From contig CM057156.1 in the NCBI GenBank assembly GCA_029962745.1, positions 26,622,421 through 26,686,420 of the forward strand: DNA of 64,000 nt. Direction: 5' to 3'. Positions within the stretch are counted from its first letter, which is position 1; each line of letters opens with the position of its first letter. The stretch comes from Echinometra lucunter (taxonomy: Eukaryota; Echinodermata; Echinoidea; Camarodonta; Echinometridae). This document shows positions 1 through 64,000 of this stretch, piece by piece. The notes under the pieces are model-generated. The model had not been told where the DNA came from. It saw nothing but the letters and a program-made list of their open reading frames with translations, and did not search any database. The position numbers and the translations under genes were made by a program.

Positions 1-3000
1 TAACAGTTAGCAGGTATATAGGAACCAAGGATGGGAAAGAGATCCCTAATGTGGAGCCAGGCTTATTTCTTTCTGCCAATATATACCAGAGTCTATTTCC
101 GTCTGGTATCTGTTATGAGAACGTTTTAAGTTCAATAGAATTTCTGAGGTTTTGATCCGGATCACTCACATCATAGTGCTCGGTTATACTGGCCTCGCCC
201 AAAAGGCATGCTGTAGCATGCCAATTGACGGCCATAAGATAGCCGTGTTCTACTAATGGATATTTTAGGGACAGGGCAGCACGAGCTGCGCCACCAGCAA
301 TCAGCAAATATTTCTCAAAACGCATAATTTTTTATATTGCTAAATACTTTTCCATCCAGATGGGGGACTGGGAAGGAACTAGGATATATGAGTATCCTGT
401 GTGTAACACGTAAATAATTTAAGCAAGTCTCTTGTTCTAACGATTTCAATCTGTCATCCTAGAGGGCAGCATATCGCCCAAATTTGGACGGCTCAGCCTC
501 CCATCTATAGCCCTGTATGGATTCGGATAGTGAAAATTACTATCCTACTCAAGCCGCAGGAAGCAGGTGACAACTCAGCAAATTTGAGCCATTGATATTC
601 ACGCACGTTACCCGTTGCATAGCCAGACCAAACGCAGTGTAGCACGGCGTCGGGCAAGGACAGGCATAAAAATTTGGCGAACCAATTCGCTATGCCAGAG
701 AATAACCCGCATTCGCATAGGCCTACAGTACATGTATGAGCGGTCATTCTTCCCGCTGGCCCTCGGCGGGAAGAACGAAATTTCAGAGTGCAGATGAGGC
801 AGTAAATCATCCCTTTTTCCGTAATTTCTAAGTAATCAAATAATTATGTGAAATAACAAAACACCCCTCAAACATTCAATTTCAAAATAATGTCACTTTC
901 GTAGCTGAGAAAATTCAGCTACATCACAATGTTCACCTTGATTTCCTATGCCCGCTATTTCCTATGCCCGCTTGTACAGCGTTGTCGCGAAGCGACTATG
1001 TACACTGTACTTGTTGTGTTGCTCTTTCACTAGTGGGCCCACTATGCATGAACACTCATTCTGGCTTCTGTTAAGCCGGTAAGAAAACGATACGTTCCGA
1101 GGCAAATTCCCCCGAAAGTATTGACGTCAGTATGAATAACATGTACAATTTGCTCTTTTTTTTTACATGTCACCTGCTTCCCCCTGCCGAATCGGGGTAG
1201 AATTACCTGTCATTCGTGGGCGAGCCAGTTGCTGGCCTGTGTAGTACCCCGGTCTGTGCCGCTGCGCTGGGCCAGGTCATCCCGCCGGCGTCCTCTTGCT
1301 GTGGCTGCACATCGCAATCCCACTCTTGCAGTAGGGTCTGGTTGAATTTCCCGTCCCTTTTTTGTCGGAAAGGCCATTGGATTCGCCCTTTTTGTCAGTG
1401 AATGATGCCTGGTGCCCTCCGCCTTTCTCTTTCCCATTTCTGTGAAGCTTGTTATGTAAAAATTCGATCTTTCGTAATTTTTTCGACAAGAACAATAAAA
1501 TTTGTTGCCTTCGGGCAGAAAAACGTGTGAAGCAATGACGTCTTGGGCGAAAGCGCGCTTTCAGCACAATTGTTATGGTAACCTCTTGTTGACCTCACTG
1601 TTTACCTTTTGTGACTTTGTTCGTTATTTGAATATTGATGGTCTAGTGATAATGTGTTCCTATATCTGACTGCGTCCAGCCGAGCTTCTCCCAAAATATT
1701 AATGATCAGCTTATTGTGATCATGTTATTATTTCACTAAATTTGTTGCTTCCACCTTCAAAATGGTTAGAACTCTAGCAGTTAGTTGCATGATACAATGA
1801 CGCGGGCACGGATCCCTCATTGTTCGAACTGTGATAATTCTCAAAACTTCTTCTAATAATTAATGATTCAAAAGTAGTGTAATAATTTACACCCTTCAAG
1901 ACTATTGTGCAGATTGATTTTCTTGATTATGCATAGCTTTCTTCATAGCTTTCCTTGCAGTCATTGCCCTGGAGATGGCGCAATTTCGGTGCAGACTTTG
2001 CCAGCATTAACTAGACCAATGAGAACCCACAGCTGCGTTCTCTTTTTTCGGTTTTGAATGGACGCTATAGAAGATATAGTTAGGCCTAAAAAAAAAAAAA
2101 GAAGATATGTTTGTTTGCCGTAACAGAGGAAAAAATAGGGTCGATCGGTTCCCCCCCCCCCCCCCCCCACACACACACACATACTGGCGAGGTACTCAGG
2201 CATTCCATGTAGGGAGACCGGGGACAGTTGTAACACGGGGAAAATGTAACAAAGGCTCTCATCCCGAGTAGAAACACGCTACATGAGCATGCTTTGCACA
2301 GAGCATGCGAATTTCATTGCTCCATATACTGTCTGAGGGTCGGCAGGTTTAACAAATCGTGAAAATTTTTACAGCAAAAAAAATCGTTTTTTGAGCAGAA
2401 AAGTAAAATCGAAAATTGCCTATTTTTTTTTTTCTGGACTAATATGTGCTTGAGCTATGGCTGTCATTTTTACATGTTACAAAATAGGATATTAGGCCTG
2501 TATGTGGCGAACGTTTCAACGACGAATACTAATGCTAAGATAGAAAAAAGAATCCCCCCAAATATGACCGCCCCTCATCGGGGGCAAATATAACAACGTG
2601 TTACGACTGCCCCTTGGGCATTTTATCGACTGCTTTACAATTGCCACGGATATTGTTTTCGTCTTGTAAGCATAATAAAAAACAGTATCAAAAACCTCCG
2701 AATCATTCAGATTTGATCATAATACTCATCATTATGTTGCTAACCAAAAATCCTACAATAAAACAATTTGTTCATCATCAGAATAGTTCGTACAAGGAAG
2801 CGCCCCATGAACTGAAGTTAATATTTAGGAAGAATAATATTTTTGTCTCAACTTAATTCGTAACTTGACTCACAGTTTTCACTTGTCTGTTTGTTTCTAG
2901 GTTAACACGTTTTAGAATTTAGAACAGAGCAGGTGGCATCTTGATAGATTTTTATATAACGAGGTAGAGTGTTAACATCAACAGGATCAAATAAGAAAAA

Positions 3001-4805
3001 GAGAAAATTTTAAGACAATCCCCGTTTTCAAAAATCAAAATCAGTCACTGAAAGTTCCACTTCGTGTTTATTCTGTTTCTCTCTCTCTCTCTCTCTCTCT
3101 CTCATTGTCATCGCTGATATTTCATTTCTAAATTTTGTGTTTTGTTGATATGGAAATGAAAATCAGTCAATTCAATCAATCAATCAATTGTTGTTGTTGC
3201 TTTTGTTTCTATGTTTTGTGTGTTTTTTTTCGTAGTGAAATGATGAAGACTTTTGATCGAATTTCTCATGATCTGTTGACCATTTTTATTGTACTTTTCC
3301 TTTTTTTTTAATTCCCCTGGTTAAAACTTTTTTTCCGTTTTCGTATTAGTATGACGAAGATTTGTCATGATTATCATGATTATTGATACCCAGTAGCATT
3401 TATCAGTAAATTAACAGTTTTAAAGCCTCATCAGCAAAAAAGAAAGTGAAAGTAACTGTCAAATGAATATGAATTATGTCGCTTGCATGGGTTTGTTGCT
3501 TTATTGTATGCATATATCATCACTACATGATTATTCAAAGTATTCTTACATGTTCTTATGCTAATTTCCCTGTTAACGACCGGTTTGTGATATGAAGAGT
3601 TTGATGGAGTAGGCCGTTAATGAGAGATGGATGCAGGAAGCAGTGTGAATCTTGAAGTCTTTTTTTTCTAATGTTACGCTTAATTTGGTGGGAATCTAGA
3701 ATTTGTTTAAGGGAAAGTTTTTACTGTTTCCCCATTTTTAATCACTATAAATGTTGTGTTTCTATGTACAATATGAACCAATATGGGAAGTATGCGAAAA
3801 ATAAAACGGGCACCCACATATGATTTTCGATATATCATTTTGGAAAACATACAAGTACGATGGATGCACAGATTTTCATACATAGCAACTCAAACATTTT
3901 TAAAATTTATTTGGAATTATTTACTCTATACTTCATGAATTTCAAGTGCTGATTTCTTATCTTAATTTTTACCAAATTTCATTTTCATTTCAATTTATTA
4001 TATTCATGTCCAACAAGAAGTGTTAATTTACATTTTACAATATACAATCTCGCTCCAGAATTTCACAAATAACAATGTAATTGACAGTTACAAATAGTTA
4101 AGTAAATACATGAAGACTGTAAATTTTCACAGTAGACATATTTTTCTAAAGTTCGTTAGATTTCGTTCAATTTCGTTCAATTTCGTTCAAATACACTGTA
4201 ATCAATCTCCCTGATAGAAGCTATATATGGAGATTATGGCTTATTTACAAGCATTTTAGAGTGAAATTTTAAGTGTTTGATTCCACGAATTTATATAAAT
4301 CAGAGTGCAGAAAAGAAAACATTCAAGTACAGTATCTATCATCAGTAATTGCTTTAAGCTAAAAGTTATCAGGTCATGCATAACTTATATTACAGTAAAA
4401 TGACTAAGTTACAACTGTTGGTGCTGCTTTGCTGTTTGGAGTTTCTTTCCTTTTCTTTTCTACCTGACTTGCTTTGTTTTGTTTTGTTTGTTTTTTACTT
4501 TTCTTTGTAATCAAATGAATGAATGGTTGGATGAATGAACCTGTGTATATCGTATGAAGTTAAAACCCGATCAATGGCTTTGCTCCACCTCGCACCTCGC
4601 CCAGTTACCATCTCCCATCCCCTTTGAAAATGGATCGACATGCACTCCCTTTGAACCAAGAGATGAATGTATTCGATTCATTAATGATTAGCTGAAAAAA
4701 AGAAGAATACCAGTCCGGTTGCATGATGGGGTTTGAACTCAGCCAAGTTGATAGATAATTAACATGGTCCAGCGACTTTATGCATTTCCAACTTAAGACT
4801 TGTAA
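1..4805. other. Gene-free flank with simple repeats
   Basis: No open frame here looks like a gene; the longest are under 100 codons and have no recognisable domain. It holds low-complexity sequence: a C tract running into a CA microsatellite at about 2151-2181, a CT microsatellite at about 3079-3103, a short duplicated TTTCCTATGCCCGCT at about 945-972, and three copies of ATTTCGTTCA at about 4160-4190. The last part (about 3990-4805) would be the 3' untranslated region of the minus-strand Ig gene; a minus-strand AATAAA (TTTATT on the plus strand at 3994-3999) is a weak candidate polyadenylation signal. Confidence 0.5.
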
Positions 4806-6020
4806 TTATACTTTAGATTGCAGAACACAGGATTTAGCATCCGATGTGGTCCAATAATAAAGAACCAGAACTACTACTGCAGCAATCAGGAGAACACCGA
4901 AAACAGGAATTAGAAAATACATCATGAGGAGCTTACAGCTTTCTCCGCTTTCCCTGCATGTGTTAGGGATTGGCGTTAATGTTTCATTGCCCATCAAGCC
5001 CATTGTAAAAGTGGTAAATTCACTTGGAGCGCTGTTTTCTGAAAGTATTTTCAAGGTAGCCTCTGAATAAAATATAGTTCCGTTCACATCTACCTCACAC
5101 GTCACGATAACACTGTCATCTGTATACTGAACATTGCGTATCTTCAACGTCGATGATGCTGTATCTGATATTCGGGAGAATTGAATGTGGTGGGAGAGCC
5201 TCCAGTTATATTTCACACCACTTTCTCGTCCATTATTCAAAGTACACGCATAGGTCACATCACTTCCCAATGCAACTTTGTTTACAAGTGGTGTTATGCC
5301 GATAGCATTGGTGTACGTAACGCTGTCGGCTACACAGGGTGACGAGTTACTATCGGTGACACAATAATATTGGGATATTGAGCTGATGTTATTGGTCTCC
5401 CTACGGGCTATTAATTTGTTGGCTGAAGTAATGTCAGTGATAACTCGAGTACCATTGTGCTGGATTGAAATGTCATTTATGTTTGCCCCTTCACTGAAGC
5501 AGTCTCGATGATAGTTTCTGCAGACGAAATCAAACATCAGACTTTGTGTCGGAGGAACACGTTTTGCAATGCATGGTGATATTGCTAAATGTTCACGGGC
5601 ATTAATGTTTATGACGAAAGTTACTTCACTTGCCGTATGGTCTGATATTACTTGACATTTATAGGTGAAATTACCTGGTACTTTTGATCTCACGTGGGCT
5701 AGCCCACCGTGGCATGAATCATCATCTCCTACTAAATGATATCCGTATGAAAGGTATTCCCAAGACCCCATTTCACACGTGGCAACAGAAATATACGATG
5801 GGTTATCAGAGCAATCCTCTTGAAAAAGGTACATCCATGCTGTCGTTCCTTTGTTAAATGTGTCAGATGTCGATGGATCAAAACATCTTAAATCAAGCGT
5901 TTCTCCCACATAACCGGTAACATTGACAGGGTTGGTGACATCTACGGTATCTACTGTTCCCAAAGGATGTATGGTGAAGATAGCTAACATACCTACTATC
6001 AGCATCGTGGCAATCTTCAT
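4806..6020 (-). CDS. Ig-superfamily type I membrane receptor, short cytoplasmic tail
   Basis: A single-exon gene of 404 residues. The frame is open further upstream to 6119, but the start is taken at 6020 because it begins the hydrophobic leader (MKIATMLIVGMLAIF) and matches the start of the plus-strand paralogue. After the signal peptide (about 1-22) come three Ig-like domains with paired cysteines, many N-x-S/T sites, a short Thr-rich stalk, and one transmembrane segment near residues 366-388. The tail is only about 16 residues, without tyrosine motifs, and the membrane segment has no charged residue for pairing with a signalling adaptor. The first ~327 residues are about 94% identical to the receptor at 18799-21045; homology stops in the stalk at a shared EFTTFT. 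Inferred role: cell-surface recognition or adhesion, possibly a decoy or anchor version of its long-tailed partner. The ligand cannot be read from sequence. Confidence 0.85.
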   Translation of the reverse strand: MKIATMLIVGMLAIFTIHPLGTVDTVDVTNPVNVTGYVGETLDLRCFDPSTSDTFNKGTTAWMYLFQEDCSDNPSYISVATCEMGSWEYLSYGYHLVGDDDSCHGGLAHVRSKVPGNFTYKCQVISDHTASEVTFVININAREHLAISPCIAKRVPPTQSLMFDFVCRNYHRDCFSEGANINDISIQHNGTRVITDITSANKLIARRETNNISSISQYYCVTDSNSSPCVADSVTYTNAIGITPLVNKVALGSDVTYACTLNNGRESGVKYNWRLSHHIQFSRISDTASSTLKIRNVQYTDDSVIVTCEVDVNGTIFYSEATLKILSENSAPSEFTTFTMGLMGNETLTPIPNTCRESGESCKLLMMYFLIPVFGVLLIAAVVVLVLYYWTTSDAKSCVLQSKV

Positions 6021-6213
6021 AGTTTCACTTGATATGACACCTTCACCATCGAAATGTTTGATAATTGAATGGAGAGTTTGAAAATGTGTAGCATGTGCAG
6101 AGGAGTAGACAACGCACAAGCCGTATCCTTGTAACTGGCAGAGCTGTATACCCTTTCTACGTTGAGAGATAATGATGGAGGCGTAACTTCCAAAGTAAAA
6201 TATTCACGCAAAC
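6021..6213 (-). promoter_or_regulatory. 5' leader/flank of short-tail Ig gene, homologous to the plus copy
   Basis: Read on the minus strand this segment is closely similar to 18611-18798, directly upstream of the long-tail gene, so the duplication included the 5' untranslated region or proximal promoter. Both copies keep A at position -3 of the start codon (AAACTATGAAG). No TATA box could be assigned with confidence. Whether this is promoter or transcribed leader cannot be decided without RNA data. Confidence 0.5.
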
Positions 6214-6355
6214 CGTGTATGTTGAAGATAGCTAACATACCCAATATCAGCATCTTGGCCGTCGTCATAGTTTCACTTGATATGAAACTTTCACCATCGA
6301 AATGTTTGATAATTAATTGATATATAGTGAGTTGAAAATGTGTAGCATATGCTAC
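6214..6355 (-). repeat. Duplicated 5' leader plus signal-peptide segment
   Basis: A partial tandem duplication with a 248-bp period. The stretch from GCATATGCTACACATTTTC through an ATG at 6268 and a second signal-peptide-like sequence (MTTAKMLILGMLAIFNIHG) repeats what is found at about 6100-5960. The upstream ATG opens an 83-codon frame running through the leader; its TGA stop (6019-6017) overlaps the receptor start codon as ATGA. The long-tail gene lacks this extra leader. Confidence 0.7.
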
Positions 6356-8496
6356 GGGTCTCGAATGAAATTAAACTCACGAGATGGCGCAATTAAGCTG
6401 CAGAATTTGCTCTCATTAAACTCATCCTGTATGGCTTACCATACCCATGATAACATTCTCTTTCAGTTTTGAAAGCTCCCAATGGGTGAAACATATCAAA
6501 ATCAAAAGCATAGATCTTCATTATGAATTATTCAGAATTATATGGGATAGGTTCTTCTTTTCGGAACAGATTCGTTTGCAGATCACTGTTCAGGCCTTTC
6601 ATTTCTTCTCTAAAGTGACCTAACATCTTGCCAAAAAGGCTTCGTCAGAGGATCGTTCTTTTCCATTATAAACATACTGGACAATGGAGAATTAAGATCC
6701 CCTCACTCAGTGTCATTATTTTAGGGTACGCATATAAGTTCCCGCTTTCACACCCCCCCCCCCCCCCCCCCCCTCCGGACTGCCAAAATTTCTGGCCCAT
6801 TTTTCGCGGACTTTTTGCAGGCTCAGTTTCCTGCCTTGGAGACCCCCTAAATCAAGAACACTTCTCAACATGCTCAATGTACCTCCTATCCCCCCCCCCC
6901 CCCACACCCAGAGAGAGAGAAAGAGAGAGAGCACCCAGTCTCTACCCACCACCATCGCCACGTGGGATGAAACGTTGCGATGCATCGACTCGGACCAGAG
7001 AGGTGGAAGACATCGGACAGGGGAAATTGAAAGAAAAGCTTGACCAAGTAAGGTCGGGCAATGATCAGGCAATGGACAAAATTACTCAGACTTTCAGCGT
7101 TCCACCTGGTATGACCCTCGTCCGAACCACAGAACGCTATATCACAGCCCAAGGGGAGATGATTGAGACAGTGAAGGAAGAACTTACTAGGGCCAAGTGA
7201 ACTGAGCTTTTGAGCACTTGATTGTGGACTCTAGTTTTGACATGTTGTAACTAAGTGCATGAATTTCTTGATGTTTTATATGTTTTAGTAAGCTGTACGT
7301 AACGTAAGGTAACTGTCATAAGAAACTATGACAAAGTTAAACATTTCTTTGAGTTTCGAAACTGCATGTTGAAATTGGTTTGTGTTTTGAGTTTTTGGTT
7401 ATCTTCAGTTTGGTAGTTGATGATTTGTTAGTTAGCTTGGGGACCAAGCTCGGCAGGAAAGGGGGTCGTGCAACGAGCAGCATATCTGTTGTAATGGCAT
7501 AGAGTAACACAGGCACTAGGTATAACGTGTAAGCCTATAGGGATCGGAACGTACGCGGGCAACGTATCTGACAGGTAGTTGGCAATGAAGGAAAATTTGC
7601 ATAATTTGCATGTTTAATTTATAGGGGGGGGCTATGATGATTCTGTTAGGTTAATTATTTGTTAGAAAAAGTTGTTTGGACAAGGACCAGTGGTTATATT
7701 TGGTAAATTGGGTCATCTTGGACAAAAGTGCTATCTACTAACGAGTACATCAATGATTTCTTAAATTTCTTAGTACAGGGATTTAGTTTGAAATATCAGG
7801 ATTGATCGCAACGGTCTAGCCACCGCAGGATATTTCGCCCCTCAAATTCCCTGAAGGTTCTCACCGAGAATCGATTCTGGGCTACACTCTGTTCACTGTG
7901 TGAGATTGTTGAGTCTTGATGAAAGGTACTGTTCAAACGCTAACATTCTGCTATAATTGCCTTTAATTAAGTAGTTAATTAACTAAGCAAGTTATGAGAT
8001 GGAGAGAGAGTGAACTCTAATTGGGTGAATGATTGTTGGACGGATGACCACTTGTCTGCTGCTGTGACAAGGAGAGTAGGGTGACCGATTGCTTCGACGG
8101 ATGGGTGATTGCTGGTAGGCCTGGTGGAAAAGAGCAAGGGAGCGGTGACGGTTGGTGATGGTCGAGCACCGGCAGCTCCAGCCATCAGCAGCGGTCATAT
8201 ACTTTGACCAGACGGACGGAGAGCTCGGCCAGGCACGGGGCATCCTGACAAGATAGCCGTGTCAGCCGGCAAGGCGAACCGTGCCCGTCACATTGCAATA
8301 GCAGGAATGAAGCTTCAGCTTCTTTGCACTCATATAGGTTCATTATGATGTATGCAGTATCGGATATGACGGTTTTTAAAGGATTTCTTCTGTTATTACT
8401 TCGTTTTGCATTGCATGGCCAATAAAAATCACAGGTGAATATCTGAATATGGAAGGAAGTGTCTGATTTTAAAGACTGCACCGCGCAGGAATGATA
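6356..8496. other. Intergenic sequence between the Ig genes, left part
   Basis: No confident gene. It has C tracts near 6751-6772 and 6890-6903 and a GA microsatellite near 6910-6931. A protein-like stretch of about 80 codons on the plus strand (about 6958-7200, lysine/glutamate-rich, ending ...VKEELTRAK then stop) could be a terminal exon or gene relic. Its upstream frame is mostly homopolymer-coded proline, and I do not recognise the family. Confidence 0.4.
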
Positions 8497-8960
8497 GACC
8501 AGGAGCCTGCAACATATTGACTTACCCCATCGAGCTCAGAAGGTTTGACCCCTGAAATATATTTAATCCATGACTGTGAGTCAGGAAATGGGTGTCAGCT
8601 GGAACCAATAGGGGTGCCCCCCAGCCCCCCCCCCCCGAAAACGCCCCAAATGCGGGAAAACTCAACCCACTGAGCCCATGGATGAAACTTGGTCAAAGTG
8701 GAAGTGCCCAAGGGGCACATTACCAAAATATAAAAGCCGACATCCCAGGTCGTTGGAAAGGGGTAGCTGACCCCCCTCGACCCCCTAATGCGGGAAAATT
8801 TACCCGGCTGAGCCCATGGACCAAAATTTGCCACAAGATAGCAGAATTAGGTGTAAAAGCTGACACCATAACTGGTTGGAAAATACCTGCTGACACCCAT
8901 CAAACTTGCCCCCCCCCCCCACCATCAGATTCCCCCCTTCTCCGGGGCAGAAGTCCTAAG
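8497..8960 (+). repeat. Dispersed tandem-unit repeat, copy 1
   Basis: This segment is the reverse complement of the family seen at 16235-16893. Shared features include GAAGGTTTGACCCC, ATGACTGTGAGTCAGG and units of roughly 140-155 bp carrying GGGTGTCAGCTGG and GCCCATGGACCAAAATTTG. This copy has about two units. Similarity ends abruptly near 8497 on one side and near 16893 on the other, which suggests a defined element boundary. Confidence 0.7.
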
Positions 8961-10000
8961 AACCTGTGCACAAAACATCTCAAAAACATCTCATTCTAGT
9001 TCAATCCTCTCGAGAGCATGCATCCTCAACCCTCCACTTAAAAGTATTTGAAAACAACGAAAAAAAAAAAAAAAAACCACCCCAAAACAAAAAACACAAG
9101 GGTAAGCAGGCAAGGCTTACCATACTAATATTCATAGACAGTATAAGTTCGATTGCAGCATAGAAGCCGTAGTAAACGGGAGCCCTCAATCTTACCCTGT
9201 TTACAAAGTCATGTTTTCACTCATTAAATTTTACGCCAAAGTACATAATGATAATGTTTCTTGACTTCAAAGTCCTTTCTGTTGATGTTTTTACCCACTG
9301 GCGACGGATTCCTTTGCATTGCTTACGGAAACCTGTGTAGGGAGTACGGCTTCTCACACAAACAGGCTTCATGAGTCAAAAGCGATTGAATTTCGCACTC
9401 AGTTAACTTCCAATTTTTAAACTTTCTCCAATTCTTGTGGCATTCGAGCACCGCACAGCTGAACTTCCCTGACAATTTCTCATTGCAAATATTAAAAGAA
9501 ATCTGCATATATTGGTCAAAATAGACAAAAAAAATCAAACGAATGTACATAACGCGCTATTGGCTTGTGTACTATAAAAGCTGGAGCGCCCACCGCAGTA
9601 TGTCAAACTGTGTCGAATAGTCTGCTGCCCTCTTGCGTTGTGAAATTGCTCTATATCGCGACAGCGCGCGCTGTTAATACTGCACTAGCTGTACTGCATA
9701 GTTGCCAGAGTTGGCATAATTATGCTTTTTGGTAATTTTGACCGCTTCAGCATCTGGCATTATGCTTGGCATAATTTGATACAATTTAGCATAATTTTAG
9801 CATGATTTTGGACTTTTTGGTGAAACATTTTTCCCCGACCCTACAAAATGTGAGACAACTCGCCCTTGCTGAACCGAGGGTGCGGTCTCGGGGTGAATGA
9901 GTGGTCTCTCGGGTGAGTTGTCCAAAATTTAAACTTCATAGTCGACGTCATGGGTCGCAGGCTCGCAGCATGGTGCTTTCACCTTTGCGACTTCGTGACC

Positions 10001-11110
10001 CAGGGGCGTCGCTGGAGGGGGGGGGGGTGTGACAACCTCCCGCCATTAAAAATGCTTGTCGGCAAATTCGCGGTCGCTGTCGGCAAAGAGAGAGAGAGAG
10101 AGAGATAGGAAAGGGAAGAGGAAGGAGGGGGAAAAAGAGGAGTAAGGTGCCCTAATACAGTCATAGTCGGCTTATTTGTTTGTGCATTTTGACTACGAAA
10201 TAACACTGGTAACACAAAAGGGCGCATATTTTTCCTCGCTCGCTGTGCTCGCTCTTATTATATTTAGATGCAGGATGTTTTCGGAAAGCAAACACATTTG
10301 GCAAGTGAGATAAACAAATGTATAATTTAGATATCTTGCGGCCCATCCTGTATTTTGATCAAAAATTATCTTCCTCGCTCGTATAATATTTAGATACAGG
10401 ATAGTCTTCGAAAGCAAAAAAAATAGGTAAGAGAGGTGACCAAATATATCACAATAGATATCTTAAAGGCCCATCATGTATTTTGAAGAAGAACTTTCAC
10501 TTCTGTCATGAAAATGAGTATATAATTTTCCTCGCTTGCTACGCTGGTTCGTATAATATTCAGATACAAGATGGATTCGGGAAAGCAAAATAATTCCGCA
10601 AGCGAGGTGACCAAGTGTACCCGTTCAAGTTAGATATCTCATAGTTAATACCATCATGTATTTGAATGAAGAATTATCACTTCTTCCATAAGAAAATAGT
10701 ATACAGATTTTTTCCTTTGCTCGCTGCGCTCGCTCGTATATCACTAAGATTTAGGATGTTCTTTGAAAGCTAATGAATCAGGTGAAAGAGGTGACGAAAT
10801 ATACATTTTAGATATCTTTAAGCCCAATAATGTAGTTTAATGAAGAACTCTCACTTCTACGAAAGAGAGTGTATCGTTTCCCTCCCTCGCTGCGCTCGCT
10901 CATATGAAATTTAGTTACAAAATGTTTTCGGAAAGCTAACACATTCGGCAAGTGAGGTGAACAAATATATAATTTAGAAGGAACATGCCTCGTGGGCTTT
11001 ATACGGTTGAATTTTTCGACGTTGGTCGTCGGCAATCGGAGGAATTGTTTGTCGGCAATCTGGCCTCTACACCCCCTCCCCCCATTAAAAAAAGTCTAGC
11101 GACGCCCATG
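10001..11110. mobile_element. hAT-like non-autonomous element with internal tandem repeats
   Basis: It begins CAGGGGCGTCGCTGG and ends CTAGCGACGCCCATG, an imperfect terminal inverted repeat of the same family as the element at 30918-31568. Inside are five degenerate units spaced about 140-185 bp, each with TCGCTCGCTGCGCTCGCTCG followed by TATAATATTTAGATACAGGATG-like sequence. No transposase frame is present. The flanking 8-mers do not match, so the insertion is old or rearranged. Confidence 0.65.
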
Positions 11111-14100
11111 GGTATTCCCTCCTGTTAATGTGTGAATTGCAGATTCTAGCTCATATGTCAGTCATTCCCGTGTAAAATGTTTATGCAGTTGGCAAGTACT
11201 CCTGTTTTTATGAAGTAAGACTGTTATCTATTTTCTGAATGTTGCTAGCTATGTAATTGTTATACGTTGTAGATGCATTGTTATGCTTGTATATAGATTT
11301 TATATTAGGTCATGAGTTTAAAGGTCAGAAGTCTGAGGGAATTTCATTTTGTGCATGCATACATTATCTTAACTCTTATTTTTGTGACCTTAAGTTAATA
11401 TAGATTATGTCAAGATACTTATGTTGACTCAGGGTCTCTGTGAACATGCCTCACAAATAAGCTGCAGATGCCAATGAATGTATACCAGACATAAATATAT
11501 GGAAATATGTGTCATTTTGTGTTGTTCTTTCTCTTGTTTTAATTCAGTTGTGCATGACAGGTGTTGATTTATGATGTCATTAATCAAAGTGAGGAAACAA
11601 ATGGGTTGAGAAAAAAAATATACCTAATTTTATTTCATTTTAAGCAGTCACAAAATTTGAGACAGAAATATTCAATAATTTGGTTAATTGTCTTTTTCTT
11701 ACAGGAAAAAAAATGACATCGCCTGAATTTCACAGTGTACATGCTTACGACATGAAAGTTTCCACCTCAGTTACTATGCCAACCAACTATTCCCAGGATC
11801 TAAAAATCTTATTTTGATGGTATAGAACTATTCCCCTTTTCAGCAAGCATGCCTATTTTGTTTAATAAACATTAGATTAGGGACAGGCAGGGTGAGAGTG
11901 GCGATGCAAGGCTGGATGCATTTTTTTTTTTTTTTTTTGGGGGGGGGGGGGGCTCAGGTCAATATTTTGTTTGTTTTTTGTTTAAAGTTATCACATTCTA
12001 GACAGGATACATACAGGTTTTTATATCCCCACCCCTTTTTTCAGGCTTATCCTACCTTGCAAATCATTGCACGCAGTTTTGCATTATTTTATAGTTTTTA
12101 TAATTTCATTTATTTATTTGATTTGATTTAATTTGATTTTTATTTTTTTAGTCATCTTTAACTGCGGAAATTTTGAGGAACTTTTTTTTAGTCATCTCAC
12201 CCATTTGGGCATAAAAATAGCATAATTTAGTATTTTTTGCTGCTCCATGTTGTTATTTCATTTGGCATAATTTAAACATGATTTTGCGGTCCTCCCTAGC
12301 ACACTGCTGCACTGTATATATAGGCACTGGATCTATGCTGCTGCACTCTACCGTGTGATTTTGATATCAAGTCCAGGCTTGACTGAATCCAGGCAGAACA
12401 AGGCAAGAATGAAGAGGTAATACATTATGATTATTAATTGAAGTGTCATGCTATGACTCTGAGTGATATTGTTTATGAATTTGATGTGATACTGATATGA
12501 TTATGTGAGTATGAGCAGATGAGTGCAGTAGCCAGTGCACCTAACGTTAGGTAGGTGTTGTGAATTCGTGCCCTACAATGCTCGTGCCACTGGCACTGGC
12601 ACTGGCTGCAATGTATTCATGGACATGTGTTGAACTGAAAAGAAGTAACGTTAGCTAGATCTGCTAGTAGTAGTGAGGTGAACGCGCGATCAGTCAGTGA
12701 TTCGCACGCTTCGTGTGCTCACTACCGCCCCCCCCCCCCCCCCCCCCCAGTAAACTGAAATCCTAGCTACGCCAAATTGTTGCCCTGGCCTAGACCAGGC
12801 TTCTCACCAGGATTTTTATACAGTAATGGGAACAACGTTCGGCATCGAGGGAAAATTTGCGCATAGCGTATGGTACAGAAAACTGGAACACTTACGTTTG
12901 GCTTTTGTTGGGTACTTTCTGTGCATATAAAAATTGCCATTAATACACTTTCTTGCTTAGATTTACTCATGGTGGCATTTCCCCTTTTAAATAAATGGCA
13001 AAAGTATTTTTTTAGTTTGCACAAGGGCCTAATCTCACTTGATGATAGATGCTATGGTAGTAGTAGACTATAAGTTAGCCCTTTGTTAAACACTCGATGC
13101 ATAAATGTTTTGATTTCAGTTTTTCTTCCAGCTTCCTAAGTTTGCATAAGTTTATTGGTGGTTATGCATAACATAAATATGAAAAGCTAATTGGAATTTT
13201 TAATGTTTTGAAACCTAAATGGGTAAAGATGAAGTATTATGGAAACATTCTTACATTTTAATTTTGTTTCAATACCATTCTAAAAAATAAAGAGGAAAAA
13301 TTGGCACTGGATAAATTTTTGTAAGGATGTATGTTAACAATCCCATTTAGCTAAGTAGTGCATAAGTTTGTGCTTATTTAAACAAGGCTTTGTTAAACAG
13401 GGTCCAAGTAGAAAAAAAATAATGATTTTCTTCCTTTCTACACATGTGAATGGTTTTTGTAAAATATTGTGTTTAACAAGTATACTATCTTTCTTGTTTC
13501 TTCATAGGAGTAGAAGACTTTGAGAATGACGAAACCAGCAATGATGAAAGCTTTGACGATGAGACCACGGATGATGATGATGATGATAAGGAGTATTGGA
13601 AGATGATCAAGCTCCACCCTACCCCACAAGTACAAGATACTGTCATGTCGTTGGTTATCATTTTCCTAGACTGAGCATCCTTCAAAAAAGGAATTACATG
13701 TAGGTAACTTTAAGAAGGTCAAATTTGATATTTCCAAACTGTAACTTTGAAAGCACAATGAGGGGTATGCATCCCACTCACCTCACAAGGTGGGGGGGGG
13801 GATGACATGTACAATCATCCCCCCCCCCAGGTTTTAGGGAAGGATGTTTGCTTACGTTATCATTATAACAACAACAGCAACAACAACAATGATGATAATA
13901 ATAATGATAATAATGGTAATGATAATAATAGTTATTTTCATCATCATCATCATCATCATCATCGTTAATGTGACTGAAATGACGAGTACTATTATAACCA
14001 TATCGATCATTATTCTGATTTATGTAGTTATTTATATTACTTTTGGGTAATTTCGGCGCCGTCACAGTTTTTCTGAAGTGGTTTAATAACAAAATTATAT

Positions 14101-14192
14101 AAAAAAGATAAATAGCGTGATGCCAGTATGCAATAATGTGTGTCAGTTCATATTCTATATACGTTTGTCACGGTGCGTATATCTTCTATTTA
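11111..14192. other. Intergenic sequence between the Ig genes, central part
   Basis: AT-rich sequence with no confident gene. It holds a T/G homopolymer block at about 11921-11952, a C tract at about 12727-12749, and a trinucleotide AAT/GAT/CAT microsatellite at about 13866-13966 that creates low-complexity frames on both strands. A possible short exon is listed separately at 13508-13674. Confidence 0.5.
13508..13674 (+). other. Possible acidic 3'-terminal exon
   Basis: After a good polypyrimidine tract and AG (CTTTCTTGTTTCTTCATAG) an open frame in splice phase 1 runs 54 codons to TGA: VEDFENDETSNDESFDDE, then a poly-Asp run and KEYWKMIKLHP. The composition looks like protein, and it is too short and start-less to show as an ORF. 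No upstream exon in matching phase was found, so it may be a relic or chance. Family not recognised. Confidence 0.2.
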
Positions 14193-15388
14193 CAGAGGCG
14201 GCGCTCCCGGGAGGCAGGGGGCACAGTGCCCCCCCCCCCCTTTTTCAAAGCACCCAAAAGTGCCCCTTTTTACCGAACAAAAATGCCGCCTTTCAAACCT
14301 GTTCAGTGCCTTTCTTTTATCTTAGAAGAGCCCGTTTCCTTTGTTGATCAAGTGCCCTTTCACTTTCTAATAAGTGCCCCTTTTCGTTTCAGATAGATTA
14401 CCCTTAAAATCTACAGAAATGCGCTCTTTTATGACCTTTCCCTTTTAATAGCGCTCTGTTCCCTTCTGAGAAGTGGGCCTTTTACACTTCAAATGAATGT
14501 CCCTTTTAAAACGTGATTATTATCCCCCTTTCACTACCTCTTTTCGTTTTTTCACAGCGCAATTTCTCTTCTGCAAAGTGCCCCTTTTCACCCCTGATAA
14601 GTGCCCATTTGAAATTTGATGCATGCCCTCATTTACTTCTGATAAGTGCCCCTTTTCCTTTCTAGTATGTCCAATTTCTGCATCTGTTCATGTAAGATAA
14701 GGGCAATTAGCGCCCTTTTTGTTTTCTGATAGTGTCCCTTTTCCATTCGGGCAAGTGCTTGTGCTTCCCACAAATGTAATTAGAAGGAACGGTGCCCCTT
14801 AATTGGGGGTATTTTTCTACTTTTTCTTTCTAAAGCTCGCTCGCTACGCTCGCTCGCACTAATGATATCTCACGCAAGGCACTTCACGCAAGGCACTTCT
14901 TGTAGCCATAAAGTCTTATATGTTCTCCTAAGTTCCTGATGGTATTGTGCTCAAAACCCCATTCAATTTGAATATTTTCTCTAATAAAAATGTTCGGTAG
15001 CTATGAGACCTCACTTGCATTTAAACATTATAGCTTGGTCACTATATGGAACACGTATAAAATGAATTTCCAGGAGCCTTTATCATTATAGGCCACTCGA
15101 AATATACTGCAAATACCATGCCCTTCAGCAAAGATACCTAGCATTTTTTGCTCGCTCGCTTCGCTCGCTCACAATTGAGTAAGACAGAGCAGTATACAAT
15201 AATATTGCATAGTAGTTATTATCATGTAAAAGTATGTCGAAAATGCACTTTAAAAGTGTTAAATAGAATGTAGGGGTATATATTCCTTCTCGTGTTCGGC
15301 TTTTGTAAGTGCCCCCCTTTTCCCCCAAAGTGCCCTTTTTCGCTAGTGCCCCCCCCCCCTCACTTTGAAAGACGCTCCGCCGCCCCTG
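14193..15388. mobile_element. hAT-like non-autonomous element
   Basis: Ends are CAGAGGCGGCGCTCCC on the left and GACGCTCCGCCGCCCCTG on the right, an imperfect inverted repeat. The flanking 8-mers are TCTATTTA and TCTATTCA (7 of 8 identical), fitting a hAT-type target duplication. The interior is made of degenerate AAGTGCCCCTTTT units and two palindromic TCGCTCGCTNCGCTCGCTCG modules (about 14834 and 15149). No transposase is encoded. Confidence 0.7.
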
Positions 15389-16234
15389 TCTATTCATGTA
15401 TGTGGATTCGGGTGTGAACGGCAAATCATCCCGCAGGTTTAAGAACCTGTCTACGCCACTGCTTAATAATGATTTGCGTTTGTCATGTATTGTGAAAGTA
15501 ATCAACCTTACTTTAGGCGTAACATCACAAAGCTCATATTACATTTGGATATGGTTATAAATCACAATTGAATGTACAGGCATTCTATGTTTTGATGTGA
15601 ATATGAATCAAGGATGGTTGTATTCTTTGTGCGTGCAATGTCATGTTTGATGTTTGTGTATGGTACACGTGAAGTGGAAACTCAGGAGATCTAATACTAT
15701 AGCATGCTGCTAGAACAAGATTTCTTCAAAATTACATTCTATTGTTTTATGATTATTTTAAAACTGATGCATGCTCAAAAGATTATTTGATGGCTACAAA
15801 AACCTCAATACACTGTGTGTGCTGAGTTTCCACTGAAGATGTCAATAATGTTTATTCTGTATGAGTTTGTGTGTTTGAGCGTGGGATGCCTGTCAGTTGA
15901 TGTTGCTTGGTGTTATTCTAAAGCATTTGCATGAAGTGGATGAGTTATTTATATTTTTCCAACACAATTTCAAACACACACAGTTTAATGCTTACAATGT
16001 AGTAAATTTGAAGTTTTGTATAAACACACACACACACCCTCACCCACACACACGTAACGTTACCTTTTGTAACATTATCTGCAGGCCATTGCGGGCTCGT
16101 TGGGAGTTGTTGGGATAAACAACAGGCCTAAAAGTAAGGGAGGGTTCCATTTTGTTCCTTTTTGGGGGGGGGGGCAGGGAGAGTGGTTCCAACCAGTTTT
16201 ATATTTTGTAATTTACAGGTTAAAGATCGTTAAA

Positions 16235-16893
16235 AATGATGGTCCATGGGCTGAATGAGATAAAGTATAGTCCTCTTGTAGGGGGGGGGGTTGTACCCAA
16301 AAGGTTTGAGGGGTGTCAGTTGGTAATTCCCAACCATCTATGGTGTCAGCTTTTGTAATTTTGTAATGTACACCAATACTGCAGTCTTGTGGCAAATTTT
16401 GGTCCACGGGCTCAGTGGGGTAAATTTTCCCGCAAAAGGGGGGGGGGCACTTTTTTCATGTTTGGGGGTGTCAGCTGGTATTTTCCAACCAGTATTGGTG
16501 TCAGCTTTTATATTTTTGTAATATACACCTATACTGCTCTCTTGTGGCAAATTTTGGTCCATGGGCTCACTGGGGTAAATTTTCCCGCCGGAGGGGCGGA
16601 GGCACCTTTTTATGTTTGGGGGTGTCAGCTGGTATTTTCCAACCAACTATGGTGTCAGCTTTTTTATTTTTGTAATGAACACCCATACTGCTATCTTGTG
16701 GCAAATTTTGGTCCATGGGCTAAGCCGGGTAAATTTTCCCGCATTTGGGGCGTTTTCGAGGGGGCCTGGGGGTCGCCCCCGCCCTATTGATACCAGCTGA
16801 CACCCATTTCCTGACTCACAGTCATGGACTAAATATATTTCGGGGGTCAAACCTTCTGGGCTCGATGGGGTAAGTCAACATGTCGCAGGCTCC
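16235..16893 (-). repeat. Dispersed tandem-unit repeat, copy 2 (inverted relative to copy 1)
   Basis: It has about four units of 150-158 bp, each with TGGCAAATTTTGGTCCA (starts near 16390, 16546 and 16698, with a decayed one near 16235) and GGTGTCAGCTGGTATTTTCC. The terminal part matches 8497-8640 in reverse complement at high identity. Located inside the head-to-head Ig interval. Confidence 0.75.
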
Positions 16894-16919
16894 CAGACTA
16901 TGAGTGTTGGGGAGAAGAA

Positions 16920-17345
16920 ATGGTTACAGGTCGTTATTTCGCAGGTTCGAATACTCCGAAGGGTCGTTATTACGAAGATTCGTAAGATTCCTGCTGTTGT
17001 TATTCCATAGGTTCTTTATTCCTACTGTCCATTATTCCGAAGGTTCGATTCTCCGAAAATGAAATAGGGTTCGTTAAGCTGAAAATGAAATAAGATTGGT
17101 TAATCCGAAAATGAAATAAGGTTCATTAACGAACCCTGTTTCTTTTTAGGAATAATCAGTCTTTGGTATATCTTATATCCGGAAAAAAACGAACCTTCGG
17201 AATAACGAGCCGTCGGAATTATCATGATTATAAAACTTCGGAAGAACGAGCCTTCGGATTAATGCAGCAAATGTTCGGAGAAACAAACCCTATTTCATTA
17301 TCGGATAAATGAAATTCGCGGATCGCGAACCTTTGGAATAAGCGT
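16920..17345. repeat. Palindromic minisatellite-like array (TTCGGAATAACGAACC words)
   Basis: Repeated short words in both orientations: ATTATTCCGAAGGTTCG, TCCGAAAATGAAATAAGGTTC and their complements (GAACCTTCGGAATAACGAGC). The whole array can fold back on itself. It has no coding capacity. Confidence 0.7.
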
Positions 17346-18174
17346 CGCATCCGAAGAAGTTACTGTCATGAAAGCACAAAATGGAAATTTTCAGAAATTC
17401 CAGTGTTACTGAAGTAGGAAAATATACCGATTTTACAAAATGAGCTTCACTGCTGGCAGCATAGTTCCACAACACGCTACATGGTCATCTCTATGAACTG
17501 ACCTACCACAGCTCAGCATGACAGACACGAAAGACAATCACTTTCTCACAAAATGGGTGTTTTCCTGCCTTGTAACCACATTGTTGTGTTCAGGGAAGAG
17601 AAAATTTTTCCGGGGGGCGGCAAGACGCGTAAAAATTCTCGAAGAAGCTCAAAAGCGAAGCGACCGAGCTGGTTATGGGGGCGCGTTTGCATTTTTGAAA
17701 CTGAAAATGAAAGATTTGGTGCACACTTTTCGTGGATTTTGTGAAAATTTTCAGTAAAAAATGCAAGGTTTCAAAATTTCGGGGGAGGGGGGGGGGGGCA
17801 ACTGCCCCCCGGCCCCCCCCCCCCCCACCGCTGCGTATGGCCGTGGTTGTGTCAAGAGCAGAACGACAAGATTTTAGGTCCAACTCATTAAATCTAGTGA
17901 AAATTGATTAAGCATAAACATGATATGGTAGTAATAAACACTAAAAGATAATGATACTAACAGCTATATCTAAGAGAGTGATCTAGCTATTAAACCCATC
18001 CGGAAGTACACGACAAAATTACATTTTCAAGGCAAAGATATTGTATTATTTTTAAATAAGTTAGTTTTTAGACCATGGCCAGAGTAAAAATTCGAGAAAT
18101 TTATGTTCCTTTCTTCCCTAGCTAATGGATATTTCTACCTTCTTCTCATTACCACCGCGCCATACGCCCCCTCC

Positions 18175-18207
<33 letters not shown>

Positions 18208-18610
18208 GCTCTCCCTCTCTCTCTCTCTCTTTCTTACTCTCTCTCTCTCTCTCTTCCACCATCACTTAATCACTCTTTCTTCTCTCCCCCCCCCCGTATC
18301 TCCCCTTTTCTCTCCTTTTGTTTACGCCATGTTTTTCCTCCATTTCAAAATCAGGTTAATCGGTTGGTAGGATCAGTAAATATTTTACAACACTTATCGC
18401 CCTTTGCCTCAAGTTTCACTACAGTTGCGAGGAGGAAGAGAGAATAATCATTCATCCTGACAGGCTTTCGAGAGACACAACAGGAGTAATATGACTATCT
18501 ATCGTTTAACACCATTTATATTGCGCTATATACCTTCCAAACACTCACGGATTAATCCTGATTTGTCAATTACAGTCAGAAGATGACCGGCCGTTATAAG
18601 AGACTGTTTG
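17346..18610. other. Flank of long-tail Ig gene with TE fragment and CT microsatellite
   Basis: About 17585-17840 holds a G/C-tract transposon fragment: CAAAATTTCGGGG followed by GGCAACTGCCCCCC resembles the right end of the hAT-like element at 31821-32455. About 18173-18290 is a long impure CT microsatellite that creates poly-Ser/Leu frames. No gene is seen. Confidence 0.5.
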
Positions 18611-18798
18611 CATGAATATTTTACATTGGAAGTTAAGCCTCCATCATTATCTCGCAACGTAGAAAGGGTATACAGCTCTGCCAGTTACAAGGATACGGCT
18701 TGTGAGTTGGCTACTCCTCTGCACATGCTACACATTTTCAAACTCTCTATTTAATTATCAAACATTTCGATGGTGAAAGTGTCATATCAAGTGAAACT
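18611..18798 (+). promoter_or_regulatory. 5' leader/flank of long-tail Ig gene, homologous to the minus copy
   Basis: Closely similar to the reverse complement of 6021-6213. It includes GAAAGGGTATACAGCTCTGC and TCATATCAAGTGAAACT just before the start codon. Homology begins near 18611; upstream sequence differs from the minus copy, where a second leader is inserted. It marks the 5' limit of the duplicated unit. Confidence 0.55.
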
Positions 18799-21045
18799 AT
18801 GAAGATTGCCACGATGCTGATATTAGGTATGTTAGCTATCTTCACCATACATCCTTTGGGAACAGTAGATACCGTAGATGTCACCAACCCTGTCAATGTT
18901 ACCGGTTATGTGGGAGAAACGCTTGATTTAAGATGTTTTGATCCATCGACATCTGACATATTTAACAAAGGAACGACAACATGGATGTACCTTTTTCAAG
19001 AGGATTGCTCTGATAACCCATCGTATATTACTGTTGCCACGTGTGAAATGGAGTCTTGGGAATACCTTTCATACGGACATCATTTAGTAGGAGATGATTC
19101 ATGCCACTGTGGGCTAGCGCACGTGAGATCAAAAGAACCAGGTAATTTCACCTATAAATGTCAAGTAATATCAGACCATACGGCAAGTGAAGTAACTTTC
19201 GTCATAAGCATTAAAGCCCGTGAACATTTAGCAATATCACCATGCATTGCAAAACGTGTTCCTCCGACACAAAGTCTGATGTTTGATTTCGTCTGCAGAA
19301 ACTATCAACGAGACTGCTTCAGTGAAGGGGCAAACATAAATGACATTTCCATCCAGCTCAATGGTACTCGAATTATCACTGACATTACTTCAGCCAACAA
19401 GTTAATAGCCCGTAGGGAGACCAATAACATCAGCTCAATATCCCAATATTATTGTATCATCGATAGTAACTCGTCACCCTGTGTATACGACAGCGTTACG
19501 TACACCAATCCTATCGGCATAACACCACTTGTAAACAAAGTTGCATTGGGAAGTGATGTGACCTATGCGTGTACTTTGAATAATGGACGAGAAAGTGGTG
19601 TGAAATATAACTGGAGGCTTTCCCGTCACATTCAGTTCTCCCGAATATCAGATACTGCATCATCGACGTTGAAGATACGCAATGTTCAGTATGCAGATGA
19701 CAGTGTTATCGTGACGTGTGAGGTAGATGTGAACGGAACTATATTTCATTCAGAGGCTACCTTGAAAATACTTTCAGAAGAAGTGTCTACTGATTCAGCT
19801 GTATTAACTGAATTTACCACTTTTACCAGTGACCCAATGACGACGTTGCTTCCTTTAGATGAAACATCAATTATTCTTATTATTGTATGTTCTTCGCTTT
19901 TTATATGTGCACTTCTTATCACCGTGATCATCAAATTTAATTCAAAAATGCAGCGGCGCCGTAAACGGGCCTCTAATGAAAGTCCTAGCGTACATACGGC
20001 CATTGGGTTGACACCACCAGATGAATCAAATGCGATGCCATTGCGTTATTCAACAAAACTGTCACCGACCCCGAGAAAGCCCTCTGTTGTGTCACTACCG
20101 CTTCCTCAGACTCCATCACCCACATCAAACTCTGTGATATCTCCAGTAGAGATGCATTTAGAACTGGACAAGCCTCCACAAAACCGTGTAGCCGTTACAG
20201 AAGCCATGTCTTTGTTGTCAGGTCTTTGTCAGTCACCGCCTTTATCGCCCCTCCTAACTTCTGCACCTCATTCTTCCCAAATCTATAATGTACCGTCACG
20301 AGAAAATTTGCCACAGTGTGCAACAAAACAGGCAGTATCCCTATCATCCAAGGAAGCTCCTCAACACTCTTCCATTGGGTCCCCTCTCATCTCAAGGACA
20401 AGAAAGACTTCTGTAACCGACCAGCCTCTGCCCCTTATTCCAAAGTCCCCTCTACGAGACGATGAAGAAGAACCGAGGAAGGGAATTGTCAACAAATCAG
20501 CTATGTTAAAGGAGTTACCAAGAGCAGTCATCAAACCAACAATCCACGAATATTCTTCTATTGGGGACAAACAACAGGGTTATGATGACTACTCTAGGGA
20601 AAATGCCTTTGGACTTAATAGTCCTGCTGATATCCTCGCAACCCACAATGATCGCCATGACAACACCGGGTTCGACTATAAACAGGAGCACATGCAGAAA
20701 CTTTTTACCGATAGTGAAACTGAGGGCCAAGATCGTCGCAATAGTCCTACCCAAGACTCCAATATGAATACAAATTTTTATACACTACCAGATGAGGATA
20801 CAGAAGATAACATTGCTGGTACAACGGGAAAATCAATCTATTATACAATCGACCAAAATAGCGGCACACTGTTTTCCTCGATGGGGCAATATGACGGCCA
20901 TACTCCTGCGATCGGCAACAGTATCTGTTCTAGTCATCATATTTACGAACTGCCAGAGGGCGAAGGAGTAACGGAGGAGAATAAGCATTCTCAGCCAGTC
21001 GAGTCACCGTTCTATTTCACACTTGAGTCTGAAAAGAAAAAATGA
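18799..21045 (+). CDS. Ig-superfamily type I membrane receptor, long signalling tail
   Basis: A single-exon gene of 748 residues. Signal peptide is about 1-22. Ig-like domain 1 has C46, W62 and C121; domain 2 has C166 and C219; domain 3 has C258 and C307; N-x-S/T sites are frequent. A stalk leads to a transmembrane segment at about 358-378, followed by a basic stop-transfer stretch (QRRRKR) and a cytoplasmic tail of about 370 residues. The tail has three YxxP motifs (Y496 in YNVP, Y661 in YTLP, Y716 in YELP), an ITIM-like SIYYTI (Y681), YSSI (Y585), YFTL (Y739), and proline-rich stretches (PTPRKP 423-428, PPLSPL 480-485, PLPLIP 543-548). YxxP sites in other proteins bind SH2 adaptors such as Crk/Nck, and PxxP binds SH3 domains. 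A tyrosine-kinase-linked surface receptor is therefore inferred; ligand unknown. The ectodomain is nearly identical to the short-tail gene at 4806-6020. Confidence 0.9.
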   Translation: MKIATMLILGMLAIFTIHPLGTVDTVDVTNPVNVTGYVGETLDLRCFDPSTSDIFNKGTTTWMYLFQEDCSDNPSYITVATCEMESWEYLSYGHHLVGDDSCHCGLAHVRSKEPGNFTYKCQVISDHTASEVTFVISIKAREHLAISPCIAKRVPPTQSLMFDFVCRNYQRDCFSEGANINDISIQLNGTRIITDITSANKLIARRETNNISSISQYYCIIDSNSSPCVYDSVTYTNPIGITPLVNKVALGSDVTYACTLNNGRESGVKYNWRLSRHIQFSRISDTASSTLKIRNVQYADDSVIVTCEVDVNGTIFHSEATLKILSEEVSTDSAVLTEFTTFTSDPMTTLLPLDETSIILIIVCSSLFICALLITVIIKFNSKMQRRRKRASNESPSVHTAIGLTPPDESNAMPLRYSTKLSPTPRKPSVVSLPLPQTPSPTSNSVISPVEMHLELDKPPQNRVAVTEAMSLLSGLCQSPPLSPLLTSAPHSSQIYNVPSRENLPQCATKQAVSLSSKEAPQHSSIGSPLISRTRKTSVTDQPLPLIPKSPLRDDEEEPRKGIVNKSAMLKELPRAVIKPTIHEYSSIGDKQQGYDDYSRENAFGLNSPADILATHNDRHDNTGFDYKQEHMQKLFTDSETEGQDRRNSPTQDSNMNTNFYTLPDEDTEDNIAGTTGKSIYYTIDQNSGTLFSSMGQYDGHTPAIGNSICSSHHIYELPEGEGVTEENKHSQPVESPFYFTLESEKKK

Positions 21046-21464
21046 ATCTGAAGATGCTGTCATTAGCCAGTCAAAATTGCCCGAACAGACAATCCACTCA
21101 CTTTTCAACAGCCGTCTTTGAAATGCACCCTAAGAGCCCCACCACTGAATGAAAGCAATATGATCAGATTGCAAAGAGAAGGAAGGAAAAGCAGACCTGC
21201 AATGTCGCATTGGATAAGACTGGTAAAGGTAACAATACTTAGATGATCCGGAAGATCGAACAAAAAAGAAAGATGGAAAACAGACATTAGACAATATCCT
21301 CTTGATACATGATTATACTTGTTTCATTTTTGTCTTTGTCGTTTTTGACCGACCTGTTTTTGTTGAAGGCGGGCAATTTTAATCATATTAATATGGAGCT
21401 GCCTGTAGGAAACTCTTTGTGGCCAGTCCGCACCTTTTGTGTATCACACATTATTAATGAATGA

Positions 21465-21470
21465 AATAAA
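21465..21470 (+). terminator. Candidate polyadenylation signal of long-tail Ig gene
   Basis: AATAAA about 420 bp after the stop codon, the first canonical hexamer downstream. Cleavage-site position is inferred. Confidence 0.5.
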
Positions 21471-24400
21471 TTCCTGGAATTTTCTAATTCTGTTATTTCT
21501 TGCTATATTCATTTATCTAGTCTGCACAATCAATTTCAACATCGAAGTAGCATCTTTTTTTACATGTGTTAAACGCCTTGTTAAATGAATAGGAATTTAT
21601 ATATCATTATGGAAACAGTTTTATACCGTTTATCATCGAGATGTAGACAGCCTGAAAACCCTTCATTTCGAATTCATATTCCAAAGGGTTGACAAGAAGC
21701 ACATGAAGAAGAGCGAAACCACAAACATGAACTTAGCAAATTTTATAGATTACCCTTTCAATCACCATCTCAAACAAAAACTCTCTGTAGCATTAGAATA
21801 TTAAATAGTGGTTGTGGTGGTACATATTTTGACTGATATCTGATAAGCATACCTTGTTGCCATGATTGTTGAGGACAATGCAAGACTAATTGGCTTTAAA
21901 TATATATTTATGTTATGTTGTTTAGCAAAAAATATAAAAGAAAAGGGCTGGATGAAAAGTGTTAAATAATTTGTATCTTTTTTCTTCCTAAAGAATATAT
22001 GTGCGAGATTATTTGACATTGCATCAATGATTTTGAAATAATAGTTATTTGTTCGATATTCCTCGTGAGGGTGAGACATTTCAGAGCTCCAGAATGCTTA
22101 TTTGTTTGATTATTCTACTTGAGGTTGAAAAAAATAGAACCTTCGCAGTAATCATAGATTTGGTAGTAGCTTGCATATAATATCTAAACAAATCTGACGA
22201 AACCGTACTTAACCTTTAAAAGTAATAGGCCTAATTTGTTTTGAAACTTAAGTGCAATACCCAGGAAAGATACAGTCCTTTGTAAACTTATACCTTGTGA
22301 ATAGTTTGATTTGGTTTTCTATTGTTCATAGTCCTGACATGTTTCACTTTCCATACATTAAGGAATCAATTTATAGTCCCAAACGTAATGACATCTTGAA
22401 ATACTTGACCACTCTATTTACTGAGTTGATATTGCAGTACTGAGTTATCATTTTGTAAATATCATTATGGCCTAATGTCCCTAAGGTATTGTTGTTATTC
22501 CTGTTCATATTTGCTGTTGTTATTCTTGTGAGTTTTTGTTTTGGGCAAATCCAAGATATCAAATTTTGGTGATTTTAATGTCTCACACGTTAACAAGTAT
22601 TATGCAATTATAAACATTACATATTGCCATCAAAATTTTATGTACCAAATTAGTTTATATTTCTTAGAGGTTATTGAAAGGTTATTTCTTTATTACTATC
22701 CTCAGAAATTCGAATTATCTCATGCAAGCGGTAATGTATGCGACAAAGGAGCTTGGATTTGCTTTTTTTTTAATGTGGGCGTTATAAACCTTAAACATCA
22801 TCGCATGTATGTTGTAAGTTTGCAGGGACTGCATGCAGACTGTTCTTAATTATATTTTCAAAAGTTTCACTCTTCGTGACATATGTTGATAAAATACATT
22901 TTGATTGACCTCTAGATCATTTATCTTCGTAAATTGCTTATAAAAACCATCACTGTTTGTACATACCTAGTTTCAATTTATGCATTGACATGATTTATTT
23001 CGTTTTCCTACCCTGGGACTTTACATTACCACCCACCACCCCCCCCCCCCCCCCCCCCCCCGCCCTCGATCAGCTTTTATCGTTTGCAAATGAAATTATC
23101 TTCAAGAATATATTTAATGAGTATAATGCTTCACAATCAATACATATCATTTGCTCTCAATAATCATAAATGCTCAGCCAATCAGAATAGAATGTGCAGA
23201 TCGACTGACTAACTAAGAGGAAGAACAAAAGATTTGCCCAACGTCATCAGAAGAGTAAAGTAAGCATGAGAGAGGATGAAACATGAATCATGTCATGTGA
23301 TGTACTGACAGTTTCGTGATAGAGATATATGACATTAATATGTAACTTTAATTAACATTATGTAGAGCTATCAATGGTTTTCTCTACTTTAGATTTACTC
23401 TGTCATTATATCATTAACAATAAATTCAGTATCACCACTTGAGCGTATCAGCTGGCTTGTGTTTTATATACAGTGTGTATCAAGTTAAAAAAGTGGTATA
23501 GCAAACTGGAAGCTTGGAAGTCGGGTATACCTTTTTGTTTTGTTTGTTTTTTATATGCACTGCGTATAAGTTGGGCTACTTTCTTATATACAGTATCACA
23601 ATGAAACAAAACAAAACAGTATACCAAAATTTACTGAGCAGCTTCTAGTTGAAAAGGATATAATAACCATCCCTTTCAAACAGTAAGAGTTTTATTACTT
23701 CACTCAACAAAATGGACAAAGTTAAAACAGTATAAACCCACTGAGTCTCATGAAATTTACTACCAATGATACTTAATTTATTTTTTTAAATTTATTGTCA
23801 ATACAGGTTGGCCCTCTCCTTCGAGGAGAAAATACATAAAGCACATAAGCACATACCTTATGTTAACAACAACAAAAAAAAGAGAGAACAGAAAGTTAAT
23901 CCATCCTTTTGCAAATCTTAAATGAGCATGTTTTGTGATTTCTTTTCTTTTTTCTTTTTTCTTTTTTTTTTCTATGTAACTGTATGCTAATAAAAAAAAC
24001 CAGAATATTGATGCATATCGATGAAGTTGAGTAAATACAATTTATGATTTCTTGCATTTTCTCCATCTTTTAAGTTGAGGAAAGTAAACCTTCAAGTCCA
24101 TAATGTTACTCAAGATAAACAACTTCATGCAACCTATGCTTGTGCAATGGACATTAGCAAAGACTTCTGAGACTGGAACACAGAGGTCACTTGACCAAAT
24201 GTGATTTCTAAGATGTGATTGCAAACATAACCGAAGTAGGCTTGACATTTCCAGTTGCCATGACAACCATAATTTGTCAGTCAAATTTTGTGTGTTTATC
24301 TGTTACCATTTCGGTTGACAAGAAATTAGTGGAAGATATGGGTTTCTTATTTATTTCATTTTTTAGATATGAAATAATAATGATTCTGAAATAGTTTGAA

Positions 24401-27361
24401 AAATATTAAGTCATGTTATATTTTATCTTCTATGTTACAAAATGGCGCAAAAAAACGATGTAATAAAAATCATTGAAAATACGTACTTTTTGAAATTTCC
24501 CTTCATTTTTTGGTTTAATTTCATAGCTTTTATTTTTGTATTACTTTTGATATCAGTTATGGGTCAAATTTTCATTCAAGATAATCTGAATTTCCAGTTA
24601 TTATAATTGAAAATTGAATGTGATATTCTACTATCCCAAATATATGTATGTAGCATACTTTTCTATGTATTTCTCTTAGTCATGAATAGTACGTGCCCTC
24701 ACTTGGTGACCTTTAAAGTGTCGACCATACTGAATTGAAGAAATTGAATTTCTCTACCTCTCCGGCAAATATGAAAATGAGAGATCATTATAAAGACAAA
24801 ATGGAAAATGTACAACTTTAGCTTATTTTCTATGTATTTCTTCATAATTTATTAAATGGCGTCCTCAGTGGAAGAACTTGAGAATATTCAAAGGTGGTGA
24901 CTTGTAAAGTTTGTGCTACTCTCCTTATGTGCGAAATAATGATCGGTCCAGAATGATAATAAATGGGGCGCAATGTCCCCCCCCCCCCCTAATTGGGCCT
25001 GGGAAGGGTCAAAATAGCCAGGGCTATTTCAGTGAATGCAGGTAATCTTTTGGATTGAAACAGGAACATGTGAAGCAAGAGGGAGAATTTATCAGTTAAA
25101 ACAATTTTAGACTAAAGAAATGCATTAAGGTGTTCGTCAAAATCCCCGCGTCACCCTAAACGTGGTACAAAATAGATTCTGCGACACTTAAAAAAAAAAA
25201 ACTGAAGCTTAATCATCTGTGGCTAAAAAGTCATAAATTGGGCATCAGTAAACGAAAACAATATACCGGTTTTCTGTTGTATTTGACGGCTGAAATAAAA
25301 TTACCCGGCCATATTGCCTATAAGTTGAGTATACTCTTTTTTATACGCACTGTATAAAACTCGGAATGCAAACTGATCGCATTTGCTTTATTTGGTTTAT
25401 AATCATGATAAATAGTACCTTGTGATATAATGAAAAACCGACTCTTTAATATTTCTACTTTCTGTTTCATATCTGATTTTATCCGTCAAATACAATCTGA
25501 CAATAGACAATTGGTATCGTAATTAAATTTAATGGCCATTAATGAGTCATGCAGAGTTCTGAAATGTTTCTCTATACTAGTGAAAGTCCCCTTGAGATAA
25601 TTGAAATTATCACGCAGGGTAATCGTGCACCAAGATTTTCCTTTTCATCGAGGGAACAGAAAAGCCAAAAATACATAAAATACAAAGAGTAAAAGAGCAG
25701 GGTCTCTCCCCCCCCCCCCCCCCATATATTTGGAGAACCTTGAAAAAGGCGAAGGACAGTTTGAATTTCCCAGAACGGTTTCGTGACAGAGGTGTAGTCA
25801 AATCTTGACTCCTTTAACTTTTGGTGATGCTGTCCTTTAAAATGTTCTTTCTTTTATAGGGTCAAAGGCAGCCTGACCATGTTATACTTCTTGTGTGCGC
25901 TCTACCATGCACATAACTCGATCGATTTCCTCAAAATTCGTAAATGGAGGTGCATCATGAACCCCTTATTGGAACACTGAGGGCAGCATCAGTGTTCCGC
26001 ATTTTGTAGGATCAAAAGTAATTGTCTTGTGTTTGTGGCCTTATGTGTTCCATTTCCTTGATGGATTTTATTCAAATTCTGTATGGAAGTGTATTATTGA
26101 AAAATCTAGTCGCCTGTGTCGATGTTGTTCCGTATTTACACACAAAATGGTTGATCTTTTAGGTCTCATTATTGTCCATCATGGTATACTGTTAACTCCT
26201 ATATAGTTAAGTTATTCATTCGCTGTCGCACATCTTTGTGACGGCTCCAAGAGCTGCATTCTGGACGGATTTCCACAAAATTTTGTATGAAGGTCCATCA
26301 CAGTAATATCTACACACGCATTCTAAAAACCTTCTGTCCCGCCTTTCATATTTCTCTACGAGAAGGAGCACATCTGTTACCTCAAAATTAGTTATTACCC
26401 AGCCTCCAAATCGTCTATTCATTAATGAAATGAGAGCAGGGTGGCCAAGAGATCACATCATTTCTCTTCTGTGTTATCGTTCAGTCTTTCAACAAAATTA
26501 CAGTCTCAGCAGTCCCTTTGCATTTTAGCCTTTAGCTTTCTCCATGAACTATACTTATAGCTTACCACATCTCTTCAAATTTCCTTCATGATTTCTTTAA
26601 CTACTGGAAAGCAAATTTCCTAATATGGACAGTAAATTCTTATACTACTTCGGTTTTAATTTTGAACAATTACTTTTTAAACTTCAATGTGACTTTCAGT
26701 ATCTTTTAGCTATTCACTGTTCTTCAATTTGATCAACGTTTACTCAGATTTATTTGTTTGGTTTTTTTTTTTTTTTTCATGAATTCCGAACACTAAGTAC
26801 ATAAACATTCATCAGTTAATCCTCATATTAACAAACATTTTTAAAGATTTTCTCGTATAGACGGTTCTTCCCACTCTTCTGTTTGTATGACAAGTCTTAG
26901 ATCTATTTAAACCCTCAGTTAGCCTGTTTTACCCTATCTCACAGCTGGGGGGGGGGGGGGGGGGAGGGAGGCTGTCCGATTGTGGAGTATTCTTTGGAAT
27001 TAAGTAACCCTTCTATTTTATGGTTAAATGTATATTGTATGGCAGAGATTTCACAACGACCCGGGAGATACATTTCCATATTGCGTGTAAACGTATATTT
27101 CTGGTTACCTATATATAACATTTGAAGATTAAAGATTTTGTCTCGATTGTCTTGTCTTGTTTTGTGTATGTTTCAGTTTTGATGGTTTTTTTTTTTTTTT
27201 TTTTTTTTTGCTATTTTTTGTTTTGTCTTGTTTTGCTTGTTAGATTACTTGTTTTTTTTCTAATTCGTTTTGGGGTTTGAGGAAAGCTCTTTTGATTTTG
27301 CTTAGTAGTGGAATGATAAAGAAAGTGATAACGGTTACTTCATAGTCATTCTTTAAGTGAG
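21471..27361. other. Long gene-free interval
   Basis: AT-rich sequence without a supported gene; all frames are short and featureless. Visible content: a C tract at about 23037-23060, a retroelement-tail-like stretch near 23775-23870 (minus strand, ending in GACAATAAATTT), a C tract near 24976-24989, a C tract at about 25709-25723, a G tract at about 26946-26964, and a T tract at about 27187-27209. Confidence 0.5.
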
Positions 27362-27450
27362 CAAAGACAGACAGAGAGAGAGAGAGACAGAGAGACAGAG
27401 AGCGAGAAAGAAAGAGAGACAGACAGACAGAGACAAACAAAGAGATAAAA
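27362..27450. repeat. AGAC/GA microsatellite
   Basis: Impure repeats of AGAC, AGAG and GAAAG units next to the tail of the SINE. They create low-complexity Arg/Glu or Ser/Leu frames that should not be read as genes. Confidence 0.8.
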
Positions 27451-27461
27451 AGGTCGAGAAA

Positions 27462-27718
27462 GTAATAATAATGATAATAATAATAATAACGTCTTATTTA
27501 CCCAGGGTAGCCACTTCAGTTTTTCAACTGCTCTACCAGCGGGCCCTGCATAACATAATATGTTATTATTGCCCTTCTCCATTCTAAAATGCCGAGCGCC
27601 TGTCTAGAAGGCAGAAGGTCCCATTTTTGTAAGTCTTTGGTATGACTCGGCCGGGGATCGAACCCACGACCTCCCGTTCATGAGGAGGACGCTCTATCCA
27701 TTGAGCCAACATGCCCGG
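27462..27718 (-). mobile_element. tRNA-derived SINE
   Basis: On the minus strand the head starts GGGCATGTTGGCTC and has a pol III A box (TGGCTCAATGG, 27698-27708) and B box (GGTTCGATCCC, 27654-27664) about 34 bases apart. A non-tRNA body follows (CTGAAGTGGCTACCCTGGG) and a TTA-repeat tail (27462-27490). The tRNA-like part does not close a proper acceptor stem, so it is a SINE, not a tRNA gene. Confidence 0.85.
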
Positions 27719-28494
27719 TACAGGTTGTATTGTTAATTGACAACAGCAGGAACAGGAAAAAAAAAGTCAATTGAAAAACAGGCAGGCAATATTAAAGGAA
27801 AACCTATGGCAGAACACTCAAACGAGAGGGCATAATGAGATTTTTTGTATTTTACACTGTGTTTCATATCATTTTCATCTTGATGGTAGGTGGCAGGCCT
27901 GCCAAAAATTTTAATTCTAATTTCGAAATTATAAGTTAAATGGGTTTTATGCACAGCAAGCGGCAATTTGGATGAAACCAACATGACCAAGGGGCAGGGA
28001 CGGATGGACGTGCCCACAACCTCCGGCAGAGAGAAATTTGGAGGAACATTGCAAGGAAAAGAACATTGAAGAAGCCTACGACTTCTTTCTTTTTAAAATA
28101 ATTTTTGTTGTTGTTTTTTCTTGTTGTTTACCTCGTAATTCAGTTATCGATGCAACCCCTCCCCTTATACGTTTGAATACAGATTCGCCCAATATGTTCT
28201 TTAGTCCTTCGTTCGTGGGTGTCATCGTCCGGAACACCCCTGGAATAACGGCGAGGTGTAGTTTTGATACTTTTCATGTGTGTGCATTTCATCGTGAATA
28301 GGGTACGATTATTGGTTGAATGGGTTAATTCAATGGAGCTGAGAAGCTCAAGGGAGTACAGGCCATAAAATGATTCATAACAATAAGTCACAAAACTGTT
28401 TGTGCAGTTATGCTGTGATTTGAGTTTGCGAAGGGACCATCATACATGACATGTTTTGATCATAACAGTTGCATGTCGGTGATTGTAAATCACT

Positions 28495-28993
28495 ATGGCT
28501 CGTCCGTCGGTTTTTGCCGATATTAAACACTTGTACTGCCTTGTCAAAGTGATTTCCAAAATAAAGGATGATTCAGAAAGCGGTGTTACTGTATATCACA
28601 GATTCGTTCAAAATGTCAAGAATTTTCCAGAAAGACAGGGTATAGTTTTCGAAGAGGATTCGTACAGTTACGCAGATATCTATCATGCGTCAAACCAGAT
28701 CGCGGAGTGGATACTACAACAGAATGCCCAGAGGGAGAATGAAGAATCCCCCATCGTCATTCACAGCGATGACGACGACAACGATGACGGTGTCAACGTC
28801 AGTGGGTCGGCGCAAGAAAATGGCGGGACCACTATAGCAGTGTTGATGCAGAATGAGCCATCCTTCGTGTGGCTTTGGTTTGCATTAGTTCGACTTGGCA
28901 TCAGTTCTTGTCTTATTAATTACAATCTAAAGCAAGAAGCATTGATGCACTGTATCAAACTCAGCCAGGTCAAAGCTGTCATCGTTTCATCTG
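28495..28993 (+). CDS. FATP/VLACS-type exon 1B (solitary or alternative first exon)
   Basis: Codes for 166 residues plus one base of the next codon (phase 1), ending in a good donor (TCTG/gtaggt). An in-frame stop lies just upstream of the ATG. The product resembles the N-terminal part of SLC27A proteins: TVYHRFVQNVKNFPERQG, then AVLMQNEPSFVWLWFALVRL and LINYNLKQEALMHC, aligning closely with exon 1A at 34388-34868. Unlike 1A it has no hydrophobic N-terminus, and it carries an acidic insert (DDDDNDDG, about residues 92-99). No matching exon 2 exists before 34388. Either this is an alternative first exon spliced to exon 2 at 37512 in the same phase, or the orphan head of a degraded tandem duplicate. 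Exon identity is well supported; function of the transcript is inference. Confidence 0.75.
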
Positions 28994-29010
28994 GTAGGTT
29001 TGCTTCAAAC

Positions 29011-30390
29011 CAGTGGCGTAACTACAGGGGGGACACGGGGGGGGGGCACGGGGGGAACGTGCCCCCCCCCCCCCATCGACTGGCAAAAAATAAATAAGAA
29101 GAGAAAGAAAGGAAGAAAGAGAAAAGAAAGGGGAAAGGGAAAAGGAAAATGGTATATATCGTAAAGCGCTCACTCGCTTCGCTCGCTAGCATTTAAGTAA
29201 CTTAACCAATGCCGATGCTATTCTCATGAAAGGAATCAGTTTGCACCTTGTGTCTCATGTTATAGGCTGCTATTGTTTCACTCACAGAATGTTAGTAATA
29301 ACCATATCTGGATTCCACTCCAAGAAGTTTACCTAAAAAGGGCCCTTTCAGTAGATGGCCTAGATAAAATAAAACAAAATTCCTATCTGTTCGTTCTCTA
29401 GCTCGCTACTCCCGCTAGTAAAAGCTAAAACACAATGATTTCGGTTACAGCGATTATATTTTCAGAAGCGAGTTAGCAAAGTATCATAATGGTTGGGCAG
29501 CGAGGAGGTTCATAAAGTTACCAAAACTTCTACTGTATTTTGCTGATGAATCTATACATGAGGGAGGGGGGAGGCGTCGCTGACTTTGCTCGCTTGTAAA
29601 AACAGATTGGTTTCGGACGATGAGCAAGGTACCTAAAATGGATTCATGTTCAGCACACAGGGGATCGAAGTGATTATGTTTATATTTCGATGACGAAATA
29701 TCACTTCTACAAATGAAAATAAGTGTATTTTCCTCACTCTCTGCGTTCGCTTGTTGAATTATTGTTTAATGGTCTTTTTTAAGCAAACAAATTGGGTGAG
29801 TGAGGTGACCAAATAAATAATCTAGATGTTTCATATGCTCACAATGTAATTTACTAAAGGGGTTAGTGTGTGCTTCTTCGCTCACTTCTCTTGCTCGTAA
29901 TGGTTAGAGAGATGAAGGTTTCGGACAGAAAACAATAGACCAGGGAGGCGCTAAAATATTGGCAGCGAGGTGACTAGACCAAAAATATATTGGCCTATAG
30001 TGTTCCGATAGTGTATTTTGGTAATAAAATATAAACTCTTTTATTGCAAATAAAGTTGTAATTTTCGGCTCACTCGCTTCGCTCGCTCGCAAATTTTCAA
30101 AACAGGGTGGTATCTTTACCAAAATGCGTCATTTCCCCAAAATTTTAAAACGCTTCGCGTCCCTAAAAACTTTGCTTCAAGATTACTGTCGTGTTTTTTT
30201 TTTCTTTTAACAGCACATACACACGTTGATATCAATATGCATATAGCACATCACTTTATTTGATAGGCGATAAAGCAGCAATGTAGATAAAACTGCCTCG
30301 CCTTGCCCCCCCTCGAAAAAAATTCTGCATAAGGCCATGCTCCGTGCCTCCCCCCCCCCCTCCCATGCGCTGACCCATGGTACACCACTG
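29011..30390. mobile_element. hAT-like element inserted next to exon 1B donor
   Basis: Flanked by perfect 8-bp duplications CTTCAAAC (29003-29010 and 30391-30398). It starts CAGTGGCGTAACTACAGGGG and ends GGTACACCACTG. The interior has G/C tracts at both ends and degenerate CACTCGCTTCGCTCGCTCG palindromic modules (about 29169, 29880 and 30069). No transposase frame. It begins 17 bases inside the intron. Confidence 0.85.
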
Positions 30391-30917
30391 CTTCAAACTA
30401 TTACTTGAGGGCATATAGTCTTGTTTTCCTACTATGTCTATATGAGTTGAAAGCTGTAAGAAAAAAAAAAAACTCACAAAAAAAAAATCAAAGAAATTAA
30501 GTGACCCTGGCCCTGGGTATGCTCTTGCGGTATTTCTTCTTTGGTCTGAAGTGAGACCATGAAAAGTGTTCTATTCTTCACGCTATTGTTGTAGTGGTCC
30601 TTCAGTTTTAATAAAAAAAAAATCATTTGGGAGCCAGTTCGGCTATCCAAAGGACATCATCTGCACCGATGATTCCTATTTGTCCAGAGGCAGAATTTGA
30701 GACGACCCCATATCTAAATCTTTGAATAATTGCAATCTATCCTTGTGCCGAAGTTCGTGTTGTTTTTACAAAACAGACGTATTAAAAAAAAGTGGAGGCT
30801 GTTTTTTGATTATTATTTTTTAAATAGCGACTTTTATATCGAATTGAGCTCCTAAATTATGTTTTCTGAAATATTTCAGCCCTGAAACTTTTGAATAAGA
30901 TTAACTGATGTCATATT

Positions 30918-31568
30918 CAAGGGCGTCGCTAGAGGGGGGGGGGGGGGGTGTGACACTCCCCCACCCCTCCCCCCCCCCTCCATTTTAAATTCTTGTCGGC
31001 AAATTCGCGATCGATGTCGGCAAAAAAAAAAGAGAGAGAGAGAGAAAAAAAAAGGAGAGGGAAGAGGAAGGAGGGAAAAAGAAAAGAGAAGTAAGGTGCC
31101 CCAATAGATTCACATTCGGCTTATTTGCTTGTGTATTTTTATGACGAAATAACACCACGAAAGAGAGTATGTTTTTTCTCGCTCGCTGCGCTCGCTCGTA
31201 TAATATTTAGATATAGAATGTTTTCGGAAAGCAAACACATTAGACAAGAGTTAGTGAGGTGAGCAAATATATTATTTAGATATCTTTAGGTCTATCATGT
31301 ATTTTGATGAAGAATTATCACTTGTATCATGGAAAAGGATATATATTTTTTCTCGCTCGCTGCGCTCGCTCGTATAATATTTAGATACAGGATGGTCTTT
31401 GGAAGCGAATAAATTAGGCAAGAGGGGTGACCAAATGTACATGCATAAGTTAGATATCTCATAGTTAGTTCCATCGTGTATTTTGATGAAGAATTATCAC
31501 TGCTACCATGAAAAAGAGTATATATATTTTTCCCCCCACCCACTGAAAAAGGTCTAGCGATGCCCCTG
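30918..31568. mobile_element. hAT-like non-autonomous element
   Basis: Perfect 8-bp target duplications GTCATATT at 30910-30917 and 31569-31576. Ends are CAAGGGCGTCGCTAG and CTAGCGATGCCCCTG. It holds a poly-G/C terminal block, GTCGGCAAATTCGCG, and two TCGCTCGCTGCGCTCGCTCG modules 175 bp apart (about 31178 and 31353). Same family as 10001-11110. Confidence 0.9.
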
Positions 31569-31820
31569 GTCATATTACCTAAATGTAGTTTTCATTAGAG
31601 TTATATAGAAAATGTGCCCTTATGGTGACCAAGTGAACAATTTCGGTTATATTCTGTCGCTATGCCACTCCACTATTAAAATTAACTGCACCTTCAGGCT
31701 CTCGTTCTTAAGTTTGCCTGAAACTAAAAAGGATGACTGCGCCACCTATGTCTATGCCTGTTAGGAATTTCAATAATGAGAATCATTTTCTAATTGCTTT
31801 TATAATCAGGCCTTTGTTAT

Positions 31821-32455
31821 CAGTGGCGGCACTAGGATTGTTAAAGTGGGGGGGGGGGGGCAAATGGAGGGCAAAGAAAAATGTTGGGGGCAGGGGCAGT
31901 CGATTTTTTTTTTTTTTTCGTTTATGGAAAAATCGAGCGTGAAGCGCGAGTTTTAGTCGCCAGCGGAAATCCACTTTGAGGAGTGACGGGGGATAATTTA
32001 ATTTTTGGATTATTCTTTTTTCCTCTTACACACATTCTAATATCAATTTTGCGAGCGAGCGAAGTGAGCGAACAAAAAATAGTTGCTTTTTATTTTAATC
32101 GCATTTTCGCATAAATATTCTAAAATATGACGAACGAGCGAGCCAAAATGGCTACTTTTCTTGTTTTTAATCGCATTTTAGAAGAGAAATTTTAAAATAT
32201 GACGAGTGAGCGAAGCGAGCCAGCCAATAATAACCACTTGTTTTGTTTTCAATCGAAGGTTTGAAGAGCGGAAAATTGTACTTTAGAGCAGCTCACAGCT
32301 TGCATATGATGCCTATGACAACATCTACTTATTTACAAATTACTGTATAATTTTTCTTTTCAGTCCTCAAAATTTCGGGGGGGGGGCAACTGGGGGGCAA
32401 AGTTTCTGAGTGGGGGAATGCCCCCCATGCCCCCCCCCCCTTGGTGCCGCCACTG
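31821..32455. mobile_element. hAT-like non-autonomous element
   Basis: Perfect 8-bp target duplications TTTGTTAT at 31813-31820 and 32456-32463. Terminal inverted repeats are CAGTGGCGGCAC and GTGCCGCCACTG. The interior has G/C tracts and palindromic GCGAGCGAGCGAAGTGAGCG modules (about 32050 and 32200). No coding capacity. Confidence 0.9.
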
Positions 32456-32463
32456 TTTGTTAT

Positions 32464-33359
32464 AATCCCCCCTCCACTGTATCTCTATCATACAAAATGG
32501 ATGAGGGGATAATGTTTTAAACATAATATCTATGTAAAGTGCGGCGGGTTGGTGTGTGTGTGTGGGGGGGGGGGGGGGGGGTGGTGGCGGGGGGGGGGGG
32601 GTGGGGAGGGGGATGTAAGTGTTTTTTTCTCTCTCTCTCTCTCCAGCTTTTTTCTCATTTTTCTTCAACGTATTATGATTGTGTTATAGTGAAGTATGAT
32701 TATTCTGCCCTTTAGGCATTGTCAGGACCAAAGAAAGAAAGCCAACGTGTGATCAGTGCAAACAATAATCTTTTTCTCATCATAGGCCTTATTTTACAAA
32801 CTGTACTTTGTAAAAATAGCGTAAAGGAATTAAAGGAGGGGAAGGGGCAGGAGGATTTGGATTAAATGCAGGGGCATCAATCCGTTTTTTGGGGAGAGAT
32901 ACTCTTAACAACATAGTTCCTCAGCTTAATTTTCTCTTTTTTTGCGGGGGGGGGGGGAGCATAACGTTTGGGGACATACGCCAAAAATTTGCTAGCAAGC
33001 GAAAAAAAAAAGGGGGATCCTGAGCTGGATATCTTTTTTTGGGAGGATATATACATTATTGTGTCCCCCATACTTAAAAACATAAGTTTGAGAGGACTTG
33101 TCCCCCTACCCCCCCCCCCCCCCCGACTGACGCCCGTGACTGTACGATAAGCAAGAAATAAAGATAAAGGCCTTTTTCGATAATCAGATCTGCACAATAT
33201 CAGAGACGGTGAGATTTGAGGGGACATTGCCCTGTATACCAAATTCACTACAACTCATAGGATCCATTTATCAATATTCAGCTACCACTCCACCAGCATG
33301 ACCAATGACCCACTACCGCTTTTTTTTTCCTTCTTCTTCTTTTTTTTCCCCGTTTTGGT

Positions 33360-33429
<70 letters not shown>

Positions 33430-33830
33430 TTTTTCATCTCATGCTTATGCGTGATTGGCCACCGTATACCTGCACAGACTTCGCCCCCCCCCCCCACCAC
33501 CTTTGAAAAATTCTGGATCCACCTCTGACTTTTCTCCGAACTGCATCAACACTCTCTTTTTCTCGCATGCAACAACTTTCCATTTACTTATCGCGCTTTG
33601 ACTAATAGGCCTACTTTGATTTTAGAGAACCACGCAATTCTTCTTTCCCCTAAAATCTTCCTGCATCTCTTATGGAACAAATTAATTCCTGTCATTTCTA
33701 CAACTTTGGAGCTTCTTTCGAGAAATATTTTGTCCAGTAAGTGAATTGGGTAGCTTCAACTCATTCATGATGAACCTACCGAACAGTACACTAATAATTT
33801 TACCCCGAATTCCCTATGAAAATTAGAACG
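32464..33830. other. Gene-free interval with G/C tracts and transposon fragments
   Basis: Contains G tracts (about 32565-32600), a probable further G/C-ended transposon fragment (about 32869-33137; its ends resemble each other as imperfect inverted repeats but no target duplication was found), and C tracts near 33110 and 33485. No gene is supported. Confidence 0.45.
33362..33424. repeat. TA dinucleotide microsatellite
   Basis: An uninterrupted run of about 31 TA units. It makes a spurious Ile-Tyr frame on each strand. Confidence 0.95.
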
Positions 33831-34099
33831 TGGAGTCCAGTTCACATGTCGTCGAGCTCGAGATAGAGAGCGCGCGCAATTATTGTTTACTTGCGTAACT
33901 CGCTAGCTCCGCCCATATTTCGTAATAGCACCGATTTGCGTGTCACGATTAATCCACTTGTTTAAGACATTTCAAAGAACAACTTGAACAGATATCTCGT
34001 GCATATTTCTCAGTTTAGAATGTCAAACTCCATTTGGATATGTCTTGATGAGAACAACCTTCCATATTATTGCTGGTAATGAGTCGAACGCAGCCAAGC

Positions 34100-34387
34100 G
34101 CCCATCTTGTGTGTGGTGTGAGATAGAAGCGGATACAGCCGTACAGGTATACAGCCTACAGTAGACTCCTCCGGACCACAGGCCCACCGGCGTGGTCTGT
34201 GTAAACTGAACTTGCCGTTTCAGTTACACTGCTACTTCGCCCAACTACTGTGCATGTTATCTCGATATCTGTCTGTATCTAAATTTGTCATGGTTGTGTG
34301 AGTTGTTGCTTCTCGAGTCTACGCTACTACTCGCAGCTCATTGATAGTAGATGAAGAGGATTTGATCATTTATTGCTCAAAGTCAAG
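34100..34387 (+). promoter_or_regulatory. Probable 5' untranslated region/promoter of exon 1A
   Basis: Upstream of the exon 1A ATG, with an in-frame TGA about 30 bases before it. The stretch is less AT-rich than surrounding intergenic DNA. No TATA box stands out; start site unknown. Confidence 0.35.
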
Positions 34388-34868
34388 ATGGGAGACTGGG
34401 AAGTTCTGGGATTTTCAGCACTCGTTGTGAGTCTGATTGTGGCTGGAGTGAAGAGGAACTCGATTGCCAATTTCATCCAGGATTTCAAAGACGTATCAAG
34501 TCTAGCTAAAGCTCTTGTGGGCATTAAAATAGCTGCAAGAAAAAACAGAACAATCATCACTTCTCTGTTGGAAGGAGCATCCCATTATCCAGATCATCCT
34601 TTCTTGTTATACCAGGATGAAAAATTCACGTACAAAGACGCAGAGGCGGAGTCTAACCGTATTGCCCGGTGGGTGAAAATCAACTCAGATTTGACCCAAG
34701 ATGAAACTGTTGCTGTTCTAATGCGGAATGAACCAGTTTTTATATGGGTTTGGCTTGGATTTGCCAAGCTAGGTGTGGGTACCAGTCTCCTCAATCATAA
34801 CTTGAAGGCAGAGAGCTTGATGCATTGCATACGAGTGAGCAATGCAAGGTTCTTAGTCATGTCAAGAG
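34388..34868 (+). CDS. SLC27A: SLC27A (FATP) exon 1A
   Basis: Codes for 160 residues and ends in phase 1 at AGAG/gtaaat. MGDWEVLG is followed by a hydrophobic segment ([13 protein letters not shown]) typical of the FATP N-terminal membrane anchor, then [21 protein letters not shown] and [13 protein letters not shown], the N-terminal part of the AMP-binding domain. The ATG at 34388 is chosen because the frame upstream has no other ATG before an in-frame TGA. The 2.6-kb intron after it contains the inverted-repeat copy at 35487-35815 and MITEs just before exon 2. Confidence 0.9.
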
Positions 34869-37800
34869 GTAAATGATGAGAATAATCAAATGGAATCAAT
34901 TGTCTAGACCTCTCACAGACATTATTACTGTACATTAGACTTCTTTAATCAACCGCATGATATGGTAAAAAAACAAATTAAGCAAAACAACGAAAAATGA
35001 AACGGGTAACGATTTTTCAGATCATGAGATAGGTAGATTGACTAGATTCTAATGTTGGAAAAACAGACTTTTGTACACGGGAGCCTTGGCTTGGGCCTGG
35101 GTTTTTCCATTATAAATTGTAACTTTTAGTGCTTAGAAGGTATTCAAATCAAAATAACTAACCAAAAGTACAATATATAACAGAAAAAACAAAGAACAAA
35201 AACAGGTCCACGGCTCCTGTGTAGTCATAGTAGTAAGCACACCTAGGGCCTGTTTCTGGAAACCAGAGAAATGACGGTATAACTTTCTCTGACTGGCAAC
35301 TACGGAGATGTCTCTAATCTTAAAGTGATTACACAATGGTAAAAAATATTTTGATATATGATCAAGAATAGAATTCTAAGAAACATTACATTAAAAATAT
35401 GATGATTTTCAATCGAAATCGAAATCAATGCATTTTGGCTAATTTTATCATAAAAAGTCAAGAGCTGACCCAAAAAAATTTGAGGATGAGGTATGACGTA
35501 AAAGTGGGTACCCAGCTTCGCGCATTGCAGTTGTGCTGCGCGCTAGACTGTACAATATGTATTATACCTTGCGCGCATTTTGCTAGAAGTGCGCGACAAG
35601 GTACCCACTTTGACGTCATTTTGACATAAAAGTGGGTACCCAGTTGAAACTGGGTCACAGCTGAGGGGTCAAAAATATCCTGAAATCTTACCACATTTGG
35701 GGGTTTCCTTGGCAACACGAATTTTAAAAAAACTTTAGGCAGATGATTTTCTGCTAACAAAATCATGCTCTTACAAATGAGCTAACATTGTTTCAGCATT
35801 GGGTACCCCCTTTAACCGTTTCACGAAGACCTTGCCAACTAGAAATCTTATGATGTCGATACTATCATTGAGGATATGTGGGGACACACATATATTGTAG
35901 CTGCAGTCACAATTGCACATATATTTATGTAAAAGAATTTGAAACAAACTGCAAATATTTGAATGAATTAGTGAATGCAAAGATTAGAAATAGTAGCAAG
36001 GTTTTATAGATAACAAGATTGATTCAAATAAGGAAGAATATACCAAAGAAGGCTTTTAATATGTTATGCAGTTGTGAGTAATTAAATTCATTATTGTTTT
36101 GAATGTAAGATTGGTACCCCCAGGCTCTTCATTAACATGTTTATTACACTATACCTTTGTATTCAAGGTAGTAAAAATCTGGATGCAATGAAAGGTTTAT
36201 TCAGTGTTTAGAGGCCTAAACAAAACATTCATGCAAAATTTGGCAAATTAAAAGCTAAAATCTTAACCTTAGAGTATTCCATCTAACATCTGTGATAAAA
36301 TTAATCTTTGAACAAATATGGGTCTGAAAACTACAGACTGTGTCTTTGACTATGCATTGCCTGATGTGGCAGAATTATGTTCTCTTACGTTCTGTTACAA
36401 TCACGGGGAAAAACCAGGTTCGAAAAATTTGTTTTCCAGACATGTACATGTACATAAGTTGAGTTAAGACATGTATGAAAATAGGATTAATATATAAACA
36501 TAGATGAATGACTGATATGTGGAACCTAGAGAAATGTAGATCTGAATTATTTTTAAATCTGGGGAGCATCTACCCAATATTAATGACATGTGATGGCGCT
36601 GTATATCGACTAAAAAAAAAAAGATGTGACAGGTTTGGAAATGCATAGTCCTTGTCTCACATGTTGTCTTTAATCTTGGTAAAGATGGCTTCATGAAACA
36701 CTTAGCGGACAACTGGTGCCAATTTGCTCAAGATGTTTGACTTATGACATTTTTGAGAAACTCGCCCCAGAGTTCTTTTTGAGCTTTCGATGGAAGTCCA
36801 TTGAGGGTTTTCATACCTGTCTACTCCTCCACAGAGAAGAGTTGCTGGAAAAGTTGAAAATAATTTTGCAAGCTACGTGTATTACAGTTTTCATATCAGT
36901 GTACAAAAATATTGCATTAGAAATATTACTTAAAATTTGGCAGGTACGTGTAACTACTTGAGCTTTCGGTCCGAACCTTTGTGTCCAGTCCCATATACCC
37001 ATTTCTGCGTGCAGTGCATATATTTTTCATCAAGATAGAGTTCATACATATTTAGTTTTTTTTTTTATCATTTTTTGTTTTGTTTTGTTAATTCAACAAA
37101 ACTCATAGTACAGTGTATATGAAAATTATGTAAACTTCTTCAGCAAACCTTTCCCAATTGTGTAATAGAAACAGAACTTTGCTTTTCCACTGAAGTTGCA
37201 TGACTGGGCCCCATTTCATAAAACTTGACTTGTTATCAATAACAAGTTGCAATAACTGTAATAAGCTACTAAATTCCTTGCATTTGATTGGTTGAGAGCA
37301 AATTTGTCATAGAAATGTGGCAGTTGTTACTGGTAACAAGTTTTAAGAAACGGGGGCCTAGCCCCAGGGCATCGTTTCATGAACGTTGTCAGCAGTGATA
37401 ATTATCATAGTAACAGTCAGTGACCATTGCTTCTCAGCCAATCAGAACCGAGGATTTTACTCAAGTTTATCTTTTTGTACACATACTTCCCTGTTTTCTA
37501 CTGTACTTCAGCTTTCATCGACATTGCAAAGGAACTCCTTCCTGAGCTCCAGCAACTTGGTATCAAGGTCTGGGTCCTTGGTAGTGTGTCCAATGGTACA
37601 GTACTCCCAGATGGTATGGTTACTATGGAAACGAGCCAGATGACAGGAAATCCACTCCCACCTGATCAGTTGGCTCCCATCAACCACAACACAATTGCAT
37701 CTCTTATCTTCACTTCTGGCACCACAGGTTGGCTCAGATTTTGTGTTCTTTTTCCTTTTAATTACATTGTACATACAGTTGTCTCATCCACAAGGTAGTT

Positions 37801-40800
37801 GGGAGGGGGACCTTGAGAATGTGAAGACTACTGAAGTTCTGATGAATTTATGTTTATATTTTATTTTATTATCCTCTTTTTTTCTTTTTTTTCTTCATTT
37901 TTTGAACTGCTGCATGGACTATGTACAAATGCTTTATGACTTGATTAAACCTGATGCCAACGGGAACTGGGTGGCCCCTGCATACTTAAAGTACATGTAC
38001 ATGTATTGTATATGGGAATAAAAGAATTCAGTAGTCCACAGGTTAATTATAAATATATTCCTATGCTTTCAGAAGAGGTAAATTTATCAGCTTTGAAAGT
38101 AAAAAAAGGAGAGTTCATGTAAATTTGGATGTACAGTATATATCCTGCTGGAAAATAATGTACAGTGTATGATGTCCCCTTCAAAGCACAATTTTCCCCT
38201 TTCAGAGACTTTTCAAGTGCAAATTTGGAGGTATTTTGATATTTTGAGCTTTACTACAATGTAGCGTGAGCTCTGCGTCACGAGTTCAGAAATTCATGAC
38301 TGAGTTGATCTGTGGTATTTGATTCATATTGTGCAGATGAATTCCACTGAACCAAGCCTTACGTGATTGATTTAGAAAATAGAAGTACACTGTAGGGTCT
38401 AGGGATGCTATTCTGATTTCAGTGTCACATGTATCTTTGATTTACTGTATTTGATATCAATTGACTGAACAAATCAGGGGGGTGTAACATAAAGAGATAC
38501 AATCAATCTTACAATCAATTCCAAGGTTTGATAATTCGTTCAAAAGTCTGTTGGGTAGAAAAAGGTGAAAAAAGTTCTAAATATTTCTGTAGTCTTGAGA
38601 AAAGGATAGGTGAGAAAAAAAGTATACGGAATTAAAAATGAGAGTGGGGATCTTATTTCACACCAATTTGAAGTTCAAAATGAAATTCATTCCTTTTTTG
38701 AAATGTTATATAAAAATCAAGTTAGTGATAATGAATCTATGGACACATTTTTGAACTCAATTAATATACCCACTTTAAATGAACATGACAAACAATTTTT
38801 AATTTCTTTATTAACCGTTGATTATAAAATTTCATAGACCCCGACAATGGAATGAAAATATGGCAAATTGGCCGCAAATGCACAACAAACGTAAAGAAAA
38901 TAGAAACAAGAAAGGTGAAATGGAAATGGCCAGGGAAATCCCCCCATTCTCGATCTGGACATCCCCGTTAAAGGTCTAAAAATCTGAGATCGTTCATGGG
39001 TTTCCTTCTTTAGGGTATCAAAACCATCCCTACCTTAATCCCCATTGAGGGTGCTTTTCAGAAAGTGATTTACACGGATGATAATACAGGCCTCAATGAG
39101 ACATATCCCCCCGGGACATATACATGTACATGTATGTATATTAGATTTTAATGAGACATCTGCACAAGCACCTACTCTACATTGTCACTGTTTATTCCTT
39201 ATAATGTCAGTTTGTTTTTGAGAGTGTTAACATCATTTTCAGAATACTACCCCAGGCTTTGAAATAAAAATACATCAGATAAAGGATTTACATGCATGTT
39301 ATGGGTTCCCCTTTTTATACTTGTACACATGTAGCTTTGGCAATGATTACTACATGTATGATGCATCACGCAGACATTGAAAATTTTCTTTCATGTCTCT
39401 AATGAGAAATAACAAGTTACAAAAAAAAAAAAAATAGAAGAAATTTGTCAAAACATTGTCCTTCAGTGTATGTTTGTGACTTTCCATCAATAACACTGAC
39501 TGCATCCGGTAGCATTGTTGAATGATTCAAGGCCAAGGCCTAAAACTACATGTCCTACTTTTGTCCGGAATAGTGATATCATCTCAAGTAATTGAGGAAG
39601 TTGGCATCCTTCCATGACTGGAAACTGTTTGGTAACATCCAATACCCTACCCAGGTTATTACTGTCAACAAACCTTCGACATCGGTAGTGGCCAAGAACT
39701 TCCATGTCGTCATGAACTTTTTGGTAGTGCAAATCAATCTTAGAGGTCGGGCAGTGGTCTTGAATGTTGAGAATGATTAACCTTGGATAAAGTATTGGAC
39801 TAGAAAGTTCTCCCTTTCATGCTATTTTTTTCATGGAGGAGAGAATAATATACTGAGGTTTAACGACATTGCATGTACATTAATTGTATGAAAACTTTGA
39901 ATTTCTTAAAATGATGATTTATACTCAAGTCCACTTCAATCGTATTAAAGTAGATCTTGATCTCTCTTTTCTTTACAGTCCTCCCCCTCCCCCATGCTAC
40001 AACATTACAAAACCTGTCCAGTTGGAAAGTTATGCAAGCCTTATTAATGTTTAGAGCTCTACAAATTTACGAAATTTATTGACATGCATGATCAATTTAC
40101 AGTGTAGGCTTTCAAATAAACTTGTATCTGTATGTAGGTATCTCAATATTAAACACTGCACTTTTTTTTTTGCAGGCATTCAGCAAAGTCAGTCTTTAAA
40201 CTTAAAAACAATGAAAGAAAAATAAACACAGTTCTGCAAACATCTCGTTCTCACATAACATTTTATCGCAAAGTAGTGTTTACTTGTCCTGATCCACAAG
40301 ATATTGCAGTAGCGGCTCTACTTAAATCTTTCATTCAGAAGTTGAAGAGTAGTTGAAGTAGACACACAATTTGTCTGATTCAATTCAAAATGAAACTGTT
40401 TGGGTGACAAAAGATGATGAAAATTTGAGAAAAACTGTTTTTCTACCAGGTGTATGTAAACTTCTGACCCCAACTGTATTATACATTGTATTTTTTTTTT
40501 CATTGCTGCAATTTTCCTATAAAAAGAATGTGTCTGGCTACGTGTAGATAAAAAAGGGGGCCTGGGAACTAGCTTATCATGGAAAGGATGGTCCTTGGAA
40601 CTATGTGTATATATGTACTAACTGTTTATAAAAATGGGATCACTTGAGCGGGATTTCATAACAAATATGATGCTATGGAACTGGTTATTACATGTATTAG
40701 ATAAACATGTGTATAAGGATCCTCAGAACTATGTTTTTGTTTACAATGTACTGCATGTTTAGCAGGAATTGACTCCTGGTCTTGTGTACAGCCCCTGGGT

Positions 40801-43800
40801 CCCACTAGCTCCCATTAGCTAATAAAACACACTGTGTGTCATAAGCAAGTCTACATGCATGTTTATTCATAAGCGGGGTTACTCAATACTGTAATTCACA
40901 TGCATGCACTCAGCAACAGTGATGAGAAAAGTGCATTCCGTAAGGTGGATAGGAAGCAAAGGGGAAAGCCCAGGGAATGAAACTTGTTTCAGCTTTTCAC
41001 CGAAACTGATGTTTTTTCGGAATTGGGCGGGGAAAAAAAGGAGACACTTGAATGGAAATTTGAGTGTAAAAATGGGGGTCCTCTCAATGACCTATACCCA
41101 TCACACACTATATACTGAGTGCCCCCCCCCCTCTCTCTCTGTCTCTCTCTCTCTCTCCCTCTCTTAGATATAACAATTCTGCTTTACTATTCAGATCATT
41201 TACAAAAATATGAATATTAAACTCAGTAGATATTTTGTATTCCTGATAAGCAGATGAAAAGGCAAGAAACTTTATGTGAATTGAAATACTAAAAGATATT
41301 TCTCTCTAGATCAAATCATTTCAACTCAAAGAACCCGTTTACACTTTCAGTAAAAGTTTGATGACCTTTATCAATGAACTATTTGAATTGTTGTCATGTG
41401 ATACAATACACTGGTAAAGTAATCTGATATTGCCCTAACCTTGACAGGGTACATGTAGATTAGTGCTTTTTTTTTTTTTAGCATACAATGCTCATGAGCG
41501 GATGTGTCATACGACTGTACATTCAGCATGTACATTTAATCATGGATCCTTGATGTTATGCACATTAGAGGAAATGGAATCAGTGTTAACTGTTCCAAGA
41601 ATGACAAGATGAGCCCCAAAAAAAGGGAAGCTTTAGGCATTTTATCTGTATGACATTGTTCGAAAGAGCGCGTCTGGAACACAAAATGTTTACAAATATG
41701 CAAAAATTAAAATGTCTATTTTGACATATTGGAATAGAATTTGAGTGAAGATCATGCCACAAGGAGAGTATATAATTTACAAGGTCTAAGTGCTACCTGT
41801 GAAATCATCAATCACTGTTCAAGAAAAATGATTATTAATAAATTATCCATTTTGCGTTCAGGACGCGTTCTTNNNNNNNNNNNNNNNNNNNNNNNNNNNN
41901 NNNNNNNNNNNNNNNNNNNNNNNNNNNNNNNNNNNNNNNNNNNNNNNNNNNNNNNNNNNNNNNNNNNNNNNNNNNNNNNNNNNNNNNNNNNNNNNNNNNN
42001 NNNNNNNNNNNNNNNNNNNNNNNNNNNNNNNNNNNNNNNNNNNNNNNNNNNNNNNNNNNNNNNNNNNNNNNNNNNNNNNNNNNNNNNNNNNNNNNNNNNN
42101 NNNNNNNNNNNNNNNNNNNNNNNNNNNNNNNNNNNNNNNNNNNNNNNNNNNNNNNNNNNNNNNNNNNNNNNNNNNNNNNNNNNNNNNNNNNNNNNNNNNN
42201 NNNNNNNNNNNNNNNNNNNNNNNNNNNNNNNNNNNNNNNNNNNNNNNNNNNNNNNNNNNNNNNNNNNNNNNNNNNNNNNNNNNNNNNNNNNNNNNNNNNN
42301 NNNNNNNNNNNNNNNNNNNNNNNNNNNNNNNNNNNNNNNNNNNNNNNNNNNNNNNNNNNNNNNNNNNNNNNNTGGGGCTATGAAAATCTCAATCTGAAAG
42401 TTCTTTATTAAGACCAACAATGTAGGTCAGGTTAGCAGACTTGTTTCCATGGCAATGCCCTGCTGGTTCGGAGAATTCATAGCTCTTGGTCTCAAGAGAG
42501 TGGAAACTGGTTTTTCCCCATGAATGTAGGCCAAAGTGTGCAGTAATAGGATGTTTATGGACATGTACAAATTACACTCTTGTGCCAAAATTTACATCAC
42601 TCATGTACATGCATGAAACTGGTCATTCAGGCTGAAATTATACACGAAGATTCCTTGTGATACCAGTATTTTTTTCAAACCAATATACTTATGTGGAAGT
42701 ACAACTACATGTACATGTAGATGCACTCTTTGTCTTTCTTGTTTGCATTTGTCATAGATTTTCACACACAAAATACATGTGAATAAAGGCTGGTATATGC
42801 TATCATGATATCTCATAGAAAGTGCTTTGTAATGTGATTTTCACTTTCTTATTGCTCCATATTGGAATCAATTGCAACTTGGCCTTTAAACAAATTTTGA
42901 ATTTACATGTACATGTATAATGCTTGATCTTTGTCAAGTACATAGCCTGTCATAGGGTTAATAGCATGACCCACCATTTAACCCATAGAGGTACAGTGTC
43001 ACCTTTAGGAGACGCTTTTGCAGTATCTGTTGGTCCAGAATGTTGGGCAGTACATATCATACATTAGCAGAAAGAGAAAAATGCACTGACAAGTTTGAGT
43101 CCATTCCCATTGCTGTATACATGTAGTGTGGTGTTCTCGAATAAGAGCAGTTTAAGTGTAACTAATCATCAAACTTTTTAAATTGGCAACGCAGTGAATA
43201 ATATATAATCACTATTTCTGTGTTCAAATTGGCAATTTCTGATTCAATTTTACAATTTTCTTTCATTTTGGTTTATGTTATATCAATATTTATTTTTTTC
43301 AAGCTATGTAAACATGGAAAAAATAATTTGTATTGCCAATTTGAGGATTAAAGATGATTAACTTAGACCTCAAGAAAGCTCTGTACTGCTATGGGTTAAT
43401 GTAAATGTCAATCAGTTTGAAACTCAATCAGGGAGTTATAGGGAAACATGTTTACATTATATATTTGATCAGTGATTTCTGATTGATGATATTCTGTTAA
43501 ATTCCACCACTGGTAGTTGATATTTTGGGTAATTGTCAGACAGGTTATTGCAGCTGCAGAGAGTTCCGTGTCCTATTCTTGATTGCTTTACACGCAAGTA
43601 CTTCTAGAATTTCTATAGATTTGTAGATCTCTTCAATCCAAACTACCACAGCAGTTGTCTGTGTTAATCCCCTTTCTCAGAAATTAAGAACAGGATGTGT
43701 GATTGAGTTCTAGGGCTTAATGCCTCATCTGGGATTCCTGCCTGTGATATTCTATGGACATATTGATTACCTTTGCTGCTATATGTAGCTACATGTATAC

Positions 43801-46800
43801 TGAAAGAGGATTGACCAGATGTTCTCTTTTGTCCTGAACTACAGAACCCCTTTTATCTATTGAATCATTATTGATTTTTTTTTTTTCACTCATGTTACTT
43901 CAACAAAATTATCATGTACATGTAGCTGAGAAAGCTAGGAAAAATTACTTTTTAGTTTGGGGTTGTGCTGTCTTGTACAATCACAATACTGATAAGGTAC
44001 ATGTATTTTGGGCTGCATCTGTTTAATACAGTGAAACCTGTGTATTTTAATACAGTGAAACCTGTGTATAAAGACCACTCAAGGGAGACAAGAAAAGTGG
44101 TCTTTATAGGCAGGTGGTTCTTTATGGACAGGTTTCCTTGAGTACATGCACCAATGAGAAACCACATTGATGGGGAAACAGAAAATGTTGCCTTTATAGA
44201 CAGGTGATTTTTATAGACAGGTGGTCGCTAAAGCAGGTTTGACTGTATTATTATTTGTTTTTTATATACATGTATATTTCAGTAGGTATTTAATCATATA
44301 CCTTTTTAATGCTAATACATTTACAGGTGTATGCTACCCAATTTATATAAACTGTACTTTGGACTATTACACTGTAAGTATGTACATATATAAAAGATTT
44401 TTAGGGTTGTGATGAAATGTGAATTTTGATGATATGGAACTGAAAAAAGGAAAGAAAAATCTTAGTTGATAATTAGAAAGGGAACTTTAAAAAGGGGAGG
44501 CTGTCTTCTGAATTCATGTACATGTTATAAACATGAACAGGCCTGCTGATTGCATGGCTGCTTCTACAATTTGTACATGTCTCGGTACATGTAGATCATT
44601 ATTAGAAATTGGGAGTCAAACTACTTGAAACATCATTAAAGGCATTGGCTAACTTTGTCAGTAGCTGATTTAAAAGATTCTCAAACTAAGATGAAACATG
44701 TGTTTGAGTACTTGTATTTGTACTCAAAAACCATGAAACCAACCATTATTTGGAATGAATAAGTGTAAGTTAGACGCAAACGGCGATTTTATTATCCTTC
44801 GTCTCATGAGACAATCACTAAGAGGACTACATGTACTTTGCTTGAAATGTGAAAATGCCGTTATGTGCCTCCCGCCACATGATACGCCAATACACACAGT
44901 ACTGTAAGGTGAGTCATACGCGCATGCGCACTCCTTATGTCTATTCTGTGCAACCGACCCTCGTATATTTTCCAAACATTGGGTCACATTTTTGATATTT
45001 TAAAATACTTCCTGGGGATATTATACTTTGAAACTTTCAGACTGGTATTTTTACACTATAACCCTTATGTTTATCCCATTTTCAAGTAACAAAACAAGAT
45101 TTTTTTTTAATCATAACAATGTTAGCCAATGCCTTTAATGTTTTGTTTGGTTATTTTTTTTTTAGTTTTGTAATGCACACAAGTTCAAAGTTTGATAGTT
45201 GCTCTGAGTTTTATTCATCTCAATTTTTTTTTCTTTAAACTCATTTTCTTTTAGGTTGCACAGTTGCCCTTGCTCCCAAGTTTTCAGCTTCACGTTTCTG
45301 GGACGACATCCGCAAGCACAAAGCCACAGCCTTTCTCTACATTGGTGAACTCTGCAGATATCTCCTAGCGCAACCTGAAGTAAGTTTCTCTCATCTTGAA
45401 CAGAAATAGTTTCCTGCTCTAACTTACACTGTAATCTGTATGTGTACCCCAAAGCACTTGGCTTCCTCCAGAGGGAGTAGAGGATGGACCAACATCTGTC
45501 TTTAGAACCAGTTGAATAATATTGATACTGCTGATAATGTTAATTGGTGTCTCAGGAAAATATGTACGAAATATCAAAATCAAATCGCATCCAGCATCCC
45601 GCAATAATGATAAGTTCTTGATAACCACATATAATTTTTGCAAGTGCATGAAATGATGGGCAAGTACTGTGTTCAGATTTAGGATTCAATACCTTTATAT
45701 TGACTCACTGCTGTACATGTGCACTATATCTAGGGCCTTGATGCCATCAAGTTGTGTTCTTCTTTCTTTCATCTTTTTATTTTATTTATTTCTTTTTCAC
45801 TTTTCAGAAACCTACTGATGGTCAGTACCCCACTCCTGTGCGGCTAGCGTATGGCAATGGTCTTGGGGCGGATATCTGGGAACGTTTCCAGAAGCGTTTC
45901 AACATTGAGAGGGTGGTGGAGTGGTATACAGCCACAGAGGCATCTGGAGGTTTCATCAATACGGATGGAAAGATTGGATCTGTTGGGAGGTACTCCTGGC
46001 TTGCTGAGGTAATCCCGCGAATATAACCTCGTTTACAGTACCCCCTCCATAATCAGTACTAGGGACTAGGAGTTTTCAATTATTAAGCCTTTTAGTGAGT
46101 CGGACAATAGGACACCATTATGGTACTCCTATTGTCACTGCTCTTTGCAGTGTACGTGTACATCCTGTTTTCTCTATTATTCTGGTGATTAGCCTGTCTG
46201 ATAAACTCTCATTCTAATTTTAATTTCCAAGAGTTTGTGTAGTCCTGACAAGACAAGCTGTCATCCAAAAGCTTAGAGTCCAAATTTTCAAACTATGTTG
46301 CAATATATGCCAAATTTCCGAGTTATTTGTCATTTTGTGGTGGAGAGTCACAAATAAAGACACATTTTTTTCATAATTTTTTATTTATTTATTTTTTTCG
46401 AAAGAAGCATTATCATTGTAACCCATGTCATCTAAGTTGGTTGACAATGACTGTGGATTTTTCTATGAAATCATTCAGTTCAATCAGCTGTAGTTAAAAC
46501 TGTAAATCAAATCTTCCTTAACATGTTTTTGACTGACTATATGGGAATAACAGAATTCAGCTGTGAGGTTGTTAACAAACCTTTATGTAACAAATGTTAT
46601 GGAGACTCTTCATTTCTGAATTGCCTTCAGGATATTAAAGGGGGCACATGCATACAAAAACTATGAATACTGGAGTGAAAAAGGCCACATTTCCTTTTCA
46701 AATACTACCGCACCAATTCTGAATAACTTCTTTTGATTTGGAGTGTGAAATATGTCAAGGCTACATATAGATAAATGACAACAATACATACATTCATGGT

Positions 46801-49800
46801 TGACAAAACATTCATCTGATATTCAAACATGGTCTCTATGAATGTTTGTTTATTGGTTGGGCTTCCTGCAGGTAATCCCACCAGGATACAGATATATAAA
46901 GGATACAAAGTTTTATATACCGGTATAGCAAAATGAGATTCTGCGCTTGTTGACTGTATTGGGAAATATAATTTTTAGCAGGCTTTTCACATGTAATACA
47001 AGTATTATGACTGATGCTCTCTTCTGTAAACTACTGTACATGCACATTCAGGACTACAGAACTAGTGCAAATACATGTGATTGTGCCACATTTGAAAAGA
47101 TGATAAAGAGCTGGTTATTTTTTCATATATACAAATAATAATACTTGGCTCTTTTATAGCACATAACACATTGCAGACTGTCCCTATGCACTTAAAATGA
47201 AAGAAAAAAAAGGAACTATGGTATTTTTCTTACTTGTACTACAAGTAAGAAAAATACACATTAGAAAATATACTTGGAAGCAAGAAAGTACATGTATAGC
47301 GTTGGACACTGAGTTCATGTGTACAACACTATTAAAAGTATTGAATAAATGTTTTGTAACAGATGCTTTTAACATATCTAAATCATTAAGATTTCTCATA
47401 GAATTTGGAATATGTCGTTTTAATTTTCTGTTTTCTCCCCCTCTCCCACCAGTAATGCATTCCCTTTCCAAAAAGCAAATTAACATATATTATTGCAATT
47501 GGATTGGCATAATCTGTATTAATACTGTAGACGGTTTCAAGACTGTGAATTCATCGCAACAAGTGACAACCAATCAACATCCTCAGTCTGATAAAGTCTT
47601 CATTTGTGTAGTTGATCCTGAATAGTTTCAACTTTCGAGTTGTTGAATTTTGATTTTCCATCAAATGGTGAATGGCATGGAACACAGATATACTTAAGCT
47701 TTTCGACATGCCCTCATCAGAGGAAACTCGCATGAATGAACAGAAAGCCGAAAATTGAAACAAATTTAAAAAAATCAAAACTCTGATGAGTGCATGTCAA
47801 CAAAGTTTAAGTATGTCTCTGTTCAATGCTATTTTCTGATTTTGCAGTACCAAACACCTACATGTACTTAATCAAATGGAGAGATGAATAACAGTGATAA
47901 CTTGGATAATTTCATTAAGTTGATAAGTTCAGATGTACATTGTATATCATTATGACTAATTGACATCAACAACCTAAGTACATATGTAGTTTGAATTAGA
48001 TGTACAGTCCTTATTTCTTTCATGACAAAAAATAAATGACAACTCCAGTAGTTTCAAGTTCAAACTTGCTTGATTATGATAAATCACAGTGATGTATGTT
48101 TGACCTTGTTTTTTGTTATAGTTTGCAGTGTTTTTGTGCCCTTTCCTATTTGAAATCAGAAACTTGCAGGAAATTGTGTGGTGGTTGAATGTGACTTTGC
48201 CACAGCCCAGCCTGTGAGAGGTCCTGATGGGAAATGTATACCGGTACCGAGAGGTGAGTCAGGCATTGTTTATTTGACTCACATTGACTTCCTTCTTTTT
48301 TTTTTTTTAATGTTTTGGGGGGAGTGGGATGTGTTTTTTTGTCTTTCGTCAGGAGAGTCATTTTACTAACCCATGTTGTATCCACAACATGATATCTCTG
48401 GCAGGCACCCTTCCGTTTCATGATCATGTGTTTGTTTCATTGTTTAATTCCCTTTTGTTTGGGGGATGGGGGATGGGGTGGGATGGGGTTGCATGGATGA
48501 TGCGATTTGTGCTAGAAAAAGAACACCCAAAATACAACTTTTCTTCAATAACTCAAAAACTGTACGTCAGATGATACTGATATTGATGTGGATTAAAGCT
48601 GAGTAGTGTACAGTTTTATTGGAGATGAATTGTGTATGATATCATGAATTAGTTTCATGAAATTCATGCTTATCTTTTTAAGTTAGGCTTCATTTTTTGC
48701 TCCATTTCCAACCCTTTATACAAAAATTAAAACTTTATACAGGAGTTAGTGGATGTCCATGTGAACGTGTGCTTAATCCCCGTCCAATAACCATGGACAT
48801 GGACAAGAAGCTTAATACTCACTGAGTTTACAACCTTGCAAGGTGTGGTATGCACACCCTTTGTCCATGGCTATTGTGTGAGGATTAAGCACATGCGTGT
48901 ACTTTCACAACTTGGCTCTGGCTTTTTTATGTTATCCATTAATTGCTTCATACTCTGTGCATGCAAACATATGGAAGGGTTTGTAGCAGCACACTGTGTA
49001 TGAAAGATGGAAATATACACAATTGCGTAGTGACCGATATCTTACAAGGCTATGTCTTTAAATGTAAATAGCCCATTAGTGACATAGTGGCAATTAGGAT
49101 GTATACATGTATCTCTACATCTACATACCAGCAGATGTGAGGTAAGTACTGTGGCCTTCAACTCAATACACGTAGTGCTTCATGCTGCTACAAATTTAAT
49201 CTTATCTGTAAACCGGGCAAATAATGTTAGATTGGCATATTGTAAATGTGGCCCAAGGTCACCAAAAGATTCTAGGACAATGAACTCTAACAAAACCCAG
49301 TGAGACAACCAGCATAGTTACATGTATAGTGCCCCCCCCCCCTCCTCCCTCTCCAGGAAAGAAACAAACAAACTACACCACCAGGAAAATTATTCCCTGA
49401 ATATTTTTTTTTTTTTTTTTGTAAATCTGTTGCCCCCTCCTCCATATGAAATCGCTATGTCTCTGTAAGAATATATTATCAAAATAATACTCCATTTCAA
49501 ACTGAAGGGGTTGATGAAGGCCAATTGACCTATACTACATGTATTTGAGGTCAATGTACTTGATTTTGCATACAAAACCAAATGAAAATAAAGTAGGTAT
49601 GTACATGTACATGTAACTCTCTAGACAGAGTTTTGATTAACTCTTTACACAGTCAGCAGTACACTGAAACCTGTCGATAGTGGCCACCCAAGGGAAAGAA
49701 AACGTGGCCTATACATGTATAGACAGGTGGCTGCTACACGTATGGACAGGTTCTGAAACACATAATTACATGTAATCTCCATGGAAATCAATTTCACTGG

Positions 49801-52800
49801 CCACTATACATGTAGGAAGGTGGGTGCTGTAGAGAGGAGGCCACAAGACAGGTTTGGCGGCTTTTACTAAACACTCGGGTCGTGGCTCGCTGGCTATGGT
49901 GCGCCAAGTGTGAACTAGGTTATTCGGCAGTTCAAAACTACAGTCAGTGTACAGTATAACCAAAACTGCATAGCCACGCTCACAAGCATTTCTGGTAAAC
50001 TGATCCTCCCGCCCTCTGCTATGCACAAAGTGTTTATAACAAAACAAAGTCAATGCCCGGGTGAAGTGAATATAGCACTTAATGAGAGATCGTAATTATA
50101 AATCCTGTCTTTGTCATAATGGTGGGAGGTTTTTGTTGGAGAGTAATCTGTTGCATTTCATTTTGTAACGAAATGGTTCATGTTCCTGAATTCTATAAAG
50201 AAATAAAGTTTTGAGTGAACTTTTGGCACTAAATTGTGCAGTTTTGGAACAAATAACTAAGTTAACACTTGGCGCCCCATACCCAGCGAGCCGCGACCCG
50301 AGTGTTTTCCAGCGCGACACGACCCGAGTGTTTAGTAAAAGCCGCTTTGGCTGTATTTGATTTTGGTCTACATGTAACATGCATTTTCCATAGACCTCAG
50401 CCCGTGTTATCTCAGGTTTCATTGTAAGTATTCAGTGGGTTTGTACTGCTAATCTAATACCTAGAGCAGGGACACAAACAATCCCTGCATAGATGCAGCA
50501 ATAGCTGTAGCCTTGAAGGACAGACATAATGCTATGGCAACGACAATTGTCCATTGAATAACCACACTTCTAGAATATTACTGTCTGTATCCAGCAGGTT
50601 TCAATTTTAACTCGTACATGCCTTTAATGTCCTTAAGGACATTAAATTTCAGTCTGATATTCATTATATAGTGGCATTTGCAACCACTTGAAAATAAGAA
50701 ATTTACTATTTTTCTGCACATTCATCTCTTTTTATAAATCATTTTTTTAATGTCAGGTAAATAACCAGGGAACGTTGAATGAAATATGAGTGTTTTCTTG
50801 TTTATATCTCATCTTATTTTTTTGGTTTTCATGCAACCTTCAGGATAACAAGCAGATGCATTTGACATTGGAATGATTGGATAATAACTTGTTGCACTTG
50901 GCACATTACATGCAGTTAATTACTTCATTAGATTTAATATGAAAGAAATATGGTAGTGACAGAAATACATGTATGGTGGTGCATTGCACGTGTATGTCAG
51001 AGTTGCCCATGTCAGACAAACACTCTATGAGGAAAGAAAATTTGAACATGGTTAATGATTTCTTAAAAAAAACCTTCTTTTTAAAAAATTATAAAAGTGA
51101 TGTGTTTTCAAGAGTCTAAACTAACCTCTTTTTAATAGCGAGTGAGAAAATCATAATGTTATTTAAATTGGATAACTTCACCGAATTCTGTGGTAACATT
51201 GGTCCTTCCGACAGACCATGAGCAACTTGGTTGACGACCTTGAGAAGCACCCTAGGCCTGTTTTTCAGAAGTATTGCACTATTGTATATATTTGTCAGAT
51301 ATGATATTACTTGTGTGTAAACCTAATATGGCAATTTCTTAACAATCCAAGCTTTCCTCTTGTAATGCTTTCCTCAAAGGTGAGACAGGGCTAATGCTTT
51401 TCAAGTTGGACAACTTCAACAAGTTTCCTGGCTATCGTGGTCCTTCACAACAGACCCAGAGCAAGCTGGTCCATGATGTCAAGAAGACCGGTGATCTCTT
51501 CTTCAATAGTGGTGACCTGATGATGATAGATGTGGATGGATACGTGTACTTCAAAGACAGGCTAGGGGACACTTTCAGGTGAATATCCAGATCCTTCCTA
51601 AATCTTGAGTTTTAAAGATCAGATAGGGCCCAATGCTGAATTAGTATGTGCCAGTGGCAGTACATCCAGTTTTGTTGTTGCAGTATAATTATGGTAAAAC
51701 CGGTACGATCATGGTGCTACATTTCCTAGAATTGTTTCCACAATGTAATCAAGATTCAAAGCATCAAAAAGACACTCTGTTTTACATGTAGTATCAAAAG
51801 TGGCTTGATGGCTAATCAGATTGCCACTATTTTCCTCATAACGGTAACTTACATAACAGGAGTTTATTGGATGTTTAACCTGAATGATACTGCCCTACTT
51901 ATGAGCTTCACTTCAAACTTTGCCTTCTTGTGTAACCTCAGTCTGTTTTGTTTGATTTAAACTTATACTTACAATTTTCAAGTCAAAGAACTAGCCGCAG
52001 ATAACTATTGTTGACACAGACTTTATGATGAAGATAAGATACATGTTATTATAGTGGAGTGACATTGTTATGTATATCAATGATGATTAAGTTATTCACT
52101 CAGGAAGAAGTACATGGATATAAAGTGGTATGATGTAGAACTATTTCTGTTGCATCAAATATTTGACATAGATTAGGCACCTTATTTGTTTTATTTATGT
52201 AAGTTATTTGTTTTATGTATGAAACAGTTTTACCTCTTCTGCAGTGTGTGCAATGCATAACATGAATGAACGAATTGTACTTCTCATATACCAAAGGTTG
52301 CGGTTTGATTCTTTTGAAATTAAGCACTTAAGGGCTTGTTTTCATGCGTTGAAAGATAAATGGTGGGTGTTGATCCAGTCCTGCAATTACAGTTTAAGAA
52401 AGACTGCTTCAACGCAATTTGGAAATGTTGATTAAGTTTTAAATAAAAATTGGTGTATACCCAGAGAGTTTGAAATCATTACAATAATCAGAAATCAATT
52501 CAGGCATGTTGAAAAGCACATGCACAGGCACAGAATTTGGTATGTGGAACTGCAAACAAATTTTCAGGCCAAACACTCAGGCTGCTTGGGTAATTGTGCT
52601 TTCAGAGGACACATTCAGTGTACTTTCCAAGCTTACTCTCAAGAAACCCTCTGGAACCTCCTGTTGATTGCTTAATATTCAGACTAAGGTAGAACATGAT
52701 AAGAAAAGAAAAGGCTTTGAAATTGGGGACAAAATGCATATTGAAACCAGCTAAAGTGTACTTTCTCGTATGATGATAGTCAAACAAAAGAGCTGATTGA

Positions 52801-55800
52801 AATTTCTATGATGAACAATATGCTATCTGGTCTTAAGTCTGCTCTACATCCTGCATTTATTGATTGGTCTCTGGAGAAGTTGTCAGTTAACTGTAATTGA
52901 TATTGTTGAGTACCATCTTGTATCCTACATGTACATGTATGTATTTTAAAGTGCTGTACAGAGTATGCAGCTAAGAAATTCCATTTTGCATGGTACACTG
53001 TCAGCTGGCATGGTCATGGAATTGTCCTATGACCAGACAACCCATTTTATTCAGATATGTGTGCTGCAGTTTGAACTTTCAGAGTTTGCATTATACAAGT
53101 CAAGGCTGGTCAAAGGTTGGTCAGTCCCCATTGTAATGCATGCCATGGAGACTTGTTGAAATGGGTTTATCTGTGAAATACATGTATGTACAGTGTACAT
53201 TGGTACAGTTGTGTTGTTATACCAGGTGGTCAGTGTAATATTCACATGGAGCCGATTTAATGGCATGGAAGTACTGTGCCATGTGATCTACATGTATAGT
53301 ACAAGGGAAGGATGTACAGCGTGTCCCAATAAAAATGTCCCTCTGATAAACCCCTAGATTAATTTCGAAATGAAGTATTATTATACTTTCAGTGTTCAGA
53401 GTTAGAAAGCCCTATTACTATTGTATCTTCTACGAAATTTTCATCGGTTTCACTTCATTTATTTTTAATACACAATCTGTTATGTAACAGCATTGCTTTT
53501 CATCCCATTCCAAGTTTGCAGTGTAAAAAAGTCTGCACTGCCTTGAAAGTCTTTCCGTAAATCAACTGTTAGTGCCTTTGCTTTCACACTTTCTTGTATT
53601 TTTTAGTTTGGGGTAACAGAAATCAACAGTGGCTGGTTTGAGCTGCTTAGACTTTCATCATTAATGTCATGAAACAGAGAATTTGTCAAGGGAATCAAGT
53701 AGAAATCTGGACAGGTAGCTGTTGGGATGAGCAGGTTCAGAACCTATGAAATCATTGGAAATTGAGAATGTGAATTGTTGAATTATTTTTTAGTTTGAGG
53801 TAACAGAAATCAACAGTGGCTGGTTTGAGCTGCTTAGACTTTCATCATTAATGTCATGAAACAGAGAATTTGTCAAGGGAATCAAGTAGAAATCTGGACA
53901 GGTAGCCGTTGAGATGAGCAGGTTCAGAACCTCTGAAATCATTGGAAATTGAGAATGTGAATTGTTGAATTATGAAAGCCAAAACATGAATGGAACATGT
54001 CAAGCAGCCAGAAAGGCTAATTTTTTAAAGATGTATGATGTTTATGTACTACATGACTGTATCCATATATTCTATGTGTGTAAAATCATTGTAAGTATGT
54101 TATTTTGTTTTACTCTCATACCCGGAGAGGGGGTCGATAGAGTTAATAAATCTTATCTTATCTTCTAGCATGCACTCTGAAAGTAAGCATGACCATGCAG
54201 TGGAACTGAACTTTGAAGAATTTTCATTTAAAAAATGAAATGAACTTGACTGTAGTAATCAATAAGAAAAAAAAACCAACACAGAACTTATTGAAATGAA
54301 AGTGAAGCATCAAATAAGGTATGAATGTGTGTAGTGTGCATTGCTTTAATCAAACTTGGAATGGGTCGAAAAGCACTGCTGTTACAGAAGAACCTGTGTG
54401 TTCTGAACGAATGAAGGGAGACCTTTGAAATTTTCACAGCAACTACAAAATGAAAGGGGCTTTCCAAATATGTAAACTAATAATTTGGTATAAATCTTGA
54501 TTCTGTTAATTATTTTATTGTCTTTGAGAGGGACATTTTACTTGGGACATGCTGTACCTGTAGTACAACAATGTACACTGTAAACCCATACTGCATTCCT
54601 ATCTTCCATCTTCTCCTCCCCTACTCTCCTTCCTCTCTCCTTCCCTCCCTCCTTCCCCCATTCTCTCCCACTCCCCATTCTATCATATCCCTTCTTTTCC
54701 TTCCCCATCACCTTCTCACTCTCCCTCTCATACCCACTCTTCCTCAATCTCTATTCTTACTCTACCCATTGCTTCTCCCCTTCCCCCTTTTCTCCATCTC
54801 TGTCACTGGCCATTCTTTGTCCTTTTTTTATCCTTCACAGCTCTTGTCTCCAAGTATTTTCATATTATATATTTCCTCTTTTATTTTTTTTTCTATTCCT
54901 TCAGGTGGAAAGGAGAGAATGTATCTACAACAGAGGTCTCAAACGTCATAAGTAGATTGCCATACATCATGGAGTGCAATGTGTATGGGGTAGAGGTGCC
55001 AGGTAAACTATGAAATGATAAAAAAAAATACTCTTCTCATTTTTTGCTGACTTAAGGTGCTTTCACACATGATGCGACAGTGTGGTACCACACTGTGGCG
55101 CCACACTGTTTCGTCTTCACACATGGTGGGACTTTGTGTCACCACATATGCTAATGAGCACGCATTAACGTGTCAACTCTCAATAAGAGAGCATATTGTC
55201 AAACTTGCGCACGCTTGCGCAAGCAATCTCATGGCAACAATTTTTGCGCTAACTTTGTAGAAATTTGATTGGTGGCAGCGAAAAAAAGTGTGTCCTGCCT
55301 CGGCGACATTTTTTTGTCGCCCTATACCCATAGGCTTGTACACAAAAAAGTGTGGCACCACACTGTGGCATCATGTGTGAAAGCACCTTATATGTTGATA
55401 AGGCCTACCTTTTTCAATTCATATATGAGGCCAGTGAGGGATTAGTTTTGTAAACCACTTTATACAACTTGTGTCCTTAGTGGAGATTGCGAAATGCTTT
55501 TTATCCTAATTTGAAAGATGTTGATTATGGATTTAATTGCCTTTGAAAGGGGTACCCAATGCTGAAACAATGTTAGTTCATTTAAAAGAGCATGATTTTA
55601 TTAGCAGAAAATCATCTGCCAAAAATTTTTTTTTTAAGTCGTGTTGCCAAGGAAACCCCCAAATGTGGTAAGATTTCCGGATATTTTTGACCCCTCAGCT
55701 GTGACCCAGTTTCAAAGTGGGTACCTTGTTGTGCAGTTCTAGCAAAATGCGCGCAAGGTATAATACATATTGTACAGTCTAGCGCGCAGCACAACTGCAA

Positions 55801-57052
55801 TGCGCGAAGCTGGGTACCCACTTGTACATCATACGGTACTCTACTGAAATGTTCTTATATGGGAATAGTTGTCCTAAGCCTTTTGGTAAAGCAAGTTATT
55901 TACCTTAAAATGACTAGTGGGGCCAATGATGGCCCCACCCTCCCCCCCCCCCCCCCCCCCCCCCCCCCGGAAATTTGTTGCACAGTTGGAACTGCTGCAT
56001 TTTACGCAACCCTTTATCTGACTTTTTTCTTGGAAGTCTTGTGCCTCTTTTTACACCAAATTTCTAGGTCCTTTCATTACTTGATAATTACCTCAAACTG
56101 TATTTACACATATAATGGCCATAGATTATAATACTGAATGAAGCAAATAATGATGTACATAAAAATAATGATGATGTCATATTTTTAACTTGATTTTCAA
56201 GGTCAGTGTAAAATTGTGTGGCAATTGGCCCTGTCACGGCCAAGATATTAAGGGAGAGGCCATCATGCCCCCTCCCCCTTCCTCAATTCCTCCAAAATAG
56301 CTCAGTCTTTTTAGGGTTAAATTTAGGGCAGTATCTGTTGCTAATACTTTATCTTGGAAGCATTGGGGAACATTGCTTAACCCATTCTGAATTTCATTGA
56401 CAAAAGGAAGCAACTCCATAGAATGAGTTTCTTAGAAAATGAAGAAAAATAAGGTACTGTTTTATGTTGCAATCTATGGGGATGCTTACTTTTGATGTTC
56501 CTTTTTTCTGTGTTTTGGAAATTGGGGGTCATGTGACCTTAATTTCTGCATCATCATGTAGAGCATACTGAGAAGTGCCCCAAATGAGGAAAAAATTCAG
56601 TTTTGAAAAAAAAAAATCAGAGTTGCTTCCTTTTGTCATTGGATGGTAGCATTGCCTAATGGGAATAAGAGAATTCACAATGTCACAGGTAAGCACTTTC
56701 ATAATGTCACATTTTGTTGTCCTTCCCAATTCCTGTGCACTCAGGATGCGAGGGTAGAGCAGGAATGGCAGCTGTCGTCCTTCACGATGGTCAGACTCTG
56801 GACCTCAAGAACCTGTACGACCATGCCATCAATCACCTCCCCGACTACGCCTGTCCCAAGTTCATCCGTGTCATGTCGGAGATGGACATCACCAACACCT
56901 TCAAGCACAAGAAGAAACAGCTCGTCGGGCAGGGCTTCAACCCCGATACGATCTCTGACAACCTCTACATCGTCGACAAGGCTAAGGGTGCATACGTTGA
57001 GATGAACTCCAGCATCATGGAAAGTATACGACGAGGAGGCTACAAGCTTTAA
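34388..57052 (+). CDS. SLC27A: Long-chain fatty acid transport protein / very-long-chain acyl-CoA synthetase (gene span, exons listed separately)
   Basis: A spliced gene of nine exons, eight of them seen: 34388-34868, 37512-37727, (exon 3 in gap), 45255-45379, 45808-46008, 48160-48253, 51380-51578, 54905-55002, 56745-57052. Splice phases agree at every visible junction. The visible exons code for 573 residues; the missing exon should add roughly 50, giving about 625, the usual FATP size. Diagnostic motifs are TSGTTG (AMP-binding P-loop, residues 228-233), [22 protein letters not shown], and the family signature [16 protein letters not shown] across exons 7 and 8. SLC27A enzymes are membrane proteins that activate long and very long fatty acids to CoA thioesters using ATP and so drive uptake. 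The C-terminal TFKHKKKQL is most like the SLC27A2/A6 branch, from memory of those proteins. Exon 1A supplies an N-terminal membrane segment. Confidence 0.9.
35487..35815 (+). repeat. Dispersed repeat in FATP intron 1 (pairs with 55545-55840)
   Basis: Contains AAGTGGGTACCCAGCTTCGC, GCGCGCTAGACTGTAC and GCATTGGGTACCCC. The reverse complement of the same sequence lies in the last FATP intron. This copy has an extra ~35-bp duplication around GTACCCACTTTGACGTC that the other lacks. Confidence 0.85.
37205..37361. mobile_element. MITE with GGGCCCC...GGGGGCC inverted ends
   Basis: Starts GGGCCCCATTTCATAAAACT and ends AGTTTTAAGAAACGGGGGCC, an imperfect terminal inverted repeat enclosing about 155 bp. 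Immediately after it (about 37363-37450) is a related half-element with CATCGTTTCATGAACG. It lies within 200 bp of exon 2. Confidence 0.7.
37512..37727 (+). CDS. SLC27A: SLC27A (FATP) exon 2
   Basis: Acceptor CTGTACTTCAG, donor ACAG/gttggc, phase 1 in and out. It codes for residues 161-232 ([20 protein letters not shown] through IFTSGTT) and one base of G233. This is the loop leading into the ATP-binding TSGTTG motif; the following LPKAA-type sequence must come from exon 3. Confidence 0.92.
38552..38837 (+). mobile_element. L1/Tx1-type LINE ORF2 remnant with frameshift
   Basis: Translation gives [18 protein letters not shown] then, after a shift in the A run near 38615, [20 protein letters not shown] and [18 protein letters not shown]. 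This is typical of the linker between endonuclease and reverse transcriptase in L1-like LINEs. It is a dead fragment in FATP intron 2. Confidence 0.75.
41873..42372. other. Assembly gap (500 N)
   Basis: Exactly 500 N, a common placeholder length, so true size may differ. It lies in the 7.5-kb interval between FATP exons 2 and 4, where one exon of about 160 bp is required. I found no LPKAA-like coding sequence in the visible parts of that interval. Confidence 0.95.
42982..43395. mobile_element. TTAA-flanked MITE, family 1 copy A
   Basis: Ends CCCATAGAGGTACAGTG and CTGTACTGCTATGGG, flanked on both sides by TTAA (42978-42981 and 43396-43399). The TTAA duplication fits piggyBac or Kolobok-type mobilisation. 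A second copy is at 59727-60128. Confidence 0.85.
44051..44247. mobile_element. Mariner-like MITE, copy 1
   Basis: Terminal repeats TACAGTGAAACCTG and CAGGTTTGACTGTA, with TA at both ends as in Tc1/mariner insertions. The left end is duplicated (also at 44027-44040). Interior words such as GTATAAAGACCAC and TTTATAGACAGGTGG recur in the copies at 49660 and 60687. Confidence 0.8.
44640..45134. mobile_element. TTAA-flanked MITE, family 2
   Basis: Perfect terminal inverted repeats AGGCATTGGCTAAC and GTTAGCCAATGCCT, flanked by TTAA (44636-44639 and 45135-45138). About 495 bp with no transposase. The right end is only 120 bp before FATP exon 4. Confidence 0.88.
45255..45379 (+). CDS. SLC27A: SLC27A (FATP) exon 4
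   Basis: Acceptor TTTTCTTTTAG, donor GAA/gtaagt, phase 1 in, 0 out. Translation [20 protein letters not shown] and [19 protein letters not shown]. The [10 protein letters not shown] and [10 protein letters not shown] blocks are near-invariant in FATPs. Confidence 0.93.
45808..46008 (+). CDS. SLC27A: SLC27A (FATP) exon 5
   Basis: Acceptor CACTTTTCAG, donor GAG/gtaatc, phase 0 to 0, 67 codons. Holds [20 protein letters not shown] and [13 protein letters not shown], matching the FATP GNGL and Y(G)ATE adenylation motifs, then [15 protein letters not shown] donor 15 bases earlier (GGGAG/gtactc) would break the frame with exon 6. Confidence 0.9.
48160..48253 (+). CDS. SLC27A: SLC27A (FATP) exon 6
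   Basis: Acceptor TTGAAATCAG, donor GAGAG/gtgagt, phase 0 in, 1 out. Codes for [20 protein letters not shown] and [12 protein letters not shown]. The RGPDGxCIP stretch is the typical FATP beta-strand before the hinge. A nearer AG (CTTGCAG) gives the wrong phase. Confidence 0.88.
49660..50355. mobile_element. Mariner-like MITE, copy 2, split by a nested insertion
   Basis: Left end TACACTGAAACCTG at 49660. Its right end CAGGTTTG is interrupted after 49856 and resumes at 50350 as GCTGTATT, which together restore the CAGGTTTGGCTGTA terminus seen in copy 1. Interior words (GTGGCCACCCAAGGGA, TAGACAGGTGGC) match the family. Confidence 0.85.
49857..50345. mobile_element. Nested transposon with 28-bp perfect inverted ends
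   Basis: A 489-bp insertion flanked by TTTG duplications (49853-49856 and 50346-50349). Outer ends read GCGGCTTTTACTAAACACTC and its exact complement, a perfect inverted repeat of 28 bp, followed by further inverted similarity (GGCTCGCTGG...GCGCCAAGTG). The right arm carries an extra ~26-bp internal duplication. No coding capacity. The 4-bp duplication does not by itself identify the superfamily. Confidence 0.88.
51139..51252 (+). pseudogene. Decayed duplicate of FATP exon 7
   Basis: After an acceptor-like TCTTTTTAATAG it reads [20 protein letters not shown] and IGPSDRP, then a one-base deletion, then [11 protein letters not shown]. This aligns with exon 7 ([36 protein letters not shown]). 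It lies 127 bp upstream of the functional exon in the same orientation. The frameshift leads to a stop, and no downstream donor is kept. Confidence 0.8.
51380..51578 (+). CDS. SLC27A: SLC27A (FATP) exon 7
   Basis: Acceptor CCTCAAAG, donor TTTCAG/gtgaat, phase 1 in, 2 out. Holds [20 protein letters not shown] and LGDTF, the adenylation-domain hinge with the ATP-ribose-binding Asp and the DRxGDTFR motif. Usual Thr of TGD is Ser here. Confidence 0.93.
53600..53973. repeat. Two-copy tandem duplication, 187-bp period
   Basis: The unit starting TTTTAGTTTGGGGTAACAG at about 53600 is repeated at about 53787, with only about four substitutions between copies. Intronic and non-coding; the high identity suggests a recent event. 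Confidence 0.85.
54905..55002 (+). CDS. SLC27A: SLC27A (FATP) exon 8
   Basis: Acceptor TATTCCTTCAG, donor CCAG/gtaaac, phase 2 in, 1 out. Codes for [20 protein letters not shown] and [25 protein letters not shown] is the hallmark FATP/VLACS signature. Confidence 0.95.
55055..55388. mobile_element. MITE with AGGTGCTTTCACAC inverted ends
   Basis: Ends AGGTGCTTTCACACATGATG and CATCATGTGTGAAAGCACCT, a near-perfect inverted repeat, with nested palindromes (CAGTGTGGTACCACACTG) inside the left end. TA flanks both ends; alternatively a TAA/TTA pair as in PIF/Harbinger. Located 52 bp after exon 8. Confidence 0.8.
55545..55840 (-). repeat. Dispersed repeat in FATP last intron (inverted copy of 35487-35815)
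   Basis: Reverse complement of the intron 1 copy over about 290 bp, including GGGGTACCCAATGCTGAAAC and GCTGGGTACCCACTT. Followed at 55939-55968 by a C tract of about 30. Confidence 0.85.
56745..57052 (+). CDS. SLC27A: SLC27A (FATP) last exon (9)
   Basis: Acceptor GTGCACTCAG, phase 1 in, stop TAA at 57050-57052; 101 residues from [12 protein letters not shown] to GGYKL. It is the C-terminal subdomain of the adenylating enzyme, with [12 protein letters not shown] and [19 protein letters not shown]. Codons here end mostly in C or G, unlike exons 1A and 2. Confidence 0.94.
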
Positions 57053-59726
57053 GTGTATCTTCACCTTTTCAGCTGCAAATTCTTTCAAAGCTTTGGGATT
57101 TGTCAAATATATTTTCTCTCTGCAAAATTAGTCTTGACTGAGAGAGTAGGGGATTGCATAAGGGGAATATGCTTTATCCCATCTTGTCACTGTATTTCTT
57201 TTTTCCAAGGAATGCAAGTGTGACGGCTTAATGTGAAATAATTAAGGGCATTGCATCTTTTCATTTAGCTGTACTACATGTATCTTATTTTTTTTATCCT
57301 TCTGTTTCAACTTGATTTTTTAAAATAAATAACTGAACAACATCTACAATGATATGAAACATATGTACTATTAGGCAAGAGGTGCTTATATGAAGTCTGA
57401 TTTTGCTGTTGGATTTTTTTATTGCTGAAATATCCAGTTTAATCAAAGCATTGTCTAGTATTGCTGCTTGTTATGTTGATGTAGAGAATAATGTTGGTAT
57501 TTGTAAAGATTGCCATATAAAGTACTTGCATTTTATCTTCATGCCAAGGGCTGCAAATGAGGTCTTTCTCTGCGTTCCACCCTGTGTCATATTCACTCAT
57601 CATTACTGCTTCTTTTAATTACAGTGAGATCATTTGTGCCATAGTTTCTCAACTCTAACTTTACAGTCCTTTATCCTTCTCTATATTTTAGTTTATCAGC
57701 ATTTATTCTTAGTTTGTATATTTCATTTTCATTTTTTTTGTTTGTTTTGTTTTGATTGTACTTCATAGTCACATAGCCCAGGACTTTAAAGTCTGGCACG
57801 ACATTTTGAGGGCACTGTTCAGAATTACGAGCACGGACCCATTTAGGTTTACGTACGTCTTCTAGAGGTGTGCGTACTTATTTGCTATGCTTTGGAAAGC
57901 CTGAAGATTGCTGCTGTAGACTAAGTTTTGTTTTCTTCATTCGGCAACTAGTCTCTGGATTCTATGCTCATATGTCTTGCAATACATTGTGAGATCTTCC
58001 TGTGGTCACTCACTCCTAATGTTCGTGAGATGTTTTGGCATTGTTACAATTGTTAGGCTACAAAATGGCTGCAAGGAATCACCCCTTCCACAGTTCTGAA
58101 TAGTGCCCTCTAAATTTCGTGCTGCACAGACTGTAATATTGACCTATATTACTCTCGATTTGTACGTTACTCTTATTACATTACAGGGTATATCTTGCTT
58201 TTTTTATCTGAGAAATTCAACATACTGTGTCCTAGCTTTATCTACTGTATATGATAAGATCTTTTTAAACTGCCATAATTCGTTCAACTGTATACTTAGT
58301 GCATTTGACTGATATCCCCTTCTTGATGTTGTGCTGTTTATTGCAGGTTCATAATGCATGTTAATGTGTTACAGTAATTTTGATGTCTAAGAAAAAAGCT
58401 AACAGTAACTTATTAGACAGTATCGGTGGACATTAAATCCAGTTCAGTCATGAATACAATGTTTAATTGAAGTTTTTCAGGTTTCATCATTGCAATATAT
58501 TTTGTAAATTTGGATGCAGATCATTTGGACATATGTGTCTTGCCATGCAGGATACTTTTCCTTTTCTTTATTTTTGTTCTTGCTTTTGTCTTTTTTTTTA
58601 ATAGATTGCATTCTCAGTCTGTAGGAAAAATTCTTACTTTTTATACAAAGCTACTGAAGTTTCTGAAATTACTACTCTGATTGCATACATGTAGACATAG
58701 TTTTGTTTGAAGTAAATTTGAGTTTTATTTCATCACCTGTAAGTTTTATGTCAAATAGTTACTTGATAATTTTTTTTTTTCTTCTTCTTCTTCATCGTCG
58801 CCGTCGTCGTCGTCGTTTGTTAAAATGCAAGTGGAACCATCTTTATAAAATGTTTGTTTCAAAACACAAAATTGGTTTGTTGCACTATTTACTTTTGACA
58901 TGGCAGATGCCACATTATATATTTTCTGAATATTGGCATGATGACTTCAGCTCAGTTACTTACATGATGTCACTTTAGAGATAGACTTCAAATTATAATT
59001 TCTTGAATTAGTGTTGGTGCAGATTGTGTTTAAAATCAAAAGAAAAGCTGTATGCTTCTTATGCTCCTTGTGTTTGGAGGAATTGTTTTCATGTCCTGTA
59101 AGTCATTGCAGTTTTTTTCTTTTTAATACTTTTTTGTAGGGATTTTGCTGTGTACATGATCAAGAGGTGTGAAAGTGAATTCAATTAAGATTGTTTACAT
59201 GTACATTGTTTGTCCACAATATGCTAAGGTTAAGAAAATATGCGTATTTCATGTAAGTTCTGTTAACGTATTTTAGATGTCTTATGTAAAATGTTGCAGT
59301 CATCAATTATTTTGTGTTGCAACATTAATTTTTCAAAGAGATTTGGAAGTCTTGCATTTTTTTACATTTGTACACTTTATGAAGAAGAGTCAACTTTACA
59401 TTTGACTATTCTGATTTTCCATGAAAAACAAAACAAAAAAAAAAACAATATTGAAATGAAATGCTAGTAGTTTTTTTTCTAAAATATCAAATGATTTGGA
59501 CAAAAAGATTTGTTTGAAGACTGCCTTTGAAAAGCTATCAATGCAAAGTAATGCTCATAATAACAAGAGCATTTATAATGCACATATATTCATCTAAAAG
59601 AAAACCTAAGGCACATTATTATATGCCAATCATGAAAGTAAAAGGTATGTCAAAAAAGCACAAAGATACATGTGAAATGTATAGTCAATAAATTGAATTA
59701 TTGTTATATAAAGTTTGTGTTGTTGA
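57053..59726 (+). other. 3' untranslated region/flank of SLC27A gene
   Basis: AT-rich and without coding signal. Candidate polyadenylation hexamers AATAAA at 57324-57329 and 59687-59692. Which is used, and hence the length of the 3' UTR, cannot be decided here. A short CTT/CGT repeat lies at about 58783-58817. Confidence 0.5.
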
Positions 59727-60128
59727 TCCATAGCCGTACAGTGTCTCCTTTTAGCATGTTTAGTGGCACTTTTGCATTATTTTAATCTACAGTGCTAGAA
59801 ATTACATATTTTACAGCAAAAATTACAAAGAAAATGTCAAATGAGTATATTTCCAATGCAGAACTTTTTACTGTGTAGAGATTAGAACAGATTAATTGCA
59901 GTTATCATGGAACTATGAAATATCAACTCAGTGCAAACTATATAATCAATATTTTTGTATGCGAATCAGGAAAAATTTTCGCAATTTTCATACACATTTG
60001 TTCATGTTGTTTACATTTCTTTTTCCTTCCAAACCATGTAGGAATAGAGAGTAGAAATAATTATTGCCAATTTGAGGAGGGGAAAACTGATCTATTTAGC
60101 TCTTAAGAAAACCCTGTACGGTTATGGG
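59727..60128. mobile_element. TTAA-flanked MITE, family 1 copy B
   Basis: Starts CCATAGCCGTACAGTGTC and ends CTGTACGGTTATGGG followed by TTAA (60129-60132). The left TTAA is mutated to TTGA. Interior similarity to 42982-43395 includes TGCCAATTTGAGGA and the AAGAAA near the right end. Confidence 0.75.
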
Positions 60129-60686
60129 TTAATGTAGCTTTAATGTTCTTGTTCAACCCACCAATGACTAGCATAGAAATGCACATGATGGTGAATGTTC
60201 TCAGGGAGACTAGGAAAAGCATACCAATTTTCAGTAATCCATATCATATACTCATATTTTTTTTATGCATGCAGTAGCCTTCAATGTTAGTATGTATATT
60301 TGTATTTTGTACCAGTGTATATTTACTTGAGCATGTATATTTATATTGCATTGTTATGAGGAACCATTTTTTACTAACTCCAAAGCATTTTTGTGTGTTC
60401 AGGTATATTGCATTTGTACATTTCACAGGTATTTGGTCAGATTATTTTCCAGATAACACTAGGAAATTTTAGTGCTTTTTTATGGAACAATACAAATTAT
60501 ATTGTTATATTTTTAAAGTTTCAGGTATCGGTCAACTATTTTTAGGACATGTATATTTTCTATAAAAATTCTTTTTATGTCTCTTTTGAAGGTTGCAGAG
60601 TTATCCGCCTTATGAATGAAATTCAGGGATACAGATCCACCCCATGTGCATTTATCGTAGGATTAGCAGGTTCAGTTCATGTATCA

Positions 60687-60831
60687 TACTGTCAGAGCTC
60701 TCTGCCCACCTCTCTATAACGGCCACCTGTCAGGAGTGGCCATTTAAATCGCCTCTCCTGTTATTAGCAGCCACTTGTCTGTTCACCTAATCTGTTCCCC
60801 CGGTTGGCCTTTACAAACAGGTTTGACAGTA
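60687..60831. mobile_element. Mariner-like MITE, copy 3 (short)
   Basis: Right end CAGGTTTGACAGTA and left end TACTGTCA form an imperfect inverted repeat. Interior CTATAACGGCCACCTGTCAG matches the family at 44051 and 49660. About 145 bp. Confidence 0.7.
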
Positions 60832-63800
60832 TTATGCAAAGACATCAAGAGGTCAGATTAGCGTTATATCTTTATGGGGAAAAAAGACAATGTCATAAAC
60901 TGCCAACTAGTGATTTCTAATCACAGGGTTTTAGAAAATTAACATTCCAAAAGTTAAAAAGTGTTAGATGGTTTTATTCATAAAACATGTACCTATTATT
61001 AGCCTGGACCCAAGGAGGAGATGGTACAAAAATTCCAGTAATGCAAAAGAAACTTCCACATCCACATTTTAAAAAAAATTCAATGTACTTGAAAATTGAA
61101 AGTTTTAAAGGTTTACAATGTACTTGCGAAGAAAACACTTATATGCCCAGAATCTAGTGATTTCACTCTGAACATTTAGATATTTTTTCACCTTATCTTG
61201 AGAGATAGAGAAGAAAAAGTTTCGTTCTTTTTTTTTTTATTTTCTAAGTTGAAACACATGAGGGCATTTCCCCAAATGGTTTAGGTAGCATGATTATGTA
61301 CTTGTAACTGTAACCAGTAAGAAAGATTTCATCATGAAAGGCAGTGGCAAAGCGCAGATCCAGTTAGTTAGTTAGGGGGTACAGGAACTTAAGCTACTGC
61401 CTACAGGAGCCTAGTGGCTTCCTTTAGCTTATAGGGAGAGAAAATTCAAGAGTCAAACGTTTAAGGGGGGGGGGGGGGGGTCATTGGTCATATATACAAT
61501 ATGGACGAAATAAAGGTAGCGAAAAGCGAAGGGGAGGGAAAGGGCCCATGGAACAAAAAACAAAATGATTGAGTTCTTATTAAGGTTACCAATGATTTGA
61601 TTTAGATATATATATTTTTTGAAAATCAAATCTACTAGATATAGATTATGATATATTGGTGCGAGTTATTCATTCGTCATTGTATTTTGTTTGAAATGTA
61701 CTCGTAGCATTTAGTCTCTTCATAGCTGTGTACCATTTCGTAGTTTAAAGAGACATGACTTGTTCATTGATCCACTTCCATTGTTATTCTGCATTTCACA
61801 ATTTTTGGAGTGATGTTATATTTTATATTGGTATTAAATTGGTATTACACATTTTACTGTATGTAGCTTGAACCATTTTGTCTTGTGTATATGAAGGGGT
61901 GGGCTGCATAATTTCATTTTATTATTTCTCATAAAACACATCATTTCCATAATTAAAATCTGGAATGTTGAGATAAAAATCCATCTAAAGTTCCTGTTTA
62001 AGTACCATATGATCCTGCATATGGATACGAGGTTTCAAAGAAACTCGGCCTCTTCCCGAGAAGATACCTTTTGTCCTTGGGGGGGGGGGGGGAGGGGGGC
62101 CTGCTTGGACCTATAGCGTTAAGTGCTTGTCAGCACCAAAGGTAATGCTGAAATGTCAACGGTTTGGTCGTCTTAATAGTTTCCCAAGGTTCGGGGGGGG
62201 GGGAGGTTGTTTATTTTTGTTTATTATTATTATTTTTTTTTTTTTGTTACTCGCGTGGAACCTCCGCCACCTGAGAACATCGTCTTTGCATACTCTACAT
62301 TAATATTTCATCGTTATGTATTAAAATCTACAGCAGTTTAATTTACTCGGGTCGCAAAGTCAATCTTCGAATATTATGACAAATTGAAGGACGCCAGCTT
62401 ACGTTGTGGTTGATGTGCGATATCAGGGAGGGCAGAGAAGGGGGGGGGGGGCAGAGGAGACTTGTACAGGGGAGGGAAGAAAGATAATAACATGATTTTT
62501 AAAAAAATGAATGGAGGGAGAGAGCAGGAGAAAAGGTCTATGTTAGGGTACAACTGCCTAGTTCAATAGATACATGTAGTATGATTTTAGGGGGGGGGCG
62601 AATTAGAGAGAGAGAGAGAGAGAGAGAGGCGAGGGACAGTCGTGGCGTAATGAGCCAAATATCCCCCAATGAAATGGGTCTAGCTACTAACAAGCAAAAA
62701 AAACAAACAAACAAACAAACAAAACAACAAAACCGCGAGCAAATACCCAAAACTACGCCAGCGACAGAGAGGCTCTTCGAAAGAAAATAGTGTGTATGTG
62801 TGGAGAGAGAGAGGGGGGGGGGGGGGGGACTATTAAAATACAGGGTAGCAAAAATGAAAAAAAAGGGGGAGAGCAAGAGACGAGGTTAGGAGTATGTACC
62901 GGGTATATGCCCGTTATGTATTTGTCGACAGCAACTCAAGTTCGCAATATATAACAATAATTCCAAGTTCAAGTTGAACCGATAGGAATGGAAGCGTATC
63001 AAGTATAACCAAAAGGCGTAAACTAGTGTACAATCAGTCACAAGAACGAACGGTCTGTACAAAACGGTATTCTTCAACAACAGACTTGACTAGCTCTATC
63101 AATATACATTCGAGTTCAGAGCCGCTTACGTAAGTTCGTATTGTACTTATTTTTTCAAGGTTAAGGACAGCGAAGAAGGCTAGGGTTATGATCTGAGAAG
63201 CAAACAATGTGTACCGTAAGCCGCCTTTTTTCCTGCAGCTTCCCGCTGCGGCTGCGATGCAATTCAAGAACACAATACACAACGCTCTAGCACACTCGCA
63301 TTATATTGCATGGCCTCAATGCGCAAGCGCACCTCTGCATCATGCATATGCATCAGGGTAAGGCAGCTCCCAATAAATACGTATTTTATATGCAGAATTC
63401 ACTCTTCACTTTGTCATTTTTACAGGATGGCAAATGATTCAATCCACATCTTTTCATTTTTAAGCACTGTGATCCCTTCATGCCCTTTATTAAGTAAATT
63501 TAAATTCTTATTCATTATATCAATGGTATATCAAAACACTAACCATATTCTTCAGTAATTTAAATATTGGCTAGTATACATACATGCTGTTCAGTCGAAC
63601 GGGCGCGGTCCGGAGGTGATGGCATATACCCACATTGATACTTTGAATTCTCTCTAATGGAATAGTCTGATACTTACGCCATCACCACTCATTGACCGTT
63701 TTGCTCCAAGTTAAAACGTTTAATTCCAAAAGTATTATTTCTCATTTAGTAGGATCAAGGTCATCATAGAAAATAATGAGATAAAATATTGTAAAAGTAA

Positions 63801-64000
63801 ATTAATAAACTGACATCTAGTGTGTCCTTATATAAACTGAATTTTGTCGACAAGTATAATGCACGCGATAATTTCACGAAATAGACGAATTATAATACAT
63901 GTATAGTAGATAATTGTGATTCATTAAAAAAAAAAAAAAAAAGACGAGAAAGCACGTTGCTAAATGTGCCTTTGAAGGAAAATCGTGTCCTAAACCAATA
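60832..64000. other. Gene-free right flank
   Basis: No supported gene. Holds G tracts (about 61466-61480, 62080-62098, 62192-62202, 62440-62450, 62814-62828), a GA microsatellite (about 62607-62629) and a short AAAC repeat (about 62696-62722). Confidence 0.5.

Follow-up and report, generated by a model that had tools for sequence, protein, structure and literature searches.

How do two neighbouring genes come to carry nearly the same receptor head on wholly different tails, and what could such an arrangement serve? The question is raised by genes A and B, which lie head-to-head in the window, the whole 64,000-nucleotide stretch of DNA analysed here. We consider it probable that they form a paired-receptor set with a common head, in which B signals, A acts through a partner or by competition, and the heads are kept matched by conversion.

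Layout of the two genes and the switch in the stalk

Gene A (A1) encodes a short-tail receptor of 404 aa in a single reading frame with an ATG start (4806..6020, minus strand); the mechanical ORF is longer, starting at a TTG and reaching 6119. Gene B (B1), a long-tail receptor of 748 aa, also occupies a single reading frame (18799..21045, plus strand). Both frames are unbroken from signal peptide to stop, and a spliced 5' UTR is possible. The first-pass annotation had described an intronless head-to-head pair, which the two single frames on opposite strands bear out. Just upstream of A lies a partial duplicate of the gene 5' end, comprising 5' flank and signal peptide (6176..6352, minus strand; 121/137 matching positions in the alignment). 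The CpG observed/expected ratio, from which the animal is taken to be an invertebrate, is 0.73 over 200 kb and 0.59 within the window; that of vertebrates is far lower.

The homogenised arm of A includes about 200 nt of 5' flank, the signal peptide and an ectodomain of three Ig-like domains (5037..6216, minus strand). In the alignment of the arms as inverted repeats, it agrees with the arm of B (18603..19779, plus strand) over 97% of its length, 1139 of 1180 positions. The match sets in roughly 200 nt ahead of the ATG (6216 in A, 18603 in B) and runs to the codons for 'KILSE' (5037 and 19779), after which it breaks off. Such a match between two 1.2-kb sequence arms is beyond chance. At the protein level, 307 of 327 aligned ectodomain residues are identical, with 20 substitutions and one 1-residue indel, in agreement with the earlier estimate of about 94% identity over 327 residues, roughly 20 substitutions and one indel. 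Past the switch, A and B differ wholly in stalk, membrane span and tail. Between +1050 and +1400 nt, 120 of 326 aligned positions agree (36.8%), which is about chance level, and this fall from 97% past 'KILSE' confirms the previously noticed switch in the stalk to unrelated parts.

Exchange of ectodomains in two head-to-head pairs

A and B stand at the end of a cluster that extends over 113 kb of the same genome and comprises 15 loci of the family: 2 long-tail, 6 intact short-tail and 7 broken. The cluster contains a second head-to-head pair, with A2 as the short-tail partner (C6:26566482-26567705, minus strand) and B2 as the long-tail partner (C6:26577132-26579378, plus strand). As the alignments indicate, this pair goes back to an ancient tandem duplication spanning some 60 kb, the copies of which share 17 collinear blocks (31 kb, mean identity 88.8%), differ by 4-33% per block, carry large insertions and abut at 26584485-26584489. 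The B tail type occurs in this genome in the two B genes only. On either side of the ectodomain, B1 and B2 have flanks in common (26576282-26580799 vs 26640320-26644791, 85.4%), which makes it likely that the head was substituted within a B frame; a separate origin of the two chimeras, with the tail copied onto A1 and A2 independently, is disfavoured by the same flanks. The tail of gene E1 (26505610, plus strand) was considered as the parent of the B tail and rejected, real similarity being absent.

Polymorphic genomes yield duplicated haplotypes in assemblies. If two such haplotypes had been placed in tandem or inverted relative to each other, they might mimic the layout seen here, and the abutting tandem copies would suit this explanation. 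We set it aside as extremely improbable: the tails of A and B are alike at chance level only, the pattern occurs twice, and the tandem copies, with their insertions, differ by more than we would expect of alleles. Moreover, the stretch with A and B has no assembly gap, and the sole gap in the 200 kb examined lies at 41873-42372 of the window.

The second pair makes conversion decisively testable. Ectodomain DNA identity is higher within pairs (A1-B1 953/981, 97.1%; A2-B2 924/978, 94.5%) than between them (A1-A2 845/978, 86.4%; B1-B2 853/975, 87.5%), and synonymous divergence amounts to 0.033 and 0.084 within pairs vs 0.156-0.206 between. From +1050 to +1400 the relation is reversed, with A1-A2 identical at 329/352 and B1-B2 at 309/329 positions, against 37% within pairs. 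Informative sites agree with this: in the ectodomain, 85 of 86 favour A1B1|A2B2, one is crossed and none favours A1A2|B1B2, whereas from +984 to +1400 all 181 favour A1A2|B1B2. Site counts upstream of -300 (132 pair, 15 tail, 9 cross) were left unused, the A1 alignment being poor there. The ectodomain tree, built from 11 of the 15 loci with 4 broken ones included and D1 plus the three other broken copies excluded, recovers (A1,B1) and (A2,B2) with support of 100 each. The tree of tail and 3' flank, for which 7 loci of the A and C types were used, 2 of these broken, recovers (A1,A2) with support of 100. An ectodomain tree constrained to place like tails together was rejected (delta lnL 234, AU 5e-85; 9 of 15 loci, 2 broken).

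Since both sites and trees pair heads by partner and tails by type, the comparison indicates that the partners exchange ectodomains, by gene conversion or an equivalent process, while their tails remain separate. Gene conversion, proposed at first as a guess, is thereby upheld. In both pairs the tracts end within the stalk, ahead of the membrane span; they also cover flanking DNA, some 200 nt of it on the 5' side and, in pair 2, about 1.5 kb.

Could this homogenisation be neutral, a purely mechanical outcome of inverted repeats lying 9-13 kb apart, with no functional link between the two genes? Of CEACAM genes it is said that close inverted copies are able to convert each other (PMC5112662), and because the tracts extend into the flank, homogenisation here is not limited to the binding domains. 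Ectodomain dN/dS is 0.59-0.86, mostly not significantly under 1. The codon comparisons covered 4 intact genes in one set and 7 in another. Of the four comparisons tested, only A1-A2 has a dN significantly lower than dS (p 0.044); A1-B1 (p 0.82), B1-B2 (p 0.56) and A2-B2 (p 0.09) do not, which indicates weak constraint on the common head. Against a neutral process, however, all four ORFs of both pairs are intact vs 7 of 15 broken cluster loci, and the tract stops before the membrane span in both pairs, with like tails grouped at all 181 informative sites past the switch. We regard neutral homogenisation as quite unlikely.

Membrane spans, tails and a possible mode of action

Past the switch, the reading frame for the B stalk, membrane span and tail (414 aligned codons) is open in B1 and B2, with two in-frame length changes and a dN/dS of 0.60 that is marginally significant (Fisher p 0.049). 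B1 and B2 tail DNA is partly near-identical (100-nt bins at 89% at +1100 and 100% at +1200), which is perhaps also due to conversion. In A, residues 362-390, which include the membrane span, are identical to P0001 at 23 of 29 positions, compared with 168 of 315 positions in the three domains of the ectodomain; D1, the family's most distant member, shares only 11 of 29 span residues with A1.

By hydropathy, the membrane span of A (4851..4934, minus strand) runs from lysine 363, which forms the outer edge, to residue 390; the computed part is the 21-residue core alone, and the span limits were set by us. It is followed by a cytoplasmic tail of about 14 residues (14-17, depending on these approximate limits) with the C-terminus QSKV (4809..4850, minus strand). 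Hydropathy places the membrane core of B, which is without a charged residue, at residues 358-378 (19870..19932, plus strand) and its cytoplasmic tail of 370 residues with 12 tyrosines at 19933..21042 (plus strand). The sole strict ITIM-pattern match in B, SIYYTI (20833..20850, plus strand), which contains tyrosine 681, is also the single match in B2, and shuffling leads one to expect 0.56 and 0.54 such matches in the B1 and B2 tails (p 0.44 and 0.43). No ITSM was found in the B tails, and counts of ITIM, YxxI/L/V and YxxP in B were not significantly above those of shuffles (B1 p 0.05-0.44).

The hydropathy analysis placed no charge within the A membrane core, nor inside the cores of the seven short-tail proteins compared (A1-A3, C1, C2, D1, P0001), and the tails of these seven gave no match to ITIM, YxxI/L/V, YxxM, YxxP, YxN or ITAM patterns. 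The lysine at the outer edge of the A-type span is invariant in 7/7 in the family alignment. The first-pass annotation had proposed opposite tails: that they are unrelated and differ in length (about 14-17 vs 370 residues) stands, but a contrast of signs is not borne out by an ITIM match at chance level in B and an uncharged core in A.

The tail of A is too short to signal alone and its membrane helix is well conserved; A thus most likely uses a partner or competes. As a decoy or brake, it might occupy B's ligand, send no signal itself and so set the threshold of B. This is unlikely, although it would suit seven short-tail proteins lacking both tail motifs and core charge, as well as the 6 intact short-tail vs 2 long-tail genes. 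A plain anchor, however, needs neither a helix better conserved than the ectodomain, as between A1 and P0001, nor an invariant edge lysine.

The cluster combines a common head with distinct tails, head exchange in two pairs, separately conserved tails and broken copies. Under the paired-receptor reading, the three-Ig-domain head of A and B would bind a ligand, one for both; B would signal via its long tyrosine-bearing tail, and A would either rely on an adaptor as its partner in the membrane or compete with B, and their outputs may differ or oppose each other. The inverted head-to-head layout would permit head copying between the partners, by which both could follow one rapidly changing ligand and yet retain their separate tails.

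Comparable receptor systems and family relationships

Paired receptors are characterised by similar ectodomains, different cytoplasmic parts and neighbouring genes, and A and B show all of these together with conversion within each pair. The class is also defined by an inhibitory member with ITIM or ITSM in its tail, an activating member whose charged membrane residue serves an ITAM adaptor, co-expression and a ligand in common. The long and short adhesion molecules of the sponge Geodia cydonium have a common Ig-like ectodomain and resemble A and B by this description alone. The Alr proteins of the Hydractinia allorecognition complex, which are Ig-like and membrane-bound, are likewise similar by description; near-identical heads on unrelated tails are, to our knowledge, no feature of theirs. 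ITIM/ITAM motifs are reported for Alr (PMC12065747).

KIR, SIRP and PILR are, by analogy, fair counterparts of A and B, and primate SIGLEC11/SIGLEC16 are closer in layout. According to PMC5701461, these two genes lie head-to-head about 9 kb apart and encode one inhibitory and one activating member; gene conversion has acted on them repeatedly and maintains the similarity of their ectodomains, with relaxed constraint in the converted part. The A/B locus resembles them in orientation, ectodomain conversion and relaxed constraint there. Siglecs, however, are multi-exon genes with measured glycan binding, and Siglec-16 associates with an ITAM adaptor (PMC5701461), whereas A and B are single reading frames without a Siglec match, and their signalling is putative. 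CEACAM paired receptors of Xenopus and mammals also have partner genes in opposite orientation and a converted binding part, as in A/B, but in the clearest Xenopus case (PMC5112662) conversion is limited to the N-domain exon, while in A and B, each a single-frame gene, it covers the entire ectodomain.

Matched heads are also what homophilic recognition requires. The heads could thus bind like heads on other cells, with A as the ligand form and B as the receptor form, matched by conversion. Botryllus offers a parallel in a non-vertebrate animal: fester-family (FF) genes lie beside tailed FcoR genes in its allorecognition locus, fester and uncle fester being without known signalling domain (PMC12065747), and A/B similarly are clustered, adjacent receptors, one without known signalling domains and one long-tailed. 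The Botryllus genes, however, form two related families, not one common head; the text available of PMC12065747 proposes a heterodimer, describes a sushi domain in FcoR and does not mention near-identical heads. No Pfam match to a sushi domain was obtained in A and B (E<=0.1) or in their relatives (E<=0.05, E<=0.01). Self-recognition of this kind we consider quite unlikely, and the role in immunity or self-recognition that the first-pass annotation had raised is conjectural.

The conversion-matched paired receptors that we found in print are vertebrate cases, often viewed as an answer to pathogens; among the matches listed, we found no invertebrate case in the open-licence literature. A and B may be read as a variant of the paired-receptor kind, with no named family membership found. 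Quite possibly, though we put this forward tentatively, a non-vertebrate animal independently evolved true paired receptors, as single-frame Ig genes in a birth-and-death cluster, with heads matched twice by conversion to track a pathogen or self ligand and with partner tails that are signalling vs non-signalling (or adaptor-linked). The same layout and conversion signature in an apparent invertebrate, with no family tie found, would then point to a strategy that can arise more than once and does not depend on the vertebrate immune system. Two pairs in one cluster open this idea to direct testing.

An independent origin had been suggested from the outset, and the family searches lean slightly towards it. 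Outside this genome, one A-type (short-tail) relative and no B-type were found among the 8000 best candidates scored, and no homologue of the B tail was found in the protein database at the search sensitivity used. Prokaryote genomes and viral contigs gave 40 and 12 pattern matches, none of them confirmed as relatives. The PDB includes chains of the Siglec, KIR, CEACAM, SIRP and PILR families; sequence membership in these was not found in Pfam or PDB at the sensitivity used. The PDB sequence search gave an antibody fragment (E 0.79), and the profile search returned MuSK (E 0.007 and 0.048). An AlphaFold model from three sequences reached a pLDDT of 34, at which its fold is not usable. A and B themselves matched generic Ig and cytokine-receptor Ig profiles only weakly, below the Pfam cut-offs, and domains 1 and 2 were judged to be Ig by eye from cysteine/tryptophan spacing. 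For domain 3, three of the 7 members have a Pfam match with E<=0.01, and in the relative C1 this domain reaches 26.2 bits for PF00047 vs a cut-off of 21.8. On these profiles and spacings, the heads of A and B belong to the immunoglobulin superfamily, the Pfam assignment being firm for the third domain alone.

Two divergent receptor pairs in a tandem cluster

The short-tail receptor gene A1 (window 4806-6020, minus strand) and its long-tail partner B1 (window 18799-21045, plus strand) are uninterrupted reading frames of 404 and 748 amino acids, which diverge from start codons 12.8 kb apart. Both proteins have a hydrophobic N-terminus, a single membrane core and, between these, an ectodomain of ~330 residues plus a stalk, which carries seven N-glycosylation motifs and 14 cysteines in A1, and six motifs and 13 cysteines in B1. 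Their DNA arms, which begin ~200 nt 5' of the ATG and take in everything up to and including the third Ig-like domain, are identical at 1139 of 1180 positions (97%), and beyond them identity drops to chance; the cytoplasmic part comprises ~14-17 residues in A1 and 370 in B1. The first-pass annotation had described divergent single frames with closely matching ectodomains and dissimilar tails, and this description is accurate; its term "opposite" for the tails would, judged from sequence, for now be better replaced by "different".

In both A1 and B1 the third domain matches Ig families of Pfam weakly, with scores under the cut-offs. C1, a short-tail relative, exceeds the PF00047 cut-off (26.2 vs 21.8 bits), and PF00047 and PF13927 are matched in three and six of seven family members, respectively (E<=0.01). 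Domains 1 and 2 are Ig-like in a by-eye reading of Cys/Trp/Tyr-x-Cys spacing; an AlphaFold model was of too low quality for use. A1 and B1 are thus assigned to the Ig superfamily, but to no named family.

Relatives in this 743-Mb genome are clustered at C6:26530474-26643465 (C6, contig CM057156.1), and the window itself spans C6:26622421-26686420. A DNA search with most of gene A gave 13 matches, all inside this cluster, and a protein search with B1 gave 26, of which 22 fall in the cluster and four are weak Ig matches elsewhere on C6; these counts are lower bounds, as only the best candidates were scored. Of the 15 loci that make up the cluster, two (B1, B2) are long-tail genes and six are short-tail genes that are intact (A1, A2, C1, C2, D1 and A3, whose start codon is displaced a little inwards); the remaining seven are broken or partial. 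A 5' fragment at window 6176-6352 is additional to these. The cluster represents an old tandem duplication of a ~60-kb unit (31 kb aligned in 17 collinear blocks, with a mean identity of 88.8%). A head-to-head A/B pair closes each unit, the second pair being formed by A2 (C6:26566482-26567705, minus strand) and B2 (C6:26577132-26579378, plus strand). Only B1 and B2 carry the B tail in the genome (two matches, seven candidates scored).

One part of the unit (C6:26543256-26556329 vs 26606376-26624663) is mostly 92-96% alike, with one block of 83%, whereas identity is 83-88% in the blocks that surround A and B, a pattern of patchy homogenisation between the units.

Ectodomain exchange within each pair

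If A and B had split first and the unit had duplicated afterwards, A1 would be expected to resemble A2, and B1 to resemble B2, along their full length. Past the stalk, DNA identity is 93.5% for A1-A2, 93.9% for B1-B2 and ~37% between A and B, all 181 informative sites from +984 to +1400 nt unite like tails, and the tree of the A-type tail and 3' flank groups A1 with A2 (support 100). The ectodomain, in contrast, unites partners: identity is 97.1% for A1-B1, 94.5% for A2-B2 and 86.4-87.5% in all four between-pair comparisons, and 85 of 86 informative sites join partners, with one crossed and none joining like tails. The maximum-likelihood tree recovers (A1,B1) and (A2,B2) with support of 100 each, and constraining like tails together is 234 log units worse (AU 5e-85). 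Synonymous divergence is 0.033 for A1-B1, 0.084 for A2-B2 and 0.156-0.206 between pairs; it is lower than in A1-A2 for both A1-B1 (p 3e-7) and A2-B2 (p 0.002), and the comparison of A2-B2 with B1-B2 is marginal (p 0.06). Ectodomain exchange thus happened inside each pair, separately, and later than the unit duplication.

The ends of the copied tract differ between the pairs: ~34 nt of B-type stalk are present in A2 and absent from A1, which suggests B-to-A transfer in pair 2. As the flanks on either side of the exchanged part are common to B1 and B2, a head was probably swapped into a B frame, rather than a tail joined to an A gene. Head exchange also seems to have occurred among short-tail genes: the ectodomain tree places A3 with A2/B2 (100), the tail tree with A4/A5 (87).

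A 155-nt tandem repeat with its surroundings lies at window 16310-16901 and 8494-8848, and parts of it are found again in inverted orientation between A and B.

Paired-receptor reading, tails and selection

One conversion-matched head on two tails means either that the matching itself matters or that it merely follows from the inverted repeats lying close together. The A/B layout is that of SIGLEC11/SIGLEC16, which are head-to-head, ~9 kb apart, with converted ectodomains whose exons are under relaxed constraint (PMC5701461). Opposite orientation, described for Xenopus CEACAM partners as required for intrachromosomal conversion (PMC5112662), is found in both pairs here. On these grounds, we prefer the paired-receptor reading. 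Among the papers listed by searches of the open-licence literature, none described conversion-matched paired receptors from an invertebrate. The closest non-vertebrate case found is Botryllus FF/FcoR, with adjacent receptor genes; fester and uncle fester are without known signalling domains and FcoR carries ITIM/hemITAM or core tyrosine motifs, but these are two related families, with a sushi domain in FcoR (PMC12065747).

Under the paired-receptor reading, B would signal via its tail, and A would work through a membrane partner or else compete. A partner would fit the conserved A-type helix and its edge lysine, which is invariant (7/7). Over the membrane span (residues 362-390), A1 is identical at 23 of 29 positions to P0001, a short-tail form and the sole protein-database relative found (best 8000 candidates scored per search), vs 168 of 315 in the three ectodomain domains; identity to D1 is just 11 of 29, so helix conservation stops short of the most distant member. 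The B tail had no protein-database match among 4251 candidates. Few animal genes are expected in this database, so a lack of matches there means little. The single ITIM match of the B tail does not exceed chance expectation (p 0.44); for YxxI/L/V/P sites combined, comparison with shuffles gives p 0.054 (B1) and 0.17 (B2).

All four genes of the two pairs keep an intact reading frame, although seven of the 15 cluster loci are broken. Ectodomain dN/dS is 0.66-0.86 between and 0.59-0.86 within pairs, with dN significantly below dS for A1-A2 (p 0.044) and not for A1-B1, A2-B2 or B1-B2. The outermost domain shows nine nonsynonymous and one synonymous changes between A1 and B1, and 16 and four between A2 and B2, counts that are suggestive only. 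Past the switch in the stalk, where A/B identity ends, dN/dS of the B part is 0.60 (p 0.049).

Surroundings and other receptor-like genes

Two AMP-binding genes in tandem are partly represented downstream (window 28489-29097 and 34355-34876, plus strand), and fatty acid transport protein 2 is matched by the second; each stretch spans just part of the domain, so these genes look intron-split, unlike A and B. The sole gap in the 200 kb examined is a 500-base N run (window 41873-42372). CpG o/e is 0.59 for the window and 0.73 across the 200 kb, in keeping with invertebrate DNA.

A further single-frame Ig receptor of 724 amino acids, with a V-set match above cut-off, is encoded at C6:26505610-26507784 (plus strand); its 281-residue tail holds six YxxI/L/V/P sites vs 1.95 expected from shuffles (p 0.005), and its relatives in the genome are just four, all weak. 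Weak matches at C6:106720-107247, 196136-196657 and 210333-210992 (plus strand), which lie in long open frames (797, 809 and 676 amino acids), hint that single-frame Ig receptors form a second cluster at the start of this contig. Two tandem single-frame membrane proteins (C6:26514600-26516165 and 26519456-26520844, plus strand) are 80% identical over 382 residues and differ in their tails, with YSNM and YKQV in the second and no such site in the first, and are possibly another same-head, different-tail set.
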